This document shows, one piece after another, positions 1-64,000 of a DNA stretch of 64,000 nucleotides. Where the stretch lies: the NCBI RefSeq assembly GCF_003591005.1, contig NZ_QYYD01000005.1, positions 124,001 through 188,000 of the forward strand. Direction: 5' to 3'. A program made the position numbers and the translations under genes. This DNA is from Rhodopseudomonas palustris (GTDB taxonomy: Bacteria; Pseudomonadota; Alphaproteobacteria; Rhizobiales; Xanthobacteraceae). The notes beneath the pieces were generated by a model. The model did no database searches, was not told where the DNA came from, and saw only the letters and a list, made by a program, of their open reading frames with translations. The stretch's first letter is position 1, and each line of letters begins with the position of its first letter.

Positions 1-1174
1 CGGCCTTAGGAAATAGATCAAGCTGGCCGCCATGCACGATCCTGCCGCAATCACTTGTGCGGTCGTGGAATTTGTCCGTGCACTTTGTGAGCCTTCCGCC
101 AGGAAGGATAATCCAATTATGGTCTGGAATTGCGCCACAGTACAAAGCGCCCGGGGTGATTGCTTGCTTGTCTTCCAAACACCAAAAACCCGCTTCCTTC
201 AGCATACCCCTTATTTGATGATACAAAGGAACGTAGTCGGCGTTCTCTAAGGACTGCTGCTTCGTATAAAAGTCATTCGGTATTGCTTGATGCACATTGA
301 CTGCAATTCTTGAAGCCGCTGGCCTGAGGTCGTCGATAAATCCAGTCCAAAGGTCAATCATCTTAGCCATGCGCGGGGTGACGTTCACCCGAAGCGTCAC
401 AAAACGTTCGTGCTCGTGAAAAACGTCGAGGAGATTGTAGAGCCCCCGCAAGATGGCGTCGTATGTTCCTCTGCCTGAGACGTTAAATCTCTGCTGATCA
501 TGGAATTCCTTCGGCCCGTCGATTGTTATCTGAACTCGACTTAACCTCGATGTTTTTAGCTTACTACAATTCGGCTTACTTAGCAGCACGCCGTTCGTCG
601 ACGTATAAGAATCATATGTGATATTTGCCTCATCCAGCAAAGGCACTATTCGCGCAGACATCCGCTCGATCGCATCAATTTTCAGTAGCGGCTCACCTCC
701 CCACCACGAAAGGCTAAATTTTGAAAGGCGCTCAGATGAACTTTGACTTTTGCCAATCTCATTGCGAATGAACGCGACTATGTTGTCTTCGTCGCCCGGA
801 CTAATATTTTCGTCTACATGATCTTGATAACAATATTCACAGCGAAGGTTGCATTGCAACGTAGTAACTATCGCCAGACTCGCAAAATTGGCGCCGGTCT
901 TTTGCTGCCAATACCGCTTTTCCAAAATGCTAATTTCGTCGATGTTCTCCTCAACAAGAAATCGACGGTCGATTAGGAGAGAGCGAATTTCAGCCTCAAA
1001 CGCCGAAGTAGGTTCCGCGTTTGGTTCATTCAAGAACTTGTAGATTATCGCGCTATCCGCAGGACCGGCCTCTAAGAGGGACCGGTTGATGAGGTTCTGG
1101 TAAATCCAGGCACCTTCTGCTCTATCTAGAGCTGAATGAACATATCGACTGCGTTTGAACAGCTGATTTGTCAC
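1..1174 (-). CDS. Radical SAM/SPASM domain protein, 3' end cut by window edge
   Basis: The minus strand is open from 1174 through the left edge, about 391 codons. I translated it by hand. After an alpha-helical N-terminal region of about 100 residues there is a CX3CX2C cluster (CNLRCEYC, residues 108-115), the 4Fe-4S/S-adenosylmethionine site of radical SAM enzymes. The family signatures WWGGEP and a TNG motif follow. Near the cut end is a Cys-rich segment (YCGAIP, then KCTDKF, then SDCGRI) typical of a SPASM auxiliary Fe-S domain, so it belongs with the peptide- and protein-modifying maturases. GTG at 1174 is chosen because GGGGGTGA lies about 5 bases upstream and an in-frame stop lies 29 codons further up. 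Base composition is AT-richer than the window core, consistent with transfer. No substrate gene is evident next to it. Confidence 0.85.
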   Translation of the reverse strand, partial: MTNQLFKRSRYVHSALDRAEGAWIYQNLINRSLLEAGPADSAIIYKFLNEPNAEPTSAFEAEIRSLLIDRRFLVEENIDEISILEKRYWQQKTGANFASLAIVTTLQCNLRCEYCYQDHVDENISPGDEDNIVAFIRNEIGKSQSSSERLSKFSLSWWGGEPLLKIDAIERMSARIVPLLDEANITYDSYTSTNGVLLSKPNCSKLKTSRLSRVQITIDGPKEFHDQQRFNVSGRGTYDAILRGLYNLLDVFHEHERFVTLRVNVTPRMAKMIDLWTGFIDDLRPAASRIAVNVHQAIPNDFYTKQQSLENADYVPLYHQIRGMLKEAGFWCLEDKQAITPGALYCGAIPDHNWIILPGGRLTKCTDKFHDRTSDCGRIVHGGQLDLFPKA

Positions 1175-1876
1175 AAGATCACCCCCGGCAACTCGGGACT
1201 CTATCAAGTCCGAGTCAATATCTTCGTGGAGCGAAACTACAGTAATAAAACCTCAAAACCAGGATGCAGTCAAGTTGTAGTTGGCGCGCCCCTCTCGCAT
1301 GCGGCGACACGCCTCGCGCATCGGGGAACCATGTGCTGGAGGAGGCAGGCGTTCCTCATCCAAATCGCCAACGCTAACTTGAATACCCGATACGGGCCGC
1401 GGTGCTGATTCAGTTCAACGGGCGCGAAGTAGATTCGCCACGACCTCCGTCTTGTGCCTTTCAACTTGACGTTGTCGGCAACCTGGAAAGCGCCGCAAGT
1501 ACGTCACTTGCAGCTTTCGACAACGCAAATGCAGTTGCGCAATTATGATTCAAAGTTCGAAATTTCTGATTCAGCGCTCGATACTTTTGATTCAAGAACT
1601 GACGTTGTTAGAATTCGGCAATAACAATCCGAAGTAACGGCCCACCGCGGCGCTCCGCCCTGAGGCCGCTCTCGCGCCCTCCATCCTCGTCACATTGTGA
1701 GCAACGTTACTACTCGATTGCCGTCGCTCTCAGAAAGTGATCATGTTGGGTGAAATAGGATCAGTTCACCGGCGAAATTTGTCACTTGCAACGCCCTGCG
1801 CCAGACTGGAAAGGCTGGAAAGTGTGCCCGCGAAGGCGGCAGCGCTACCGGCACGACAGACCGAGAGGAGGCCAAC
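1175..1876. other. Intergenic region without a convincing gene
   Basis: About 700 bases separate the radical SAM gene from the small gene at 1877. The short open frames here have no ribosome site or family resemblance. The only structured sequence is the repeat cluster at 1546-1608, plus one isolated copy of the same TGATTCA core at 1406. Confidence 0.5.
1546..1608. repeat. Three tandem 21-bp direct repeats with TGATTC core
   Basis: TGATTC begins at 1546, 1567 and 1588, exactly 21 bases apart, two helical turns. The first two units also share a TTCGA/CTCGA element at the same offset. Such phased repeats can be operator or iteron sites, or the multiple internal repeats found at the ends of IS21-family elements. 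I see no adjacent IS21 transposase, so an old IS end is possible but unproven. Confidence 0.6.
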
Positions 1877-2203
1877 ATGGGAAAATCGAATACTAGGCGT
1901 CGCGATCATCAGGCAGAATATCAGAGAGCATACCGGCAGCAGCAGAAAGTATCCCGCAAGCCTTCACGAGACGATGTCGCGCGCTTGGCGCTCTATCTTA
2001 TGATCGGTGAAGGGCTGAAGGACGGACAGGAATGCAAGCTCGCCGATTGGTGTGAGGTGGTGACAGCTGGGTTGGTCGACCAGGGCTTTGATCGAGATGC
2101 CACCCAGCACCGGCTTCATCAACTCATCGAGCGCTACGCGGATGGTTGGGATTTTCAGCGTAAGCCGCATTTGATGCAGCACGCCTTTGGGTCCTCTCAA
2201 TGA
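1877..2203 (+). CDS. Small basic protein of unknown function
   Basis: This encodes 108 residues and starts at an ATG preceded by GAGGAGG with good spacing. The N-terminus is strongly basic (RRRDHQAEYQRAYRQQQK), suggesting nucleic-acid contact. The remainder is a compact helical domain with a conserved-looking Asp/Arg-rich stretch (GFDRDATQHRLHQLIERY). I do not recognise a family. It lies about 300 bases upstream of the sigma-factor gene on the same strand, within the island. Confidence 0.65.
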   Translation: MGKSNTRRRDHQAEYQRAYRQQQKVSRKPSRDDVARLALYLMIGEGLKDGQECKLADWCEVVTAGLVDQGFDRDATQHRLHQLIERYADGWDFQRKPHLMQHAFGSSQ

Positions 2204-2504
2204 GGCGTATTCTCCCCCTTACTTCATCAAACGCCGTTGCCATCTGAATCGCTCAAACAATCTGCAACCTGGGGAAGCCGCGCAATATCCGGCTCCATCC
2301 TAAACACGACCCAGGAGTTTGCGATTGGGGCGGTGTCCGGCTGCCGGCTAAGTCAATCGCAAGGCATGGCTGAGCAATGCGGCCACACCGCCAAAATCGT
2401 TGACGAGAACCGGAGACCAAGGCCACGGTCCACGTAATAGGAAAAAGATCCTTGCAAAGAACTCGAGATCCTGCCAGGTTGCCCCTCGTTGGAGGGAGCA
2501 ATCG
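2204..2504. other. Intergenic, presumed promoter region of the sigma-factor gene
   Basis: About 300 bases with no supported gene. An in-frame extension of the downstream gene to 2400 exists but lacks a ribosome site and reads as low-complexity basic residues. Confidence 0.4.
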
Positions 2505-3071
2505 ATGTCCTACAGGTCTGCAAACGAATTCATCGACCGCATTGTCGCGTTGCGTCCGGAGTTACTTCGGCAAGCAACCTTTATGATCGGCAGGCGCACC
2601 GACATCGGGTCCCCGGAGGATTTTGTCCAGGACACCCTCGTCACTGCCTTCCAGCACATCGACCGCTTCGAAGACGAGAATCTCGCGGGTTGGTTGAACA
2701 CGATTCTACACAATCATATTCGCAATGGGCGCCGGCGTGCCAACCGATGTGCCTCGGTGCTCTCGCCGCCCGAAGAAAGCGGTGGCGACGCCGACACCGA
2801 CTTCCCTGTCCCCGCCACGCAGGAACTTGCGCTCGACGTCGAGGACGTGATGACTGCGCTGAGTACGCTGTCGTCTATCGATCAGGAAGTCATTTGGCTC
2901 GCCCGGGTCGACGGCTTGTCGCCCAAGGACATCGGGGCGCGTCTCGGATTGGCCGCGGGCAATGTCTACACACGGCTTTCGCGTGCAACGACCAAGCTCC
3001 GCGCCAAGTATGACGCAGCTCCGGCCGCAGCGACGACGTGCGCGAGCGCTCCTCATCGTCACGCGGCTTGA
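2505..3071 (+). CDS. RNA polymerase sigma factor, ECF type (sigma-70 family)
   Basis: The 188-residue protein has the two-domain layout of extracytoplasmic-function sigma factors. Region 2 (about residues 20-70) includes the core-binding stretch PEDFVQDTLVTAFQHIDRFE followed by W-LNTIL-N. A region 4 helix-turn-helix (about 120-175) includes LSPKDIGARLGLAAGNVYTR. ATG 2505 is chosen because GGAGGGAG precedes it by about 6 bases and homology begins right there. It would direct RNA polymerase to a small set of promoters, probably including its own operon. No anti-sigma gene follows. Instead, a MinD-like ATPase gene starts 7 bases after the stop, which is an unusual partner. Confidence 0.85.
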   Translation: MSYRSANEFIDRIVALRPELLRQATFMIGRRTDIGSPEDFVQDTLVTAFQHIDRFEDENLAGWLNTILHNHIRNGRRRANRCASVLSPPEESGGDADTDFPVPATQELALDVEDVMTALSTLSSIDQEVIWLARVDGLSPKDIGARLGLAAGNVYTRLSRATTKLRAKYDAAPAAATTCASAPHRHAA

Positions 3072-3078
3072 GAACTAA

Positions 3079-3861
3079 ATGATGCCATTGCGAATTTATC
3101 TCGTCGCCGGCTTCAACGGCGGCTCGGGCCGCAGCTTGACGGCGGCACTGCTGGCTTACGGGCTCCAACGTCACGGTCGCCGGCCGTTGCTGGTGCGCCA
3201 GACCTACGCTGGCTCTGTCTCCGCGACCGACCCCATTGGAGCGACGCTGCCAGTGCCGTGCAGTAGGTTGGTGCTGCCGGCCCCCTATGAACTGCCGGCT
3301 GATCTCACAGCTGGGCTAGCGACGACCATTCACGATACCGACGCACGGTTCATGATTGCCCTGAGGAACCAGGCGACGGCTGAAACCGGCCCGGACGGAG
3401 ACGTCGTCGTCGATCTCTGCTGCCACGATCGTGCCTGCAATGCTGCGACTATCTCCGACGCTGCTGTGATCCTGGTGCCGGCGCGGGCCTCGGTGCTTGA
3501 GATCGACTGGGCAGTGCGGAGCTTCAGTCATATTCGTGACATCCAGCGTTGCCGCGACACCCCAATCCCAACGCTGCTGGCGCCCATTGCTTCGGACGAT
3601 GAGCGAGCCCGCCAAATGGCGTTGCTGGGCGCCATGTTGCGCGAATGCGATCCGGAGCACCATCTTGTGCAGGGCGAGCCGGCGGACGTCATGGTGGAGG
3701 CCCCATTTCTCGACGGAGCCTCTCTGACTGCCCTCCTGATTGAACGTCCCATCTGGCGAGATCCGCAACTGACTGATCGCTGTCGTGCCTTTGCGGCCGC
3801 TGTGGCCGCTCGCGCCGACGCATTCATGACTGTGTCCATGGGGGATGCGGATGACCTCTGA
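3079..3861 (+). CDS. ParA/MinD-like P-loop ATPase with an atypical Walker A motif
   Basis: This is a 260-residue protein. The N-terminus has the beta-strand/P-loop of the ParA-MinD-VirC1 family, GFNGGSGRSLTAALLAYGL (residues 12-30). The canonical deviant motif is KGGxGKS/T; here both lysines are replaced (N and R), so nucleotide hydrolysis may be altered or absent. Residues about 108-140 contain a DVVVDLCCHD segment at the Walker B position and an AAVILVPARAS stretch like the switch region. It follows the sigma factor by 7 bases and is probably co-transcribed. A role in partitioning or in sensing for the sigma factor is only inference. Confidence 0.65.
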   Translation: MMPLRIYLVAGFNGGSGRSLTAALLAYGLQRHGRRPLLVRQTYAGSVSATDPIGATLPVPCSRLVLPAPYELPADLTAGLATTIHDTDARFMIALRNQATAETGPDGDVVVDLCCHDRACNAATISDAAVILVPARASVLEIDWAVRSFSHIRDIQRCRDTPIPTLLAPIASDDERARQMALLGAMLRECDPEHHLVQGEPADVMVEAPFLDGASLTALLIERPIWRDPQLTDRCRAFAAAVAARADAFMTVSMGDADDL

Positions 3862-4326
3862 TTGTTACGCCCCCTCCTTTGGCCTCGATAGATCGGTCGC
3901 CAGAGCAACGGTTGGCGGATGCTGCGTTGGCCTGAGCCGCTGTCCTCGAGTTCAGGCAGGGCAAGGTTGTATTCGGCCAATCCAGCTCTGGCACATGGGA
4001 CGGCCGGTCGATGATCAAGCAAGCCGAGGCCGCCCGAGCGTCGCCTTTCAATGGAGTGGAGGAGACCGGGATGGCCGGCGTCGCCGGCGAACTGCGCACG
4101 CCCGGCACCAGGATACGACGGCCCTACGATCGGAGCGCCGGGCATCAGGTAGCGCTTCCACGACGATCTCATCCGGGGCTCGCCCATAGCGTCCCGCCAA
4201 TGCTGCCCCAGCGATAAGTGTCACGCGACCACCGGCAGCACGGTGGCCGTCTTGAGGCGTGCCTTCTGGCTTCTTCACCCCTACGGCGACCGTCCCTGAT
4301 CTTCCACTACAGACAGCGAGCTCCTC
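3862..4326. other. 465-base gap without a supported gene
   Basis: High-G+C sequence with open frames on both strands, none with a ribosome site or recognisable domain. It may be decayed coding DNA or a long leader for the gene at 4327. Confidence 0.35.
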
Positions 4327-4734
4327 ATGCTGACCCGCATCTTTCCATTTCTTGACCCTGACATGATCACCCACGAGTTCTCTGAGCGCCTGATTTCATT
4401 GGCCAAGGACTGTGCCCAGCTCGAGCATGACGTGTCGTTCGTGGAAGCGAGATTGCGGACGGCACCGACACTGGATCTCTACGTCCCGCTCCTGACGCCC
4501 CTCGGCCTGCATCTCGTCGGCCAGGTCACGCAGCACCCACTGCTTGGGACACGCAAGATCATCACTTCGCAACTGTGGTTTGCCGATCCGGAAGGACGTT
4601 GGGCGCGCACTTTGTCGCGATTCTACTGCCTCGGCCGGCCCGCCGATCCCGATGGTCGGGAGCATATCACGACCACATCTTTGTTTACGTACGACGACCG
4701 GGACCTGGACGGCTGGCCAGGAGACTACGATTGA
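4327..4734 (+). CDS. Conserved-looking hypothetical protein
   Basis: The 135-residue acidic soluble protein has no signal peptide or membrane segment. It combines an N-terminal helical part (DFS-like ISLAKDCAQLEHDVSF) with a beta-rich C-terminal part ending in DDRDLDGWPGDYD. I do not recognise the family. Its stop codon overlaps the TTG start of the AAA+ gene (TTGA), so the two are translationally coupled and probably act together. Confidence 0.6.
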   Translation: MLTRIFPFLDPDMITHEFSERLISLAKDCAQLEHDVSFVEARLRTAPTLDLYVPLLTPLGLHLVGQVTQHPLLGTRKIITSQLWFADPEGRWARTLSRFYCLGRPADPDGREHITTTSLFTYDDRDLDGWPGDYD

Positions 4735-6317
4735 TCGACGACAATGATGACGACGACTTTCTGTCGTCGCCCGATGCCGTCGATCCGAACGCTATCGTCG
4801 ACGGCGCGGCAGCGGATTCCGCCGACAGCGACCAAGAGCGCCTACAAGGGCTGCCGAGGCTGCTGCGCTATGCAATGTTGGCCAAGGACAACGTCGATGA
4901 CAGCGTCACGCACCGTCTCTCCGCTGAGATCGATGAACTTTGCCCGAACCTACCCGAAAATGCAGGCTGGACGGCCACGCAGAATTCCGAGACTGGCTTT
5001 GCCCTCGCCGGTGCACTTGATCGGCTGGCGGTGTTCCGTGACCTGCCCTCATTGCGCAGCCTGAGCGACTGTGTCCGACTGCTAACCCTGACGTTACCGT
5101 GCGATGCGGAACGCTTTGGGGCATATCGGCGCGTGGCGCGTGCCATGATCCTTGCTTTTCGTCAGATCGAAGCGAGCCTCGACGACAATCGTTGCGCCGA
5201 GCTTGAGCGAATTGTTTATGGGTTCGCGGCATTGCCGGCGGCAATTGCGGCAAACGACAGCGCTTGCTCATGGCCCGCCATTTCCAATGCCACGCATTTT
5301 GGCGAGCAATTGGCGCGTCACCGGGTCCGGGCAGCTGTCGCAAGAACCGCCCAGAGCGTACGGCGTCAGATCGAACGACAAACGGAGGCGGCCAGATCAA
5401 AGGACACTACCTCGATTGAAGACACCGCTGCGGACCCAACAGCGAGCGAACCCGTCGCGCGCAACCACGTCATCGTGGCGCGTATCGACCAGAAGGAGCT
5501 CAAGAACCTGAAGTTCATCGAGCCGTTCCGACATGTGATCAACCGCGCCCTGCCGCTTGTCGAGACGCCCGCTCTCGACCGAGTCCGCACCACCTTGGCG
5601 GCCGAGTTTCCCTATGCCGTCGACGTCGTGGATTTCGCGCTCACCGACTTGATCGGCCGTCCGACCATCCAGCTGCGACCAGTGCTGCTGGTCGGAGAGC
5701 CCGGCGGCGGGAAATCACGTTTCGCACGCAGACTTGGCGAAGTGCTTGGAGTTGCAATCTGGCGGACCGACGCATCTCAATCCGATGGGAACGTATTCGC
5801 CGGAACGGAGCGTCGGTGGAATTCCACAGAGCCCTGCCATCCCCTGCTCGCGATTGCCCGCGGAGGGATCGCAAACCCAATCGTTCTAATCGACGAGATC
5901 GAAAAAGCCGCCACGCGAACCGACAATGGAAGGCTGTGGGACTGCCTGCTGGGTCTATTGGAGACCGAAACGTGCGCCCGATACCCCGACCCAGCCCTAC
6001 AAACTCCCCTCGATCTTAGCCACGTCAGCTACGTCGCCACGGCGAACACCCTGAATCCGCTGCCCTCCCCCCTGCTCGACCGCTGGCGGGTCATTGCCTT
6101 CCCGAAGCCCACGCTGGATGACCTCGATGCCTTGTTGCCAGGTTTGATTGAAGCCATTGCTGTAGATCGCGGCGTCGACGGCCGTTGGATTGCTCCCCTG
6201 GGCACCCATGAACGCGCTGCAATTACCGCTGCCTGGCGCGGCGGATCGATCCGCCGTCTGCGCCGGATCCTCGAGTCCATCCTCCAGCTTCGAGAACGTG
6301 CGGCGTCGAGACATTGA
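4731..6317 (+). CDS. Lon-like AAA+ ATPase
   Basis: From TTG at 4731 this gives 528 residues. That start is preferred because AGGAG lies 7 bases upstream and it overlaps the previous stop; the frame is open further upstream but only as a shadow. An Asp-rich N-terminus and a helical region (about 40-230) precede the ATPase core. The core has Walker A GEPGGGKSRF near 321, Walker B VLIDEIEKA near 386, and an ATANTLN sensor-1 motif. The C-terminus has the arginine-rich sensor-2 lid (GGSIRRLRRILES). The core resembles the AAA+ module of Lon-type enzymes, but there is no Ser-Lys protease domain. It may remodel a protein partner, perhaps the products of the preceding genes. Confidence 0.75.
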   Translation: MIDDNDDDDFLSSPDAVDPNAIVDGAAADSADSDQERLQGLPRLLRYAMLAKDNVDDSVTHRLSAEIDELCPNLPENAGWTATQNSETGFALAGALDRLAVFRDLPSLRSLSDCVRLLTLTLPCDAERFGAYRRVARAMILAFRQIEASLDDNRCAELERIVYGFAALPAAIAANDSACSWPAISNATHFGEQLARHRVRAAVARTAQSVRRQIERQTEAARSKDTTSIEDTAADPTASEPVARNHVIVARIDQKELKNLKFIEPFRHVINRALPLVETPALDRVRTTLAAEFPYAVDVVDFALTDLIGRPTIQLRPVLLVGEPGGGKSRFARRLGEVLGVAIWRTDASQSDGNVFAGTERRWNSTEPCHPLLAIARGGIANPIVLIDEIEKAATRTDNGRLWDCLLGLLETETCARYPDPALQTPLDLSHVSYVATANTLNPLPSPLLDRWRVIAFPKPTLDDLDALLPGLIEAIAVDRGVDGRWIAPLGTHERAAITAAWRGGSIRRLRRILESILQLRERAASRH

Positions 6318-6610
6318 CGAACTCGCTAGCGCCCATCCGCGACAACCTGATGCTAGACGAGCAGACCGGCAAAGGAAAATGCTCCCAATAATCCTCGGAT
6401 TTAGGTTCTCTCTAGACCAGCCGATGGCAACCTGAAGTTGATTTTTAACGGGAAGCGCATCCGAATCCGGTTAAATGTCGCGAGTGCCCGACCCGGCGAA
6501 TCGTCAATACAGATGCGAATCCGCGCCGAAAAGAGTCGATTGGGCCAAAACCTCTGGCAGAAGCTGGCATGTTTTGGCATCTTCTGCCGTTCCTTCCCCG
6601 AGGTGCCGCG
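6318..6610. other. Intergenic region upstream of the BREX operon
   Basis: No gene with a ribosome site is seen. It should contain the promoter of the BREX operon. No clear -35/-10 pair could be assigned by eye. Confidence 0.4.
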
Positions 6611-6805
6611 GTGCCGGACGAAATTCTAACGCTGCCTGAGGTGGCCCAGTTGCTCAAGGTCGCCGAGAAGACCGTCTACACAATGGCCCAAAAGAGCCAG
6701 TTACCGGCCTTCAAGGTGCGGGGGCAATGGCGATTCAAGCGCGTCGACATTGACCGTTGGATCGAGCAGCAGAAAGACGCCTCCCGCGATGAAGGGAGGA
6801 ACTGA
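6611..6805 (+). CDS. Excisionase-family helix-turn-helix DNA-binding protein heading the BREX operon
   Basis: This is a 64-residue protein with the HTH_17/excisionase (MerR-like winged helix) pattern: LTLPEVAQLLKVAEKTVYTM, then PAFKVRGQWRFKRVDIDRWI. GTG 6611 is chosen over the upstream ATG because GAGG sits 7 bases before it and the domain starts immediately. Its stop is one base from the start of brxF, so it belongs to the BREX operon. Small HTH proteins of this type often head type 3 BREX loci. It could autoregulate the operon or help a BREX complex bind DNA. Confidence 0.8.
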   Translation: MPDEILTLPEVAQLLKVAEKTVYTMAQKSQLPAFKVRGQWRFKRVDIDRWIEQQKDASRDEGRN

Positions 6806-6806
6806 C

Positions 6807-7319
6807 ATGGCCACTTCGCTTTCGTCTCAGATCCAGGACGTCCTGCCCAAGACGCAGGATACCTATTACAAATTGATCTTGGCAGTAGGGCCGGCACGCG
6901 TAGGCAAGACCGCCGCCCTCACAGAGCTTGCCGCAAAACACAAATGGCCGAGGGTCAACGTCAATCTTTGTCTTTCGGAGAAGCTTCTCGAACTGACACA
7001 TCGACAACGCGCGGTTCGTGTGGCGGGAATTCTCGACGACACAGTGCGAAACGAAAATTCCAATGTTGTTCTGCTCGACAATATCGAGATGCTTTTCGCT
7101 ACAGAACTGGCGCAGGATCCTCTCAAGCTGCTTCAATCCCTTTCCCGGAACCGAACGATCGTTGCCGCATGGCCGGGATACTTTGATGGTGCTGCTCTGA
7201 CCTATGCGGAGCCGGGCCATCCCGAAGCTCGCCGATATCCAACGCCCCAAGCGGTGATCGTTAGAGCTGGCAAGGCCGATCAGCCAGACATTGGATCGCC
7301 TGGGGAGGAGTCGAAATGA
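6807..7319 (+). CDS. brxF: BREX-3 P-loop protein BrxF
   Basis: The protein has 170 residues. A single P-loop domain carries LAVGPARVGKTAAL (about 29-42) and a Walker B-like strand VVLLDNIEMLF. BrxF is the small NTPase specific to type 3 BREX (bacteriophage exclusion) systems and is encoded immediately before brxC. ATG 6807 has GGGAGGA 6 bases upstream. The stop overlaps the brxC start by ATGA, indicating translational coupling. Family assignment rests on the P-loop, size and gene order; the exact biochemical role of BrxF is not settled. Confidence 0.8.
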   Translation: MATSLSSQIQDVLPKTQDTYYKLILAVGPARVGKTAALTELAAKHKWPRVNVNLCLSEKLLELTHRQRAVRVAGILDDTVRNENSNVVLLDNIEMLFATELAQDPLKLLQSLSRNRTIVAAWPGYFDGAALTYAEPGHPEARRYPTPQAVIVRAGKADQPDIGSPGEESK

Positions 7320-10300
7320 AGTACTCAGATCTCATTCAGTTCGAGCCAATTGAAACGGTCGTCCAGCTCCGGGAAGCGGACACCGCCGCAGATGCTCGTC
7401 GCTTGGTCGAAACATTCGTCATCTCCGACCGAATGGCGGACATGCTCGGCACGCTGGTGTTTCCACAACTGCAGTTCAACAAGCCAGCTGACAACAAAGG
7501 TCTTCTCGTTGTCGGCAATTACGGTACGGGTAAATCGCACCTCATGGCCGTAATTTCGGCCATCGCCGAGCATGCAGATCTCATCTCGTGCATAGCCAAT
7601 CCGACCGTCGCCAAAAAGGCAGCGGATATCGCTGGCCGGTTCCGTGTGATCCGCGCCGAGATCGGCTCCACCACGATGTCCCTGCGGGACATCGTGTGTT
7701 CGGTGCTAGAGGATGGTCTGGGCCGACTCGGGGTTACCTACGAATTTCCTTCCACCGAGGATCGACACGAGAACAAGTCTGCATTTGAGCAAATGATGGC
7801 GGCGTTTCAGGCAAAGCACCCTGATCGCGGTCTGGTCCTCGTTCTCGACGAGCTTCTCGATTATCTGCGCTCGCGCGCGGACCAAGCCCTGAGCCTTGAT
7901 CTTTCATTCCTTCGGGAGCTTGGCGAGGTCTGCAAAGGCTCCCGCTTCCGCTTCACCGCGGGCGTTCAGGAAAGCCTTTTTGACAATCCACGTTTTCAGT
8001 TTGTCGCCGATACCCTTCGTCGCGTGAAGGACCGATTCGAACAGGTCCGCATTGCGCGTGACGATGTTGCCTTTGTCGTTGCCGAAAGAATCCTAAAGAA
8101 AGACGCCAAGCAGCAAGCGCTGATCCGTGAACACCTGAAGCAGTTTTCGCCGCTCTATGGTTCGATGAACGAACGCATGGAGGAGTTCGTCCGCCTCTTC
8201 CCTATACACCCGGCCTATCTCGACACGTTCGAACGGGTATACGTGGCCGAAAAGCGCGAGGTTCTGAAGACGCTCAGCGCCGCAATTCGCCGCATCATCG
8301 ATCAGGAAGTTCCGCGAGATGATACCGGACTGATTGCTTACGATTCTTACTGGAGCGTGTTGCGCGATAACCCATCATTCCGCTCTGATCCGGCCATCAA
8401 AGAGGTCATCGATCGCAGCGGTGTTCTCGACGCGCGCGTTCAGCAGGCATTCACCCGTCCGCAGTACAAGCCCGCTGCGATCCGGATCGTGCACGCGCTC
8501 TCCGTCCACCGGCTGACGACGTCGGACATCTATGCGCCGATTGGTGCGACAGCGGAGGAACTGAGAGACGACCTCTGTCTCATGCTGCCCGTTCCCGAAA
8601 AGGATGCCGGCTTTCTCCGCACGCTTGTCGAGACTGTTCTGAAGGAATTGCTGCGCACCGTAAGCGGCCAGTTTCTCAGCTTCAATAAGGAGAACGGCCA
8701 GTACTTCCTCGATCTGAAGAAGGATGTCGATTTCGATTCCCTCATCGAGAAGCGAGCTGAGACCCTCAGTGATGCGCAGTTGGATCGCTACTATTTCGAT
8801 GCCCTTCGGCGCGTGGTTCTCGAAGACCCGGATGCGGCGCCATACGTGACCGGCTACCGCATTTGGGAACATGAAATCGAGTGGCGGGAACGGCATGCGG
8901 GTCGAAGCGGTTACCTGTTCTTCGGTGCCCCGAATGAGCGCTCCACCGCGCAGCCCGTGCGCGACTTTTATCTCTATTTCTTGCAGCGATTCGACGCGCC
9001 CTATTTCAAGGACGAAAAGAAGCCGGACGAAGTGTTCTTCAAGCTGAAGGACAGCGATGATGCGTTCGACCGTGTACTTCGCCTTTATGCTGGTGCGCGA
9101 GAGCAGTCTGCAGCCGCATCGGGCAGTAACAAGAAGATTTATGAGGACAAGGCCGGGGACCATCTCCGAACTCTCACCTCCTGGCTGCGCGAGCACATGC
9201 CAACAGCCGTCGAGGTCGTGCATCAGGGGCGTTCGAAGACATTGCAGGAAGTCGTGCGCGGCAAGCTTCCGCCTAATGCGACGGTCAAGGACTACGTCAA
9301 CACTGCGGGCTCGGCTCTCCTGGCTCCTCACTTTTCCGATCGCAGCCCGGAATACCCGATCTTCAGCGTGCTGGTCACGCGACAGAACCGCGACCAGGCG
9401 GCGCAGGAGGCGCTGCGTTGGATTGCTGGGGGCGTGAAGAGCAAACAAGGGACGGCAATTCTCGACGCGCTGGAATTGTTGGACGGCGAGACGCTCAAGC
9501 CGCGCAATTCGCGCTACGCCAAGCATGTGCTCGACGCTTTGAGCCATAAGGGCCAGGGCCAAGTCCTCAATCGATCCGAGTTGGTCGGCTCTGAGGCTGG
9601 GGTCGATTACTGGACCAAGTTTCGCGTCGAACCGGAATTCCTGAGCGTGGTGCTGGCGGCGCTGGTGCACAGCGGCGACATCGTCCTGAGCCTCGCCGGC
9701 AGGAAGGTGGATGCCGCCGGCATCGACCAGTTTGCCAAAGTCGGCATCGCCGAGGTCACGGAGTTTAAGCACATCGATCGCCCACGCGATCTGCCGCTCG
9801 GGCCACTCCAGGATCTCTGTGATTTGCTCGACGTGCCGAAGGGGCTCATTGTCAATCCTGCGAACCGGGATGACGGTGTGGCCAAAATTCAGCAGCGCGC
9901 GGGGGAGCTTTTGGGACGGGTTGTCGCAGCCCAGGCACGCATTCCTGAGCTGATCTTCTGGAGCCGGCCCATTCTGTCCGAGCAGGAGCAGAAGGATTGG
10001 AAGGACCGGCTTGGCAGTTTAAAGGCGTTCCTCGAATCGCTGCAGCCGTTCAACACGTCCGGCAAACTGAAGAACTTTCCCTATGACTCCGCGGCGGTCC
10101 TCGGCCAGAAGCCGGCAATCGACCTCTCTCGTGAAGTCGACGACCTGGGCACGGTGCTTCAGCAGACCAGCCCGCTGACGTCCTATCTCGGCAAGGCGGA
10201 AGCGCTGCTCGATGCCAGCCATCCCTGGCAGGATGCCGTCCGCACCGCCCGTGCCGATCTCATGGCGAAGATCGCCAGCCCCAAGCAGCGCTCGGAAGCC

Positions 10301-11005
10301 GGTTTCAAACGGCTTTTGACTCAAACCCTGGGAGATTTGAAGACCAAGTATCAAGACGCCTATCTGGCAGCGCACGAGCGCGTCCGCTTGGGCGTAAACG
10401 ACGACAAGCGCAAGGCGAATCTCGCCAAAGATTCCCGCTTGGCCCAGATTCAGAAGATTGCCAATGTCGAGATGATGCCGACGCCGCAACTGCGGGATTT
10501 CGAGAACAGGCTGTTTGCGCTGAAAACCTGTTTCCAGCTGGGGCGTCCGGACCTCGACAGCGATCCTCTCTGCCCGCATTGCGGCTTCCGGCCGGCTGAG
10601 GAGCCGGCGGCAAGCGCCACTGCAAAGAAAGCGCTCGCCGATCTCGACGAGGCGCTGGATGCTCTCCTGCGCGGATGGACGGACACGCTACGCACCAATC
10701 TCGAAGACCCGACCGTGTCAGGCAATATCGAGCTGGTCACCGATCTCATTGGAAAGCGCGAGCTGCATGGCTTCCTGAAGAGCAAGGCGCTGCCAGATCC
10801 AGTCAGCCCGGCTTTCTTGAAGGCGCTGCAGGAGGTTCTCGGCGGCTTACAGCCGGTGAAGTTCGGCGGCGCCGATCTGCTAGCCGCACTTTCCGAAGGT
10901 GGGCTGCCGTGTACCGTCAGCGATCTGAAGGAGCGCTTCGACCGCTACATCGCCAACCTGACCAAGGGCAAAGATGCGTCCAAGGTCCGAATCATCATCG
11001 AATAG
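7316..11005 (+). CDS. brxC: BREX ATPase BrxC (PglY family)
   Basis: The 1229-residue protein has the large BrxC/PglY architecture. A Walker A motif GNYGTGKSH lies at residues 67-75, a Walker B-like LVLVLDELLDYLRS lies near 178, and a long helical region follows. A single CPHC knuckle lies near residue 1085. BrxC is an AAA+ protein that forms oligomers and is required for phage exclusion and for the BREX methylation complex. The full-length frame shows no interruption, so the gene appears functional. It is coupled to brxF by an ATGA overlap and followed 9 bases later by an additional ATPase gene not present in minimal type 3 sets. Confidence 0.9.
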   Translation: MKYSDLIQFEPIETVVQLREADTAADARRLVETFVISDRMADMLGTLVFPQLQFNKPADNKGLLVVGNYGTGKSHLMAVISAIAEHADLISCIANPTVAKKAADIAGRFRVIRAEIGSTTMSLRDIVCSVLEDGLGRLGVTYEFPSTEDRHENKSAFEQMMAAFQAKHPDRGLVLVLDELLDYLRSRADQALSLDLSFLRELGEVCKGSRFRFTAGVQESLFDNPRFQFVADTLRRVKDRFEQVRIARDDVAFVVAERILKKDAKQQALIREHLKQFSPLYGSMNERMEEFVRLFPIHPAYLDTFERVYVAEKREVLKTLSAAIRRIIDQEVPRDDTGLIAYDSYWSVLRDNPSFRSDPAIKEVIDRSGVLDARVQQAFTRPQYKPAAIRIVHALSVHRLTTSDIYAPIGATAEELRDDLCLMLPVPEKDAGFLRTLVETVLKELLRTVSGQFLSFNKENGQYFLDLKKDVDFDSLIEKRAETLSDAQLDRYYFDALRRVVLEDPDAAPYVTGYRIWEHEIEWRERHAGRSGYLFFGAPNERSTAQPVRDFYLYFLQRFDAPYFKDEKKPDEVFFKLKDSDDAFDRVLRLYAGAREQSAAASGSNKKIYEDKAGDHLRTLTSWLREHMPTAVEVVHQGRSKTLQEVVRGKLPPNATVKDYVNTAGSALLAPHFSDRSPEYPIFSVLVTRQNRDQAAQEALRWIAGGVKSKQGTAILDALELLDGETLKPRNSRYAKHVLDALSHKGQGQVLNRSELVGSEAGVDYWTKFRVEPEFLSVVLAALVHSGDIVLSLAGRKVDAAGIDQFAKVGIAEVTEFKHIDRPRDLPLGPLQDLCDLLDVPKGLIVNPANRDDGVAKIQQRAGELLGRVVAAQARIPELIFWSRPILSEQEQKDWKDRLGSLKAFLESLQPFNTSGKLKNFPYDSAAVLGQKPAIDLSREVDDLGTVLQQTSPLTSYLGKAEALLDASHPWQDAVRTARADLMAKIASPKQRSEAGFKRLLTQTLGDLKTKYQDAYLAAHERVRLGVNDDKRKANLAKDSRLAQIQKIANVEMMPTPQLRDFENRLFALKTCFQLGRPDLDSDPLCPHCGFRPAEEPAASATAKKALADLDEALDALLRGWTDTLRTNLEDPTVSGNIELVTDLIGKRELHGFLKSKALPDPVSPAFLKALQEVLGGLQPVKFGGADLLAALSEGGLPCTVSDLKERFDRYIANLTKGKDASKVRIIIE

Positions 11006-11014
11006 GTCGGACCC

Positions 11015-12925
11015 ATGGCCGCTGGAGTCACTGGACCAGTTTCTTCGGCCTTTCGGCGGGCATCCCTGATCTATCCGCAACCAGTGGCGATTGCTTGTGG
11101 GCGCGTCCTTCGTGCCAGGTCTCCTTCGGAACGCCTGGATGCCTGCCTGCGGGCCGGGGAGGTGCTGACCCGTTATATCGCGGCAGTTGCCCTTTCGTCC
11201 TTTGGCGCACGCGAAGGCGGCGATGGCCTCGACATCTCCGTGCTTGAAGGGAACTTGGCCTTTGGCCACTTCCTATCCACGGCTCAGCAGATAGCCAACA
11301 TCGAAGTGCCTCACCCTTTGGGACCTTATCTGGCCGCAGGGTTCAAGCCGAAGAAGGGCCAATTGACTGGAGTTACCTACGCGGCCCTGGAAGCGCTGTT
11401 GAACCTGAGAAACGAACTCGGTCACCAGCTCCAGACCATCAATGTCCCGAAAGCGCAGTCTCTTCTCAATGAACGCAAGCCCGATATGCAACTCGGCGAC
11501 GCCCTGAAAGGCGTTGATGGCTTGTTGATGCTGCCCTTGTTCGTAGTTGAAGAACAGCAGCTTGTGCAAAAGGTGATTCGAGCGCGTCGGCTCCTGCTGA
11601 TGGGAGAGTCCGCAGATCCGCCGCCGGACGAGATCGAGATCCTTGAGGGGGTCGAGGACCCCGGAGCGCCATACATCGCGGTCAACGCTATGTTGCTCAA
11701 GCTCCCGCCGATCCTGGTTTGGGAGCTAGTCCAGAAGCGCGCCAATACACGCCTCCTGTTTCTGGACAAGGTCGGGACAAATGCGAGCCGTTACAAGACT
11801 GTCGAAGGCGACGAAGTCGATGGTGCCGCGGAACGAGCTGCGGAAATCGCCGCGCTGTGCGCCGGAAAGAAACGACAAGCCGAACGTGTCGAACTTCGCG
11901 ATGGCCGCCACCTGGCACGCGAGTGGGGTGAGAGGCGTCGCCTGATCGAGGAAACCGGGGCGCGGGGTGAAGGGCTCATTCCCTGGGACCAGCTCAATCC
12001 AGATACAATCAACTGGTTTGTCAGCCGCCTAACCCCAAAGCCGGACGGCTCGCCGACCGAGATCATTTGTGAACGCTTGCTCGACGGGCGGACATCAATC
12101 AACGCCCACGAACGACGACAGCTTGTGCTTCTATTCGGCACGCCTGCGGCTGCGCGTGAGGAGCTTCGGCGCGATGTGATGGATCTCCAGGTCATCACCG
12201 ACCCGCAAAGACGATGGGACGACCGCCTGCTGATCGAGTACGCGAATCTCTTTGAAACACTGCGCCAAGCGATCGAGTTCCTGGCTCGAAATCTCCGCAC
12301 GACCGGCCTCAGCGTGGAAGGTCTGACGAGCACCACTGGTTCGCCGGACTACATCGCGATCCGCGAAGGGCTTGTGAACCAATTCATCCACCAGGACTAT
12401 GCGGATCAAACCACGTGCGCGCGGGTGATCATTCGACCGCACGAAACGGTTCTCTTCAACGCCGGTCATTCACTTGTGGATGTTGCTCGCCTGGAAGACG
12501 GTGGCAGCAGTCAGGCGCGCAATCCTCTGGTGGCAAGGGCGGTTCGATTAGTGGGCTTTGCCGAGATCGCGGGTTCCGGCTTGCGTCTGCTGCACAGCGC
12601 TTGGCGTGGCGCCCACCGTCCGCTTCCCCAAATCCTATCGAACCGCGAGGCGAACAATTTCACCCTGACCCTTGATTGGCGGCCCCTTGCTGAACCGCAC
12701 GACGAATTGTGGCACCGTCTAGGTGTGAGGCTGTCTCTTAGCCAGGCAGAAATTCTCAGGCTCGTAAAATTGCAGCCAGATGCAACGCTTGAAGCGTTGA
12801 CCGAGGCCAGCGGCATGAAGGCTGACGCTGTGCTGGCCGACCTTGAATATCTTGAACTGCAAAAACTGCTGGAATGTCGCGGCGGACAATATGCAGTAGC
12901 AGAACACCTGCGAGAGATCATATGA
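11015..12925 (+). CDS. BREX-embedded ATP-binding protein with RecG-C-terminal-like/AlbA-type ATPase domain
   Basis: The protein has 636 residues. The N-terminal half is a helical region of unknown type. The central and C-terminal part (about 430-540) carries IREGLVNQFIHQDYAD and a GSGLRLLHSAW segment, the pattern of the GHKL-like ATP-binding domain found at the C-terminus of RecG-like/AlbA-associated transcriptional regulators. A winged-helix-like tail (about 570-636) completes it. The gene sits between brxC and the methyltransferase, 9 bases after brxC and overlapping the methyltransferase start by ATGA. It is therefore part of the operon. It may be a regulator or an additional effector; no helicase domain is seen. 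Confidence 0.7.
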   Translation: MAAGVTGPVSSAFRRASLIYPQPVAIACGRVLRARSPSERLDACLRAGEVLTRYIAAVALSSFGAREGGDGLDISVLEGNLAFGHFLSTAQQIANIEVPHPLGPYLAAGFKPKKGQLTGVTYAALEALLNLRNELGHQLQTINVPKAQSLLNERKPDMQLGDALKGVDGLLMLPLFVVEEQQLVQKVIRARRLLLMGESADPPPDEIEILEGVEDPGAPYIAVNAMLLKLPPILVWELVQKRANTRLLFLDKVGTNASRYKTVEGDEVDGAAERAAEIAALCAGKKRQAERVELRDGRHLAREWGERRRLIEETGARGEGLIPWDQLNPDTINWFVSRLTPKPDGSPTEIICERLLDGRTSINAHERRQLVLLFGTPAAAREELRRDVMDLQVITDPQRRWDDRLLIEYANLFETLRQAIEFLARNLRTTGLSVEGLTSTTGSPDYIAIREGLVNQFIHQDYADQTTCARVIIRPHETVLFNAGHSLVDVARLEDGGSSQARNPLVARAVRLVGFAEIAGSGLRLLHSAWRGAHRPLPQILSNREANNFTLTLDWRPLAEPHDELWHRLGVRLSLSQAEILRLVKLQPDATLEALTEASGMKADAVLADLEYLELQKLLECRGGQYAVAEHLREII

Positions 12926-15744
12926 AACGACGATCCAAAGGGAATGGTGACCTCTTTATCGAGCCGTCAGGCCAACTGCGCCTAGTCGACAAGTCTGCGG
13001 AGCAGCAGGCGCTGGAAAAGGGCAAGGTCGAATGCCTTGGGATGACGTTCGACAGCGAAGATGCACGCCGGATCTACTTTACGGACCGGCTACGGGAGAA
13101 ACTCGCTGATCCTGAGTTTCGCAAAACTCCGGGTTTCCCGAAGGGAACCGACGACGATATCATCCGCATGTCCGATCCACCTTGGTACACGGCGTGCCCC
13201 AATCCCTTTCTTGCCGACTTCGTGCGCGTGTACGGCAAGCCGTACAATCCGGAGGAACGCTATGAGCGTGATCCGTTCGCGGTAGACACGAGCGTCGGGA
13301 AGTCCGATGCACTGTACAAAGCTCATGGCTACCACACGAAGGTCCCGCACCTCGCGATTGTCCCGTCGATCCTCCATTACACAGAGCCGGGCGATATTGT
13401 GCTCGATGGCTTCGCAGGCTCGGGCATGACGGGCGTTGCCGCGCAATGGTGCGGCTCGGCGCCGGCGGAGTATCGCAAACAGCTTGAAGCGGAGTGGTCG
13501 AAACAGAGTTTGCCGAAACCGAAATGGGGCGCACGCCGAGCGATCCAGAATGATCTCGGGCCTGCAGCGACCTTTATCGCATCAAACTACACTATGCCCT
13601 TCGATGTGTCGGCCTTTTCCAGGGTCGCTCATGGTATTTTGGCCGAGGTTCAGAAAGAATTCGGCTGGATGTACGAGACGCTTCACACCGATGGCAAGAC
13701 AAAAGGACGCATAAATTACACGGTCTGGAGCGAGGTTTTTTCCTGTCCGGACTGCGCCGGCGAGGTGAACTTCGTGGAAGAGGCTCTCGATCCCTCTACG
13801 AAGCGTGTCAAAGATCGATTTCCTTGCCCGCACTGCAATTCAGAGATGACAAAGAGCCGCTTAGAAAAACTTTATGAGAGTCGGGTCGATTCTGTCATCG
13901 GAACGACAATCAAGGAACCAAAGCGCCGGGTAGTCTTGATCGACTATTCCGTTGGCAGTGCCAGGTACGAAAAGGCCCCCACAACCGCTGATGCGGAAGT
14001 GCTCGATAGAATCGCGGCTTTAGCACTGCCGCCAGAGGTGCCAACGCACATCCTGCCTTACATGCACATGACCCACGAGCGCGCCCGCCTGGATTCTGCT
14101 GGTGTCACTCACGTGCATCATTTCTTCATGCCGCGTGCTGCGCAAGCCCTTGCGTCTCTTTGGCGTCACGCCAGCGCCGAACGGGATCGCCGTCTTCGGT
14201 CGATGCTCCTCTTCTTTGTTGAGCAAGCCATCTGGGGCATGTCACTGCTTGCCCGATATGCTCCAACACACTTCTCACAGGTCAACCAGTATCTGAATGG
14301 TGTCTATTATATAGGCTCGCAAATCGTTGAGGTTTCTCCGTGGTACATCTTAGATGGCAAGGCAAAACGGCTTGGAACAACTTTTTCGAGTCTTCGCAAT
14401 CGACAGTATTCTGTAACTACGCAGACCGGCACCTGCGCTGCAATTCCACTTCAAGGCAACTCCATTGATTATATCTTCACAGATCCACCGTTTGGCGAAA
14501 ATATATATTACGCGGATCTAAACTACCTGGTTGAGTCATGGCATCGCGTTATTACGGAGGCAGAACCAGAAGCGATAGTCGACAAAGCAAGAAAGAAAGG
14601 TGTTCTCGACTATCAAGCGCTGATGCGCGTTTGCTTTGAGGAGTATAGTCGCGTCCTGAAGCCAGGGCGCTGGATGACGGTTGTCTTCAGCAACTCATCA
14701 AATGCAGTCTGGAGAGCGATACAGGAAGCCCTTGGGACGGCAGGTTTCGTGGTTGCTGACGTTAGGACGCTCGACAAGCAGCAAGGCTCCTACCGCCAAG
14801 TAACGAGCACTGCGGTCAAACAGGACTTGGTCATCTCCGCCTACAAGCCGACGGAAGCTTTGGCTGAGCGCTTTATGCTCGGGACGTCGTCACCAGATAA
14901 CGCTTGGGCCTTCGTGACCGAGCATCTCAGCCACGTGCCCGTATTTTTCAGCGTGGAAGGCGTCGCTGATGTGATCGCTGAACGCACCGCGCAGGTGCTT
15001 CACGATCGCATGGTCGCCTTCCATGTCCAGCGCCAAATCTCGGTACCACTTTCGACCGCTGAATTTCTTGGGGGCATTCACCAGCGTTATCCTGAGCGTG
15101 ACGGCATGTACTTCTTACCGACGCAGGTCGCCGAGTATGATCGTAAGCGAAACAAGGCCGCCGAGCTCCGCCAACTGAACCTCTTTGTCATCGATGAGGC
15201 GAGCGCCATTCAATGGGTGCGCCGCGAACTTCAGAACAAGCCGCGCAGCTTCCAGGATCTCCAGCCCACGTTCATGCGCGAAATCCAAAACTGGGCAAAG
15301 CACGAGCAGACCGTCGAGCTCAAAGAAATCCTCCGACAGAACTGCATCCACTACGATGGCAGTGGACCGGTTCCGAGCCAAATCCATTCTTACCTATCCA
15401 CGAACTTTAAAGAGCTTCGCAATCTTGCCAAGGATGATTCCGTCTTGATCGCGAAGGCGATGGACCGCTGGTACGTGCCTGATCCGGGTAAGCAAGGTGA
15501 TTTGGAAAAGCTCCGCGAAAGAGCGCTGTTGACTGAATTCGAAACTTACAAGCAGGCAAAGGAACGCAAGCTGAAACTGTTTCGTACCGAAGCGGTGCGC
15601 GTCGGCTTCAAGGCCGCCTACGACGGTCAGGACTACAAGACCATCGTCAGCGTCGCGGCCAAGCTGCCTGAGAATGTCCTGCAAGAGGATGAGACGCTGT
15701 TGATGTATTACGACGTCGCGAGTATGCGCCTCGGTGACGAGTGA
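12922..15744 (+). CDS. pglX: BREX-3 DNA adenine methyltransferase (PglX-type)
   Basis: The 940-residue protein starts at ATG 12922, which overlaps the preceding stop. Motif I is LDGFAGSGMTG (about 160-170), the S-adenosylmethionine-binding loop. Motif IV is DPPFGEN near 520, the catalytic loop of amino-methyltransferases. Between them are two CxxC knuckles (CPDC near 275 and CPHC near 301), a probable zinc ribbon. A long C-terminal part (about 650-940) probably recognises the target sequence. In BREX the methylase marks host DNA at a short non-palindromic site so that unmarked phage DNA is excluded. In type 3 systems this gene (pglXI) comes before brxHII, as here. Confidence 0.85.
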   Translation: MKRRSKGNGDLFIEPSGQLRLVDKSAEQQALEKGKVECLGMTFDSEDARRIYFTDRLREKLADPEFRKTPGFPKGTDDDIIRMSDPPWYTACPNPFLADFVRVYGKPYNPEERYERDPFAVDTSVGKSDALYKAHGYHTKVPHLAIVPSILHYTEPGDIVLDGFAGSGMTGVAAQWCGSAPAEYRKQLEAEWSKQSLPKPKWGARRAIQNDLGPAATFIASNYTMPFDVSAFSRVAHGILAEVQKEFGWMYETLHTDGKTKGRINYTVWSEVFSCPDCAGEVNFVEEALDPSTKRVKDRFPCPHCNSEMTKSRLEKLYESRVDSVIGTTIKEPKRRVVLIDYSVGSARYEKAPTTADAEVLDRIAALALPPEVPTHILPYMHMTHERARLDSAGVTHVHHFFMPRAAQALASLWRHASAERDRRLRSMLLFFVEQAIWGMSLLARYAPTHFSQVNQYLNGVYYIGSQIVEVSPWYILDGKAKRLGTTFSSLRNRQYSVTTQTGTCAAIPLQGNSIDYIFTDPPFGENIYYADLNYLVESWHRVITEAEPEAIVDKARKKGVLDYQALMRVCFEEYSRVLKPGRWMTVVFSNSSNAVWRAIQEALGTAGFVVADVRTLDKQQGSYRQVTSTAVKQDLVISAYKPTEALAERFMLGTSSPDNAWAFVTEHLSHVPVFFSVEGVADVIAERTAQVLHDRMVAFHVQRQISVPLSTAEFLGGIHQRYPERDGMYFLPTQVAEYDRKRNKAAELRQLNLFVIDEASAIQWVRRELQNKPRSFQDLQPTFMREIQNWAKHEQTVELKEILRQNCIHYDGSGPVPSQIHSYLSTNFKELRNLAKDDSVLIAKAMDRWYVPDPGKQGDLEKLRERALLTEFETYKQAKERKLKLFRTEAVRVGFKAAYDGQDYKTIVSVAAKLPENVLQEDETLLMYYDVASMRLGDE

Positions 15745-15752
15745 GGTGATGC

Positions 15753-18572
15753 ATGCGAGCGGGGGAGTGGTGGCACTGCATCGACCACGATGAGCCCTGC
15801 CGTGTCGTCGATACCGACGCACTGTGGGGACAGCCGACGTGTCTGGTCTGGTTGCCACGCAGAGGCGCCGCGGTGCGCGTATTGCAGAAGCAGCTCGCCC
15901 CGCTGAAATCCGGCGAGTCGCATCTCCTCGACCGCCTGTCCTATGTCAGCGCCGCGGCGCGCATCGCCGACTCTCTTGAGCGGGACGCACTGGTAGCTCC
16001 GCTGGAGGGGACGGTCATCCCGTTGCCGCACCAGCTACTCGCCCTGCAGCGCGCCATCTCCGGCGACCGCATCCGTTACTTGCTGGCGGATGAGGTGGGT
16101 CTCGGCAAGACGATCGAGGCTGGTATGATCCTGCGCGAACTCAAGATTCGCGGTCTTGTGCGGAGAATCCTTGTCGTAGCGCCTGCCGGATTGGTGTTGC
16201 AGTGGCAATCGGAAATGGAGAGCCACTTCAACGAGGATTTCCGGCTAATCCTGCCGAGCAGCCTAAGTGCGCTCCGCCAGGCGGGCGCCATCGATGAGGG
16301 CGAGAACGTGTGGCGCATGCACAATCAGGTGATCTGCCCGCTCGACTCGGTAAAGCCGATCGACTCCAGGCGCGGCTGGAGCCAAGAACAGCTCGCCCGC
16401 TACAATCGCGAACGCTTTGAAGATCTGATCTCGGCCGGATGGGACATGATCATCATCGATGAAGCCCATCGCATTGGCGGCAGCACCGAGCAGGTCGCCC
16501 GCTTCAAGCTCGGAGACGCACTTTCGCAGGCGGCACCCTATCTGCTGCTGCTGTCGGCGACGCCGCACCAGGGGAAATCGGACGCCTTTCGCCGACTGAT
16601 CGGTTTTCTCGACGCCGACGCTCTTCCCGGCGACGACGCGATTTCGCGCGAAGCCGTCGCGCCCTTCGTCATCCGCACCGAAAAGCGCCGCGCGATCGAC
16701 GCCGACGGGAACCCACTCTTCAAGCCGCGTTTCACACAGCTGGTGCCGATCGAATGGGGCACGGCGCATGCCGAACAGCGCACGCTTTATGACGCTGTGA
16801 CTGAGTACGTACGTGACGGCTACAACCGCGCTAAGAAGGAAAAGCAGACGGCCGTCGGCTTTCTGATGATCCTCGTGCAGCGACTAATCACATCCAGCAC
16901 GGCGGCGATTCGCACGTCTCTGGAACGAAGGTTGACAGTTCTCGACTTGCCGCAGGCGCAGCTTTCTTTGTTTCCAGAGGATGTCGGTGAGGAGTGGTCC
17001 TCGCTCGATGGTCAGCAGCAACTCGACACCATCCTCAAGACGCGCCTGAAGGGTCTCAAGGACGAACGCAAAGAGGTCGAGCTTCTGTTGTCAGCGGCCC
17101 GCCGCTGCGAAGCCGGCGGACCCGACGTCAAAGCCGAGGCGCTGCTTGAACGCATTCAGCAGCAACAGCGCGAGGAGAATGATCCGACCCTGAAGGTGCT
17201 GATCTTCACGGAATTCGTCCCGACGCAGCTGATGCTCGCCGACTTCCTGGACCATCGCGGTTTCACCGTCGTCTCGCTCAACGGCGCGATGGATTTAAAG
17301 GAACGGCGGCAAGCACAGCGCCGCTTCGCCGCTGACGCACAGATTATGATTTCCACCGATGCCGGTGGCGAAGGCCTGAACCTGCAATTCTGCCACGTGA
17401 TTGTGAACTACGACCTTCCCTGGAACCCGATGAGGATCGAGCAGAGGATCGGCCGCGTCGATCGTATCGGTCAGAAGCACATCGTGCGGGCGTTGAACTT
17501 CGCGCTGGAAGGAACTGTCGAACTTCGCGTGCGCGACGTCTTAGAAGAAAAGCTCGCGCGGATCCTTGAGGAGTTCGGCGTCGACAAGCTTGCCGATGTG
17601 CTCGACTCCGAAGAGGGTGGCGTTCCCTTCGAGGAGCTCTTCGCGCAGGCGATCGTCGCCCCCGAGGAAGCCGAGCGGCGCGCATCAGCCTTGGCGGACG
17701 AAATCCGCCTGCGTGCGGAAGAGGCCCGAGCAGGCTCAAGCCTGCTCAGTCCAACGGAGCGGCTGGACCCTTCGGCAGCGCAGAAGATCGCCAGCCATCA
17801 GATGCCATATTGGACCGAGCGGCTGACCCTCGGCTATCTACGCAGTCAGCAGGTCGCGGGCGCCTCCGTCAAACCAGCGGCCATCGGCCACTACCTTCGC
17901 TGGCCCGATGGGCAGACGTCCCTCTCGGCCGTGTTCAGTCGCGACGATGCAGAGCGGCCGGGCACCAATCTGATTTCGCTCGAAGACGAGCGTGTTCGTG
18001 GCCTCATAGCGAACTTACCCATCTTTGCACCGGGCCAGCCAATACCCGCGATCGTCATCCCGGGCGTCTCTGACAAGACAAATGGATTCTGGTCCTTGTG
18101 GCGGATCAGCCTGCACACCTCCGGCGGGAGAGAGCAACGATTCCTTGCGATTTTTGTTGCAGAGGATGGCCGCGTGTTCGCCCCCACGGCGCGCACCATC
18201 TGGGAGCGCCTGATCGAACTTCCCAACGGCCTGAGCCATGCGGGTGAAGAAATTGCGGGCTCCAACGCCACCGATGCGTTCGATGCCAGCCGCAGCGCAG
18301 CTGAGGCGCAGGGCGCGGCTGTCTTTGAAGATCTGGCCGCAGCTCATCAAATGAGTATTGTGCGCGAACGCAAGAAGGGCATGCACGCATTCTCATCGCG
18401 CCGCCGCGCGATCGAGCGTCTCGGTCTACCTCAGGTGCGCGCTCACCGCCTGCGGCTCTTGAACGACGAAGAGCAGGCTTGGTCGCGTGATCTTGCCAAG
18501 CGGGAAACCGCCCTGCCCGATCTTGCGGCCGTTCTTGTGATCCGCGTGACGCCGATCGGAGCCGGCGCATGA
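15753..18572 (+). CDS. brxHII: BREX-3 SNF2-like helicase BrxHII
   Basis: The protein has 939 residues with a two-lobe superfamily 2 helicase core. The Walker A segment is LADEVGLGKTIEAGM (near 111), the Walker B/DEAH motif is IIIDEAHRIGG (near 236), and motif III is LLLSATPHQG. In the second lobe, motif V is STDAGGEGLNLQ (near 534) and motif VI is IEQRIGRVDRIGQ. This matches the SNF2/RapA-like helicases called BrxHII of type 3 BREX. It starts 8 bases after the methylase stop with GAGGTGA upstream. It presumably translocates on DNA during discrimination of foreign DNA. The frame is intact. Confidence 0.9.
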   Translation: MRAGEWWHCIDHDEPCRVVDTDALWGQPTCLVWLPRRGAAVRVLQKQLAPLKSGESHLLDRLSYVSAAARIADSLERDALVAPLEGTVIPLPHQLLALQRAISGDRIRYLLADEVGLGKTIEAGMILRELKIRGLVRRILVVAPAGLVLQWQSEMESHFNEDFRLILPSSLSALRQAGAIDEGENVWRMHNQVICPLDSVKPIDSRRGWSQEQLARYNRERFEDLISAGWDMIIIDEAHRIGGSTEQVARFKLGDALSQAAPYLLLLSATPHQGKSDAFRRLIGFLDADALPGDDAISREAVAPFVIRTEKRRAIDADGNPLFKPRFTQLVPIEWGTAHAEQRTLYDAVTEYVRDGYNRAKKEKQTAVGFLMILVQRLITSSTAAIRTSLERRLTVLDLPQAQLSLFPEDVGEEWSSLDGQQQLDTILKTRLKGLKDERKEVELLLSAARRCEAGGPDVKAEALLERIQQQQREENDPTLKVLIFTEFVPTQLMLADFLDHRGFTVVSLNGAMDLKERRQAQRRFAADAQIMISTDAGGEGLNLQFCHVIVNYDLPWNPMRIEQRIGRVDRIGQKHIVRALNFALEGTVELRVRDVLEEKLARILEEFGVDKLADVLDSEEGGVPFEELFAQAIVAPEEAERRASALADEIRLRAEEARAGSSLLSPTERLDPSAAQKIASHQMPYWTERLTLGYLRSQQVAGASVKPAAIGHYLRWPDGQTSLSAVFSRDDAERPGTNLISLEDERVRGLIANLPIFAPGQPIPAIVIPGVSDKTNGFWSLWRISLHTSGGREQRFLAIFVAEDGRVFAPTARTIWERLIELPNGLSHAGEEIAGSNATDAFDASRSAAEAQGAAVFEDLAAAHQMSIVRERKKGMHAFSSRRRAIERLGLPQVRAHRLRLLNDEEQAWSRDLAKRETALPDLAAVLVIRVTPIGAGA

Positions 18573-20623
18573 GCAGCACGTTGAACAGTGGCACTTGGCG
18601 CGAGCCGATTCTAGCGCAGTTCAGCCGTGACATCGCCGGTGTCTCGCGTTTGACCGTTGTAGCGGATCCCGACGAGCTATTGACCGAGCAAGGCATTGTG
18701 GACGGAATCCGCCAGCGCGGATTCGAGATCGTGCCATTCGAGGATCATGTCGCGTTTCGTTACGCCTATGAGCGGCGCTTTCGGGAGGTTTGGGACAATG
18801 GAAGCGACACGAATCTCGTCGTCGTCCTGCGAGCGCCACGGTCGGATATCAGCGGACTCCCGTTCGATCTGCTGAAGCAGGCAGAACGCGATCGGCGCTT
18901 GCTTTCGTTTAGTCTTGCCGAGCTGTTTCCTTCGCTAGCCCCTCATGTCCTTTCTGAACTCGATCGAATTGAGCTTGATGCGGTCTCGGCCGCCCAACAG
19001 CTCTTCAAACCAGAACCGATGGGCGAGAACGCCACCCGGGACTTTCTTCTTCGAAACGTGTTTCGACTCGATCCGGCGCAAATCCAAAGCGATGCAGACC
19101 TCCTCCGAGCCCTATTAGGACGACACTACAGCGGCAAGACTATTCCAAAGTCGTTGGACGATCGATTGATCCATCTCCTGCGCGCCACCGGACGATGGCA
19201 CGATTGGCCGCTCGACCAGATTGTGGCGAGCCGGGCACACTTTCTGGAGTTCCTGCAAGAGAGGTGGTCGATCTTTGTCAAGGGTCACCTGGCCTCGAAA
19301 GAGGGCGGACTGCACGAAGAGCCAGAGCCTTACGATTTGCGATTCTCAGGCCCGACGCATCTTCCATTCGACCACAACGATGTTCGGGTCTACTTGGACA
19401 ATCTCTTCACCGATGGCCTGCTCATTCCGACCAACAGCATCTCGCGATCGCTTGTCGAAGGGACTTGGATGGCGGTGGGCGTAGCGGGATCGCAGCTCGC
19501 CGACAACACGTCGCGCTTTCGAAAGCTCCTGGAGCTGCTTCACTCTAATCAACCATCGACGAGCAGCGACCATCACACATGGGTCCAGGCGGCATCACGG
19601 TGGGCCGAGGTTGTGGCCTTGCGCTGGTCTCTTCCAGGCGACGTGGCGCCCGAGGACAAGGATCGCTTCAACGCGGCCCAACAGCTGCTGGAGCAGAGCT
19701 TCTACGAATGGATGGGCGCACATTTCGCGTCTCTTCACAGCCTTTCTTATCTGCCGCGGCCTGTCATGGTCCATCAGATACCGAAATACATGGCCCACCG
19801 GCTCAACGTGAAGGGGAGCGCTGCGAAGCTGGCCATTGTCGTCGTTGACGGTCTGGCTCTGGACCAGTGGACAGTGGTGCGTCAGGAAATGCCGCCTCGG
19901 AAATGGGTGATGGAGGAATTTGGGGCCTTCGCATGGGTGCCCACACTGACATCGGTTTCGCGCCAATCGATCTTTGCCGGCGATCCGCCTTTCTTTTTTG
20001 GCCAGAGTCTCGATACGACAAGGAAGGAAGAGCAGCACTGGTCGCGGTTTTGGGAGGATCGCGGTCTTCGGAAAGACGAGACCGTTTACGCCTGCCAGGG
20101 GACCCTGGAAGATGACGATGTCTTCATCGCCAAGTTGAGCGGCAAGCTCGCCGCGCCTCGCTGTCGCATCGCAGGTATCGTGGTCGGAACGGTCGATCAG
20201 ATGCTTCACGGCATCGTCACCGGCACCGATGGCATGCATGCCGGGGTGCGTCATTGGGCAAAGAGAGGCGCTCTGTGGCGTCTCCTGGACACCTTGCTTG
20301 ATTGCGGCTTTGAAGTGGTTCTCACTGCCGATCATGGGAATGTGGAAGGTATCGGGATAGGTAAGCCCAACGTTGGCGTAACGGCTGACGAGCGTGGCGA
20401 GAGGGTTCACGTGTTCCCGGACGTGCTGCTGCGATCAAACATCGCGGCGCAATATCCGGGTGCTCTGGAGTGGCCAAGCGTCGGGCTACCTGAAGACTAT
20501 CTCGCCTTGATAGCTCCATCGCTACGCGCCTTTATCAGCGAGGGAAGAAGAACGGTGGCGCATGGCGGAATCAGCATCGAGGAAGTCATCGTGCCCTTTG
20601 TGACGGTGGCTAGATCAGTATGA
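18569..20623 (+). CDS. pglZ: BREX alkaline-phosphatase-superfamily protein PglZ
   Basis: The protein has 684 residues. The C-terminal half holds the PglZ domain of the alkaline phosphatase superfamily: a metal-site strand VVVDGLALDQW near 425 and LTADHGNVEGIG near 585, with VAHGGISIEEVIVPF close to the end. The N-terminal half is the helical region typical of BREX PglZ. PglZ is one of the two proteins common to all BREX types and has nuclease or phosphodiesterase activity in some. The start overlaps the brxHII stop by ATGA and the end overlaps the next gene by ATGA. Confidence 0.9.
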   Translation: MSSTLNSGTWREPILAQFSRDIAGVSRLTVVADPDELLTEQGIVDGIRQRGFEIVPFEDHVAFRYAYERRFREVWDNGSDTNLVVVLRAPRSDISGLPFDLLKQAERDRRLLSFSLAELFPSLAPHVLSELDRIELDAVSAAQQLFKPEPMGENATRDFLLRNVFRLDPAQIQSDADLLRALLGRHYSGKTIPKSLDDRLIHLLRATGRWHDWPLDQIVASRAHFLEFLQERWSIFVKGHLASKEGGLHEEPEPYDLRFSGPTHLPFDHNDVRVYLDNLFTDGLLIPTNSISRSLVEGTWMAVGVAGSQLADNTSRFRKLLELLHSNQPSTSSDHHTWVQAASRWAEVVALRWSLPGDVAPEDKDRFNAAQQLLEQSFYEWMGAHFASLHSLSYLPRPVMVHQIPKYMAHRLNVKGSAAKLAIVVVDGLALDQWTVVRQEMPPRKWVMEEFGAFAWVPTLTSVSRQSIFAGDPPFFFGQSLDTTRKEEQHWSRFWEDRGLRKDETVYACQGTLEDDDVFIAKLSGKLAAPRCRIAGIVVGTVDQMLHGIVTGTDGMHAGVRHWAKRGALWRLLDTLLDCGFEVVLTADHGNVEGIGIGKPNVGVTADERGERVHVFPDVLLRSNIAAQYPGALEWPSVGLPEDYLALIAPSLRAFISEGRRTVAHGGISIEEVIVPFVTVARSV

Positions 20624-21354
20624 GTACCGGAAGAAGAACTACGATCGGCTTTGATCGAACGATAAACCTGGAATGGCTTGATATTGCCGCCGCGCGGATC
20701 TTGAGGCGCGAGCCGCCGTCGGAAATACGGAAGGCCCTGTGGGATTTTCTCGAAGATCTCGTTCCAGGTAACACGAACAGCAGTGGGCGCGGAAAAACCC
20801 TCACGGTCTTAACCCGCATCTGGCTAACGGTCCCGGATCAAATCGAACCGTTGCGCACCAGTGCTATCAAGCGCCTGGCGTCGGCAAATGGCGACAACCG
20901 CGTGGCTGTTCACTGGGCTATGGTTATTGCCACGCATCCGTTCTTCTTCGACGTCGCCACGCACGTCGGAAAGCTTCTCGCGCTCCATAGTCAAGCCCAC
21001 AGAACTCAGATCAAGCGCCGGATGGCGGAATCCTGGGGTGATCGCTCAACGTTGGAGCGAGCAATCCAACATGTACTCAAGTCGATGGCTCAGTGGGGGG
21101 TGCTGCATACGGGCTCGGAAAAGGGGTCGCTGGTAGTCGCCCGCAATCCGATTCACGTCTCCGATGAAATCGCCGAGCTACTGGTGCACGGGATTATGCT
21201 AAGCCGAGGACGCGGCATGCCATTTTCACAATTGGTCAGACACCCCGCCCTATTTCCGTTCAAGCTGCAGCTGAACACCGTTACACTCAGAAAGCATTCA
21301 TACCTTCGCCTTCAACGTCAAGGCGATCAAACTGACTTTGTTGAACTAGATTGA
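20620..21354 (+). CDS. brxA: BrxA-like BREX protein (DUF1819-type)
   Basis: The 244-residue protein occupies the brxA position at the end of the type 3 order and is coupled to pglZ by ATGA. The middle resembles BrxA in pattern: HWAMVIATHPFFFDVATHVG, then a spacer, then RRMAESWGDRSTLERA and a helix ending in WGVL. This mirrors the LFYEFMNEVF / VASWSDYTI...L.EAGLL pattern I recall of Escherichia coli BrxA. BrxA is a small DNA-binding accessory protein with a NusB-like fold. The assignment depends on this pattern plus position, so it is less certain than for its neighbours. Confidence 0.65.
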   Translation: MSTGRRTTIGFDRTINLEWLDIAAARILRREPPSEIRKALWDFLEDLVPGNTNSSGRGKTLTVLTRIWLTVPDQIEPLRTSAIKRLASANGDNRVAVHWAMVIATHPFFFDVATHVGKLLALHSQAHRTQIKRRMAESWGDRSTLERAIQHVLKSMAQWGVLHTGSEKGSLVVARNPIHVSDEIAELLVHGIMLSRGRGMPFSQLVRHPALFPFKLQLNTVTLRKHSYLRLQRQGDQTDFVELD

Positions 21355-21430
21355 AGCGAACGAACCAAGCGGGTCACGGCGAGTCTATGATCATTGCGGA
21401 TTTTACATCGCATTTTGATTTGAGCTATAC

Positions 21431-22540
21431 TTATTTGCCAACACTCGTTTCCGAGTGCTCCACGCTCTCCTTTGCCGGAAACAGCCTCGCCCTTTGCTCG
21501 GCAGGCGTCGGATTCAGATACTTCATCAAAACCGCCACCGTTTTGTGACCGCTCTGCTGCATCAGCGTCTTCAGATCGGCACCTCCCGCCGCCATCCTCG
21601 ACAATGCTTCGTGTCGGAGATCGTGAATTCTCAGGTCTTTACACCCTGCCCTGACCCGGACCTCATTCCGCCAAGCATCCTTTGCGACCCAGGCCGTGAA
21701 CCGGAAGACCTTGCTGTCGGCAGGCTCTCCGTCGGTCAGGTCGAGCAGACCGGCATAGGCTCGATCCGAAAGCGCGACGTGCCGTGCGCTGCCGTTCTTT
21801 GAGTCGGGGATGTAGACAAATCCGTACTCCCGTCGGATCCAGGCGCATTCGATCGAGATGGCCTCTCCAAGTCGCATTCCAGTGTCAAGGAGCAGCGGAA
21901 AGAGTGCGCGCCACTGCCGGCGGGTCGGGTCGACTGAAAGCCCTTCGATGGCCTTCGTGATGGCCTCTTCCTCTCCCTCGAGGAGCCGCCGTTCACGGTG
22001 CCCGGTGGGCTGCGGCACGCCTCGCCGACGCTTCCGAAGCGAAGCGATCGGATTGGTGATGTCCACGGACTTTTCGTGAATCAGCCACTCGTAGACGGCC
22101 GAGATGGTGTTGAGGTTATTCCTGATCGTGGATGCCGACTTCCCAGCCTCGCTGCGGGCATCGCGGAAGTCCACAAAGTCCGACACGGTCAGATCCCGGA
22201 TGCGCTTTTTAGCGAAGTCCTCCCGGCCCAACATCTGAAGCATTGCGGATTCCTGCGACGCCCCCTTCTTCTCGGGCGTGACCTTAACGCGATAGGCGTC
22301 CAGCGCCTCTGCAAAGGGCTTTTCGGGCCATCCAAGCGGTCCGTAGTTCTTTGGCTCGAGCCGATGATCGCGCCAAATGCCGAGTTTCATTTCCGACTCG
22401 GTCTTATTGAGCCAAAGCTTGGCGTCGGATTTGAGCGCGAACGTTTGTGTGACGGACGAACCCCAAGCAGGTCCCTGAAAAGTATCCGGCAGCCGGGCCG
22501 TTGCGGTCCATTTGCCGTTACGCTTACTCAAACTCGACAT
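21431..22540 (-). CDS. int: Tyrosine recombinase/integrase of the island
   Basis: The protein has 369 residues from ATG 22540; the frame extends to 22576 without a better ribosome site. The catalytic set of phage-type tyrosine recombinases is complete: Arg in GMRLGE (223), Lys in SKNGSARH (248), HDLRH (306-310), GH (331-332) and the nucleophile Tyr in MKYL (341). A SAM-like core-binding domain lies at about 75-165. It would catalyse integration and excision at a tRNA gene. The gene faces away from the att-like site at 22559-22650, which lies directly upstream. Such placement is typical of integrative elements that use tRNA-Ser 3' ends. Confidence 0.9.
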   Translation of the reverse strand: MSSLSKRNGKWTATARLPDTFQGPAWGSSVTQTFALKSDAKLWLNKTESEMKLGIWRDHRLEPKNYGPLGWPEKPFAEALDAYRVKVTPEKKGASQESAMLQMLGREDFAKKRIRDLTVSDFVDFRDARSEAGKSASTIRNNLNTISAVYEWLIHEKSVDITNPIASLRKRRRGVPQPTGHRERRLLEGEEEAITKAIEGLSVDPTRRQWRALFPLLLDTGMRLGEAISIECAWIRREYGFVYIPDSKNGSARHVALSDRAYAGLLDLTDGEPADSKVFRFTAWVAKDAWRNEVRVRAGCKDLRIHDLRHEALSRMAAGGADLKTLMQQSGHKTVAVLMKYLNPTPAEQRARLFPAKESVEHSETSVGK

Positions 22541-22558
22541 GACTAATTTCCGATCCAA

Positions 22559-22650
22559 TCTGCAACAATTCGGCAACGAGGCTCCGGAAAATGCTAAAGG
22601 CGCCGTGAAATCAACGTCAAGAGCGGTTCAAAAACCGGTGTGCCCGCAAG
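22559..22650. other. Internal att-like site with degraded tRNA-Ser anticodon-arm remnant
   Basis: TCTGCAACAAT (22559-22569), AATCAACG (22609-22616) and AAACCGG followed by GTG and GCAAG (22632-22650) recur in the same order at the tRNA end (28622, 28672, 28697). The first two motifs are exactly 50 bases apart in both copies. The GGTTCAAAAACCGG segment resembles a tRNA-Ser anticodon stem-loop. I read it as the boundary between two tandemly integrated elements. Confidence 0.6.
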
Positions 22651-22895
22651 GTTAACTGCAGCTGAAGCGTCGGCGGCGGCGATTCCAAGAAACTAGGTGG
22701 CCCTCTGCGATCGGCCTACAGCTTCCGGATTGGCCTAAGAAAGCCTGCGGCGAGACGAATTTGACGCCGTAAAGGTGCTTTTGACTGCACTCCAGACCGT
22801 ATTTTGTTTCTTGAAAGCACTATTCTTGAATGTGCAGATGAAGGACTTATGCTTTTAAAGGCACCATAACCATTTTACGGTTTCATTAACGGCAC
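22651..22895. promoter_or_regulatory. Promoter/operator region of the HipBA pair
   Basis: AT-richer non-coding DNA between the att-like site and hipB. AACC-N7-GGTT (within CATAACCATTTTACGG and the following bases) just before the hipB start is a possible HipB operator half-site pair. HipB-type antitoxins normally repress their own promoter. Confidence 0.3.
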
Positions 22896-23237
22896 ATGGC
22901 AAACAAGAACCCGCTCCTGCAAGCTCCGCCCTACTCGGTCGAACAGGCACTCAAGCGCCTGGGCGAGAACCTGCGCGTTGCCCGCATTCGGCGCCGGATC
23001 ACGATCGAAGAGGCCGCCGAAAAGATCGGGACCGGCCGCCGCGCCGTCATGGAGGCCGAGAAGGGAAAAGCATCGACTGCCTCCGGCGTCTACGTCGCCC
23101 TGCTATGGGCCTACGACCTGCTCGGCCCATTCAGCGATCTCGCCAATCCTGCGACCGACGAGCAAGGGCTGGCGCTAGCGTCGCTCAAGGAGAAGACCCG
23201 CGTGCGCAAGAGCAAGGGGCTGAGCGGTGATTTCTAA
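22896..23237 (+). CDS. hipB: HipB-like XRE-family antitoxin/repressor
   Basis: The protein has 113 residues with a Cro/C1-type helix-turn-helix at about 20-75: LGENLRVARIRRRITIEEAA followed by IGTGRRAVMEAEKG. The tail is basic (KEKTRVRKSKGL). It is the antitoxin and autorepressor of the hipBA module. The stop lies inside the start of hipA (11-base overlap), so stoichiometry is probably set by coupled translation. It is the first cargo gene of the right-hand element. Confidence 0.85.
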   Translation: MANKNPLLQAPPYSVEQALKRLGENLRVARIRRRITIEEAAEKIGTGRRAVMEAEKGKASTASGVYVALLWAYDLLGPFSDLANPATDEQGLALASLKEKTRVRKSKGLSGDF

Positions 23238-24486
23238 GGCGTCCGCAGAGTGCTTCGTCTACATCACCCTGCCCGGCGAAACGTCGGCGGTGACCGCGGG
23301 CAAGTTCGTGCTGAGCCAAAACGCACGCAACGACGCGTTCGGGCAGTTCGTCTACCGCGGAAAGTATCTCGATGATCCACGCGCCGTTGAGATCGATCCG
23401 GTCGAACTCAAGCTGTCCAAGCGCACCTACGAAACCGTTCGGCTCAACGGCATGTTCGGGGCGCTGCGCGACGCCGGCCCCGATTATTGGGGCCGGCGCG
23501 TCATCGAAAAGCATGCAGGCAAGGCGCCACTCGGCGAACTCGATTACCTGCTGGAATCACCCGACGACCGTGCGGGCGCGCTCGGCTTCGGCCTCAACAC
23601 GGAACCTCCGGCGCCCAAGCGCAAATTCAACCAGACGATCGATCTCGAGAAGCTGCAAGCCTTGGCGGAAGCTCTGGTCAAGGACGACCTGCCCAACGAT
23701 CCGCGAGCGCAGCAGGTGCAGGATTTGATGCTGCTCGGCACCTCGATGGGCGGCGCGCGACCCAAGGCAGTGGTGCAAGCCGACGGCGCGCTGTGGGTGG
23801 CGAAATTCAATCGATCGGACGATAGCTGGAACAACACGCGCGTCGAGTATGCCATGCTGCGCCTCGCGCGCGAATGCGGGCTCGTGACAGCCGAAAGCCG
23901 GCTCGAGACAGTGGGCGGCAAGGACGTTCTTCTCGTCAAGCGCTTCGACCGTGAGAAGACAACCAAGGGCTACACGCGGGCGCGCATGGTCAGCGGCCTG
24001 ACTATTCTGCGCGCCGACGAAGCGCCGGAGGCACGACAGAACTGGTCTTATCCCGTTTTGGTCGAAGAGATGCGCCGCATCGTCGAAGAGCCCAAGAAGG
24101 ACGCCAAGGAGCTATTCCGCCGCGTCTGTTTCAACGCACTGATCTCCAACACCGACGATCATCCGCGCAATCACGCCATCATCGCCAAGGAGACAAGCTG
24201 GAAGCTGTCTCCAGCCTACGACCTCACGCCCTCGACACCCATCAGCCTCGAGCGCCGTGACCTCGCGCTCGATTGCGGCGATCAGGGGCGCTACGCCAAC
24301 GCCAAGAACATCCTGTCGCAGCACGCACGGTTTCTGCTCGAACTTTCCGAAGCCGAGAAGATTGTGAACGACATAAGAGCTCAGGTGGAAGGAACGTGGT
24401 ACGACACAATGCGCGCTCACGGTGTGTCAGAACAAGACGCTGAAAGACTCCGCAGTGCCTTTGTGTATCCGGGGTTTTCGCTCTGA
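23227..24486 (+). CDS. hipA: HipA-family serine/threonine kinase toxin
   Basis: The protein has 419 residues, close to the usual HipA length. GTG 23227 overlaps the end of hipB. The N-terminal subdomain contains the short HipA N1 region. The kinase core has LLGTSMGGARPKA near 170 (phosphate/ATP-binding loop), LISNTDDHPRNHAII near 305 (catalytic loop with Asp and Asn) and SPAYDLTPS near 328 (metal-binding Asp of the DFG equivalent). Known HipA toxins phosphorylate glutamyl-tRNA synthetase and cause growth arrest or persistence; related HipT-type kinases hit other tRNA synthetases. All key residues are present, so the toxin is probably active. Confidence 0.9.
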   Translation: MISKASAECFVYITLPGETSAVTAGKFVLSQNARNDAFGQFVYRGKYLDDPRAVEIDPVELKLSKRTYETVRLNGMFGALRDAGPDYWGRRVIEKHAGKAPLGELDYLLESPDDRAGALGFGLNTEPPAPKRKFNQTIDLEKLQALAEALVKDDLPNDPRAQQVQDLMLLGTSMGGARPKAVVQADGALWVAKFNRSDDSWNNTRVEYAMLRLARECGLVTAESRLETVGGKDVLLVKRFDREKTTKGYTRARMVSGLTILRADEAPEARQNWSYPVLVEEMRRIVEEPKKDAKELFRRVCFNALISNTDDHPRNHAIIAKETSWKLSPAYDLTPSTPISLERRDLALDCGDQGRYANAKNILSQHARFLLELSEAEKIVNDIRAQVEGTWYDTMRAHGVSEQDAERLRSAFVYPGFSL

Positions 24487-25051
24487 CAAGGCGTATCGGC
24501 TGCCAAGAGAAGTAATGCTGCCACCCCAGATTAGGCGAGGAGACAACGCTTTCGTCGCTCTGGAAGAGCTCTCAATTCTTCAGCTTGTGACCCTAGCGGA
24601 CTCAACCCAATGACCGTCGTTCGGCCCCACTGCTAAGCTTATCTGACGCTGCTGGGCATTCTAGTAAAAGAGGAACGGAAATCAGCAAGAATCTATGTCG
24701 ACAGACCGGTTCAATCCGTCGCGTTCTGACCGCCAAGAAAAAGACATATTCCAAACCCCTCACATGCTGAAGTGCCTGAGTATGCCGGCAGCCGGGCAAG
24801 ATCGGCACTACATGATTCACGATCAGCGCGACGTGCCGGCCGCGCTCTGGGAGCAGGCAGAAAGAACAGTTCACCGTTGTTACTTATGTATCAACTACTG
24901 ACATTCTCGGCATCATCACGACTGAGCCGGAAGATAACACTAAGCACCTTGACATCAAATATTCTAACGTGCTTCACTCTCAATTCAACTAAAAATTGAA
25001 AATATACCAAGGAACGGACTGTAATGGCGCCTGCAATGAGAGGATGCGCAC
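24487..25051. other. 565-base spacer with one weak 68-codon open frame
   Basis: Between hipA and the NTF2-like gene only a 68-codon frame (24695-24901, plus strand) stands out. It ends in CYLCINY and has no clear ribosome site. No family match is apparent and it may be chance. The stretch nearest 25052 is AT-rich and includes TTGACA at 24949, but no matching -10 at 17 bases. Confidence 0.3.
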
Positions 25052-25534
25052 ATGACACAGGACACGGTCGTTGGAACTCTGAAAGACGCACTCCTAAGTA
25101 TTGGTAGCGACGACCTCGGCTCTCTTAAGAAGTACTTCCGGGACGAAGCAACATTCTTTGTGCCCGGCGGGCCCTATAGAATCGAGAGTCTTGAGTCATA
25201 TTTCAACTGCGTAACAATTCCGACAAGAGAGATCGGACTGGCTGTTATCAACGTTGATATACGTCAGGCCATAGTTACGACGCTGGGAGACAACAGCACC
25301 CTGATATCTTTTCACTACGCGCGGCACGTATCCAACGCTGGCAGTGTCGTTGGAGCTAGTGGTCGAGGAACCGTCATCCTCGACAATGAAAAGATAATTC
25401 ACCTCCATCTGGAGGACAACGTCGCAAGAAGCCCAATACAAGCCGCGCAAGGCATGGAAAGCGGACGTTCAATGTTAAGCTCAGCCGCAGCGAAAATGTA
25501 CGCTTGGGGAAGCTCCCCCGAAATGGAAGCGTGA
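25052..25534 (+). CDS. NTF2-like/SnoaL-fold protein
   Basis: The 160-residue protein has the NTF2-like cone pattern: an opening helix (VGTLKDALLSIGSDDLGSLK), then YFRDEATFFVPG, then a helix, then successive strands with LISFHYARHVSN and GRGTVILDNEKIIHLHLED. Such domains often act as small-molecule isomerases or binding modules, or as accessory proteins in biosynthetic clusters. AGAGGA precedes the ATG by about 9 bases. It opens the AT-rich four-gene cassette, and its stop overlaps the next gene. The substrate is unknown. Confidence 0.6.
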   Translation: MTQDTVVGTLKDALLSIGSDDLGSLKKYFRDEATFFVPGGPYRIESLESYFNCVTIPTREIGLAVINVDIRQAIVTTLGDNSTLISFHYARHVSNAGSVVGASGRGTVILDNEKIIHLHLEDNVARSPIQAAQGMESGRSMLSSAAAKMYAWGSSPEMEA

Positions 25535-26235
25535 TCGACAAAGGCTCGATCTATCGAGCAGAGGAAATCTCGCGACAATTCACGGCGGTGTCGCGGGAAG
25601 AACTGAAGGCTGTTCGAGCACATGTTCCGCGATGCACTTCTTGGCATCTATTACCAGAAGTCTCTACATCCACCATATACTTCGACACGCCGGACGGCAA
25701 TTACGCCAAACAAGGGCTTTCCATTCGAGTAGTAGACCGGCTCAATGTTCGCGACGAATTTGCAGCTCTCATTCTTAAAGAAACCGTGAGAGATGGTCGC
25801 TGTCATATCCACCGTAAGGAGTTGGGCATCAGGATTCCGTTTTCTGCGAGCCACAACCAAGTGTCGGAAATCCGGATTGATGAGTTACTGAGGAACTACC
25901 TTCCGGCAACCATTCACTTGAAGCCGGATCGGCTTGTTGCGAAAGCGAATTGCATTCAGAGAAGGGCAAAGCGACTGTTACAGACGAAGTTTGAGATAGC
26001 GGTGAACGTTAGCTACGACGATGCGGAATGGTGTGACGTTCGAACCAATCTCAAAATCGGCGCTTCGTACTATGTTGGAGCTGAAGTCAACCTGCTCTGT
26101 GATCGCGAGAAAGACTTAAAGAACATTAAGTTGAAATGTGCCGGATTGGCGCTCGACGACGTTGCGGAATGCATAGCAAGCAGATTCCCGTCGTTACGTG
26201 AACTTGGCCCTAAGTACAATCATTGGATATCTTAA
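25531..26235 (+). CDS. CYTH-like (triphosphate tunnel) domain protein
   Basis: From GTG 25531 (overlapping the previous stop as GTGA) this is 234 residues; a TTG at 25504 is an alternative. Strand motifs follow the CYTH/VTC barrel: STIYFDTPDGNYAKQGLSIR near 45-65, a charged ILKETVRDGRCHIHRKEL strand, KFEIAVNVSYDD, and YVGAEVNLL near the end. Family members bind triphosphate or polyphosphate and hydrolyse or cyclise nucleotides (thiamine triphosphatase, adenylate cyclase, polyphosphate polymerase). The usual ExExK opening is not obvious here, so catalysis is uncertain. It is coupled to the next gene by TAATG. Confidence 0.5.
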   Translation: MIDKGSIYRAEEISRQFTAVSREELKAVRAHVPRCTSWHLLPEVSTSTIYFDTPDGNYAKQGLSIRVVDRLNVRDEFAALILKETVRDGRCHIHRKELGIRIPFSASHNQVSEIRIDELLRNYLPATIHLKPDRLVAKANCIQRRAKRLLQTKFEIAVNVSYDDAEWCDVRTNLKIGASYYVGAEVNLLCDREKDLKNIKLKCAGLALDDVAECIASRFPSLRELGPKYNHWIS

Positions 26236-27560
26236 TGAGGGTTGTTCTCACGACCATTGTTGCAAAGGGGTATACTGCACCGCCCTACGGGATAATGGCT
26301 CTCGCGGCATACGTTCGTACAAATTGCGCTGACCTTGACGATAATGTTGAAGTCATCCCGCTTCCATTCTCTTTCACCACATCCGCAAGACACATTGCTT
26401 TGCACTTGAAGGCAAGGCATCCGGATGTCGTCGGCATTAGCTGCTATGCCTGGAATTACCTGGAGTCGATCGAGCTCGCCAAATCTCTAAGAGGCTTTGA
26501 TCCGAATGTATTCATCGTGATTGGCGGTCCACAGGTGTCGCCGGACGACGACAAACTTATAGACCTAGAAGCTCGGGGCATCGTCAACTGTCTAGTGCTA
26601 GGAGACGGCGAAACCGCCTTGCGACAAATTCTCTCTGGCTTAATCGACGCACGAAGTTGCATGGCATCAGAAGCGATACCCATTCGAGGCTGGATAAACG
26701 GAGGTTCTGTCGACCTGAACTGCCTGCCACTTCCGTATGAAGCCCTCAATTCGTTGAGAGCAGATCTGAGACGAACGAAGCTCGCCTTCGTGCAGACGAC
26801 GCGCGGCTGTCCTTACAGCTGCAGTTTCTGCGATCAAGCACTTCGTAAGGTTCGAATGAGGGACGCCGAAAGAGTGAAAAGGGATCTTGCGTTTCTTCAT
26901 CAAAATGGCGCCCGCAGGGTAATATTCTTTGATTCGACCTTCAACCTCAAAAGATCCAGAACCTTAGATATACTAGATTATGTAAAGTACAACTTGCCTG
27001 GACTATCGATACATATCTCGATTAAGCCAGAAATCCTCTCAGACGAAGAAATCGTCTCTATTTCAAATCTTGATGGGACAACCGTTGAGATCGGGATTCA
27101 GACTGCTGAAAGGCGTACACTTAAAGACATCAAAAGAAGCTCTAAGATTGATGAAATTGGGCACAACGTTAATTCGCTCTGGCGCGCTGGCGTCCATGTG
27201 ATTTTGCATACGATATATGGTCTTCCGGGAGAAGGCTTAGCTGAGTGGAAAGAGTCGTTGGATTATTGCTACAGCCTCGGGGACGTTGATATTACCGCCT
27301 TCTGGATGAAGATATTACCAAATACAAGAGTGCGCCAAGAGGAACGGCGTTCGGATTACCGATATTCGGAAGCCAATAGCTTCTCAATTACAAGTAGCGA
27401 TCGCTTTACTCGCGAAGAACTTGCTCTCGCGAAGAGGATGACTCAATTTATGAACTCAATGCACGCCCTTCAACCAAGTGATCGTTCGCGTTTACGAAAG
27501 AGCATTGAAACTACTCATGAGGGAAAGCTATCGAATTTTCTCCAAAGCAGATTGAGCTAG
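26235..27560 (+). CDS. B12-binding-domain radical SAM protein
   Basis: The protein has 441 residues. An N-terminal Rossmann-like cobalamin-binding domain (about 1-150) contains VGISCYAWNYLESIELAKSL and VIGGPQVSPDD. A radical SAM barrel follows with CPYSCSFC (residues 191-198), FFDSTFNLKRSR and GLPGEGLAEW. This is the BchE/P-methylase type layout, used for methylations, ring formation and other radical chemistry. The usual DxHxxG B12 motif is not clear, so cobalamin binding is inferred from the fold alone. ATG 26235 overlaps the preceding stop. It belongs to a cassette with an NTF2-like and a CYTH-like protein, suggesting a small biosynthetic pathway. Confidence 0.8.
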   Translation: MRVVLTTIVAKGYTAPPYGIMALAAYVRTNCADLDDNVEVIPLPFSFTTSARHIALHLKARHPDVVGISCYAWNYLESIELAKSLRGFDPNVFIVIGGPQVSPDDDKLIDLEARGIVNCLVLGDGETALRQILSGLIDARSCMASEAIPIRGWINGGSVDLNCLPLPYEALNSLRADLRRTKLAFVQTTRGCPYSCSFCDQALRKVRMRDAERVKRDLAFLHQNGARRVIFFDSTFNLKRSRTLDILDYVKYNLPGLSIHISIKPEILSDEEIVSISNLDGTTVEIGIQTAERRTLKDIKRSSKIDEIGHNVNSLWRAGVHVILHTIYGLPGEGLAEWKESLDYCYSLGDVDITAFWMKILPNTRVRQEERRSDYRYSEANSFSITSSDRFTREELALAKRMTQFMNSMHALQPSDRSRLRKSIETTHEGKLSNFLQSRLS

Positions 27561-27589
27561 ATCGCAACCTTTCTGAGGCCCGTATCGAC

Positions 27590-28423
27590 GTGAAGCACTC
27601 ATCCGAACGATTGACGGAGTGCGACGATGATCTTAAACGCGAGCTATTTCTGTACGGAAGAGACCTCGACTGTGGAAACGTAGCCGATAAATATAAATCC
27701 ATCTATTGCGAGAGAAGTATCGCCTCGCTTGAACAAGCATCTAGCTTCTGTGGACAACTTTCACGCGCTTCTTACTTGATCAAATATCGCATCTGCTCCG
27801 AGCTATTTTCATGGTGGATCTACGAAGGTCAGCACTCAGAATGGAGCGCGCCCCATGAGCGTTTGGCTACTTTAACGCGGACCGCGACAAGAAGCATCAA
27901 GGCGCAATTTGAAGCCATGAACGCTGGAGTTCGCGGCGACGTCTTTATCCGGAAGGCCAGCATTGGCGATCAACTAGTTAATATCTACACCTATTCCAGA
28001 GAAGCATATGATAGAACTATGTCCAGAGATGGTCGGTTAGTGGCTCCTAGCGTATTAGAAGTGAACAACACCAAGTCAAACGGGCTTCGAGGTGGTTGTT
28101 CTTATCTTTACGTTGTCTCTCCGGAATTGAAGCTGTTTGCATGCAGTAAGCCGATGTTCGACTCTCAGCTAATTTCCGGATTGGAGTATCGGGGAGTTGC
28201 CGTGAAGCACCCAATGATCGCGCAGTTCTCGGATCTTTCTGTTCTGTGCGCTGGCGACTTTCGGCTAATCAAATCGAATTCCGGTGTAGTTCTTGGAGTG
28301 TTTGCCACTCGTGCTTCTGGGCATTACAGACCAGGTATCGATAGTTCATCCGCCTTGCGAGTTGTCTTTCAAGCTGCGTTCGCCCTTGGCCATCGAGAGC
28401 GCATACTTGTGGTTGGCGAATAG
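27590..28423 (+). CDS. Unrecognised protein closing the radical SAM cassette
   Basis: The protein has 277 residues from a GTG, without an obvious signal peptide or membrane span. The N-terminal half is helical and cysteine-containing (RDLDCGNVADKYKSIYCERS). The C-terminal half is beta-rich and ends with SGVVLGVFATRASGHYRPG (about 236-254) followed by a helix. An SGHY(R/Q)P motif followed by an alpha-helix recurs in otherwise unrelated bacterial and eukaryotic proteins; whether this is homology cannot be judged here. It lies 29 bases after the radical SAM gene, so co-transcription is likely. No function is proposed. Confidence 0.6.
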   Translation: MKHSSERLTECDDDLKRELFLYGRDLDCGNVADKYKSIYCERSIASLEQASSFCGQLSRASYLIKYRICSELFSWWIYEGQHSEWSAPHERLATLTRTATRSIKAQFEAMNAGVRGDVFIRKASIGDQLVNIYTYSREAYDRTMSRDGRLVAPSVLEVNNTKSNGLRGGCSYLYVVSPELKLFACSKPMFDSQLISGLEYRGVAVKHPMIAQFSDLSVLCAGDFRLIKSNSGVVLGVFATRASGHYRPGIDSSSALRVVFQAAFALGHRERILVVGE

Positions 28424-28642
28424 CCCTTCGAGTAGTGGATCGGTTAAACTGGAACTCGACACAGCGCGGTCTAGGCTCAGCGCCCAATCGTCAAAATGGT
28501 GCTCCAGTTCTTCGAAGTTTTGCTGATCGATGTCGAGGCGCAAGGAGAGCCCCTGCGCGCTCAGAAGACGTGTAGTTAAATCGCTTTCTGATGACGAAAA
28601 AGATTGGCATTTTCGCTCCAGTCTGCAACAATACTGCAACAA
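28346..28642 (-). pseudogene. Integrase-like remnant beside the tRNA end
   Basis: This is a 98-codon frame on the minus strand that ends inside the preceding gene. Its opening residues (CCRLERK) resemble those of the extended frame of the intact integrase (CCRLDRK at 22549-22567), at the same distance from the att motif. The interior (AQGLSLRLDIDQQNFEELEH and following) resembles the N-terminal helical region of DUF6538-type tyrosine recombinases. No catalytic domain follows. I read it as the truncated integrase of the right-hand element. Confidence 0.4.
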
Positions 28643-28749
28643 TAACCACGAAACGCCAAAAGCCTCAATTTAATCAACGATAAACACCGGTCTTGAAAAC
28701 CGGCGTGGGTGCAAGCCCACAGTGGGTTCGAATCCCACCCCTTCCGCCA
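28622..28749 (+). other. Island attachment site (attR) with 3' half of tRNA-Ser(TGA)
   Basis: Bases 28686-28749 match a tRNA-Ser from the anticodon arm onward. The stem CCGGT/ACCGG brackets loop CTTGAAA (anticodon TGA). A long class II variable arm (GTGGG/CCCAC), a T-arm with TTCGAAT, acceptor strand CCCTTCC, discriminator G and encoded CCA follow. The bases before 28686 do not form the D-arm or 5' acceptor strand, so only the 3' half is present. This is the duplicated end left by integration into a tRNA gene. Confidence 0.85.
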
Positions 28750-28818
28750 TAAACCGTTGACCTAAGTGCAAAACTCACGGGCGGGCAGACGTTTTGCAAC
28801 CATAAGGTAGAGTCGGCT

Positions 28819-29064
28819 TCAGTCTGCGACATGCGAATCGACCTCATTCGTGTCGGCACTGACAATCAGGCCGTACATCACGGCGGCGCGGCCGCCACCG
28901 CGGTCGGAGCCGCGGAATTGCCCGGAATTCCGGCCGAGCGCGATCCCGCGCAGCGCCCGTTCTGCGCGATTGGACAGGCAGATGCGGCCGTCTTCGAGGA
29001 AGCTGGTAAGGCGGTCCAGCGCCTGGGCATGTCGTCCATCGTCTTGGCGACATCGTGGCCGCAC
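28819..29064 (-). pseudogene. IS66-family transposase remnant
   Basis: An 81-codon minus-strand frame contains LTSFLEDGRICLSN, RAERALRGIALGRNS and GSDRGGGRAAVMY, the C-terminal signature region of IS66 TnpC transposases. Both ends are missing. It lies just outside the island end, next to a tRNA-integration hot spot. Confidence 0.8.
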
Positions 29065-29740
29065 GACAGCTTAGCTAGACTAGTCTAGCGCGCTATTCGC
29101 GCATCCCGCTCCCCAGACCGGCGACCAGCGGCGCGCTCAACTCCTGCGCACGGCCCGGCGCCGTTTCGGTGTCTCGCCGTTCACCAGATGCCCTGCGCAT
29201 GCGCACCGGCAATTGTTCGACCGCAAATGTTTTGTCGAGATAATCGCCGGCGCTGCTAGTCGGCGATCGCGCGACCGCGTAGTAATCGCCATTTCCGACA
29301 ATCGCCTCGGCATCCGACAGGCCCGACGCATGATCGACGAAAAGGCGATGGCACGCGAGCGCTGCTCGCAGCGCAGGGACCATTCCCGGCTGGTCCTCCA
29401 ACAAAGGATCCGCATTCGCAGCCACATTCTTGCGTCCGCGCCGCATCGCGTGCGCTGGCCTCATGTCGAATTCATCGCGGCAACTTCGCGCCGACACCGA
29501 CGAACTCCTTGCTGATGATTTTCTCCAAAGCATGCGTTGGCGACAGCCTCACGCAATGTTCGCGTGAGACTGAAGGCTAGATATCGGGCCCATCTGATCC
29601 TGCTGCACCGGGCCCTTTTCAACCGACGGGAGCTTGCCTGCCTTGCAAGGCGGAAACCAGCAAACACAAAGCCATGGAATTGAACTCTCTAACTGATCGC
29701 CGCGGATCCCTCCGCACTTTTGTTGTCCTGGAGTCTCACT
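29065..29740. other. Degraded or non-coding region between the IS66 remnant and the lipid operon
   Basis: A 146-codon minus frame (29093-29533) contains HRLFVDHASGLSDAEAIV, but no family is recognised and no ribosome site is seen. It may be remnant DNA. The last 200 bases should contain the promoter for the operon beginning at 29741. Confidence 0.3.
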
Positions 29741-30316
29741 ATGTCGACCGCTGACATCCTGCCATTTTTCCGAGCGTGGATTCGCAATCCGCTGCGCGTC
29801 GCCGCTGTCGCCCCGTCGGGCTCGGCCGTTTCCTCACTGATGGTTCAGGGGATCACGTCCACGACCGGCCCCGTTATCGAGCTCGGCCCCGGAACCGGCG
29901 TGTTCACCCGCGCTCTACTGGAGCGCGGCGTCAGGCAACAGGATCTGACACTTGTCGAGTACGGCTCCGAATTCATCCCGCTGCTGCAGCGTCGCTTTCC
30001 CGGAGCTCGCGTACTGTGGATGGATGCGGCCTGGCTGCATCGAGAACGGCTGTTCGAGGGGGCCCCGGTTGGTGCCGTCGTCAGCGGGCTCGGGCTGCTG
30101 ACGATGCCGCAAGAGAAGGTCGTCGCGATCCTCCACGGCGCGTTCTCCTATCTCCGCCCGGGCGGCGCCTTCTATCAGATCACCTACGGCCCGCATTGTC
30201 CCGTGGCCGATGCGATCCTGGATCGTCTCGGCCTGCAAGCAACCTGCATCGGGAAGACCTTTCGCAATCTGCCGCCGGCTTCCGTCTACCGGATCAGCCG
30301 CTGCCCCATACGTTGA
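29741..30316 (+). CDS. PmtA-like phospholipid/class I SAM-dependent methyltransferase
   Basis: The protein has 191 residues from ATG 29741 with CTGGAG upstream. The opening FFRAWIRNPLRVAAVAPSGS matches rhizobial phosphatidylethanolamine N-methyltransferase (PmtA) and rRNA-dimethylase-like relatives. The SAM-binding motif I is ELGPGTGVFTRALLERG (about 47-63), followed by the acidic strand end VEYGSEF. PmtA makes phosphatidylcholine by methylating phosphatidylethanolamine at the membrane face. The gene opens a four-gene envelope operon. PmtA itself or a paralogue with another lipid substrate are both possible. Confidence 0.75.
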   Translation: MSTADILPFFRAWIRNPLRVAAVAPSGSAVSSLMVQGITSTTGPVIELGPGTGVFTRALLERGVRQQDLTLVEYGSEFIPLLQRRFPGARVLWMDAAWLHRERLFEGAPVGAVVSGLGLLTMPQEKVVAILHGAFSYLRPGGAFYQITYGPHCPVADAILDRLGLQATCIGKTFRNLPPASVYRISRCPIR

Positions 30317-30326
30317 TTGAGGCACC

Positions 30327-30986
30327 ATGGACACGTCGAACACAATCACGCTCTTTCTCAGCTTCGGCCTGGTGGGAGTTGGCTGCCTGGCGGTAGCCGA
30401 GAAGTTCATCCCGCTGTTTCCGTCGTACGTCCTGCTGATGCTGCTTGGCCTGACGGTCACCGACGGCACGATGCTCGCCATGACCATCGGGGCGTCGAGC
30501 ACCGGATCGCTTCTCGGGGCGATCGGCTGGTACGGTATCGGCCGTGCGTTCGGCTCACAACGCATCGAGCGGCTGGTGACACGCTATGGAAAGTACGTGT
30601 CGCTGCGCCTCTCGCTCTATCGCCGTCTTAGCGACGCTTATCGCGGCAATCATTTCTGGGTGACGGTGATCGGCCAGACGCTGCCGGTGGTGCGGATCTA
30701 TCTGGCTTTGCCGGCCGGTGTCCTGCGATTGGAGCCGCGCGCCTTCATCGCGGCCGCCGCGATCGGCACCTTGCTCTGGAACACGCCGTTTCTCACGCTG
30801 GGCTATGCGCTCCGCGGCAGCGGCTACGATCCCGTCAGCATCGGCTTCTGGGTCGCGATGGCTGTGATCACCATCGAGGCCACGATCATCCTGGGGCTCC
30901 GCCTCTACAAGCAGTCGATCGCGTCGCCGCGTCCGGCGCTGCCGCGTGCAGTCGCTGCGCCAGTGAACGCGGAGGATTTTGCATGA
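30327..30986 (+). CDS. DedA-family membrane protein
   Basis: The protein has 219 residues with 4-5 hydrophobic segments and the DedA/SNARE-associated pattern. An N-terminal re-entrant part contains EKFIPLFPSYVLLMLLG, followed by GSLLGAIGWYGIGRAFG. The conserved mid-protein segment is GQTLPVVRIYLALPAGV, with the key Arg. DedA proteins act as lipid-carrier or phospholipid flippases across the inner membrane. The stop overlaps the next gene by ATGA. With a methyltransferase upstream and a phosphoesterase and glycosyltransferase downstream, it probably moves a lipid intermediate made by this operon. Confidence 0.85.
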   Translation: MDTSNTITLFLSFGLVGVGCLAVAEKFIPLFPSYVLLMLLGLTVTDGTMLAMTIGASSTGSLLGAIGWYGIGRAFGSQRIERLVTRYGKYVSLRLSLYRRLSDAYRGNHFWVTVIGQTLPVVRIYLALPAGVLRLEPRAFIAAAAIGTLLWNTPFLTLGYALRGSGYDPVSIGFWVAMAVITIEATIILGLRLYKQSIASPRPALPRAVAAPVNAEDFA

Positions 30987-32095
30987 GTGGACCGTTTTCC
31001 CGTTTCAAACCCGGCTCTCACGCGATCGAGCATCTGCTGGCCGCGGTCCTGACCTTGCTCGCCAGCCTTCAGTTCGGCGTCGCGGCGTCCGATGGCCGGC
31101 ATCGTGGCGCCCATCTCGCGCTGCTCGTCGTCGCCGTCGGCGTCTATTGGCATCGCTCGATCTTCAGACGGCGCGCCAGTCGTGACGTGACCAAAGCCAT
31201 CGCAGATCTGGCTGAAGCAGCGGCGGTTACTCTTCTGCGCGAGCGCCACGATGGCGGTCGGCCGGCGCAGCACACAGACGTAGCCGGCTCGTCGCCGCAA
31301 GATGTCGTCAAGGTCAGGAGCCTGTTCATCTCCGACGTCCATCTCGGGACCAAAGGGTGCCAGGCCGATCGGCTGATCGACTTTCTCCGCCACCACGACG
31401 CCGAAACCCTGTATCTGGTCGGCGACATCGTTGATGGCTGGTGTCTCAGGTCGAACTGGTATTGGCCGACAGCGCACAATGCGGTCGCGCTGGAACTGGT
31501 CGAACTCGCGCGTCGTGGCAAGCGCCTCGTTTATGTTGCCGGCAATCACGACGAGTTCGCGCGCGACTATGTCGGCTCGGCCGTTGGCGGCCTCGAAGTG
31601 GTCGACTACGTGATCCACCGCGGCCTCGATGGACGGGACTATCTCATTGTCCATGGCGATCATTTCGATCTCGTCGTGCGTCACGCCCGCTGGCTCGCGT
31701 TGCTCGGCGATGCCGGCTATCGTGCAGCGTTGGCCTCTAACGTCTGGTTGAACATGGTCAGGAGCCGGTTCGGGCTTGCCTATTGGTCGTTCTCATCCTG
31801 GGCGAAACTGCGGGTCAAGAATGCGGTCAACCACATTGGCCGTTTCGAGGAGGTGCTGTCGTCGGAAGCGGCGCGCCACCAGGCCCAGGGCGTGATCTGC
31901 GGCCACATCCATCACGCAGCCATGCATGACGATTTCGGCGTTCGCTACATCAACACCGGCGACTGGGTGGAGTCCTGCACCGGGGTCGTCGAGCATCATG
32001 ACGGTCGCTTCGAGATCGTCAGGTGGACCGAGGCACTCCCGCACCAGATGCCGGTCGACGCGAATATGGTGCCATTCGCAAGAGCGGTGGCGTGA
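30983..32095 (+). CDS. UDP-2,3-diacylglucosamine hydrolase-like metallophosphoesterase with N-terminal membrane extension
   Basis: The protein has 370 residues. About 110 N-terminal residues precede the catalytic domain and include a hydrophobic stretch (ALLVVAVGVYW), an extension absent from classical LpxH (about 240 residues). The calcineurin-like metal motifs are complete: ISDVHLGTKG, GDIVDGW, GNHDEF, HGDHFD and CGHIHH. LpxH hydrolyses UDP-2,3-diacylglucosamine in lipid A synthesis. Here the operon context suggests a lipid-phosphate substrate of this pathway instead. It is coupled to both neighbours: an ATGA overlap upstream and a shared base with the next start. Confidence 0.8.
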   Translation: MSGPFSRFKPGSHAIEHLLAAVLTLLASLQFGVAASDGRHRGAHLALLVVAVGVYWHRSIFRRRASRDVTKAIADLAEAAAVTLLRERHDGGRPAQHTDVAGSSPQDVVKVRSLFISDVHLGTKGCQADRLIDFLRHHDAETLYLVGDIVDGWCLRSNWYWPTAHNAVALELVELARRGKRLVYVAGNHDEFARDYVGSAVGGLEVVDYVIHRGLDGRDYLIVHGDHFDLVVRHARWLALLGDAGYRAALASNVWLNMVRSRFGLAYWSFSSWAKLRVKNAVNHIGRFEEVLSSEAARHQAQGVICGHIHHAAMHDDFGVRYINTGDWVESCTGVVEHHDGRFEIVRWTEALPHQMPVDANMVPFARAVA

Positions 32096-33138
32096 TGCGT
32101 GTGCTTGTCGCAACCGACGCCTGGCGTCCGCAGGTCAACGGCGTGGTTCGTTCGCTCGAATATCTCGCCAGCGAAGCGCCCTCCCTCGGAGCTGATATCG
32201 GCTTCCTGACGCCGAGCGATTTTCGCACCCTGCCGCTGCCCGGCTACCGGGAGATCCACCTTGCGCTTGCCTCGGTGCGGCGGATCGAGCGCGAGATCAC
32301 CAGGATACGTCCGGACTCGGTACACATTGCGACCGAAGGGCCGATCGGGTGGATCACGCGCTACGTTTGCCGGACGCGCGGTTATCCGTTTACGACCAGC
32401 TATCACACGCGCTTTCCCGAATATCTGGCCGCGCGGTGGCCGGTGCCGGTGAAGTGGGGCTATGCGGCGTTGCGCCGCTTCCACAACAGCGCTGACGGCA
32501 CCATGGTCGGCTCGCCGACGCTGGAGCGAGCGCTGAAGGCGCATGGCTTTCGCAATTTGATGCCGTGGTCGCGCGGTGTCGATGCCGAGCTGTTTCGTCC
32601 GCAAAGCGCGCGGCCGCTGGCCTTTCCGGCGCCCGTGTTCCTGTACGTCGGCCGCGTCGCGGTCGAGAAGAACCTCGACGCCTTCCTCGATCTCGAGTTG
32701 CCGGGTTCGAAGATCGTGGTCGGCGACGGGCCGTCGCGCGCCACCCTGCAATCGAGATATCCGCGAGCCCACTTTCTCGGCACGCGGACCGGACATGCAC
32801 TTGCTGACGTCTACGCGTCGGCAGATGTTTTCGTCTTCCCAAGCCTGACCGATACGTTTGGGATGGTGATCCTCGAGGCTCTGGCTTGCGGTCTGCCGGT
32901 CGCGGCTTTCCCGGTGATGGGACCGCTCGACGTGATCGGCAAGTCGGGCTGCGGCTGTCTTGATGCCGACCTGCGCAGAGCCGCGTTGGCTGCACTGCAA
33001 GTGCGGCGTGAAGAATGCCGGGCGCACGCCCTGACCTTCACTTGGCGCGAGAGCGCGCGGCAGTTTCTTGACAATATCAGACGAGCGCACGGTATTTCGG
33101 CTGAGGGTTCACAGCCGTTATGTGCGAACGCGCACTGA
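32095..33138 (+). CDS. GT4-family glycosyltransferase
   Basis: The protein has 347 residues from ATG 32095, which overlaps the preceding stop. The N-terminal Rossmann domain begins MRVLVATDAWRPQVNGVVRS, the acceptor-side pattern of sugar-nucleotide lipid glycosyltransferases. The C-terminal donor domain has LYVGRVAVEKNLDAFL and the E-x7-E region in DTFGMVILEALACG. The closest pattern is mannosyl- or glucosyltransferases that glycosylate diacylglycerol or phosphatidylinositol-type lipids. It is the last coupled gene of the operon and probably adds a hexose to the lipid whose phosphate is removed by the previous enzyme. Confidence 0.85.
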   Translation: MRVLVATDAWRPQVNGVVRSLEYLASEAPSLGADIGFLTPSDFRTLPLPGYREIHLALASVRRIEREITRIRPDSVHIATEGPIGWITRYVCRTRGYPFTTSYHTRFPEYLAARWPVPVKWGYAALRRFHNSADGTMVGSPTLERALKAHGFRNLMPWSRGVDAELFRPQSARPLAFPAPVFLYVGRVAVEKNLDAFLDLELPGSKIVVGDGPSRATLQSRYPRAHFLGTRTGHALADVYASADVFVFPSLTDTFGMVILEALACGLPVAAFPVMGPLDVIGKSGCGCLDADLRRAALAALQVRREECRAHALTFTWRESARQFLDNIRRAHGISAEGSQPLCANAH

Positions 33139-33359
33139 CCGGCCCAGCCTACTCGACTACCGAATCGCGCTCCGAAGTTCAGTTGACCACGCAGGCACGC
33201 GACGAAGCGTTGCGGAGTCTCAAGGACAATCCGGAGCTAACCGGCCAGAGCGATGAAGCGTCGCGCCGCCTGTATTATCTGCACGAGCGCGACGAGGCGT
33301 TGCCGCTGCAGCAGATGCGTCTTGACCATCTGGTGGCGCCCGTTTTCGGCGCCGGATGA
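33120..33359 (+). CDS. Small hypothetical protein downstream of the glycosyltransferase
   Basis: This 79-codon frame overlaps the end of the glycosyltransferase gene. Its composition is rich in Glu, Arg and Gln with a helical pattern (DEASRRLYYLHERDEALPLQ). There is no strong ribosome site and a start nearer 33183 is possible. The family is not recognised. Confidence 0.4.
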   Translation: MCERALTGPAYSTTESRSEVQLTTQARDEALRSLKDNPELTGQSDEASRRLYYLHERDEALPLQQMRLDHLVAPVFGAG

Positions 33360-33437
33360 GCCGTTTCCGCGCTGCGCAAGGTTGACGCAATGTTCGCCGG
33401 ATAAACCGAATCTCGATGAGGTCGGAAGGGTTCTGCT

Positions 33438-34112
33438 GTGCGTGTGCTCCTGGTGGAGGACGAGCCTGAAATGGCGGCCGCGCTGGCCGGCGCCCTGCGG
33501 AACCACGACATGGTCGTCGATCGGGTTGCGACGCTCGGTCTGGCCAGCGAGGCTCTGATCGACAATAGCTACAATGCGATTCTGCTCGACCGCCAACTGC
33601 CCGACGGCGATGGGCTCTCGCTCATCCCCACGCTGAGAGCGAAGGGCTTGATGACCCCTATCATCGTGCTGACGGCGCGCGGCGACCTCGCCGAGCGCGT
33701 CGCGGGACTGGATAGCGGAGCCGACGACTATTTGGGCAAGCCATTTGCAATCGCAGAGTTGCTGGCCCGATTGCGCGCGGTGCTGCGCCGGCCAAGCGAT
33801 CTGTCGGAGGAGATCCTCAAGCTAGGCCGCATTTGCTTCGACGGCGCCCATCGCCAGGCCAGCGTCGCTGGCGTGGATCTCAACCTGCCGCGGCGCGAAC
33901 TGCTGGTGCTCGAGGCGCTGCTGCGACGATCCGGTCGCACCGTCGCACGCGACGCGCTGGTCCAAGCAGTCTACGGCTTCGAAGACGAAATCCAGTCGAA
34001 TGCGCTGGACACCCATATCTCACGGCTACGCCGGAAACTGATCGACGCCGACGCCGGCGTCGAGATCCACACCGTTCGCGGCATCGGCTATCTGATCAAC
34101 CGGTTGCCATGA
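33438..34112 (+). CDS. OmpR-family response regulator
   Basis: The protein has 224 residues from a GTG. The receiver domain has LLVEDEPEMAAAL (acidic pair), AILLDRQLPDGDGL (phospho-acceptor Asp), VLTARGD (conserved Thr) and YLGKPF (conserved Lys). The winged-helix output domain (about 125-224) ends in HTVRGIGYLIN, the OmpR/PhoB signature. It binds DNA as a dimer when phosphorylated. It is coupled to the sensor kinase gene by ATGA. The regulated genes are unknown; the lipid operon upstream is a candidate by position. Confidence 0.95.
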   Translation: MRVLLVEDEPEMAAALAGALRNHDMVVDRVATLGLASEALIDNSYNAILLDRQLPDGDGLSLIPTLRAKGLMTPIIVLTARGDLAERVAGLDSGADDYLGKPFAIAELLARLRAVLRRPSDLSEEILKLGRICFDGAHRQASVAGVDLNLPRRELLVLEALLRRSGRTVARDALVQAVYGFEDEIQSNALDTHISRLRRKLIDADAGVEIHTVRGIGYLINRLP

Positions 34113-35473
34113 CCACGGCTCCGCGCACGTCGCTGCGATGGTTGTTGGTCCACCGCCTCGTCGCGCTGCAGGCGATGATGCTCGCGATCCTGACGGTGGT
34201 GTGGATCGGCGGGCTGTGGGCGGGCGGCTTCGTGGTGCCGCCCGAGCCTGAAGATCAAACCATCGATGCGATCAAGGATGCGGTTGCGCGTGATGAATCG
34301 GGCGGACTGATCCTCCGACAGACGCCGACCTTAGCAAGACAATCCGCTGCGATGCCCGAGCTATGGTTTCTGGTCAGAGACAAATCCGGACATTCGATCT
34401 CGCGCGGCGAGGTGCCGGCTGAATTTGCCCGGATTGGCGATGCCCTCGACGCGGTCGGACAGGCCCGCCTCGGCTGGACTACTGGCGATGCGCCACGCGG
34501 CGGGGCACGGATGCGGTGGGTCGACGCGCCTGGCGGCCCACTCCAGATTCTCGCCGGTGCCGGCGGCAAGCTACCCTGGCATCGGTTCGCCAGCGTTGTC
34601 GCCGCGTTGATGGCCAGCATCATTCTTCCGGTCACCGTCGTGATGTCACTGGCCACGTTGATCGCGACGCCGATGGTGGTACGCCGCTCGTTGGCCGGAC
34701 TCGCCACTGCCGCGGCGGAGGCTGAGGCGATCGACATCGACCGGCGTGGCACTCAGCTTTCCCTCGATCTGGTGCCGAGCGAAATTGTGCCGTTGGTGCG
34801 CGCCGTCAACGATGCGTTGCGGCGCCTCGACGAAGGATTCGAACGTCGCGAGTTGTTTCTGGCGAACGCCGCCCATGAAGTGCGAACGCCGATTGCGATC
34901 CTGCAGACCCGTCTCGAGGCTCTTGATCCCGGGCCGCAAACGACGCGGCTGCTGGAGGACGTGAAGCGGCTATCGACCCTCGCCGATCAACTCCTGGACG
35001 TCGAACGCCTTGGGCAAACCGCATCGCCCTGGGTTGCCATCGACCTTGTCGACATCGCCCGTCGCACCACCGCGGACCTCGCCCCGCTCGCCATCGCTGC
35101 CGGCTACGAGATCGAGTTCGACAATACAATCGACGTGCTCACGATGCCGGGTGACGAAGGTGCCCTGGAGCGCGCGATTGCCAATCTCATTCAGAATGCA
35201 ATCCAATACGGCGGCCGCCGCGGCCGCATCCTGGTTCGCGTCAGCACATCGGAGCTGTGCGTGATCGATGAGGGGCCGGGCGTGCCGAGCGGGGATCGCG
35301 AGCGCGTGTTCGAGCCGTTCTATCGTGTGAGTCCAGGCACCCGCGGCACCGGACTTGGTCTCAATCTGGTTCGCGAAATCGCGCGGTTGCATGGCGGGCG
35401 TGTCGAAATCAAAGATAGTCCCACAGGGGCTCATGTCGCGATCATGTTCGGCGCACGCTCTCGGCACCGGTAA
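34109..35473 (+). CDS. Membrane sensor histidine kinase
   Basis: The protein has 454 residues from ATG 34109 inside the regulator stop. A first membrane helix (AMMLAILTVVWIGGLW) and a second (VVAALMASIILPVTVVMSLA, followed by ATLI) bracket a periplasmic sensor loop of about 120 residues without a known ligand motif. A HAMP-like linker precedes the HisKA box LANAAHEVRTPIAILQTRLE with the phosphorylated His. The ATPase domain has an N-box NLIQNAIQYGG and a G-box RGTGLGLNLVREI. All catalytic elements are present, so it should phosphorylate the adjacent regulator. Confidence 0.95.
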   Translation: MTTAPRTSLRWLLVHRLVALQAMMLAILTVVWIGGLWAGGFVVPPEPEDQTIDAIKDAVARDESGGLILRQTPTLARQSAAMPELWFLVRDKSGHSISRGEVPAEFARIGDALDAVGQARLGWTTGDAPRGGARMRWVDAPGGPLQILAGAGGKLPWHRFASVVAALMASIILPVTVVMSLATLIATPMVVRRSLAGLATAAAEAEAIDIDRRGTQLSLDLVPSEIVPLVRAVNDALRRLDEGFERRELFLANAAHEVRTPIAILQTRLEALDPGPQTTRLLEDVKRLSTLADQLLDVERLGQTASPWVAIDLVDIARRTTADLAPLAIAAGYEIEFDNTIDVLTMPGDEGALERAIANLIQNAIQYGGRRGRILVRVSTSELCVIDEGPGVPSGDRERVFEPFYRVSPGTRGTGLGLNLVREIARLHGGRVEIKDSPTGAHVAIMFGARSRHR

Positions 35474-35577
35474 GTGCGCGATCGCCGCGTCACCGGTCAG
35501 AGCCGGCCCCTCCTCCACCTCATGCCCATCAGCTTGCGTCGTCGATAATCTGGAAGGCACTGCAGGTACATGCCCTC

Positions 35578-35750
35578 CACCGCTCACTCCCCCACAGCGT
35601 CAAGGGCGTCGGCGAAGGCGGCGCCATCGCGCCGCGGGTGGTGATCGCCAACGCGCTGTCGGACGCGTTCGCGCATCCGAACGTCGCGTTCAACGCGACG
35701 CCGATCAAGCCCGAGCAGATCGCTCAGGCGGTCATGAAACAGCGCCGCAT
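35578..35750 (+). pseudogene. Fragment of a xanthine dehydrogenase/CO dehydrogenase-type large subunit
   Basis: Read in frame from 35578 the sequence gives HSVKGVGEGGAIAPRVVIAN, then ALSDAFAHPNVAFNATPIKP and EQIAQAVM, the C-terminal end of molybdenum hydroxylase large subunits. Upstream residues of the domain (a YMP-like segment) appear only in another frame. The rest of the gene is absent, so this is a decayed remnant between the kinase gene and the convergent amidase gene. Confidence 0.75.
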
Positions 35751-35782
35751 TCCGATGCCGCGATCATCACGCCCGACCTTGC

Positions 35783-38104
35783 TTACCGCCACTGCTTCTC
35801 CTCGTTGACCCACTGCGAACCAGGTAACGCACCGTCCTTGATGAAAGCATCAACAACGTTCGACAATATTCGTGAAACATTGTTGTCGAAGCCGTTGATC
35901 GGCAGCGCCTGGCCGAACGCGACCGATCCGGCCGAGAACACGGCGCCGTCGTTAGGCGCGGTGAAATACGCCATGTCGGCGCGGATGCGGTAGTCGTAGG
36001 ATCCCGACATGCCCTCGAAGGCGTAGTGGACCACCTCGGGATTGAGCAGATAGTTATCGATGTGGCCGCCCGAGGAGGCGATCAGCTTGACGTGCGGCGG
36101 CGTGCCGAGGCTCGGATCGCAACGGTCGATAGCGATGCCGGCGGCGCCACCATAGGCCAGGCCGGAATCGCCGATCACCTCGCCGCTGACGCCCTTGGTC
36201 AGCCAGGTCACCGTGCGGTGATAGCTGTCCGGCATGCGGCGATAAAATTCGCTCTTGCCATAGCCCTCCGAGATGAAGCCGACGCCGACCATTTTCTGCG
36301 CCGGCCGCCCCTGCCCGCGCCAGGCGCCGCCCTTTTGGCCGTTGCTGGCCATGTAGTATTCGCCGGGCCGCGCGTCCCAGGTCTTCCAGGCCGGACCGTA
36401 TTTGCGGCACTCCATCACCCAGGGCTCGTCCGCCCGGAACGCGACGCTCCAGTGATAGCCGTTGCCGCCCATGTAGATGTAGCGGCCGCCCGCGGCGATG
36501 TAGTCCTCGGTCGCATCGAGCATGCGCTCGGAATAATACTCCGGGTGCGTTCCGGTCATCACGCAGGTGTAGGGCTGCAGGGCGTCGAGGCCATCACGTT
36601 CGAGATCCTCGTCGGTCAGCACGTCGTAAGCGTAGCCGCGATGTTCCAGCCAGGCGATGATCGACAGGTCGGCCGGGAACTGCCAGGCGACGTTCGGCCC
36701 GGCCGCACGATGCTTCGGCCGCATGTTGAGGATCGGGCGGCGAGACGACGAGTAGCAGACGCCCTGCCGGTCACTCCAATGATCGCAGGCCGACAGGCCG
36801 AACTCGTCGCGGCCGCCGAGCTCCACATCGACCGCCGACAATACCGGCGTCATGCCGGTCACGGACTGCGTCATCGACGCCTCGAAGCTTTGACGGTCGT
36901 TGGCATAGCCGATGTAGCTGGCGGTCGGAAACAGGAACGCGAGCCGGCTGGTCGGCGTCTTCGGCCGCACGAAAAACGGGATGTAGTCTTCCGCCACCCC
37001 ATCGTCGCCGCGCGCCCGCAGCCGCATCGCATAGGCGCCGCTGCGCAGATCGGCAGGCAGCTTCACCAGGCGTGCGCTCGGCCAGTTACAGTCGGTCAGC
37101 GCGTCGGCATGAAATTCGATGCCGCCATATTCCTGCGGCGCCAGCCGGAAGCAGTCGTTGCGGCCGCTCCAATTCCAGCCGGTCTGGCCGCGCACCGGCC
37201 GGTTATGGCCGTTCGCATTCAGCTTCCACGGCCCGACATCGATCACCACATCGCCGATTCCGGCGTCCGAATAGCCGAGCGACGTGTCCCAATAGGCAAG
37301 CAGATGATCCGGCGGCGGTTGGCCGCCCTTGCGGATCGCGTCGAGTTCGTCGCGACCGAGTGTACGGCCGATCAGGCCGGGCCGGTCGATCTTGCCACTG
37401 TACAGCTCTGAAACGGCCGCGCCGCGCTTCGCCGGGCCGAGCCAGGCGCCGGCGATCAGGAACGCGGTGTCGGCGCGCTGCTTCGGCCGCGTCGGCATCG
37501 CTTTCGTCACATGGCTGCGATAGTCCAGCACCGCGACACGGCTGAGCAGGCTGTTGTATCGATTGATCACCGCCTCCTGGTAGATGCTCGCCTGCCCGCT
37601 CTGCGCATCAAACGCGGCCGCGACCAGATACCAGATATCCGGCCGTAGCGCCGTCTCGGCGACGACGGACGCGACATTCACCTGATCGCCGAGCACGAAT
37701 TCGAGATGGCCGTCCGCCGTAATGCCGAGGCCGTAGCCCGCGCGGCCCGCAATGTCCCAACGGCCGAGCAGCGTCTGACGGCTTTCCGCCTTCGGCTTCG
37801 TCGGACAGATGAAGGCGAACACCGTGAAGCTGCCGTCCGGCGCGAGCTTGGCTTGCGGGTCGTCGACTTGCAGATAGGACCCCAGTTGCGTCACCTGCTC
37901 GCCCACCACCCAGCCGCCGTTCGCCTCGCAATCCACCTCCTGCTCGATGAAGCCCGGGCCGGCGGGATGCTGGTCGCCGTGAATCAAGCGCACAAGCTGA
38001 GCGGTGGCTTTCATCGTGCCTTCGGCATGGACAAAAACATCGAGGGTCTCGCCGGGCTTGACCGACAGCCGGTCCGTATAGCCGAACAGCTTGGGCATCG
38101 TCAT
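35783..38104 (-). CDS. dmfA2: N,N-dimethylformamidase-like large (beta) subunit, copy 2
   Basis: The protein has 773 residues, matching the 760-770 residues of known dimethylformamidase large subunits. It opens with a short beta domain (KLFGYTDRLSVKPGETLDVF), has a LamG-like concanavalin fold (about 100-250) and then the catalytic region. Family signatures include GRNDCFRLAPQEYGG, GTHPEYYSERMLDAT and SSGGHIDNYL. The characterised enzyme hydrolyses N,N-dimethylformamide to dimethylamine and formate with a mononuclear iron bound by two tyrosines and a glutamate. The tyrosine-rich HPEYYSE segment is a plausible site. The gene overlaps the small-subunit gene by ATGA, so the pair makes one enzyme. 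The true substrate may be another amide. Confidence 0.85.
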   Translation of the reverse strand: MTMPKLFGYTDRLSVKPGETLDVFVHAEGTMKATAQLVRLIHGDQHPAGPGFIEQEVDCEANGGWVVGEQVTQLGSYLQVDDPQAKLAPDGSFTVFAFICPTKPKAESRQTLLGRWDIAGRAGYGLGITADGHLEFVLGDQVNVASVVAETALRPDIWYLVAAAFDAQSGQASIYQEAVINRYNSLLSRVAVLDYRSHVTKAMPTRPKQRADTAFLIAGAWLGPAKRGAAVSELYSGKIDRPGLIGRTLGRDELDAIRKGGQPPPDHLLAYWDTSLGYSDAGIGDVVIDVGPWKLNANGHNRPVRGQTGWNWSGRNDCFRLAPQEYGGIEFHADALTDCNWPSARLVKLPADLRSGAYAMRLRARGDDGVAEDYIPFFVRPKTPTSRLAFLFPTASYIGYANDRQSFEASMTQSVTGMTPVLSAVDVELGGRDEFGLSACDHWSDRQGVCYSSSRRPILNMRPKHRAAGPNVAWQFPADLSIIAWLEHRGYAYDVLTDEDLERDGLDALQPYTCVMTGTHPEYYSERMLDATEDYIAAGGRYIYMGGNGYHWSVAFRADEPWVMECRKYGPAWKTWDARPGEYYMASNGQKGGAWRGQGRPAQKMVGVGFISEGYGKSEFYRRMPDSYHRTVTWLTKGVSGEVIGDSGLAYGGAAGIAIDRCDPSLGTPPHVKLIASSGGHIDNYLLNPEVVHYAFEGMSGSYDYRIRADMAYFTAPNDGAVFSAGSVAFGQALPINGFDNNVSRILSNVVDAFIKDGALPGSQWVNEEKQWR

Positions 38105-38487
38105 TCACCACCCCCGCTCGGCTCTTCCATCAGGCTCTGTACGTTGCGCAGAAAGATCGCGTGCTCAGCTTCGGCCTGCGACCGATACAGCGTCTCATCG
38201 ATCGACTTGGGCGGCACGCCCCGTTTGCCCGACAACAGCACCAGCCGATAGGCTTCGAACGGCGTCACCACCATGATGGCGTGGCGGCCAGCGAGCGGCC
38301 GCCGACGAAAGTAAGCGAGCAGCCGCTCCAGCGGCTCGCTGTGCTGGCCGATCGGCGAGCGTCTGTGCTCTTCGATCACGCGCGGCGACACCAGCGTCTT
38401 GAGGAATTCGCGCTGCTTTGTCTCGTAACGAAGGCGCCGGATCTCTGCCCGGTCCTGCGTGTCGATGACTGCGTTCATGAGCGTCAC
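38101..38487 (-). CDS. dmfA1: N,N-dimethylformamidase-like small (alpha) subunit
   Basis: The 128-residue protein is the size of the dimethylformamidase alpha subunit (about 130). Core motif: REFLKTLVSPRVIEEHRR, then GQHSEPLERLLAYFRRRP, then GKRGVPP near the end. It overlaps the start of the large-subunit gene by ATGA and follows the first large-subunit copy by 9 bases. Comparison with the C-terminal domain of the permease encoded at 40865-42514 shows near-identical motif order, proving that the latter is a fused copy of this subunit. Confidence 0.8.
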   Translation of the reverse strand: MTLMNAVIDTQDRAEIRRLRYETKQREFLKTLVSPRVIEEHRRSPIGQHSEPLERLLAYFRRRPLAGRHAIMVVTPFEAYRLVLLSGKRGVPPKSIDETLYRSQAEAEHAIFLRNVQSLMEEPSGGGE

Positions 38488-38496
38488 TCCGGCGGG

Positions 38497-40827
38497 TCAG
38501 GTCGCGAGCACGTCTTCGCGTGCGGACCCACGCTCGGACGAATCCGGCAGCGGGCTTGGCTTGATGAAGGCGTTGATCACATTCGCAAGCAGCCGCGACA
38601 CGTTGTTGTCGAAGCCATTGGCCGGCAGCGCCTGCCCGAACGCAATCGAGCTGCAGGACAGCACGGCGCCGCCGTTCGGCGACGGGAAATAGGTGATGTC
38701 GGCGCCGACCCGATGATCCCAGCTTCCCGACGTCCCCGGAGTTTGATGCAGCTGTAGCTGCCCATGGGTGAGATAGTTGTCGGTGTGGCCGCCCGAGGAG
38801 GCGATCACCTTGGTGTTGGGCGGCGTGCCGAGCGACAGATCATATTTGTCGAGTTCGATGCCGGCGGCGCCGCCATAGGACAAGCCAAAACCGCCGATCA
38901 GTTCGCCCTCGATGCCCTCGGTGATCCAGGCCAGCGACGGCTCGTAGCTGTCCGGCATGCGCTCGAACGGCGCGCTGGTGCCGAAGCCTTCGGAAACGAA
39001 ACCGACTCCCATGATCTTTTGCGGCGGGCGGCCGAGGCACTTCCACGGCCCGCCCTTCTGCCCGGTCGTTGCCATATAGTGCTCGCCGGGCCGCGCCTCC
39101 CAGGCCTTCCAGCCGTCGCCGAGCTTGCGGCATTCCAGAACCCAGGGCTCGTCGTCGCGGAACGCGACGTTGCAGTAGTAGCCGTTGGCGCCCAGATAGA
39201 TGTAGCGGCCCCCGCCCTCGATATAATCCTCCGTCGCGTCCATCATGCGCTCGGAATAATACTCCGGATGCGTGCCGCTGAGCACGCACGGATACGGTGC
39301 CAGCGCCGCGACCCCTTCGCGGTCGAGGTCCTCGTCGGTCAGCACGTCGTAGTCGTACTGCATGTGCTCGAGCCAGGCGATCACCGACAGGTCGGCCGGG
39401 TATTGCCAAGTAATGTCCATGCTGGAGATGCGATATTTCGGCCGCATGTTGATCACCGGCCGGTGATAGGAGCTGTAGCAAACGCCCTGCCCGTCGGCCC
39501 AGGAATCGTAGCAGCCGTGACCGAACTCGGGATTCTTGTACATCTCAATGTCGATGTCGGCCAGAATCGGCGTCATGCCGCTCATACCCTGGACGATCGG
39601 CGCGTCGAACGACAGATGCTCGTTGGCGTAGGCCAGATAGCTCGCCGTCGGGATCAGGAAAGCGATGCGACCGGTCGGCTGCTTGGGCCGGACGAAGAAC
39701 GGGATGTACTCCTCGCCGAGCCCGGTGCCGTCGCCACCGCGCAGCCGGATGGCATAGGCACCGCTGCGCAGATCTTCTGCGAGACGCAGCGCCCGCGTCG
39801 GCTTCCATTTGCAGTCGATCAGCGCATCGGCGTGAAACTCGACGCCGCCATATTCCTCCGGCGCCAGCCGGAAACAGTCGTTGCGGCCACTCCAGTTCCA
39901 GCCGGTCTGCGCGCGGACCGGCCGGTTGTAGCCCATCGCATGAAGCTGATACGGGCCGACGTCCGTGACGATGTCGCCGATCCCCTGATCGGTGTAGCCG
40001 TGGGTCGTGTCCCAATATGCCACCATGCCGTCTGATGGCGGCACGCCGCCGCCGCGGATGGCATCGAGCTCGGCGCGGCTCAGCACGCGATCGAACAGGC
40101 CCGGCCGATCGATCTTGCCGCAATACAACTGCGACACGAAGTGGCCGCGCCGATCGTGCCAATCACGCGAACCGGCCATGAGGAACGGCGTATCGTCGAG
40201 ATGCTTCTGGCGGAAGCGAAAGCTCTCGGCCACGTGCGAGCGCAGATCGAGCGGCGTGACCTTGCCGAGCACGCTGTTGTAGCGATTGACGACGCCCTCC
40301 TGATACAGCGTCGCCCGGCCGGTCGCGGCATCCAGGCTGGCGGCGACGAAGTACCACATGTTGGCGCGCAGCGGCACTTCTGCCTCGACATAATCGACCT
40401 CGTCGCCGCGCCCGACCCAAAACTCGAGTAGCCCGTTCGGTTTAATACCGAGCCCGAAGCCGACATTCTTATCGTTGTCCCAGCGACCGAGCAGGAACTG
40501 ACGATGGCCTACCTGCGGCCACAGCGGATGGATGAAGGCGAATAGGGTTAGGCTCCCGGCGAGCGCCAGCCGCCGGTCCGAATCGGGTACTTCAAGAAAA
40601 GAGCCGACCTGCGTGTACTGCTTCTCGACCCGCCAGACGCCGTCGATCGCGGAGGGAACTTCCTGCTCGACGAAGCCGGGGCCATCCGGATGATTATCGC
40701 CGTGGATCAGCCGCACCAGCTGGGCGTCCGCAGCGTCGGTCCCGTCGGCGTTGACGTAGAACTGGATGAGCTCTCCCGGCTTGACCGATATCTTGTCCGC
40801 ATAGCCAAAGAGCTTTACTTGTGCCAT
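38497..40827 (-). CDS. dmfA2: N,N-dimethylformamidase-like large (beta) subunit, copy 1
   Basis: The protein has 776 residues and is collinear over its full length with the copy at 35783-38104. It shares KLFGYADKISVKPGE at the start, GRNDCFRLAPEEYGG, GTHPEYYSERMMDAT and SSGGHTDNYL. The two differ widely enough in the LamG-like region to suggest an old duplication with separate substrates. It lies 37 bases downstream of the permease-small-subunit fusion, so its partner may be that fused domain rather than the free small subunit. The expected reaction is hydrolysis of an N-substituted or simple amide, releasing an amine and an acid. Confidence 0.85.
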   Translation of the reverse strand: MAQVKLFGYADKISVKPGELIQFYVNADGTDAADAQLVRLIHGDNHPDGPGFVEQEVPSAIDGVWRVEKQYTQVGSFLEVPDSDRRLALAGSLTLFAFIHPLWPQVGHRQFLLGRWDNDKNVGFGLGIKPNGLLEFWVGRGDEVDYVEAEVPLRANMWYFVAASLDAATGRATLYQEGVVNRYNSVLGKVTPLDLRSHVAESFRFRQKHLDDTPFLMAGSRDWHDRRGHFVSQLYCGKIDRPGLFDRVLSRAELDAIRGGGVPPSDGMVAYWDTTHGYTDQGIGDIVTDVGPYQLHAMGYNRPVRAQTGWNWSGRNDCFRLAPEEYGGVEFHADALIDCKWKPTRALRLAEDLRSGAYAIRLRGGDGTGLGEEYIPFFVRPKQPTGRIAFLIPTASYLAYANEHLSFDAPIVQGMSGMTPILADIDIEMYKNPEFGHGCYDSWADGQGVCYSSYHRPVINMRPKYRISSMDITWQYPADLSVIAWLEHMQYDYDVLTDEDLDREGVAALAPYPCVLSGTHPEYYSERMMDATEDYIEGGGRYIYLGANGYYCNVAFRDDEPWVLECRKLGDGWKAWEARPGEHYMATTGQKGGPWKCLGRPPQKIMGVGFVSEGFGTSAPFERMPDSYEPSLAWITEGIEGELIGGFGLSYGGAAGIELDKYDLSLGTPPNTKVIASSGGHTDNYLTHGQLQLHQTPGTSGSWDHRVGADITYFPSPNGGAVLSCSSIAFGQALPANGFDNNVSRLLANVINAFIKPSPLPDSSERGSAREDVLAT

Positions 40828-40864
40828 CGAGCTTCACTCCAGACCACCGCCGCGCAGTGGGTTG

Positions 40865-42514
40865 TCAGGATTCCAGCAGGTCGTGCACGCGGCGCAGGAA
40901 CACGCCGTGATATGCATCCTTGCTGGTCTTGTAGATCTTGTCTTCGACCACCCGCGGCGCCACACCTCGGAAGCCGGACAGCGCCACGATGCGGAAGCCC
41001 TCACCCATCGCCGAGATCGCGTATTTGTCCGGTTGCGGCTGGCTGCGGAAGTAGATCAGCAGCCGCTCCAGCGCCTCGCTGTGCTGGGACTGCGGCCCGC
41101 GGCGATGCTCGTCGATGATGTCGGGTGTCACCAGCGTCTTTAGAAAATCGCGCTGCATCTTGTCGTAGCGGCGCCGATAGGCTTCGTCGGCATTGTTGAT
41201 CTCGGTCGCCTCCTCGGGCAGCAGCTCGCCGCCCTTCTCGGCGCGGGTCGAGCGTCGCTCGCTCTTCTTCTTGTCCCGCCAGCTGCGGAACTGCTGCTTG
41301 ATGCCGAAGATGCCGTTGCGCAGATAGATCACCGTCGCCAGCATGATCAGGCCGATGATGATCAGCCGGATCGGGCCGAGCGTGATCATCACCTTGTCGA
41401 AAAACACCACGATCAGCGTGCCCACCACCGCGCCGTCGGCGCGTCCGATGCCACCGATCACCAGCATGGCGAGGCCGAGCAACACGGTGTCGAAATTGAA
41501 CAGCGAGAATGCGACGCCGCCGAAATTCGCCGAATAGAATCCGCCGATGAAGCCCAGCGCAACCGACGAGATCAGGAACACCCGCACCCGCGCCTGGCGG
41601 AAATCGACGCCGGTAGCCTGAGCGAACGCCTCACGCTTCTCAGGCGCCATGCGCAGGATGCGGCCCAGCCGCCGCCCGTTGACGAAGCGATACAGCAGCA
41701 GCGCTAGAAGCATCATCGCAAAGCAGGCGTAATAGGCGAGCCGTAGCTGCCCGCTCTGCGACCAATCTTCCGGGATGTACGTATGGGCACCGTAGAGCCC
41801 CCCGGTCGCCGCGCCGAACTCCTTCGACGTGACGAAATAGACGCGGCACAGCTCGTTAAGGCCGAGCGTCAGGAGCGCGTAATAGAAGCCGTCGAGCCGG
41901 GTCGCCGGCAGCGCGATCAGCCCGCCGAAAATGAGGCCCACGATCGCGCCGGCCGGAGGCAGCAGCCACCATGGCAGGCCGAACTGGACCGAGAGGAATG
42001 CGGTGAGGAACGCCGCGGTGCCGACCACCGCGTAGGTCGCCAGCGAGAAGATGCCCGCGGTGCCGATCACCAGCATCCAACAGAGATTGATGGCCGCATA
42101 GATGCCGAACGTGGCGCCTGCCGTCAGCAGCGTGTTCTCGAGGCGCATCGGTGTCAGCCACGGCACCAGCGCGAGCGCCAGCAGTCCCAACACCCACCAG
42201 ATCGGCCGCTTGTCGACGATCGTCTTCTCACGTCGCAGCGTCTTGGCGTTGTACTCGCCGCGGATGCGCAGCAGCCGCCGGCGGGTCGGCCAGTAACGCC
42301 AGCGATTCCACGTCTCTGCGCCGTGACCGGGCCATTTGTAGTAGTAGCGCAGTCGCCCCACCGGCGACAGTGTCACTTTCGAGCTACGCGTCGCCTCCCA
42401 GACGTCCTGATGGCTGCGGTGCGGAACCGTCGGCAGTTCTTCGGTCTGGCCATCCTTATCCCAGACGTAGAGCGGATTGCGCCAGATCGTTCCGCCGGCT
42501 TCGGTCGAGCTCAT
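40865..42514 (-). CDS. LivM-type ABC permease fused to a dimethylformamidase small-subunit domain
   Basis: The protein has 549 residues, far above the usual 320-360 of LivM/UrtC permeases. An unusual N-terminal extension (about 1-95, Trp- and Arg-rich) precedes the permease with 8-9 membrane spans, including VVGTAAFLTAFLSVQFGLPW and GGIGRADGAVVGTLIVVFFD (about 95-405). A basic linker (WRDKKKSERRSTRAEKGGEL) leads to residues 438-549. These align with the free small subunit at 38101-38487: RDFLKTLVTPDIIDEHRR, then SQHSEALERLLIYFRSQP. The C-terminal domain should be cytosolic. The start overlaps nothing; the stop of the LivH permease is 3 bases away. The fusion could tether the hydrolase to the importer. 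Confidence 0.9.
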   Translation of the reverse strand: MSSTEAGGTIWRNPLYVWDKDGQTEELPTVPHRSHQDVWEATRSSKVTLSPVGRLRYYYKWPGHGAETWNRWRYWPTRRRLLRIRGEYNAKTLRREKTIVDKRPIWWVLGLLALALVPWLTPMRLENTLLTAGATFGIYAAINLCWMLVIGTAGIFSLATYAVVGTAAFLTAFLSVQFGLPWWLLPPAGAIVGLIFGGLIALPATRLDGFYYALLTLGLNELCRVYFVTSKEFGAATGGLYGAHTYIPEDWSQSGQLRLAYYACFAMMLLALLLYRFVNGRRLGRILRMAPEKREAFAQATGVDFRQARVRVFLISSVALGFIGGFYSANFGGVAFSLFNFDTVLLGLAMLVIGGIGRADGAVVGTLIVVFFDKVMITLGPIRLIIIGLIMLATVIYLRNGIFGIKQQFRSWRDKKKSERRSTRAEKGGELLPEEATEINNADEAYRRRYDKMQRDFLKTLVTPDIIDEHRRGPQSQHSEALERLLIYFRSQPQPDKYAISAMGEGFRIVALSGFRGVAPRVVEDKIYKTSKDAYHGVFLRRVHDLLES

Positions 42515-42517
42515 CGG

Positions 42518-43399
42518 TCAGGCCTCCCTCGCTTTGTCCAGCAGGCCGGCGATGCCGCGCGGCCGCACCAGCAGGATGGCGATGATCAGCAGGAACTGGG
42601 TAATCAGGACGTAGCGGCCGCCGACCGAGACGGTGGTCAGCGCCTCGTTCAGGCCGAGCACCAGCGCAGCGATCACCGCGCCCTGCACGCTGCCGAGCCC
42701 GCCGCACAGCGCGATGGCCACCGCCTTGATCATCGGCATCAGCCCGCCGAACGGCGAGATGTAGTAAGTCTGCGACAGCAGCACAGCCGACAATCCGGCG
42801 AGGCCGCCGGTGATGGCCATGACGTAGAACGAAGTCCGCCGCACGCCGATGCCGACGATCGAGGCCGCATGCGGGTTCATCATCATGGCGCGGATTTCGA
42901 GGCCGCGGCGGCTCGACCGCATCCAGCGCAGCACCAACAGCAGCATGATGACAGAGGTCAACACGTTGCCCACCCGGTCGGCGGTGAGAACCATGCCGGA
43001 CATCGACAGTTTCCAGGTGCCGAAGATCTCCGGCAGGTTCTTCGAGCGCGGCCCGAACCACCACATCAGCGTTTGCGTACCAACCAGATTGATCGCCAGC
43101 GTGGCGATCAATCCGCGTGTGGTGAAGTTAGGCTTGTCGTGAATCGGGATGAACGCCACCGCGCAGACAAGAACGCCACCAAGTGCGCCGGCGAGGATTC
43201 CGACCCCGAGCACGGCGGGGCCGAACGTGGTGACGTATTGGGCGAACAGCCAGGCCCCGTAACCCGCGAAGGCGAACACGAAGCCATAGGAAAGGTTGAG
43301 CAGGCCGAGGCTCGACCAGGTGATCGAAACGCCGATCGCCAGTGTGCCGTAGATGGCGGCGAGCACGATCGTGTTGCTGATGATGAACCACAGATCCAT
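42518..43399 (-). CDS. LivH-type branched-chain/amide ABC permease
   Basis: The 293-residue membrane protein starts at ATG 43399; the frame is open further upstream only as a shadow of the ATPase gene. About eight hydrophobic spans follow the LivH/UrtB order, with GTLAIGVSITWSSLGLLNLS near the start and GGLGSVQGAVIAALVLGLNE as the EAA-like cytoplasmic loop. It forms a heterodimer with the fused LivM-type permease 3 bases downstream. The operon with two ATPases and a binding protein specifies a hydrophobic amino acid transporter (HAAT) family importer. The amidase genes downstream suggest amide substrates. Confidence 0.9.
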   Translation of the reverse strand: MDLWFIISNTIVLAAIYGTLAIGVSITWSSLGLLNLSYGFVFAFAGYGAWLFAQYVTTFGPAVLGVGILAGALGGVLVCAVAFIPIHDKPNFTTRGLIATLAINLVGTQTLMWWFGPRSKNLPEIFGTWKLSMSGMVLTADRVGNVLTSVIMLLLVLRWMRSSRRGLEIRAMMMNPHAASIVGIGVRRTSFYVMAITGGLAGLSAVLLSQTYYISPFGGLMPMIKAVAIALCGGLGSVQGAVIAALVLGLNEALTTVSVGGRYVLITQFLLIIAILLVRPRGIAGLLDKAREA

Positions 43400-43404
43400 G
43401 TCAT

Positions 43405-44166
43405 CTACGCCTTGCTGACGTCGTGCAGCATCAGAGCTGCGGAGGCCTCGCCCTTGAGCTTGCCGGCGTGCATCCCGATGATGCGGTCGACGCGGCCCTC
43501 GAGCAGCGCGACGTTCTGCTCGGCGATCACCATCGCCGACGTGCCGAGGTCGATCGCCATCAGCGCATCGATCACGCTCTTGCCGATCTTGGGCGCGAGG
43601 CCGAGCGACGGCTCGTCGACCAGGAACAGCGACGGCTCGGCCATCAGTCCGCGCCCGATCGACACCATGCGGCGTTCGCCTCCCGACAGTCGACCGACCG
43701 GGATGTGCATCAGCTTCTTGAGCGGCGGGAAGATTTCCAGGATTTCGAGCTTGCGCTGCGCCCTTTCGCGCCAGGCGCGCGGCGTGAAGGCGCCGGAATC
43801 GAGATGCTCCTCCACCGTGAGGCCGTGGAAAATCTCGTCTCCCTGCGGGATCAGCGCCAGACCGGACCGCACGATCTGATGGGTATAGCGCCCAGGCCCC
43901 TGGCTGCGGGTCCGGCCGACCTCGGCGCCGTTGAGCTTGATCGAACCGCGCTGCCACCCGGTGAGACCGGCAATCGCGTAGAACAGTGTCGACTTGCCGT
44001 GACCATTGAGACCGACGATCCCGATACGCTCGCCGGAGTTGACGATCAGATCGAGATCGTGAATCACCCGCATCGGACCGTAACCCGCCGACAGGCCGGC
44101 GACGTTCAGGACCTCGCGCCGATCGACCGAGGCGGTCGACAACGGTCTCGTTGCAGCAGCCGGCAT
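43405..44166 (-). CDS. LivF-type ABC transporter ATP-binding protein
   Basis: The 253-residue ABC ATPase has Walker A GLNGHGKSTL (about 53-62), signature LSGGERRMVSIGRGLMAEPS (near 160) and Walker B SLFLVDEPSLGLAP. The size and short C-terminal end match LivF/UrtE, the smaller of the two ATPases of HAAT-family importers. It is separated from the LivG gene by 3 bases and from LivH by 5 bases, so all belong to one operon. Together with LivG it drives import at the inner face of the membrane. Confidence 0.9.
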   Translation of the reverse strand: MPAAATRPLSTASVDRREVLNVAGLSAGYGPMRVIHDLDLIVNSGERIGIVGLNGHGKSTLFYAIAGLTGWQRGSIKLNGAEVGRTRSQGPGRYTHQIVRSGLALIPQGDEIFHGLTVEEHLDSGAFTPRAWRERAQRKLEILEIFPPLKKLMHIPVGRLSGGERRMVSIGRGLMAEPSLFLVDEPSLGLAPKIGKSVIDALMAIDLGTSAMVIAEQNVALLEGRVDRIIGMHAGKLKGEASAALMLHDVSKA

Positions 44167-44169
44167 GCG

Positions 44170-44934
44170 CTAGGCCTCCTCCACATTTTCGAAATAGGCG
44201 GCGTGGACCTTGGGATCAGCCAGCACGTCCTTCATCAACCCCTCCGAGATGACTTCGCCCGCATCCATCACCATGACGCGATCGGCAATCGTCGACAGCA
44301 GCTCGATGCGGTGCTCGACGATGACGATCGAAATGTTCATTTCCTTCGACAGCACACGCAGCAGGAAATCGATCTCGTCGACCTCGGAGTTGATGAGTCC
44401 CGCGGCCGGCTCGTCCATCAGCAGCAGCGACGGGCGACGCATCAGCAGACAGGCGAGCAGCAGCTTGCGCCGGTTCAGCGTTTCGAGCTGAACCGCCGGC
44501 GTGTCGGCGTCGACCTTGAGGTTGACGAGCTCAGCGCCGTACTCGGCATCGTATTTGGTGAGGTAAGGCGGAAAGGCCTGACGCGCGGCCTTGAAGGTCT
44601 CCTCCACGGTCAGTTCGTCGGGGATCACCGGCGTTTGATACGTACGGCCGATGCCGAGCCGCGCGCGGGCGTGCAGCGGCAGCGAAGTAATGTCCTCGTT
44701 TTTGAACCACACCTTGCCGCTCTTCGGTGCAATGCGGCCGGACAGCACTTCGAACAGACTTGTCTTGCCTGCCCCGTTCGGCCCGATGATGCCGAGCACC
44801 TCGCCGCGACAGACGCTCAGGTCGATGTCGTGCAGGATCGTCCGGCCGCCCAGATCGAGGCTGATGTCGCTGCCGGTGAACAGCGGCTGGCGTGCCGCGC
44901 CGCTCCGCCGATCGTCCTGTGCCTGCATCAGCAT
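44170..44934 (-). CDS. LivG-type ABC transporter ATP-binding protein
   Basis: The protein has 254 residues from ATG 44934, which shares a base with the stop of the binding-protein gene (TGATG); a GTG at 44946 is the longer alternative. Walker A is GPNGAGKTSLFE and Walker B is PSLLLMDEPAAG. The signature region reads LETLNRRKLLLACLLMRRPS, an LSxGQ-degenerate form (LETLNRRK). This departs from the canonical LSGGQ and is seen in some members of LivG-like amide-transport ATPases. The C-terminal LivG extension ends in DVLADPKVHAAYF. It pairs with LivF. Confidence 0.85.
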   Translation of the reverse strand: MLMQAQDDRRSGAARQPLFTGSDISLDLGGRTILHDIDLSVCRGEVLGIIGPNGAGKTSLFEVLSGRIAPKSGKVWFKNEDITSLPLHARARLGIGRTYQTPVIPDELTVEETFKAARQAFPPYLTKYDAEYGAELVNLKVDADTPAVQLETLNRRKLLLACLLMRRPSLLLMDEPAAGLINSEVDEIDFLLRVLSKEMNISIVIVEHRIELLSTIADRVMVMDAGEVISEGLMKDVLADPKVHAAYFENVEEA

Positions 44935-46220
44935 CAGGTCCACCACGGCGCGGGCTTGAGCTTGGCTTCCGACACTTCGGACGGGAAGATCAGCTTGTGA
45001 TCCTTGTCCTGAACCTGGAAGTACAGCTGCGCCATACCCTTTTCGAGCTCTGAGACCTGAATGTCGTCACCACCATTGTTCGGGAAGTGGAAGGCCTCCT
45101 GATAGGCGTTGTTCATGTCGAGAAAACCGGTGACGCCGCGTTGCGGATTGGCGCGGATCCAGTCGGACACGTCCTTGAACTTGCGCGGATCGCCGACCGC
45201 TTCCCAGGCTTTCTTGAGGTAGTAGGTGTGGTCGTAGGCGAGACCCGGATAGGTCAGGCCCATGATGCCGGGGAAGCGCTTCTTGTATTTGTCGCCGAAC
45301 GCCTTCCCTTTTTCGTCTGCATAAAGCCCGGCCGTGGTCGACCATGCGAAACCGTTGGCGGAATTGCCGGCCAATGTCAGGAATTCCGGCTGCGACGGGC
45401 CGTATTGCAGATAAACCAGCGAATTCGGCACCGGATCGGCGACGAATTGCTTGCAGAACGCCGCGTATTCGGCCGCGACCCAGTGGTCCACCATGATGGC
45501 GCCGGCGTCGACGTCCTTCATTTCGCGGATCACCGGCGACCAGTCCTGAACCGGAAACTGAATGTCGGTGACGCGGGCGACCTCGAACTTGCCCCGCTTC
45601 TTGATGGCTTCCTGCGCGGCCTTGGAGATCGTCTGGCAGTAAGCCACCTGCTCCTGGATGATGTGGACCTTGCGGTTCTTCGGCTTCCAGACGCCGAGCT
45701 TTTCCTCGTGTTCGAGCCACAGCGGATACGTCCAGCCATAATTGACCTCCGATGGCGCCGTCTGAAACACATGGCTGAACTTCTGCGGGTTTTTCTTCAC
45801 CGCCTCCGTGCCGGCACGCTGCGCGTTGCCGTAAAGCAGCGGACACTTGTACTTGGAGGACGCGTCGATCGCCGGGATCGGCACCAGCGTGAAGGCGAAC
45901 GAGATGGCATCGACCTGGGCGTCGACGCAGGCGGCGATGGCCTGCTTGCTGCTCTCCGGCGACAACACGTCGATATCGACCATGAACAGTTTCAGCTCGC
46001 GGCCCATGATGCCGCCGGCAGCGTTGATCTCCTCCACCGCCAATGTCGAGCCCTGGGTGAAGTCGAGATGATCCGCAACGCCCGCCGCCGAGGTCTGCGC
46101 CGACGGCATCCCGATGGTGATCGGCTTGCCTGTGAACGCGCGCGACTTGGCAATCCACGGCATCGCCATCGCGGCGCCGAGCCCGGCGGTGACGGCGCGT
46201 CTGGTCAGATTCGAAGTCAT
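44934..46220 (-). CDS. Periplasmic amide/urea-type substrate-binding protein of an ABC importer
   Basis: The protein has 428 residues from ATG 46220 with GGAGGG 6 bases upstream; the frame upstream of this is not coding-like. The N-terminus is a twin-arginine-like signal (TRRAVTAGLGAAMAMPW), with export to the periplasm inferred. The mature protein has the periplasmic-binding type 1 fold: ITIGMPSAQTS at the ligand pocket, then VEEINAAGGIMGRELKLFMV, the hallmark of amide- and urea-binding proteins related to FmdD and AmiC. It heads the operon. The ligand is most likely a short amide; urea and branched-chain amino acids cannot be excluded. Confidence 0.85.
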   Translation of the reverse strand: MTSNLTRRAVTAGLGAAMAMPWIAKSRAFTGKPITIGMPSAQTSAAGVADHLDFTQGSTLAVEEINAAGGIMGRELKLFMVDIDVLSPESSKQAIAACVDAQVDAISFAFTLVPIPAIDASSKYKCPLLYGNAQRAGTEAVKKNPQKFSHVFQTAPSEVNYGWTYPLWLEHEEKLGVWKPKNRKVHIIQEQVAYCQTISKAAQEAIKKRGKFEVARVTDIQFPVQDWSPVIREMKDVDAGAIMVDHWVAAEYAAFCKQFVADPVPNSLVYLQYGPSQPEFLTLAGNSANGFAWSTTAGLYADEKGKAFGDKYKKRFPGIMGLTYPGLAYDHTYYLKKAWEAVGDPRKFKDVSDWIRANPQRGVTGFLDMNNAYQEAFHFPNNGGDDIQVSELEKGMAQLYFQVQDKDHKLIFPSEVSEAKLKPAPWWT

Positions 46221-46696
46221 CTCAACCCTCCCTGCAGGATCAGCCGACGACAGGTCCGGCTGCAAAAGGATGGCGACCAGCGATCGGCACGAAGCCGATA
46301 CTGACGACTGCAATCCCCAGCGGTCCGAGAACCGTTTAGTGTTCGGGACGGCATCGCGTCAGCCACGATCGCACCGCATGCAAATACTCTCGTGGCGGAT
46401 CGGCAGCTTCAATACGTCAACCGACCGATTTGCCGAGCTATTCGCCAGCGCAGCGGTTCCGCGCAAATTAGGATCGCGGCCGGATACTCTTGGCTGAAAG
46501 AGATGACGAGGGGCGATCAGCGCCGCGGCTGCCATTGTGCGCGGCAACATCGCCCTGATAGTTAAGAATGCTGATCATCACACGGGCACCGGCCGCCAGT
46601 ATCAGCATATTTTGGCGGCATGACAGTCCGCCGCAAACTCGCTACGCTCCGTCCTGTCGGTTTTGTTCTGGCAAAACCGTTCAGCGGGGATGATCC
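46221..46696. promoter_or_regulatory. Divergent promoter region between the importer operon and the LuxR-type gene
   Basis: A 476-base non-coding stretch separates two outward-facing transcription units. I looked for a GG-N10-GC sigma-54 pattern facing the importer and found none. No clear inverted repeat for the regulator was seen. Confidence 0.45.
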
Positions 46697-47719
46697 GTGA
46701 GCTACGCGCCCGACAGTTCCGTCATTCTGGCCTGGGGTGCTTCGCCGCAAGATGCGCGCGGACAAATGATCGACCGCGCTGCCGAAGTGACCGGGATCAT
46801 CCGTGATTTGGTGCGCTGCTCGGCTTTCGCTTTGTGCGCGTGGGATCCGCTGGCTCGCACCCACCGGCATCTCACTCTGGCGTCTGACGGCTACTCGGAC
46901 GCGGTGCTGGCGCACGTCAACGATGAATTCGTCCGAAGCAACCCGGCCTTCATGATCGCCCACCGCGACGAGCCGCGGGCGCTACGCTGGCGCGACTACG
47001 AGAAAGACTGGGATCTGTGGTTTCAGGACACGCCCACGGCGCGCGATTATTTGATCCCTTCCGGTTTCAGCGAAGGCTCGACCATGTGCCTGCGGCTACC
47101 GGATGGCCGCTATTGCGGCGCCATCCATGTCAGTTGGACCTCGCCGGCGGCCGCGACCGACGAGCGCCGCGAGATCACCGAGCGCTTCCGTCCGATTCTC
47201 GCCGAGGTCTGCGATCAGCTGCGCATGCCGCATCTGCTGGCCGAAACCCTGCCGGTCAACGCCCATGCGCTGGTGATATCCGCCAACGGCGCCGCCTTCA
47301 GCCTGAAGGCGCGCGCACCCGGCGTGCATCTGGCGCCGGACGGTGCGCTGCGGCGCTTACTTCTTGACACCGCGTCGACGTGGTCGGCACGCCGCTTCCT
47401 GTGGTGCGACGATGGCGGCCAATGTCACCGCGTAACGCTGATCCCTCGCCAGCGTGGCGTGGTACTGGTCAGCGAAGAACAGATCGAATGGCCGCATGAT
47501 CTGAGCTGGCGCGAAATCCAAGTGCTGCACCTCGTCTCAACCGGGGCCTCCAATCCGCAGATCGCCAATCAGCTCTGCGTCGCGCCGCGCACCGTCTCGA
47601 CCCATGTCGAGCACATCCTGGCGAAGATGGAGTGTGTGTCCCGCACTGCGCTCGCAGCTCGCGCCGTGGCTGAGGGCTTGTTGCTTCCACGCGATCCCGG
47701 CAATCGAGATCGGCGCTGA
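46697..47719 (+). CDS. LuxR-family transcriptional regulator with GAF-like N-terminal domain
   Basis: The protein has 340 residues. The N-terminal about 180 residues are a GAF/autoinducer-like sensor domain (LTLASDGYSDAVLAHVNDEF; LRLPDGRYCGAIHVSW). The C-terminus is a LuxR/GerE helix-turn-helix: LSWREIQVLHLVSTGASNPQ followed by IANQLCVAPRTVSTHVEHIL. It is divergent from the amide importer and dimethylformamidase operon, so regulation of that operon is the most economical reading. LuxR-type regulators next to dimethylformamidase operons are known in Paracoccus and relatives. The inducer may be the amide itself. The start GTG or ATG is close to the frame start; no better site was seen. Confidence 0.8.
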   Translation: MSYAPDSSVILAWGASPQDARGQMIDRAAEVTGIIRDLVRCSAFALCAWDPLARTHRHLTLASDGYSDAVLAHVNDEFVRSNPAFMIAHRDEPRALRWRDYEKDWDLWFQDTPTARDYLIPSGFSEGSTMCLRLPDGRYCGAIHVSWTSPAAATDERREITERFRPILAEVCDQLRMPHLLAETLPVNAHALVISANGAAFSLKARAPGVHLAPDGALRRLLLDTASTWSARRFLWCDDGGQCHRVTLIPRQRGVVLVSEEQIEWPHDLSWREIQVLHLVSTGASNPQIANQLCVAPRTVSTHVEHILAKMECVSRTALAARAVAEGLLLPRDPGNRDRR

Positions 47720-48112
47720 ATTCGACAGAAAGACGCGCCGCGCCTGCCGATGGCAGCCCGCAACCCTTTGGACCTCCATCCCGGATGCAGGGGCAAGCCT
47801 CGCCCTTTTGAAGCGTTTTGAACCGATAGAGGGAAATCACACCCGTCTGGCGACAACTCCACATCGACGCCATGGATCTGCGCAGCGCGGCGTCGGAGAC
47901 TCGAACGAACGCGTATCGGCGCTCCAGCCGCAGAACGAAGCCGCCACTTGCGCTTTAGGACGACGGGGCTATGCTCACTGCATTCGGCGCGCTTCGATGC
48001 GGCAGCGCGCCGGCGCGGCAGTGATTGCCACTTCCCAGTTTATGGGACGGCTTCTGCTCGCGCGCTGCGTTGTCGCCGGCTGCCGTCCTTCGTAGATTAC
48101 TCGGAGGATAGC
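47720..48112. other. 393-base spacer between the LuxR-type gene and cbbQ
   Basis: High-G+C DNA without a supported gene. An upstream extension of cbbQ to 47948 lacks a ribosome site, whereas TCGGAGGA precedes 48113. A promoter for cbbQO is expected here. Confidence 0.4.
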
Positions 48113-48913
48113 ATGAGCCTCGACTCCTACCGGATCATAGCCGAACCCTATTATCAGCCTCACGGCAACGAGATCGAGATCTTCACCGCGGCCTATGCCG
48201 AGCGGCTGCCGGTGATGCTCAAGGGCCCGACCGGCTGCGGCAAGACGCGGTTCGTCGAGCACATGGCTTGGCGGCTCGGCAGGCCGCTGGTCACCGTGGC
48301 GGCGCACGAGGACATGACCGCCGCCGACCTCGCCGGCCGCTATCTGCTCGAGCCGCAAGGCACGGTGTGGCATGACGGACCGCTGACTCAGGCGGTGCGG
48401 CACGGCGCGATCTGCTACCTCGACGAGATCGTCGAGGCGCGGCAGGACACCACCGTGGTGATCCATCCCCTCACCGACGCCCGCCGCATCCTGCCGCTGG
48501 AAAAGCACAACGAGATCGTGCCGGCGCATACCGACTTCCAGCTCACCATCTCGTACAATCCCGGCTACCAGAGCGCGGTGAAGGATCTGAAGGAGTCGAC
48601 CAAGCAGCGGTTTCTCGCAATCGACTTCTCCTATCCGCCGCCGCAGATCGAAAGCGCCATCGTGGTGCGCGAGAGCGGCGCCGACAGCTCGCTCGCCGAT
48701 ATTCTGGTGGCGATCGGCCAACGCTCGCGCAATCTGCAAGGCCACGGCCTCGACGAAGGTGCCTCGACGCGGATGCTGATCCATGCCGGCCGGCTGGTGC
48801 GCGGCGGCGTGCCGCTCGGGGCCGCGGTGCAGTCGAGCATCGTGCTGCCGATCACCGACAATCCCGACGTCCGCGCCGCGCTGCGCGCCGCCATCGAGGC
48901 CTGCATGCCGTGA
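48113..48913 (+). CDS. cbbQ: CbbQ/NorQ-type MoxR AAA+ ATPase
   Basis: The protein has 266 residues. The single AAA+ module has Walker [16 protein letters not shown] (about 35-49), Walker [15 protein letters not shown] and the MoxR-type helix insert. The typical CbbQ/NorQ segment [20 protein letters not shown] carries sensor 1 and the conserved Arg. CbbQ works with the VWA protein CbbO to remodel target enzymes (Rubisco activation, or metal insertion into nitric oxide reductase for NorQD). It is coupled to the VWA gene by a GTGA overlap. No Rubisco or nor gene lies in the window, so the client is probably local. Confidence 0.9.
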
Positions 48914-51222
48914 GCGCGGAGACGAGCCGCCCGCTCCTGCACATCGTCGCGCCGACGCCGGACAGCGCGACGCGCGAGCTGCACCAGATGATGCGGCAGC
49001 GCGAGACGCTGCGTGCGCCGTTCCGCGCCGCCTGGGACGACCTCGCGACGCGGCGGAGCGAGGCTGATCTCGACGCCTGGGCGTCCGCGGTGCTGGAGCT
49101 CGCTCATGTCAACGCGGGCCCCGGCTGCCTGATCGCCTTTTGGAACGTTAGCCGCAGCGAACCCGGCGACAACGTCGCGCCGCTGCTGGCCGCCGCCAGC
49201 GCGGCCGCGGAGATCTGCCGCGAGGCCGGCGCCCGCACCGCGGCGCTGAGTCTGAAGGCGCTGCCGATCGCCCGCAACGCGTTCGCCTCCGGCCCCGAGC
49301 TGGCGCGCTGGTGGCGAGCGATGACGCAGTTCGCGCATGAGGCGCCTGAGTGCGTCGAGCCGATGGCGCTGCGGATGGCGGCGATCCTGGCGCCGGGCTC
49401 GGTCGAGGCGTTCGAGAATTTCATCGCCGCCGGATTGAAGCTCGCGGGCAGCGATCGCCGCGTCCGGCAGAATTACTTCACGCTGCAGCACGAGCTGGCG
49501 CAGCGGCTGATCAGCCGCGACTTCGGCGGCGTCGATTTCGCCGAGACCGAGCGCCACCTCAAGGCCTTCGTCACCGCGTTGTGGGGCCGCGTGCCGCTGC
49601 TGCGCGCTTTGCCCTGCGGCGACACCGCGGTGGCGCGGCGCTCGGCGATCGCCGGGCCGCTGATCCGGTTGCCGGAAGTCTATCGCGGCTTCGAAGGCGA
49701 CGAGGCCTGGCAGCTGTATCGCGCCGCCGCCGCGCACACGCAGGCGCATCTGGTGCTCGGCGGCAGCCGCTTTGCGGTCGGCAAGCTCAAGCCGCTGCAG
49801 ATCGTGCTGGTCGGGCTGATCGAGGACGCGCGGATCGAGGCCCTGGCGCTTCGGCAATTGCCCGGGCTGCGCCGGCTGTGGGCGCCGTTTCACACCGCGA
49901 GGCCCGCCGGCATCGCCACCGCGCCGGCGCTGCTGGCGCGGCTCGCCCGCGCGCTGTTCGATCCGAACTACGACGACGATCACGGCTTCATCGAGAAGGC
50001 CCGCGCGTTGTTCGCGGCCGCGCAGCCACGGCTGCACGACCCGGCGATAGCCCGCGAGATCGGCATGCTGCTCGGCAACGATCTCGGCCAGATGCGGCTG
50101 CAGTTCAACGCCAAGACCCACGTGATCGAGCCGGTGTATCGCGACGACAATCTCGGCCTGTGGGATTTCGACGAGCCGCCGCAGGCCAATGCCGAAGTGC
50201 TGGAGATGTTCGTCGACGCGTCGCGCATCGAGCAGCAGGAGACCGACGAGGCGCCGCCGGACGATCGGCAGCCATCGGACAGCGACGCCGGCAAGGCGCG
50301 GCCGGTGGCGCCGGACAGCCGCGGCACCGTGCTGGCGACCTATCCGGAGTGGGATCGCCGCCACGGCATCGAGCGGCCGGAATGGACCACGGTGCGCGAG
50401 GTTGCAGCGATCCGCGGCGACGCGCGTCGCATCACCGACGCGCTCGACAGAGCCGACGCGCTGCGCGGCCGCGTCACACGGCTGGTGCGCGGCCTGCGCG
50501 TCGGCCGCAGTGTCCGGCTCAATCGCCAGCCCGACGGCCATGATCTCGACCTCGACGCGGTGATCGACGCTGGCCTCGCGCTACGCACCGGCCAGGAGCC
50601 GGACCCGCGCGTGTTTCGGTCGTCGACCTCGAAGCATCGCGATCTTGCCGCACTGCTGCTGATCGACATCTCGCAATCGACCAGCGACCGCCTGCCGTCG
50701 GGCGCGAGTGTGCTCGATGTCGAGCGGCTCGCGGTGGCGGTGCTGGCCGAGGCGATGCAGAAGCTCGGCGATCCGTTCGGGCTATTGGCCTTCGCCTCCG
50801 ACGGCCGCGACGACGTCAAGCTCACCACCGTGAAAGCCTTCGCCGAGCCCTACGGCACCGAGGCGATGGCGCGGCTCGACGGCCTCGCCGCCGGCTACTC
50901 GACGCGGCTCGGCACCGCGCTGCGCCACGCCGGCGCGGTGATCGGAGACCAACGCAGCTTCCGCAAGCTGGTGCTGGTGCTGACCGACGGCGAGCCGTCC
51001 GACATCGACGCCAGCGATCCCGCCGACCTGATCGAAGACGCACGTCGCGCCGCAGTCGGCCTGCACGCCCGCGGCATCGACGCGTTCGGCGTCGTCCTCG
51101 GCAGCCCCGGCATGGCGGCCGCGGCGCGCATTTTCGGCCGCGGCAACACCATGCTGGTGCACCGCGTCGAGGACCTGCCGGCGAGGTTGTCGGAGTTGTA
51201 TTTTAGGTTGGCAAGGCGGTGA
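48910..51222 (+). CDS. cbbO: CbbO/NorD-type VWA-domain protein
   Basis: The protein has 770 residues from GTG 48910. The long helical N-terminal part is followed by an acidic linker, and the C-terminal VWA domain (about 560-770) carries the [18 protein letters not shown] near 590, a Thr in [11 protein letters not shown] and [12 protein letters not shown] near the end. Length and layout match CbbO/NorD adaptor proteins that connect the CbbQ ring to its client. The MIDAS Asp-x-Ser-x-Ser is DISQS, complete. Location between a dimethylformamidase operon and a urease operon suggests maturation of one of these metalloenzymes. Confidence 0.85.
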
Positions 51223-51413
51223 TGGATGCACCGCACTGTGTCCTCATCCTGAGAGCCTGGCCGAAAATGCGGCCTTTAAAATTAGGCACTTTCCTATCCA
51301 CGCGTCATGCCCGGCCTCGTGCCGGGCATCCACGCCTTGCTGAAGGAAATGCGGCAAAGGCGTGGATGGCCGGGACAAGCCCGGCCATGACGGAGTAACC
51401 GATAGTAAATCGC
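51223..51413. other. Convergent intergenic region carrying a palindromic repeat
   Basis: The spacer between the convergent cbbO and ureD genes. It holds the repeat annotated separately and may act in transcription termination from both sides. Confidence 0.5.
51303..51392. repeat. Inverted pair of Bradyrhizobiaceae-type palindromic repeats
   Basis: The left unit begins CGTCATGCCCGGCCTCGTGC and ends CCACGCCTT; the right unit is its near-exact reverse complement (AAGGCGTGGATGGCCGGGAC through GGCCATGACG). Each unit is itself a hairpin (CCCGGC/GCCGGG). Elements with this CGTCATG-CCGGG-CCACGCC sequence are widely dispersed in intergenic DNA of Rhodopseudomonas and Bradyrhizobium. As transcribed, the whole forms a long hairpin able to stop or protect the convergent transcripts. 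Confidence 0.85.
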
Positions 51414-52268
51414 TTACTTCCGCCGCATCGCCAGCGGAATGCCGAGCGTTACCTCGGCGATCACGTGAAACGCCGCCGTCAATCCCCGCGTCAGGCCGCC
51501 GCCGTCCGGCGCTGTCATGCGCACGACGAAGCCGGCATCGTTCGGCGCCGTCGAGACGCCGGCGAAGCAGCCGACGCGCTCCGCCACCGCTTCGATGGCT
51601 TCCGGCGCCGGCAACCGATCTTCCGGCGCAATCACGATCACCGATCCGGCCGCCCCGGCACCACCGAGCGCGTCGTAGGCGTTGCCGAGATCGGCGCCGC
51701 GCAGCGCGCCGCGGTCGAGCAGCAGCAAACTGCCATCCGGACGGGTGACGCGGAGGTCGCTGGCGAAACGCGTGAACGTGCCCTCGAACCGCGTCGGACG
51801 ATGCGCGCCAAAACCGTCGGCGAGGATCAGCACGCCATTGGGATCGACGACGGCGCTGGTGGCGAGCTGCAGCTCGGCTTCGGGAAACAGGATGTACGGA
51901 TCATTGGTCAACGCCGCGAAGCCACCAGCGGCGACGTGAACGCGCTGGCGCAGCGACGCGGCGGCGTCGCGGCAGGCGTGGACCAGCGTTGCCGCCTGGG
52001 TGGTGAGATGCAGTGCGGCGCCGGCGCCGACCTCGATATCGAAGCTGAGGTCGTCGGCCGCATACATGCCGCCCGACGCCGATTGCAGATACAGCGTCAG
52101 CAGATCCGGCTTGTCGGCATCGAGATAGAAGCCACGGCCGAGATGCCACGGATAGCCGACCTGCTGCCGGCGCAGCATGGTGCGGCCGCCGGCGAATTCG
52201 GCGGTGAGCCTTGCGGCGCTGACGCGGCCGGCGTCAGCTGCGAAACAGGACGGCGGAACTAATTGCAT
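51414..52268 (-). CDS. ureD: Urease accessory protein UreD
   Basis: The protein has 284 residues from ATG 52268; the frame opens 12 codons earlier but then overlaps ureG more deeply. UreD motifs are [40 protein letters not shown] and a VHVAAGG(F) strand. UreD (UreH) binds the urease apoprotein and, with UreF and UreG, delivers nickel through an internal tunnel. It overlaps the end of ureG by 35 bases and closes the urease operon. Confidence 0.85.
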
Positions 52269-52890
52269 CGGCGACGACGTCCACGCCCAGCCCGGAGCGT
52301 GCATTGGTGGCGATCACCGGTCTGCCGGCGCGGACGCTCTGCGCCTCCGCCAGCATCGGCTGCAGCGCGACGCCGACATGCGGCGCGAGATCGACCTTGT
52401 TGACGACCAACAGATCGCATTTCAGAACGCCCGGCCCTTTCTTGCGCGGAATGTCGTCGCCGCCGGCGACGTCGATGACGAAAATCCACCAGTCGACCAG
52501 ATCGAGCGAGAACGTCGACGCCAGATTGTCGCCGCCGGATTCGAACAGGATCAGTTCGAGCCCGGGAAACTTGGCTTCGAGATCATCGCCGGCAGCGATG
52601 TTCAGCGTCGGGTCCTCGCGGATCACGGTGTGCGGACAGGCGCCGGCCTCGACCGCCGACACCCGCGCCGGATCGATCAGTCCGGAGCGGCGCAGCCGTT
52701 CGGCGTCTTCCTTGGTGACGAGATCGTTGGTGACGACGGCGAAGTCGATGCCGCGTTTCTGCAGCACCGGGATCAGCGCTTCGATCAGCGCGGTCTTGCC
52801 GCAGCCGACCGGACCGCCGATGCCGATCCGCGCCGCGACCGACGGCCTCGCCTCCGCGCCGACGACCGGCGGCAATTCGTGCACGATCAT
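52234..52890 (-). CDS. ureG: Urease accessory GTPase UreG
   Basis: The 218-residue GTPase has the P-loop [17 protein letters not shown] (about 23-39), the metal-binding Cys-Pro-His motif [11 protein letters not shown] and the G4-type segment [13 protein letters not shown]. UreG hydrolyses GTP to drive nickel transfer into urease with UreD, UreE and UreF. It starts 4 bases after the ureC stop. A short N-terminal extension before the P-loop is unremarkable. All key residues are present. Confidence 0.95.
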
Positions 52891-52894
52891 CGCC

Positions 52895-54604
52895 TCACCT
52901 CAGCATGTAGCGCCGCGCCAGCGGCAGTTCGGTCGCGGGCTCGCAAGTGGCGAGCTCACCATCGACATAGACGTCGAACGTCTCCGGATTGACCGTGATG
53001 GTCGGGCAGGCATCGTTGTGCAGCATATCGCGCTTGGTCAGTTTGCGCGTGCCCTTCACCGGCAGCAGCGATTTCGACAGGCCGAGCTTGCCGGCGAGAT
53101 CGTTCTGGATCGCCAGCGGATGCACGAAGCAGGCCGACAGCGCCGCCGGGGCGCGGCCGAACGCGCCCCATTGCGGCCGCATCAGCAGCGGCTCGCAGGT
53201 CATCAGCGACGCCGCGCTGTCGCCCATCGCGCCCCAGGCGATGAAGCCGCCTTTGATCACCAGCTCCGGCTTGATGCCGAAGAATGCCGGCCGCCACACC
53301 ACGATGTCGGCGAGCTTACCGTCTTCCAGCGAGCCGATGTGATCGGCGATGCCGAAGGTCTTGGCCGCATTGATCGTGTACTTGGCGATATAGCGCTTGA
53401 TGCGGGCGTTGTCGCCCATGCCGGGCTTGTCCTCCGGCAACGCGCCGCGCTGCTGCTTCATCTTGGAGGCGAGCTGCCAGGTGCGACAGATGACTTCGTG
53501 GATGCGGCCCATGCCCTGGCTGTCGGAGCCGAGCATCGAGATCGCGCCGATATCGTGCAGCACGTCCTCGGCCGCAATCGTCTGCGCACGGATGCGGCTC
53601 TCGGCGAAGGCGACGTCTTCGGGGATCGCCGGGTTGAGATGGTGGCACACCATCGTCATGTCGAGATGTTCGTCGAAGGTGTTGACCGTGTAGGGATTGG
53701 TCGGGTTGGTCGACGACGGCAGGCAGTGCATCTCGCCGGCGACGCGGATGATGTCCGGCGCGTGGCCGCCGCCGGCGCCTTCGGTGTGATACATGTGGAT
53801 GGTGCGGCCGCCGATCGCCGCCAGCGTATCCTCGACGAAGCCGGACTCGTTGAGCGTGTCGGTGTGGATCTGGACCTGGTAGTCGTACTCGTCGGCGACA
53901 CGCAGGCAGCAATCGATTGCCGCCGGCATCGAGCCCCAGTCCTCGTGCAGCTTCAGCCCCATCACGCCGGTCTCGAGCTGCTCGACCATCGGGGCGGCGA
54001 CGTGGGAGTTACCCCGGCCAAGGAAGCCGAAATTCATCGGCCAGTGCTCGGCCGCCTGCAGCATCTTGCCGGTGTTGAACGGCCCGCCGGAATCGATGCC
54101 GACCGTGATCGGGCCGAGCGAGCCGCCGATCATGGTGGTGATGCCGCTGGCGAGCGCGTGCTCGACGAGGCCAGCGCTGTCGAAATGCACATGGACGTCG
54201 ATCGCGCCCGGCGTGGCGATCAGCCCCTCGCAGTCACGCACCGTGGTGCCGGTCGAGACGATCAGCCGCGGATCGACGCCGTCCATGATCTTGGGGTTGC
54301 CGGCCTTGCCGAGGCCGACGATGCGGCCGTGCCGGATGCCGAGATCGCCCTTGACGATGCCGAGCACCGGATCGATCACCGTGACGTTGCACAGCAGAAA
54401 GTCCAGCGCGCCCTCGGCCGAGGTGATGCCGGCCATGCCGATGCCGTCGCGCAGCGTCTTGCCGCCGCCGTGCAGGCATTCGTCGCCGTACACCGCGTAG
54501 TCCTTCTCGACCACCGCCTCCAGCGCGGTGTCGCCGAGCCGCACCTTGTCGCCGGTGGTCGGGCCGTACAGCGCCGCGTAGTCGCGCCTTGCTATCGTCG
54601 TCAT
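52895..54604 (-). CDS. ureC: Urease alpha (catalytic) subunit UreC
   Basis: The protein has 569 residues, the normal length. ATG 54604 shares one base with the ureAB stop; the frame is open upstream only as an overlapping shadow. The active-site residues are visible: IDVHVHFDS (nickel His pair), GLKLHEDWG (carbamylated Lys bridging the two nickel ions), [15 protein letters not shown] and the flap [13 protein letters not shown]. The enzyme hydrolyses urea to ammonia and carbamate in the cytoplasm. Confidence 0.97.
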
Positions 54605-55299
54605 CACACCCCCCTGAAGCCGCGCGCCTTGGCCCGCGCCAGCGCCGCTTCGCGCACGCGCGGATCGGAGCTCAGCCCTGCCGTCAGATTGTTCAGTCCG
54701 GTGAGTTCGCCATTGCCGCCGAACTCGACCAGCGTCACTTCCTTGGTCGCGCCCGGCTCGAACCGCACCGCCGTGCCGGCCGGAATGTCGAGCCGCATGC
54801 CGAACGCGGCGCCGCGGTCGAAATCGAGCGCGGCATTGACCTCGAAGAAGTGATAGTGCGAGCCGATCTGGATCGGCCGGTCGCCGGTGTTGATCGCCGT
54901 CAGCGTGATCCGCCGGCGGCCGGCATTGAGTTCGAGCTCGCCGTCGGCGGCGGTGATCTTGCCGGGATGCTCGAGGTCGGCCTCGCTGCCCGGCGCCGGC
55001 CGGATCGGCTCGTGCACGGTGACGAGCTTGGTGCCGTCCGGGAACACGCATTCGACCTGGATCATATGCATCATCGCGGCGATGCCCGGCATCACGTCGG
55101 CGGTCGTGAGGATGGTCGAGCCATAGGCGATCATGTCGGCGACGGTGCGGCCGTCGCGCGCGCCTTCGAGGATCTCGTCGGTGATGATCGCCACCGCCTC
55201 CGGATAGTTCAGCTTCAGTCCGCGACCGCGCCGGCGCCGCGCCAGCTCGGCGGCGTTGAAGATCGTCAGGCGTTCCATCTCGGTCGGAGTCAGCAGCAT
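54604..55299 (-). CDS. ureAB: Fused urease gamma-beta subunit (UreA-UreB)
   Basis: The protein has 231 residues in one chain. Residues 1-100 are the gamma subunit ([20 protein letters not shown]; SEGPxMIQVE-like [20 protein letters not shown]). Residues about 108-225 are the beta subunit ([35 protein letters not shown]). Most bacteria encode gamma and beta separately (about 100 residues each); fusion is best known from Helicobacter UreA. No internal stop or restart separates them. It shares one base with ureC and follows ureF by 12 bases. Confidence 0.92.
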
Positions 55300-55311
55300 C
55301 GCTCTTTCTCT

Positions 55312-55980
55312 TCAGTTGACGAACAGCCGCAGATCGGCGCGGACATGGCGCGCGGCGGCGATGTCGATGAACGGCACGAAGCTCGCCGGCTCGGCGGCAG
55401 CGTCGCCCTGCTCGATCAGCGTCTCGATCGTGACCAGCGAGGCCTGCAGCGCGCGCTGCGCCTGCAGCGCACCGATCGCGCCGAGCCGCACCGCGGCGGC
55501 GGCGATGCCCGAGGCGGTGACATAGCCGGAGGCGAGCTGCGCCGACGCCGCGTCGAATTCGAGCGCACGCCACACCGCGCCCTGCATCACCGGCAGATGG
55601 CCGAGGCAGTCGCCGGACGCGATCGCGGCGCGCAGCCTTATCGCCGTGTCGCTGCCGAGCCGGGCGTGCGAGGCGACGAAGGACGAGCCGTTACGGCGCG
55701 AGCCGTCGCGATGCGGCGCCAGCAAATTCATCGCGTCGCATTGACGGTCCAGCGCGCCGATCGCCGGCAGATCGTCGCCGGCCGCAAACGCGCGCAGCAC
55801 GAACAGCCGGTCGAACGTCGCCCAGCGCTGCCGCAACACGGTGTCGATCAGCGCCGTCAGCGCCTCCGGCGTGAACCCGCCGCGCAGCGCCGCGATCGCC
55901 TCGATGCCGTAGGAGAACGCGAACGAGCCATTCGGGAATCCGCTGTCGGCCTGCCAGATCGCGAGGAGTGCGGACCGCAT
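55312..55980 (-). CDS. ureF: Urease accessory protein UreF
   Basis: The protein has 222 residues from ATG 55980, two bases after the ureE stop; the open frame above this is a ureE shadow. UreF motifs are [20 protein letters not shown] near the start and [16 protein letters not shown] in the middle. UreF is all-helical and bridges UreD and UreG in the urease activation complex. Its dimer is thought to guide nickel from UreG to UreD. Confidence 0.9.
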
Positions 55981-55982
55981 GC

Positions 55983-56525
55983 TTAGGTGTCGTGGCTGTG
56001 GCGGTGGCCGTGATGATGGCCATGGTGATGGCCGCCCGGCGAACCGTGATCGTGCTCGCCGTCCTCGGCGCTCTCCTGCTCGATGATGTCGACGCCGACG
56101 CGGCGGCTGCCGATCAGATCGTCGAGCCGCGCCATGTAATCCTCGGCGCGGCCTTCGATGGCGACGAACAGCGTCTCGCCTTCGAACCGCACGCGCCAGT
56201 GCAGATTGCCGGCGTGGTAGCCGAGCTCGATGGCATCGGCGATCGAGCGCGGCGTCAGCCGCAGCCAGCGCTCGGTGCCGGCGCGCACGACGATCGCCTT
56301 GTCGTGGTCGAGCCACAGCACCGCGCCGTCGAACAGCTTCTCGTGCCGCGGCAGCGCGATCGCCAGTTCACGGCCGCTCTTGGTCTTCGTCAGCAGCCGG
56401 CGGCGCGCCAAATCGGCCACCGGAATATTGACGATGTCGACCGCGCCGCTGTGCTCGAGCCGATGCAGGCCCTCGGAGATGCCTGGAGCGAGACGGCTCC
56501 CCAGAACATGATCGATCCGCAGCAT
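55983..56525 (-). CDS. ureE: Urease nickel metallochaperone UreE with His-rich tail
   Basis: The protein has 180 residues. The N-terminal peptide-binding domain and the C-terminal ferredoxin-like metal domain (LELGYHAGNLHW-like IELGYHAGNLHWRVRFEGET) are complete, including the conserved His in YHAGN. The last 20 residues contain about ten histidines (GGHHHGHHHGHRHSH), a nickel-storage tail as in enterobacterial UreE. It opens the urease gene set after amiE, with 77 bases between. Confidence 0.93.
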   Translation of the reverse strand: MLRIDHVLGSRLAPGISEGLHRLEHSGAVDIVNIPVADLARRRLLTKTKSGRELAIALPRHEKLFDGAVLWLDHDKAIVVRAGTERWLRLTPRSIADAIELGYHAGNLHWRVRFEGETLFVAIEGRAEDYMARLDDLIGSRRVGVDIIEQESAEDGEHDHGSPGGHHHGHHHGHRHSHDT

Positions 56526-56602
56526 CGCGACTATTCCTTCTCTCGTTCAGGCAGATCGCCCGCGGCGCACGCCGCGAGCGATCGTCGGTTATCGCCGGCG
56601 CC

Positions 56603-57640
56603 TCAGCGATGCGCGGTCTCTTTGTTGGGGATACCCTCGATCGGACACTCCTCGACGCCGATGGTGTCGCGGGTAAACGACTCCACCATCTCGCGGGTGC
56701 CCTCCGGATCGGCGATCCACTTCGCGTAGAAATCATACGGGCACGCCGCGACGCCCTTGTCGCCGTCGCCGGAATTGATGACGCCGGTGTAGCCGCGGTG
56801 CAGCAGCTTGAAGAGGTGGTTGTTCGACTGGCCGGTCTTGCGCGCGTCGCGGATCAGCGACTTGGAGAGCTGTGCGTACTGGATGCCGTACTCCTCCTCG
56901 CCGCATTCGCCGAGCGTGCGGCCGTCGAAGCCGACGATCGCCGAATGGCCGAAATACGAGTAGACGCCGTCGAAGCCGGCCGCGTTGGCGACCGCCACAT
57001 AGACGTTGTTGGCCCAGGCCATCGCCTTGGCCATGATCACCTGTTGGTCCTTGGCCGGATACATGTAGCCCTGGCAGCGCACGATCAGTTCGGCGCCCTT
57101 CATGGCGCAGTCGCGCCAGATCTCCGGATAGTTGCCGTCGTCGCAGATGATCAGCGACACTTTGAGGCCCTTGGGGCCTTCGGAGACGTAGGTGCAGTTG
57201 CCCGGATACCAGCCCTCGATCGGCACCCACGGCATGATCTTGCGATATTTCTGAACGATCTCGCCCTTGTCGTTCATCAGGATCAGCGTGTTGTAGGGCG
57301 CCTTGTTGGGGTGCTCCTCGTGGCGCTCGCCGGTCAGCGAGAACACGCCCCACACCTTGGCCTTGCGGCAGGCTTCGGCGAAGATCTCGGTCTCGTCGCC
57401 CGGCACCGTCGAGGCGGTCTCGTACATCTCCTTGGAGTCGTACATGATGCCGTGGGTCGAATATTCCGGGAAGATGACGAGGTCCATGCCCGGCAGGCCG
57501 ACCTTCATGCCCTGGATCATGTCGGCGATCTTCTGAGCGTTGGCCAGCACCTCGGCCTTGGTGTGCAGCCGCGGCATCTTGTAGTTGACGACGGCAACGC
57601 CGACCGTATCGTTGCTGGAAGAAATATCACCGTGGTGCAT
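56603..57640 (-). CDS. amiE: Aliphatic amidase AmiE
   Basis: The protein has 345 residues from ATG 57640, which matches the start of Pseudomonas AmiE ([20 protein letters not shown]); the upstream extension is not homologous. The nitrilase-superfamily triad is at the family positions: Glu59 in IFPEYS, Lys134 in KYRKIMPW and Cys166 in [10 protein letters not shown]. Over the first 300 residues it is close to AmiE of Pseudomonas aeruginosa, so aliphatic amidase (EC 3.5.1.4) is preferred over formamidase AmiF. It hydrolyses acetamide, propionamide and similar amides to acid and ammonia. Regulation by AmiC and AmiR is expected from the genes upstream. Confidence 0.93.
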
Positions 57641-57983
57641 GTCGGACTCCTGTTGCTGAAGCGAAAATCGGCGACGCACTCAGCGCGCCTCCCGGGACTA
57701 AGCCGCTCTTATTGAATTGACGCCGATCAATCGCCACACCGCTCCCTCTCTTCAGGCACGACTTCTCGTTCGCGCTGGAGCGCGTTGTTTCGACCCACGG
57801 ATATGTTCAGTTCGCCGCATCGCAGCCGGGCGACCCGCCCGCCTGCAAAGCACATCGCAAAACAAAAAAGCCCGACGGATCCTCGCGGACCCCTCGGGCT
57901 ACACAGCCTATTGCCGAACCAGCTTCATCGATGGCGCGGCGGCGTCGATAGCAGGACTACTTCGTCCTTACGACTACGAAAGA
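57641..57983 (-). promoter_or_regulatory. Leader between amiR and amiE, candidate AmiR antitermination region
   Basis: The 343-base untranslated leader on the minus strand carries, after the amiR stop, a small hairpin (AGGAC-GAAGTA-GTCCT, about 57951-57966) with a hexaloop. About 50 bases later comes the intrinsic terminator annotated at 57859-57900. ANTAR proteins act on paired hexaloop hairpins upstream of a terminator. The first loop does not have the consensus A at position 1 and the second hairpin is not clear, so the exact target is tentative. Confidence 0.5.
57859..57900 (-). terminator. Intrinsic terminator in the amiE leader
   Basis: On the minus strand, AGCCCGA pairs with TCGGGCT, an inner stem GGGTCC/GGATCC is capped by a GCGA tetraloop, and a T-rich tract (TTTTTTGTTTT) follows. 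This is a classical Rho-independent terminator placed about 220 bases before amiE and after amiR. Confidence 0.85.
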
Positions 57984-58592
57984 CTAATCATCTTTCATCC
58001 GGTACTGCAAGAGCTCATTTGCGTGAATAATTGCCGCCGCCATATCGTCCATCGACAGCCGCTTCGACATCGCCTGGCGACGGATGCTTTCATACGCGTC
58101 GGCTTCGCTCAGCCCCTGCCCGTCCATCAGAATGGTCTTGGCCTTCTGAATGCGCTGGATGCCGGAGAGCTTACGCTCGAGCTTGCGAATTCGCTTGGTG
58201 GTTTCACGCCGCTCCAGCCACAAGCTACGCGCGATGGTCAGGTTGGTGAGCAGGCCGAACGGGCGGATCGGCCGCTCGATCACCGCCACCGCGCCGGCTT
58301 CGAGCACGAGCTGCAGTGTCGACGGATCTTCGTAGCTGACGACCGCGATCAGCGTCGGCCGGCTGCCGCTATCGGCCTTGAGCAGTTTCTGAATCTCGGA
58401 CCGGACGTCGTGTTCGATCGCCAGGATCACCACGTCGGTGCCGTCCGGCCAGTCCGCGGGCACCGGCCATTGCGCCTCCACCGTGCAGCCGATGCGGCGC
58501 AGATGCTCGACGAGTTGCACCCGCTCGACATCGGCGGGGTGCACCACATGCACCCGCAAGCCACGGAGGTCCCGAAGAATCTGGATCGTCAT
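57984..58592 (-). CDS. amiR: AmiR-type ANTAR transcription antiterminator
   Basis: The protein has 202 residues from ATG 58592; the longer frame above is an amiC shadow. The N-terminal half is a pseudo-receiver domain (VVILAIEHDVRSEIQKLL; LIAVVSYED) without the normal phospho-acceptor set. A coiled coil (RRETTKRIRKLERKLSG) leads to the C-terminal ANTAR domain with GLSEADAYESIRRQAMSKRL and MDDMAAAII. AmiR binds leader RNA and prevents termination unless held by AmiC. The amiC gene is 23 bases upstream and the target leader lies directly downstream. Confidence 0.92.
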   Translation of the reverse strand: MTIQILRDLRGLRVHVVHPADVERVQLVEHLRRIGCTVEAQWPVPADWPDGTDVVILAIEHDVRSEIQKLLKADSGSRPTLIAVVSYEDPSTLQLVLEAGAVAVIERPIRPFGLLTNLTIARSLWLERRETTKRIRKLERKLSGIQRIQKAKTILMDGQGLSEADAYESIRRQAMSKRLSMDDMAAAIIHANELLQYRMKDD

Positions 58593-58615
58593 CCGCAGAT
58601 CTCGATCAGCATGGT

Positions 58616-59782
58616 CTAGGTCGCGGAGGCATGGATTTCGTCGGCAGACCAGTCGTCGAGACTCTGCACGACGCAGTAAGGGTCGGGCTTGATGCGCACG
58701 CCCGGATTCCACACGGTGCGGAAGCGGCCCTGCCCGTCCAGGCGGGCGATGCGCGGCCACAGATAGGTGTGATTGTTTTCTCGATCGATGCGAACCCTCC
58801 CCTGCGGCGCATCGAATTCGGAATCGCGCAGTTCGGAGAGGACGCGCTCGGGATCGTCGGTGCCGCATCGGGCGAGCGCCCGCATCGCCAGATGCATCTG
58901 GAAATAGGCCGCCTCCGCTCCCGCCGTCACCGGCGCATCGGCGCCGAAGCGCTGCTTGAAATTGCCGACGAACTGCCGCGCCGACGGCGTCGACAAGGTT
59001 TCGAAAAACGGCGCCGCCGTGATGTGGCCTTCGGCCGCTTCCGCCGACATCTCCGCCACTTCGGCCTCACTGGTGGTGAGGCTGGCGATCGGCATCTTGC
59101 CTGGATCGAAACCAGCCTCGCGATAGGCCTGGTAGAACATCGCCGTCCCGGAACCGACCACGGTGGAGAAGATCACGTCGGGCGCGGCCTTCTTAATCTT
59201 GGCGATGACGCGGTCGAAATCCTTCGGCTCGGGCTGCAGCGAGACGTACAGTTCGTCGAGCACCTTGCCGCGGCCCTGGGCCACGAAGTCGGCCATCAGC
59301 CGATTGGATTCATAGGGATAAATATAGTTGGAGCCGACGAAGAAAAAGCGGTTGCCGTAGGCGGACAATAGATAGCGCGCGAGCTGAATCGAGTTCTGGT
59401 TGGGCGCCGCGCCGGTGTAGATGCAATTGCGCGAATATTCGAAGCCTTCGTACAGCGTCGGATAGAACAACAGGCCGCGATAGGCTTCGACCACCGGCAG
59501 GATGGTTTTGCGCGTGCTGGTCATGTAGCAGCCGAACAACAGGCGAACCCGATCGACCTGCAGCAGCCGTTCGGCGAGGCTGCGGAACTGCTTCGGATTG
59601 GACGCCGGATCGTAGATCACCGGCTCGATCGGCCGATCGAGAATGCCGCCCGCGGCATTGATCTCTTCGATGGCCAGCAGCGTCGCGTTCAGCTGAGAGC
59701 GCTCGATCGTGGACGTTACGCCGGTTTGTGAGAACAGCACGCCGACGCGCCAACTGCCTCGCTTTTCGTCACTCGCTGCCAT
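58616..59782 (-). CDS. amiC: AmiC-type amide sensor and negative regulator
   Basis: The protein has 388 residues with the periplasmic-binding type 1 fold but no signal peptide, as expected for cytoplasmic AmiC. The opening is RVGVLFSQTGVTSTIERSQL, and the ligand pocket region has FGCYMTSTRKTILPVVE. AmiC binds AmiR and releases it when acetamide or a similar amide is bound. It lies first in amiC-amiR-amiE. Similarity to urea-binding proteins (UrtA, FmdD) is also strong, but the absence of a signal and the adjacent amiR favour AmiC. Confidence 0.9.
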   Translation of the reverse strand: MAASDEKRGSWRVGVLFSQTGVTSTIERSQLNATLLAIEEINAAGGILDRPIEPVIYDPASNPKQFRSLAERLLQVDRVRLLFGCYMTSTRKTILPVVEAYRGLLFYPTLYEGFEYSRNCIYTGAAPNQNSIQLARYLLSAYGNRFFFVGSNYIYPYESNRLMADFVAQGRGKVLDELYVSLQPEPKDFDRVIAKIKKAAPDVIFSTVVGSGTAMFYQAYREAGFDPGKMPIASLTTSEAEVAEMSAEAAEGHITAAPFFETLSTPSARQFVGNFKQRFGADAPVTAGAEAAYFQMHLAMRALARCGTDDPERVLSELRDSEFDAPQGRVRIDRENNHTYLWPRIARLDGQGRFRTVWNPGVRIKPDPYCVVQSLDDWSADEIHASAT

Positions 59783-59841
59783 TTTGTTGTTCAGAGCTCA
59801 GTCTCGACTGCCGTCATCATCGCTGTAGACTTGTGCAACCA

Positions 59842-59857
59842 AGCAAGTGATGACCCA
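59842..59857 (-). promoter_or_regulatory. Candidate sigma-54 promoter upstream of amiC
   Basis: On the minus strand TGGGTCATCACTTGCT places GG and GC ten bases apart, the invariant -24/-12 spacing, with TTGCT matching the -12 element and 4 of 6 matches at -24. It is about 60 bases before the amiC start. Sigma-54 with NtrC would link the operon to nitrogen limitation. Confidence 0.45.
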
Positions 59858-59967
59858 ACGCGACCTGAAACGCAACGCCTGCATGCTCGCGCTCCGACTA
59901 ACAACATGGCGGCGGGGCGATGTGTCTGCCGCACCGCGAAGACCACCGGCAGCCCGTCCGCCGCGCG

Positions 59968-60951
59968 TCAAACCATCGTCCGTTCCCGCGTGGGCGAAAG
60001 GCCGAATTGCTGGCGATAGGCCCGCGAGAAACTCGCCAGGCTGCCGAAGCCGGTGGCGACCGCCACCTCGGCGATCGGCAGCGTGGTCTGCCGCAACAAC
60101 AGCCGCGCGCGCTCGAGCCGCATCCGGGCGTAATGGCGGCGGATCGTCGTGCGCAGGTGCGCTGCGAACAGCCGCTCCAATTGCCGGACCGACAGACGCG
60201 CCAGCGCCGCAAGCTTGGCGCGCCCGAGCGGCGTCTCGATGTTCTTCTCCATCCGCGTCAGCGTCGCGATCAGCTTGGGATGATGCACCCCGAAGCGCTC
60301 GATCGGCGACAATCGCTGCGCGGCCTCGCCGCGCCGCACTTCGGTCTGCAGGAACCAGTCGCTGACCGCGCTGGCCAGTTCGGCGCCGTGGTCGATCCGG
60401 ATTAGCGCGTGCATCATGTCGAGCGCGGCGATGCCGCCGGCGCAGGTGAAGCGGTCGCGATCGATCTCGAACAACGAGCGGCTGAGATGCAGGAATGGAA
60501 ACGTCTCGGTGAAAGCCGGGACGTGCTCCCAATGCACGGTGCAGCGATAGCCGTCGAGCAGCCCGGCCTGGGCGAGCACGAACGGGCCGGCCGACACGCC
60601 GCCTAGCCGGACGCCGTGCCGCGCGGCCTTTCGCAGGAAGGCGAGTGTCGGCGGATGATCGAATTCGCGCGGATTGCCGCCGGCGCAGACCACGATGATG
60701 TCCAGCCGTCCCGCATCCGCGATGCCGGCATCGGCCGCGATGCGGACGCCGTTCGACGCCGGCACCGCATCGCCGGAAATCGCGATATGCCGCCAGCGAT
60801 ACAGGCTCTTGCCGGCCAGCACGTTGGCGGCACGCAGCGGTTCGATCGCCGACGCGTAGGACATCAGCGCGAAGCCCGGGATCAGCAGGAAGCCGACGCG
60901 CAGCGGGCGCGGCTTGTCGCGATTGGACAATTTTGCGTCGCTTTTTGCCAT
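59968..60951 (-). CDS. GlxA-family AraC-type transcriptional regulator
   Basis: The protein has 327 residues. The N-terminal DJ-1/PfpI-like domain (LRVGFLLIPGFALMSYASAI; VCAGGNPREFDHP; GVSAGPFVLAQAGLLDGYRC) is followed by an AraC double helix-turn-helix (about 225-327) with LARLSVRQLERLFAAHLRTT and the second recognition helix region ATGFGSLASFSRAYRQQFG. GlxA/GbdR-type regulators control glycine betaine and sarcosine catabolism. It is divergent from soxB (about 60 bases), consistent with regulation of the sox operon. A ligand such as dimethylglycine or sarcosine is an inference. Confidence 0.9.
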   Translation of the reverse strand: MAKSDAKLSNRDKPRPLRVGFLLIPGFALMSYASAIEPLRAANVLAGKSLYRWRHIAISGDAVPASNGVRIAADAGIADAGRLDIIVVCAGGNPREFDHPPTLAFLRKAARHGVRLGGVSAGPFVLAQAGLLDGYRCTVHWEHVPAFTETFPFLHLSRSLFEIDRDRFTCAGGIAALDMMHALIRIDHGAELASAVSDWFLQTEVRRGEAAQRLSPIERFGVHHPKLIATLTRMEKNIETPLGRAKLAALARLSVRQLERLFAAHLRTTIRRHYARMRLERARLLLRQTTLPIAEVAVATGFGSLASFSRAYRQQFGLSPTRERTMV

Positions 60952-61012
60952 GCGGCTGATTGATTAGCAGGGCACAGTGCGGCCGACAAGCCGACCGGAG
61001 CCGTGTGCGACG

Positions 61013-62263
61013 ATGCATTATTCCGTGTTTTCGCTGGCGCGCGAGGCGCTGCGTGGTCATCGCGGCTGGCGCCCGGTATGGCGCGACGCCGAACCGCGGC
61101 GACACTACGACGTTGTGATCGTCGGCGGCGGCGGCCATGGCCTCGCCACCGCCTACTATCTGGCCAAGCGGCACGGCATCCGCAACGTCGCCGTGCTGGA
61201 AAAGGGCTGGATCGGCTCCGGCAATGCCGGCCGCAACACCACCATCATCCGCTCCAACTATCTATTGCCCGGCAATCAGCCGTTCTACGAGCTGTCGATG
61301 CAGCTTTGGGAGGGGCTGGAGCAGGAGCTGAACTACAACGCGATGGTGAGCCAGCGCGGCGTGCTCAATCTCATCCATTCCGACGCCCAGCGCGACGCCT
61401 TCGCGCGGCGCGGCAACGCCATGCTGCTGTCCGGCGCCGATGCGGAGTTGCTCGACGCCGACGCCGTGCGCAAGATGCTGCCGCTGTTCGATTTCGACAC
61501 CGCGCGGTTTCCGATCAAAGGCGGGCTGCTGCAGCGGCGCGGCGGCACGGCGCGGCACGACGCCGTGGTGTGGGGCTATGCGCGCGGCGCCAGCGACCTC
61601 GGCGTCGACATCGTGCAGAGCTGCGAAGTCACCGGCTTCGTCCGCGACGGCGACCGCGTTCTCGGGGTCGAGACCAGCCGCGGCACCATCGGCTGCGGCC
61701 GGGTCGGCCTCGCGGTCGCGGGCAGCAGCTCGCGGGTCGCGCGCATGTTGAACCTGAAGCTGCCGATCGAGAGCTATCTGATCCAGGCCTTCGTCACCGA
61801 AGCGATCAAACCGCTGATCCCCGGCGTCGTCACCTTCGGTGCCGGGCACTTCTACATCAGCCAGTCCGACAAAGGCGGCCTGGTGTTCGGCGGCGACATG
61901 GACAGCTACAACTCCTATGCCCAGCGCGGCAATCTGCCCGTGGTCGAGGATGTCTGCGAAGCCGGCATGGCGCTGATGCCGGCGATCGGCCGGATGCGCA
62001 TCCTGCGCAATTGGGCCGGCCTGCTCGACATGTCGATGGACGGTTCGCCGATCATCGACAAGCTGCCGGTGGACGGCGCCTGGCTCAATGCCGGCTGGTG
62101 CTACGGCGGCTTCAAGGCGACGCCGGCGTCGGGGCTGTGCTTCGCGCATCTCCTGGCAACCGGAGACAGCCATCCGGTCGCTCGCGAGATGCGGCTCGAC
62201 CGTTTCGCCAAAGGCCAGCTGATCGACGAAAAGGGCCGCGGCGCCCAGCCCAATCTGCATTGA
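61013..62263 (+). CDS. soxB: Sarcosine oxidase beta subunit SoxB
   Basis: The protein has 416 residues from ATG 61013 (MHYSVFSLAREALRGHRGW, the normal SoxB opening). The Rossmann FAD motif is VVIVGGGGHGLATAYYLAKR (about 33-52), followed by GSGNAGRNTTIIRSNYL. The C-terminal substrate-domain motif is NAGWCYGGFKATPASG. SoxB holds the catalytic FAD and covalent FMN of heterotetrameric sarcosine oxidase, which oxidises sarcosine to glycine with transfer of the methyl group to tetrahydrofolate. soxD starts 12 bases after its stop. Confidence 0.95.
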   Translation: MHYSVFSLAREALRGHRGWRPVWRDAEPRRHYDVVIVGGGGHGLATAYYLAKRHGIRNVAVLEKGWIGSGNAGRNTTIIRSNYLLPGNQPFYELSMQLWEGLEQELNYNAMVSQRGVLNLIHSDAQRDAFARRGNAMLLSGADAELLDADAVRKMLPLFDFDTARFPIKGGLLQRRGGTARHDAVVWGYARGASDLGVDIVQSCEVTGFVRDGDRVLGVETSRGTIGCGRVGLAVAGSSSRVARMLNLKLPIESYLIQAFVTEAIKPLIPGVVTFGAGHFYISQSDKGGLVFGGDMDSYNSYAQRGNLPVVEDVCEAGMALMPAIGRMRILRNWAGLLDMSMDGSPIIDKLPVDGAWLNAGWCYGGFKATPASGLCFAHLLATGDSHPVAREMRLDRFAKGQLIDEKGRGAQPNLH

Positions 62264-62275
62264 GGGGACGAAGCG

Positions 62276-62536
62276 ATGCGGATCAGATGTCCCTTCTGCG
62301 GCGAACGCGACCTCGGCGAATTCAGTTATCTCGGCGACGCGGAGGCGCGGCCGAATCCGGCGGCGCCCGATGCGGCGCAGCTGTTCTACGAGGCGGTGTA
62401 TCTGCGCGACAACCCGGCCGGGCCGCACGACGAACTCTGGTATCACGCCCAAGGCTGCCGCGGCTGGCTGCGCGTGACGCGCGACACCCGCACCCACGCC
62501 ATCATCAATTCCGTCTTCGCGAGTGAACGGCCATGA
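62276..62536 (+). CDS. soxD: Sarcosine oxidase delta subunit SoxD
   Basis: The protein has 86 residues. The zinc site cysteines are visible in MRIRCPFCGERDLGEFSY; WYHAQGCRGWLRVTRD gives the third region. It binds zinc and helps assemble the tetramer. ATG 62276 follows GAGGGGACG by a short spacer. Its stop overlaps the soxA start by ATGA. The gene order B-D-A is the common one. Confidence 0.95.
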   Translation: MRIRCPFCGERDLGEFSYLGDAEARPNPAAPDAAQLFYEAVYLRDNPAGPHDELWYHAQGCRGWLRVTRDTRTHAIINSVFASERP

Positions 62537-64000
62537 GCGGAGCAGCGCAAGGGCACGCCGCCGGCCGGCTCGCGCAAGGCGGCCTGATCGACCGCTCGAA
62601 ACGGATCGACTTCAGCTTCGACGGCGCCAGCTACTCCGGCTACGCGGGCGATACGCTGGCCTCCGCGCTGCTCGGCAGCGGCGTGCGGCTGGTCGGACGT
62701 TCGTTCAAGTATCACCGGCCGCGCGGCGTCCTCACCGCCGGCTCGGAGGAGCCGAACGCGCTGGTCGAACTGCGCAGCGGCGCACGGCGCGAGCCGAACA
62801 CCAAGGCGACCACGGTCGAGCTGTTCGACGGCCTCGCGGCGAACAGCCAGAACTGCTGGCCCTCGCTCGGCTTCGACATCGCGGCGGTCAACTCGCTGCT
62901 GGCGCCGTTCCTCTCGGCGGGTTTCTACTACAAGACCTTCATGTGGCCGGCGTCGTTCTGGGATAAGGTCTACGAGCCGGCGATCCGCCGCGCCGCCGGC
63001 CTTGGCCGCGCCAGCGGCGAGGCCGATCCCGACAGCTACGACAAAACCCACGCGTTCTGCGACCTGCTGGTGATCGGCGGCGGCCCCGCCGGATTGATGG
63101 CGGCGCTCAGCGCCGGCCGCGCCGGCGCCCGCGTCATCCTGTGCGACGAGGATTTCGTCACCGGCGGGCGACTGAACGGCGAAGCCCGCGAGATCGATGG
63201 CCGCGCCGGCGCCGAATGGGCCGCAGGCATCGTCGCCGAGTTGCAGGCCATGCCCAACGTCCGGCTGCTGCGGCGAACCACCGTGTTCGCGGTCTATGAC
63301 GGCGGCACCTATGCGGCGCTGGAGCGTGTCAGCGATCATCTGCCGGTGCCGCCGCCTTATCAGCCGCGACAGCGCTATTGGAAGATCGTGGCGCGGCGCA
63401 GCCTGCTGGCCGCCGGCGGCATCGAACGGCCGCTGGTGTTCGGCGGCAATGATCGCCCCGGCGTGATGCTCGCGTCCGCGGTGCGCAGCTATCTGCATCG
63501 CTACGCCGTGGTGCCGGGCCAGCGCTGCGCCGTGTTCACCTGCTGCGACGACGCCTGGCACACGGCGTTCGACCTGGCCGGCGCCGGCATCGACGTCGCC
63601 GCCGTGATCGACCGCCGGCCGGACGTCGCGCCGCATCTCGCCGTCCGTGCATCTGAATTGGGCATCGCGGTGCAGACCGGCGCCGATGTCATCGACACTA
63701 GGGGGCGGCAGCAGCTTCGTTCGATCACCGTCCGCGATGCCGCGGGGCGTAGCAGCAAGCTCGACGTCGACCTGCTGGCGATCTCCGGAGGATGGAGCGC
63801 CAACATCGCGATGACCACGCATCTCGGCGGCCGACCGCAATGGTCGGACGCGCATGCGAGCTTCATCGCCACTGCACCGCCGCCCGGCATGACCATCGCC
63901 GGAGCCGCCGCCGGCCACTTCAGCCTCGCCGACGCGCTGCGCGACGGCGCCGCCGCCGGCGTCGCCGCCGCGAGCGATTGCGGCTTCACGGCGCGCAGTT
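62533..64000 (+). CDS. soxA: Sarcosine oxidase alpha subunit SoxA, 3' end cut by window edge
   Basis: The frame is open from ATG 62533 to the edge, 489 residues of a protein that usually has about 1000. The N-terminal ferredoxin-like fold (FDGASYSGYAGDTLASALLG; RSFKYHRPRG) precedes an NAD-binding domain with LVIGGGPAGLMAALSAGRAG near 185. Then AGGIERPLVFGGNDRPGVML matches the SoxA core. The C-terminal tetrahydrofolate-binding domain lies beyond the edge, as should soxG. Confidence 0.95.
   Translation, partial: MSGAAQGHAAGRLAQGGLIDRSKRIDFSFDGASYSGYAGDTLASALLGSGVRLVGRSFKYHRPRGVLTAGSEEPNALVELRSGARREPNTKATTVELFDGLAANSQNCWPSLGFDIAAVNSLLAPFLSAGFYYKTFMWPASFWDKVYEPAIRRAAGLGRASGEADPDSYDKTHAFCDLLVIGGGPAGLMAALSAGRAGARVILCDEDFVTGGRLNGEAREIDGRAGAEWAAGIVAELQAMPNVRLLRRTTVFAVYDGGTYAALERVSDHLPVPPPYQPRQRYWKIVARRSLLAAGGIERPLVFGGNDRPGVMLASAVRSYLHRYAVVPGQRCAVFTCCDDAWHTAFDLAGAGIDVAAVIDRRPDVAPHLAVRASELGIAVQTGADVIDTRGRQQLRSITVRDAAGRSSKLDVDLLAISGGWSANIAMTTHLGGRPQWSDAHASFIATAPPPGMTIAGAAAGHFSLADALRDGAAAGVAAASDCGFTARS

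What the first reader, a model, noticed from the sequence alone, without database searches (positions are those of the whole stretch)
40865..42514. Permease-amidase fusion: LivM-type ABC permease with a dimethylformamidase small-subunit domain at its C-terminus
Residues 438-549 of the permease repeat the motif order of the free small subunit at 38101-38487 (RDFLKTLVTPDIIDEHRR, then SQHSEALERLLIYFR). The preceding 340 residues are an ordinary multi-span permease, and the frame is continuous. A transporter carrying an enzyme subunit could tether the large subunit encoded next (38497-40827) to the membrane and channel imported amide directly to hydrolysis. I know of no described example.
Basis: partly seen in the sequence, partly recalled or inferred. 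Interest (0 to 1): 0.85.

Follow-up and report, generated by a model that had tools for sequence, protein, structure and literature searches.

The report
Importer fused to amidase small subunit
One gene in these soil bacteria joins a membrane importer to a piece of an amide-splitting enzyme, and in many relatives a second start signal hidden inside the same gene seems to make that enzyme piece on its own as well, so uptake and cleavage look built as one machine.

Summary

A further feature: in 42 loci whose operon shows no separate small gene, the junction has an in-frame start at codon 431/432 (42 of 42), biased upstream codons (K427 AAA in 39 of 41) and unusually open mRNA (38 of 42); in 13 loci with a separate small gene, this window included, these are mostly lost (8, 1 and 5 of 13), yet the fused domain stays in all 13. 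In 17 loci the two most open of 237 positions in six operon genes flank codon 431. So each operon seems to supply a membrane-fused and a free small subunit. Most likely an importer-docked amidohydrolase; docking and internal initiation are inferred. Substrate unknown.

The parts
40865..42514 (-). LivM-type permease fused to a DMFase small-subunit domain, 549 aa
42206..42514 (-). N-terminal extension, residues 1-103; 50-103 conserved (mean pairwise identity 72% over 43 fusions); basic, predicted cytosolic; mostly low confidence in the model
41306..42205 (-). [not shown]
41180..41305 (-). basic linker, residues 404-445; G401 to R455 is 54 residues in 43 of 43; helix 405-427 then a break at 428-432
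41222..41236 (-). site of the presumed nested start in relatives (residues 427-431, K-G-G-E-M); in the window AAG GGC GGC GAG CTG, no start codon
40868..41179 (-). fused DMFase small-subunit domain, residues 446-549
38497..40827 (-). DMFase-like large subunit 1 (776 aa); residues for Y399, Y440, H519, E521, N547 all present
38101..38487 (-). separate, free small subunit (GTG start as listed, 128 aa)
35783..38104 (-). DMFase-like large subunit 2 (773 aa); Fe ligand Y440 replaced by Cys
42518..43399 (-). LivH-type permease partner
43405..44166 (-). ATPase, LivF type
44170..44946 (-). ATPase, LivG type
44934..46220 (-). periplasmic binding protein (Peripla_BP_6) with a twin-arginine-like signal (motif recalled); best solved match 3h5l_A
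46697..47719 (+). divergent LuxR-type regulator, 26% identical over 315 aa to DmfR of pAMI2

Best explanation
A dedicated amide importer carries the small subunit of its own cleaving enzyme. A Liv-type ABC transporter (SBP, LivH, LivG, LivF and the fusion) imports an amide; the fused C-terminal domain, on the cytosolic side, binds the iron amidohydrolase large subunit made by the next gene and holds it at the inner face of the membrane, near the exit of the permease. One LivM per transporter (recalled) would give one tethered small subunit, whereas the characterised enzyme is alpha2beta2; the missing free small subunit is made, in most relatives seen, by internal in-frame translation from codon 431/432 of the same gene, and in this window and its nearest relatives by a separate small gene. 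SHOWN by sequence: fusion, conservation, gene order, fold of the two halves, start codon, codon bias, open mRNA and their loss or weakening where a free gene exists. INFERRED: internal initiation itself, docking, mixed tethered/free stoichiometry, hand-off of substrate, substrate identity.
For: Fusion and fold. Spread: 44 of 44 titled loci (the search patterns came from the N-terminal extension, not from the small domain), 26 of 27 matching plasmid records with at least 80% of the query covered, two copies in this genome. In 296 family genomes every permease match better than E 1e-41 is fused; unfused LivM begin at 2.7e-40 (at most four candidates scored per genome). Small domain beside a large-subunit match in 63 of 63 fetched loci. 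Linker 54 residues in 43 of 43; dN/dS in three pairs 0.02-0.13 (linker) and 0.03-0.09 (fused domain), with dS partly near saturation. Cytosolic side: basic N- and C-terminal stretches and BtuC-like fold (that BtuC has both ends in the cytosol is recalled). Nested start, 42 loci without against 13 with a separate small gene in the operon: NTG at 431/432 in 42/42 vs 8/13; K427 AAA in 39/41 vs 1/13; at least one GGA at G428/G429 in 33/42 vs 0/13; mRNA -30..+20 around codon 431 more open than synonymous resampling in 38/42 (mean z +1.75, p 2e-11) vs 5/13 (mean -0.4). Column controls on 45 rows, three of them repeats: 11 of the 13 other conserved Lys columns have 5-18% AAA; none of 702 other Gly pairs is as rich in GGA. 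Lys before Gly elsewhere in the operon is AAA in 66/334. Along the gene the openness peak is at codon 431, rank 1 of 46; over 237 positions in six genes of 17 chosen loci the two most open are fusion codons 436 and 426. At 80% identity, 17 vs 4 representatives: AAA 16 vs 1, GGA 14 vs 0, NTG 17 vs 1. The fusion tree needs two changes for the free gene, with decay of the codon features in both clades; Aminobacter MDW-2, in the tandem clade but with no other small domain found on its plasmid, keeps AAA-GGA-GGC-GAA-ATG. The fused domain is kept in 13 of 13 loci that also have a free gene.
Against: No experiment; no complex could be modelled. The free gene was gained perhaps only twice, so the correlation rests on few events. 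The Shine-Dalgarno energy test alone is weak: p<=0.05 in 13 of 42 (16 of 45), and the AAA-GGY-GGA-GAG-ATG subtype is no better than its codon null. Loss is incomplete: L016 still has AAA, 8 of 13 free-gene loci still have a possible start codon, and L033 (z 1.55) and, less so, L056, L036 and L027 have open mRNA. Four of 42 loci without a free gene are not open, and L071 and L174 have AAG. K60 and K497 are also 71% AAA, unexplained. In seven loci the large subunit next to the fusion lacks catalytic residues. The small-domain tree supports one origin of the fusion only at 87/92.
Confidence: 0.6

Rival explanations
1. Regulatory coupling rather than delivery: the fused domain binds the large subunit so that enzyme abundance or occupancy gates the transporter (a sensor or lock), with no hand-off of substrate.
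For: Fixed-length, strongly conserved linker would suit an allosteric lever as well as a tether; the large subunit behind the fusion in seven loci has lost catalytic residues, which suits a binding-only role; extra conserved cytosolic N-terminal extension.
Against: In 33 of 33 single-large rows the five site residues are intact, so the tethered partner is usually a plausible catalyst.
Confidence: 0.2
2. The fusion is only a carrier of a nested gene: the useful product is the free small subunit from the internal start, and the fused copy is neutral read-through.
For: Start-like signals at codon 431/432; read-through fusions can form easily between neighbouring genes (general knowledge).
Against: 13 of 13 loci with a separate small gene keep an intact fused domain; fused domain dN/dS 0.03-0.09 in three pairs; linker length invariant in 43 of 43 although the part before codon 431 is not in the free product.
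Confidence: 0.1
3. The codon bias and open mRNA at codons 427-436 serve something else, such as pacing of translation after the last membrane helix, and no free product is made.
For: The site lies about 30 codons after the last membrane helix, where translation pacing is conceivable; the Shine-Dalgarno test is weak and absent in one subtype; some free-gene loci still have open mRNA.
Against: The signals are mostly lost where a separate small gene exists although the membrane part is the same kind; a start codon at 431/432 accompanies them in 42 of 42. In six of seven Bradyrhizobium-type loci the separate small gene begins MLPLEYDR, like the nested MLPEEATE.
Confidence: 0.1
4. Assembly, frameshift or chimera artefact joining two genes.
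For: None found.
Against: Paralogue in the same genome, fusion in 44 of 44 titled loci and on plasmids.
Confidence: 0.01

Closest known systems
N,N-dimethylformamidase DmfA1/DmfA2 (Paracoccus; PDB 6lvb; plasmid pAMI2)
   Different: The small subunit is fused to an ABC permease; a whole importer precedes it; substrate unknown; DmfA1 of pAMI2 is a free protein.
LivHMGF/UrtBCDE-type ABC importers
   Same: SBP, two ATPases and two BPD_transp_2 permeases in one operon.
   Different: Scores far under the LivM and UrtC curated cut-offs (59.3 of 366; 46 of 296.2); extra N-terminal and C-terminal cytosolic parts.
Unfused DMFase-like system of the same genome (L010, G000:C55:188001-204000)
   Same: Liv-type importer genes followed by small and large subunit genes (ORFs read by eye; matches).
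   Different: A 368-aa permease and a 146-aa small subunit are separate; gene order SBP-H-M-G-F-small-large.
Genes within genes: Cas11b from cas8b (PMC11899642, abstract and outline seen) and RpnS from rpn (PMC10327210, abstract and introduction seen)
   Same: A C-terminal part also made alone by internal in-frame translation; Cas11 serves complex assembly.
   Different: Here the full-length product is a membrane permease; shown only by sequence signals.
CesCD ABC transporter tethering the cereulide synthetase (PMC7527721, abstract and outline seen)
   Same: An ABC transporter reported to tether an enzyme to the membrane.
   Different: No covalent fusion, biosynthetic enzyme.

Membership tests
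DMFase small subunit (DmfA1) | Sequence and fold of 6lvb chain B | tested here: met
DMFase small subunit (DmfA1) | Encoded directly upstream of a large subunit | tested here: met
DMFase small subunit (DmfA1) | Binds the large subunit and is needed for its activity | not testable with these tools
   Reported for Paracoccus (PMC7686228)
BPD_transp_2 ABC permease | PF02653 over its cut-off, permease fold, partner SBP, permease and ATPases | tested here: met
LivM (branched-chain amino acids) or UrtC (urea) NCBIfam families | Score over the curated cut-off | tested here: not met
   59.3 of 366; 46 of 296.2
DMFase large subunit (DmfA2), window 38497-40827 | PF20254 and Y399, Y440, E521, H519 | tested here: met
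DMFase large subunit (DmfA2), window 35783-38104 | All three iron ligands | tested here: not met
   Y440 is Cys
N,N-dimethylformamidase by substrate | Hydrolyses DMF | not testable with these tools
   solved relatives also include an N-acetyl-(R)-beta-phenylalanine acylase
Gene with internal in-frame start, relatives without a free small gene | Start codon, biased upstream codons, open mRNA | tested here: met
Gene with internal in-frame start, relatives without a free small gene | Shine-Dalgarno stronger than codon null | tested here: inconclusive
   p<=0.05 in 13 of 42
Gene with internal in-frame start, this window | Start codon at 431/432 | tested here: not met
   CTG CTG; a separate small gene is present
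Gene with internal in-frame start | Separate protein product detected | not testable with these tools
   needs proteomics or ribosome profiling

The most novel reading that the evidence does not exclude
A single gene encodes both halves of a transport-metabolism interface: translated whole, it gives an importer subunit that nails an iron amidohydrolase to the exit of the transporter; translated from a hidden in-frame start, it gives the soluble small subunit that completes the alpha2beta2 enzyme. Where evolution supplies the soluble subunit from a new gene the hidden start decays but the nail is kept; and where the large subunit is duplicated, one copy loses an iron-site residue (11 of 11 two-large operons examined, by three different sets of changes), as if the machine then uses a hetero-dimer of one working and one structural large subunit.
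Probability: 0.45. Interest if true: 0.88.

Novelty: new variant of a known kind. Interest (0 to 1): 0.78.

Why it matters
If true, it is a genetically encoded importer-enzyme complex, with the enzyme subunit built into the ABC permease, and a dual-product gene that sets how much of that subunit is tethered and how much is free. It occurs in soil, methylotrophic and symbiotic bacteria (by their names) and on plasmids of Agrobacterium, Rhizobium, Aminobacter and Ensifer; in the plasmid hits listed it is annotated only as 'branched-chain amino acid ABC transporter permease' (24 of 25 listed rows, one record unannotated), so amide-degradation loci may be missed. It makes transport-coupled catalysis by an ABC importer directly testable, and offers a natural anchor for uptake-linked amide degradation.

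Tried and rejected
Artefact: rejected. Archaeal fusion: a Halalkalicoccus plasmid CDS named 'inner-membrane translocator' looked like one, but it is a 180-residue small-subunit gene with what looks like a borrowed name. Long open frame at L105 (483 codons): no permease match; not a fusion. Second internal Met, M453: no Shine-Dalgarno match in 41 of 43 rows. Codon-context effect as cause of K427=AAA: not supported (66/334 AAA for other Lys before Gly; 7 of 21 for Lys-Gly-Gly). Reduced synonymous variation over the whole linker: not seen (linker 404-431 0.413, permease 0.455, small domain 0.414; linker dS not low), so the nucleotide signal is local. Substrate: neighbours (regulators; amine oxidase near two free relatives; haloacid dehalogenase in MDW-2) and the binding protein gave no clear answer. 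Papers: ten searches in a library of open-licence PMC papers; dimethylformamidase with permease and fusion gave 0 papers, with small subunit 1, with ABC transporter 0, and DMFase with transporter 1; no report of the fusion was seen in the listings, which says nothing about subscription journals. No search combined this gene with an internal start. Unfused close relatives of the permease: none better than E 2.7e-40 in 296 family genomes; in 274 genomes around G993 only its own fusion and one short match to the small-domain part (cut at 1e-30). Foldseek's own list was not obtained; only the VIA-align second look, in which the N-terminal extension is barely tested.

Classification choices: 'no free gene' means none seen in the same operon in the stretch held, or, for L014, L138, L086, L104 and L173, no second small domain in the genome search (11 or 15 candidates scored per genome). 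The evidence for the classes came, but I wrote the lists down after seeing the codons there. Searches used 45 and 14 loci, of which four rows were the same place held in two collections (L012=L073, L147=L061, L140=L050, L144=L037); one search recounts without them, 42 and 13, and found no further identical stretches. Five loci were set aside as truncated or not checked (L030, L052, L066, L013, L156); of these L030 lacks the signals and the other four have most of them. Alignment A2 holds the window's fusion and 42 of the 51 others listed. The 17 loci were chosen by hand.

Full report
WHAT IS THERE. The window is G000:C55:124001-188000. The operon runs on the minus strand: binding protein (46220-44934), LivG (44946-44170), LivF (44166-43405), LivH (43399-42518), the fusion (42514-40865), large subunit 1 (40827-38497), free small subunit (38487-38101), large subunit 2 (38104-35783). 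A divergent LuxR-type regulator (46697-47719) is 26% identical over 315 aa to DmfR, the activator of the characterised DMFase operon of pAMI2.

SPREAD AND AGE. The same genome holds a second operon with a 64%-identical fusion (L009) and a third, unfused system (L010). Of 44 loci in titled genome records found with patterns from the N-terminal extension, 44 carry the C-terminal domain, best-segment identity 59-96%: Bradyrhizobium, Rhodopseudomonas, Methylocella, Methylobacterium, Methylopila, Hansschlegelia, Hyphomicrobium, Verminephrobacter and others, with beta- and gammaproteobacterial metagenome assemblies. In 41 of the 44 all six genes SBP-LivG-LivF-LivH-fusion-large are at least partly in view and in this order; L030, L045 and L066 are cut by contig ends. 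Among plasmids, 27 records match, 26 over at least 80% of the query. Small-domain census at E<=1e-5, own genome counted in each: 25 of 296 family genomes, 34 of 385 class, 6 of 398 phylum, fused and free together. The fused domains fall on one side of a branch of the small-domain tree (25 rows, 87/92, in 86% of bootstrap trees), which permits but does not prove a single origin.

CONSTRAINT. G401 to R455 spans 54 residues in 43 of 43 proteins; the linker is the most conserved region (mean pairwise identity 77%, against 68% permease, 70% small domain, 72% for residues 50-103); dN/dS of the fused domain is 0.03-0.09 in three pairs, two of them with dS around 1 or more. A loose string would not be expected to keep its length; this reads as fixed geometry.

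PARTNERSHIP. The small-domain searches listed 114 match rows; 63 loci were fetched, some repeating one place, and in all 63 a large-subunit match lies beside the small domain (in L133 a porin-like gene of 383 aa intervenes). Of 41 titled loci with a complete large gene, 32 show no other small domain of that system in the stretch held; 9 have a second small+large module as in the window. In eight G genomes (G008, G015, G020, G041, G057, G272, G296, G993) the fused copy is the only small domain found, 11 or 15 candidates having been scored per genome. According to the paper, the large subunit is inactive alone, the N-terminal helix of the small subunit wedges between the two large subunits, and the active-site entrance is formed by both subunits (PMC7686228). 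In the fusion the linker leads straight into that helix.

NESTED START. In the fusions the residues K427-G-G-E-(M) are nearly invariant, and the codons beneath them fall in two classes. The loci were sorted by presence of a separate small gene in the operon; the evidence for that came before I looked at the codons, the lists were written down afterwards. The first count (45 and 14 loci) held four rows twice; the recount without them gives, for 42 loci without and 13 with a separate gene: NTG at 431/432 in 42/42 vs 8/13; K427=AAA in 39 of 41 lysines vs 1/13; GGA at 428 or 429 in 33/42 vs 0/13; mRNA at -30..+20 more open than synonymous resampling in 38/42 (mean z +1.75, p 2e-11) vs 5/13 (mean -0.4). 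Controls: 11 of 13 other conserved Lys columns 5-18% AAA, K60 and K497 71%; 702 other Gly pairs, mean 0.19, maximum 0.62, none reaching 0.80; Lys before Gly elsewhere in the operon 66/334 AAA; other sites in the gene z -0.19 on average. Along the gene in 46 steps the peak is at codon 431 (z 2.0; neighbours 1.23 and 0.64, all others at most 0.54; 17 representatives), and over 237 positions in six operon genes of 17 chosen loci the two highest are fusion codons 436 and 426 (z 1.54 and 1.42). De-duplicated at 80% identity: 17 vs 4 representatives, AAA 16 vs 1, GGA 14 vs 0, NTG 17 vs 1. Against: Shine-Dalgarno energy alone is significant in only 13/42 and not in the GGY-GGA subtype; among free-gene loci L033 (z 1.55) and, less so, L056, L036 and L027 are open, and one of four free-gene representatives has z +1.33. 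On the fusion tree the free gene needs two changes; Aminobacter MDW-2, inside the tandem clade but with no other small domain found on its plasmid, keeps the start and its codons. In the window the site reads AAG GGC GGC GAG CTG: no start codon, and the separate gene at 38487-38101 would take its place. In six of seven Bradyrhizobium-type loci the separate gene begins MLPLEYDR, like the nested MLPEEATE, with GGAGAG a few bases upstream.

WHY BOTH. All 13 loci with a separate small gene keep the fused domain intact, and all 42 others keep at least a start codon for a free one. The simplest reading is that both forms are needed: one to hold the enzyme at the transporter, one to fill the second small-subunit place of an alpha2beta2 enzyme, since an ABC importer of this type holds one LivM (recalled). 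That stoichiometry is inference.

DUPLICATED LARGE SUBUNITS. In 33 of 33 single-large rows (the unfused L010 row, which has N547D, left out) the five residues Y399, Y440, H519, E521, N547 are present. In 11 of 11 two-large operons examined one copy has lost at least one: Y440C (window, L031, L032), Y399F/L with H519R (seven loci, there directly behind the fusion), E521A (MDW-2). The paper reports Y440A, E521A and H519A as inactive. In ten operons the intact and altered copies form two starred groups, with their order swapped between subclades; with MDW-2 added, its two copies pair with each other and the intact group is no longer resolved, so whether there was one duplication or more is open. 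This is a lead for a hetero-dimer with a structural partner.

VERDICT. Observation confirmed; interpretation partly supported and extended. A new variant of known kinds (Liv importer, DMFase, gene within a gene) in a combination for which I saw no report in the papers searched.

Noticed in passing
window 35783-38104 (minus): Second large subunit has Cys for iron ligand Y440; altered copies occur in 11 of 11 two-large operons examined, by three different sets of changes.
   Followed up: partly
L010 (G000:C55:188001-204000), 5563-13338: A third, unfused Liv-type importer plus DMFase-like small and large subunits, just outside the window.
   Followed up: partly
G000:C11:149596-150804: A fifth DMFA2_C match lies in an open frame of 1863 codons; no small-domain match was listed on that contig. 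May be another architecture.
   Followed up: no
L038-L043, L049, L058, L059, about 0.3-4.2 kb upstream: Nine loci share an upstream set: a second periplasmic-binding-type protein, a PAS histidine kinase with receiver and a LuxR response regulator (Pfam run on L058 and L043 only), possibly an amide-sensing system.
   Followed up: partly
L133/L173 between fusion and large subunit: A 383-aa porin-like protein (Porin_O_P match below its cut-off) inserted in the operon, as if the outer-membrane step were included.
   Followed up: partly
L162 (Aminobacter sp. MDW-2 pMDW2) 13730-21444: Two large subunits, 84% identical, no free small gene found on the plasmid, followed by propionyl-CoA synthetase and haloacid dehalogenase: hints at a xenobiotic amide.
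   Followed up: partly
L167 8779-9321 (Halalkalicoccus jeotgali): A free archaeal small subunit is annotated 'inner-membrane translocator', apparently a name borrowed from the bacterial fusion.
   Followed up: yes
window 47948-51222 (plus): CbbQ/NorQ-type AAA ATPase followed by a VWA protein (CbbO/NorD-like by recall).
   Followed up: no
fusion codons K60 and K497 in relatives: These two lysines are also AAA in 71% of loci against 5-18% at the other conserved lysines; unexplained.
   Followed up: no
L016/L170, L027/L171, L166: Operons with fusion, then a separate small gene, then a large gene: the fused and free forms coexist with one large subunit in view.
   Followed up: partly
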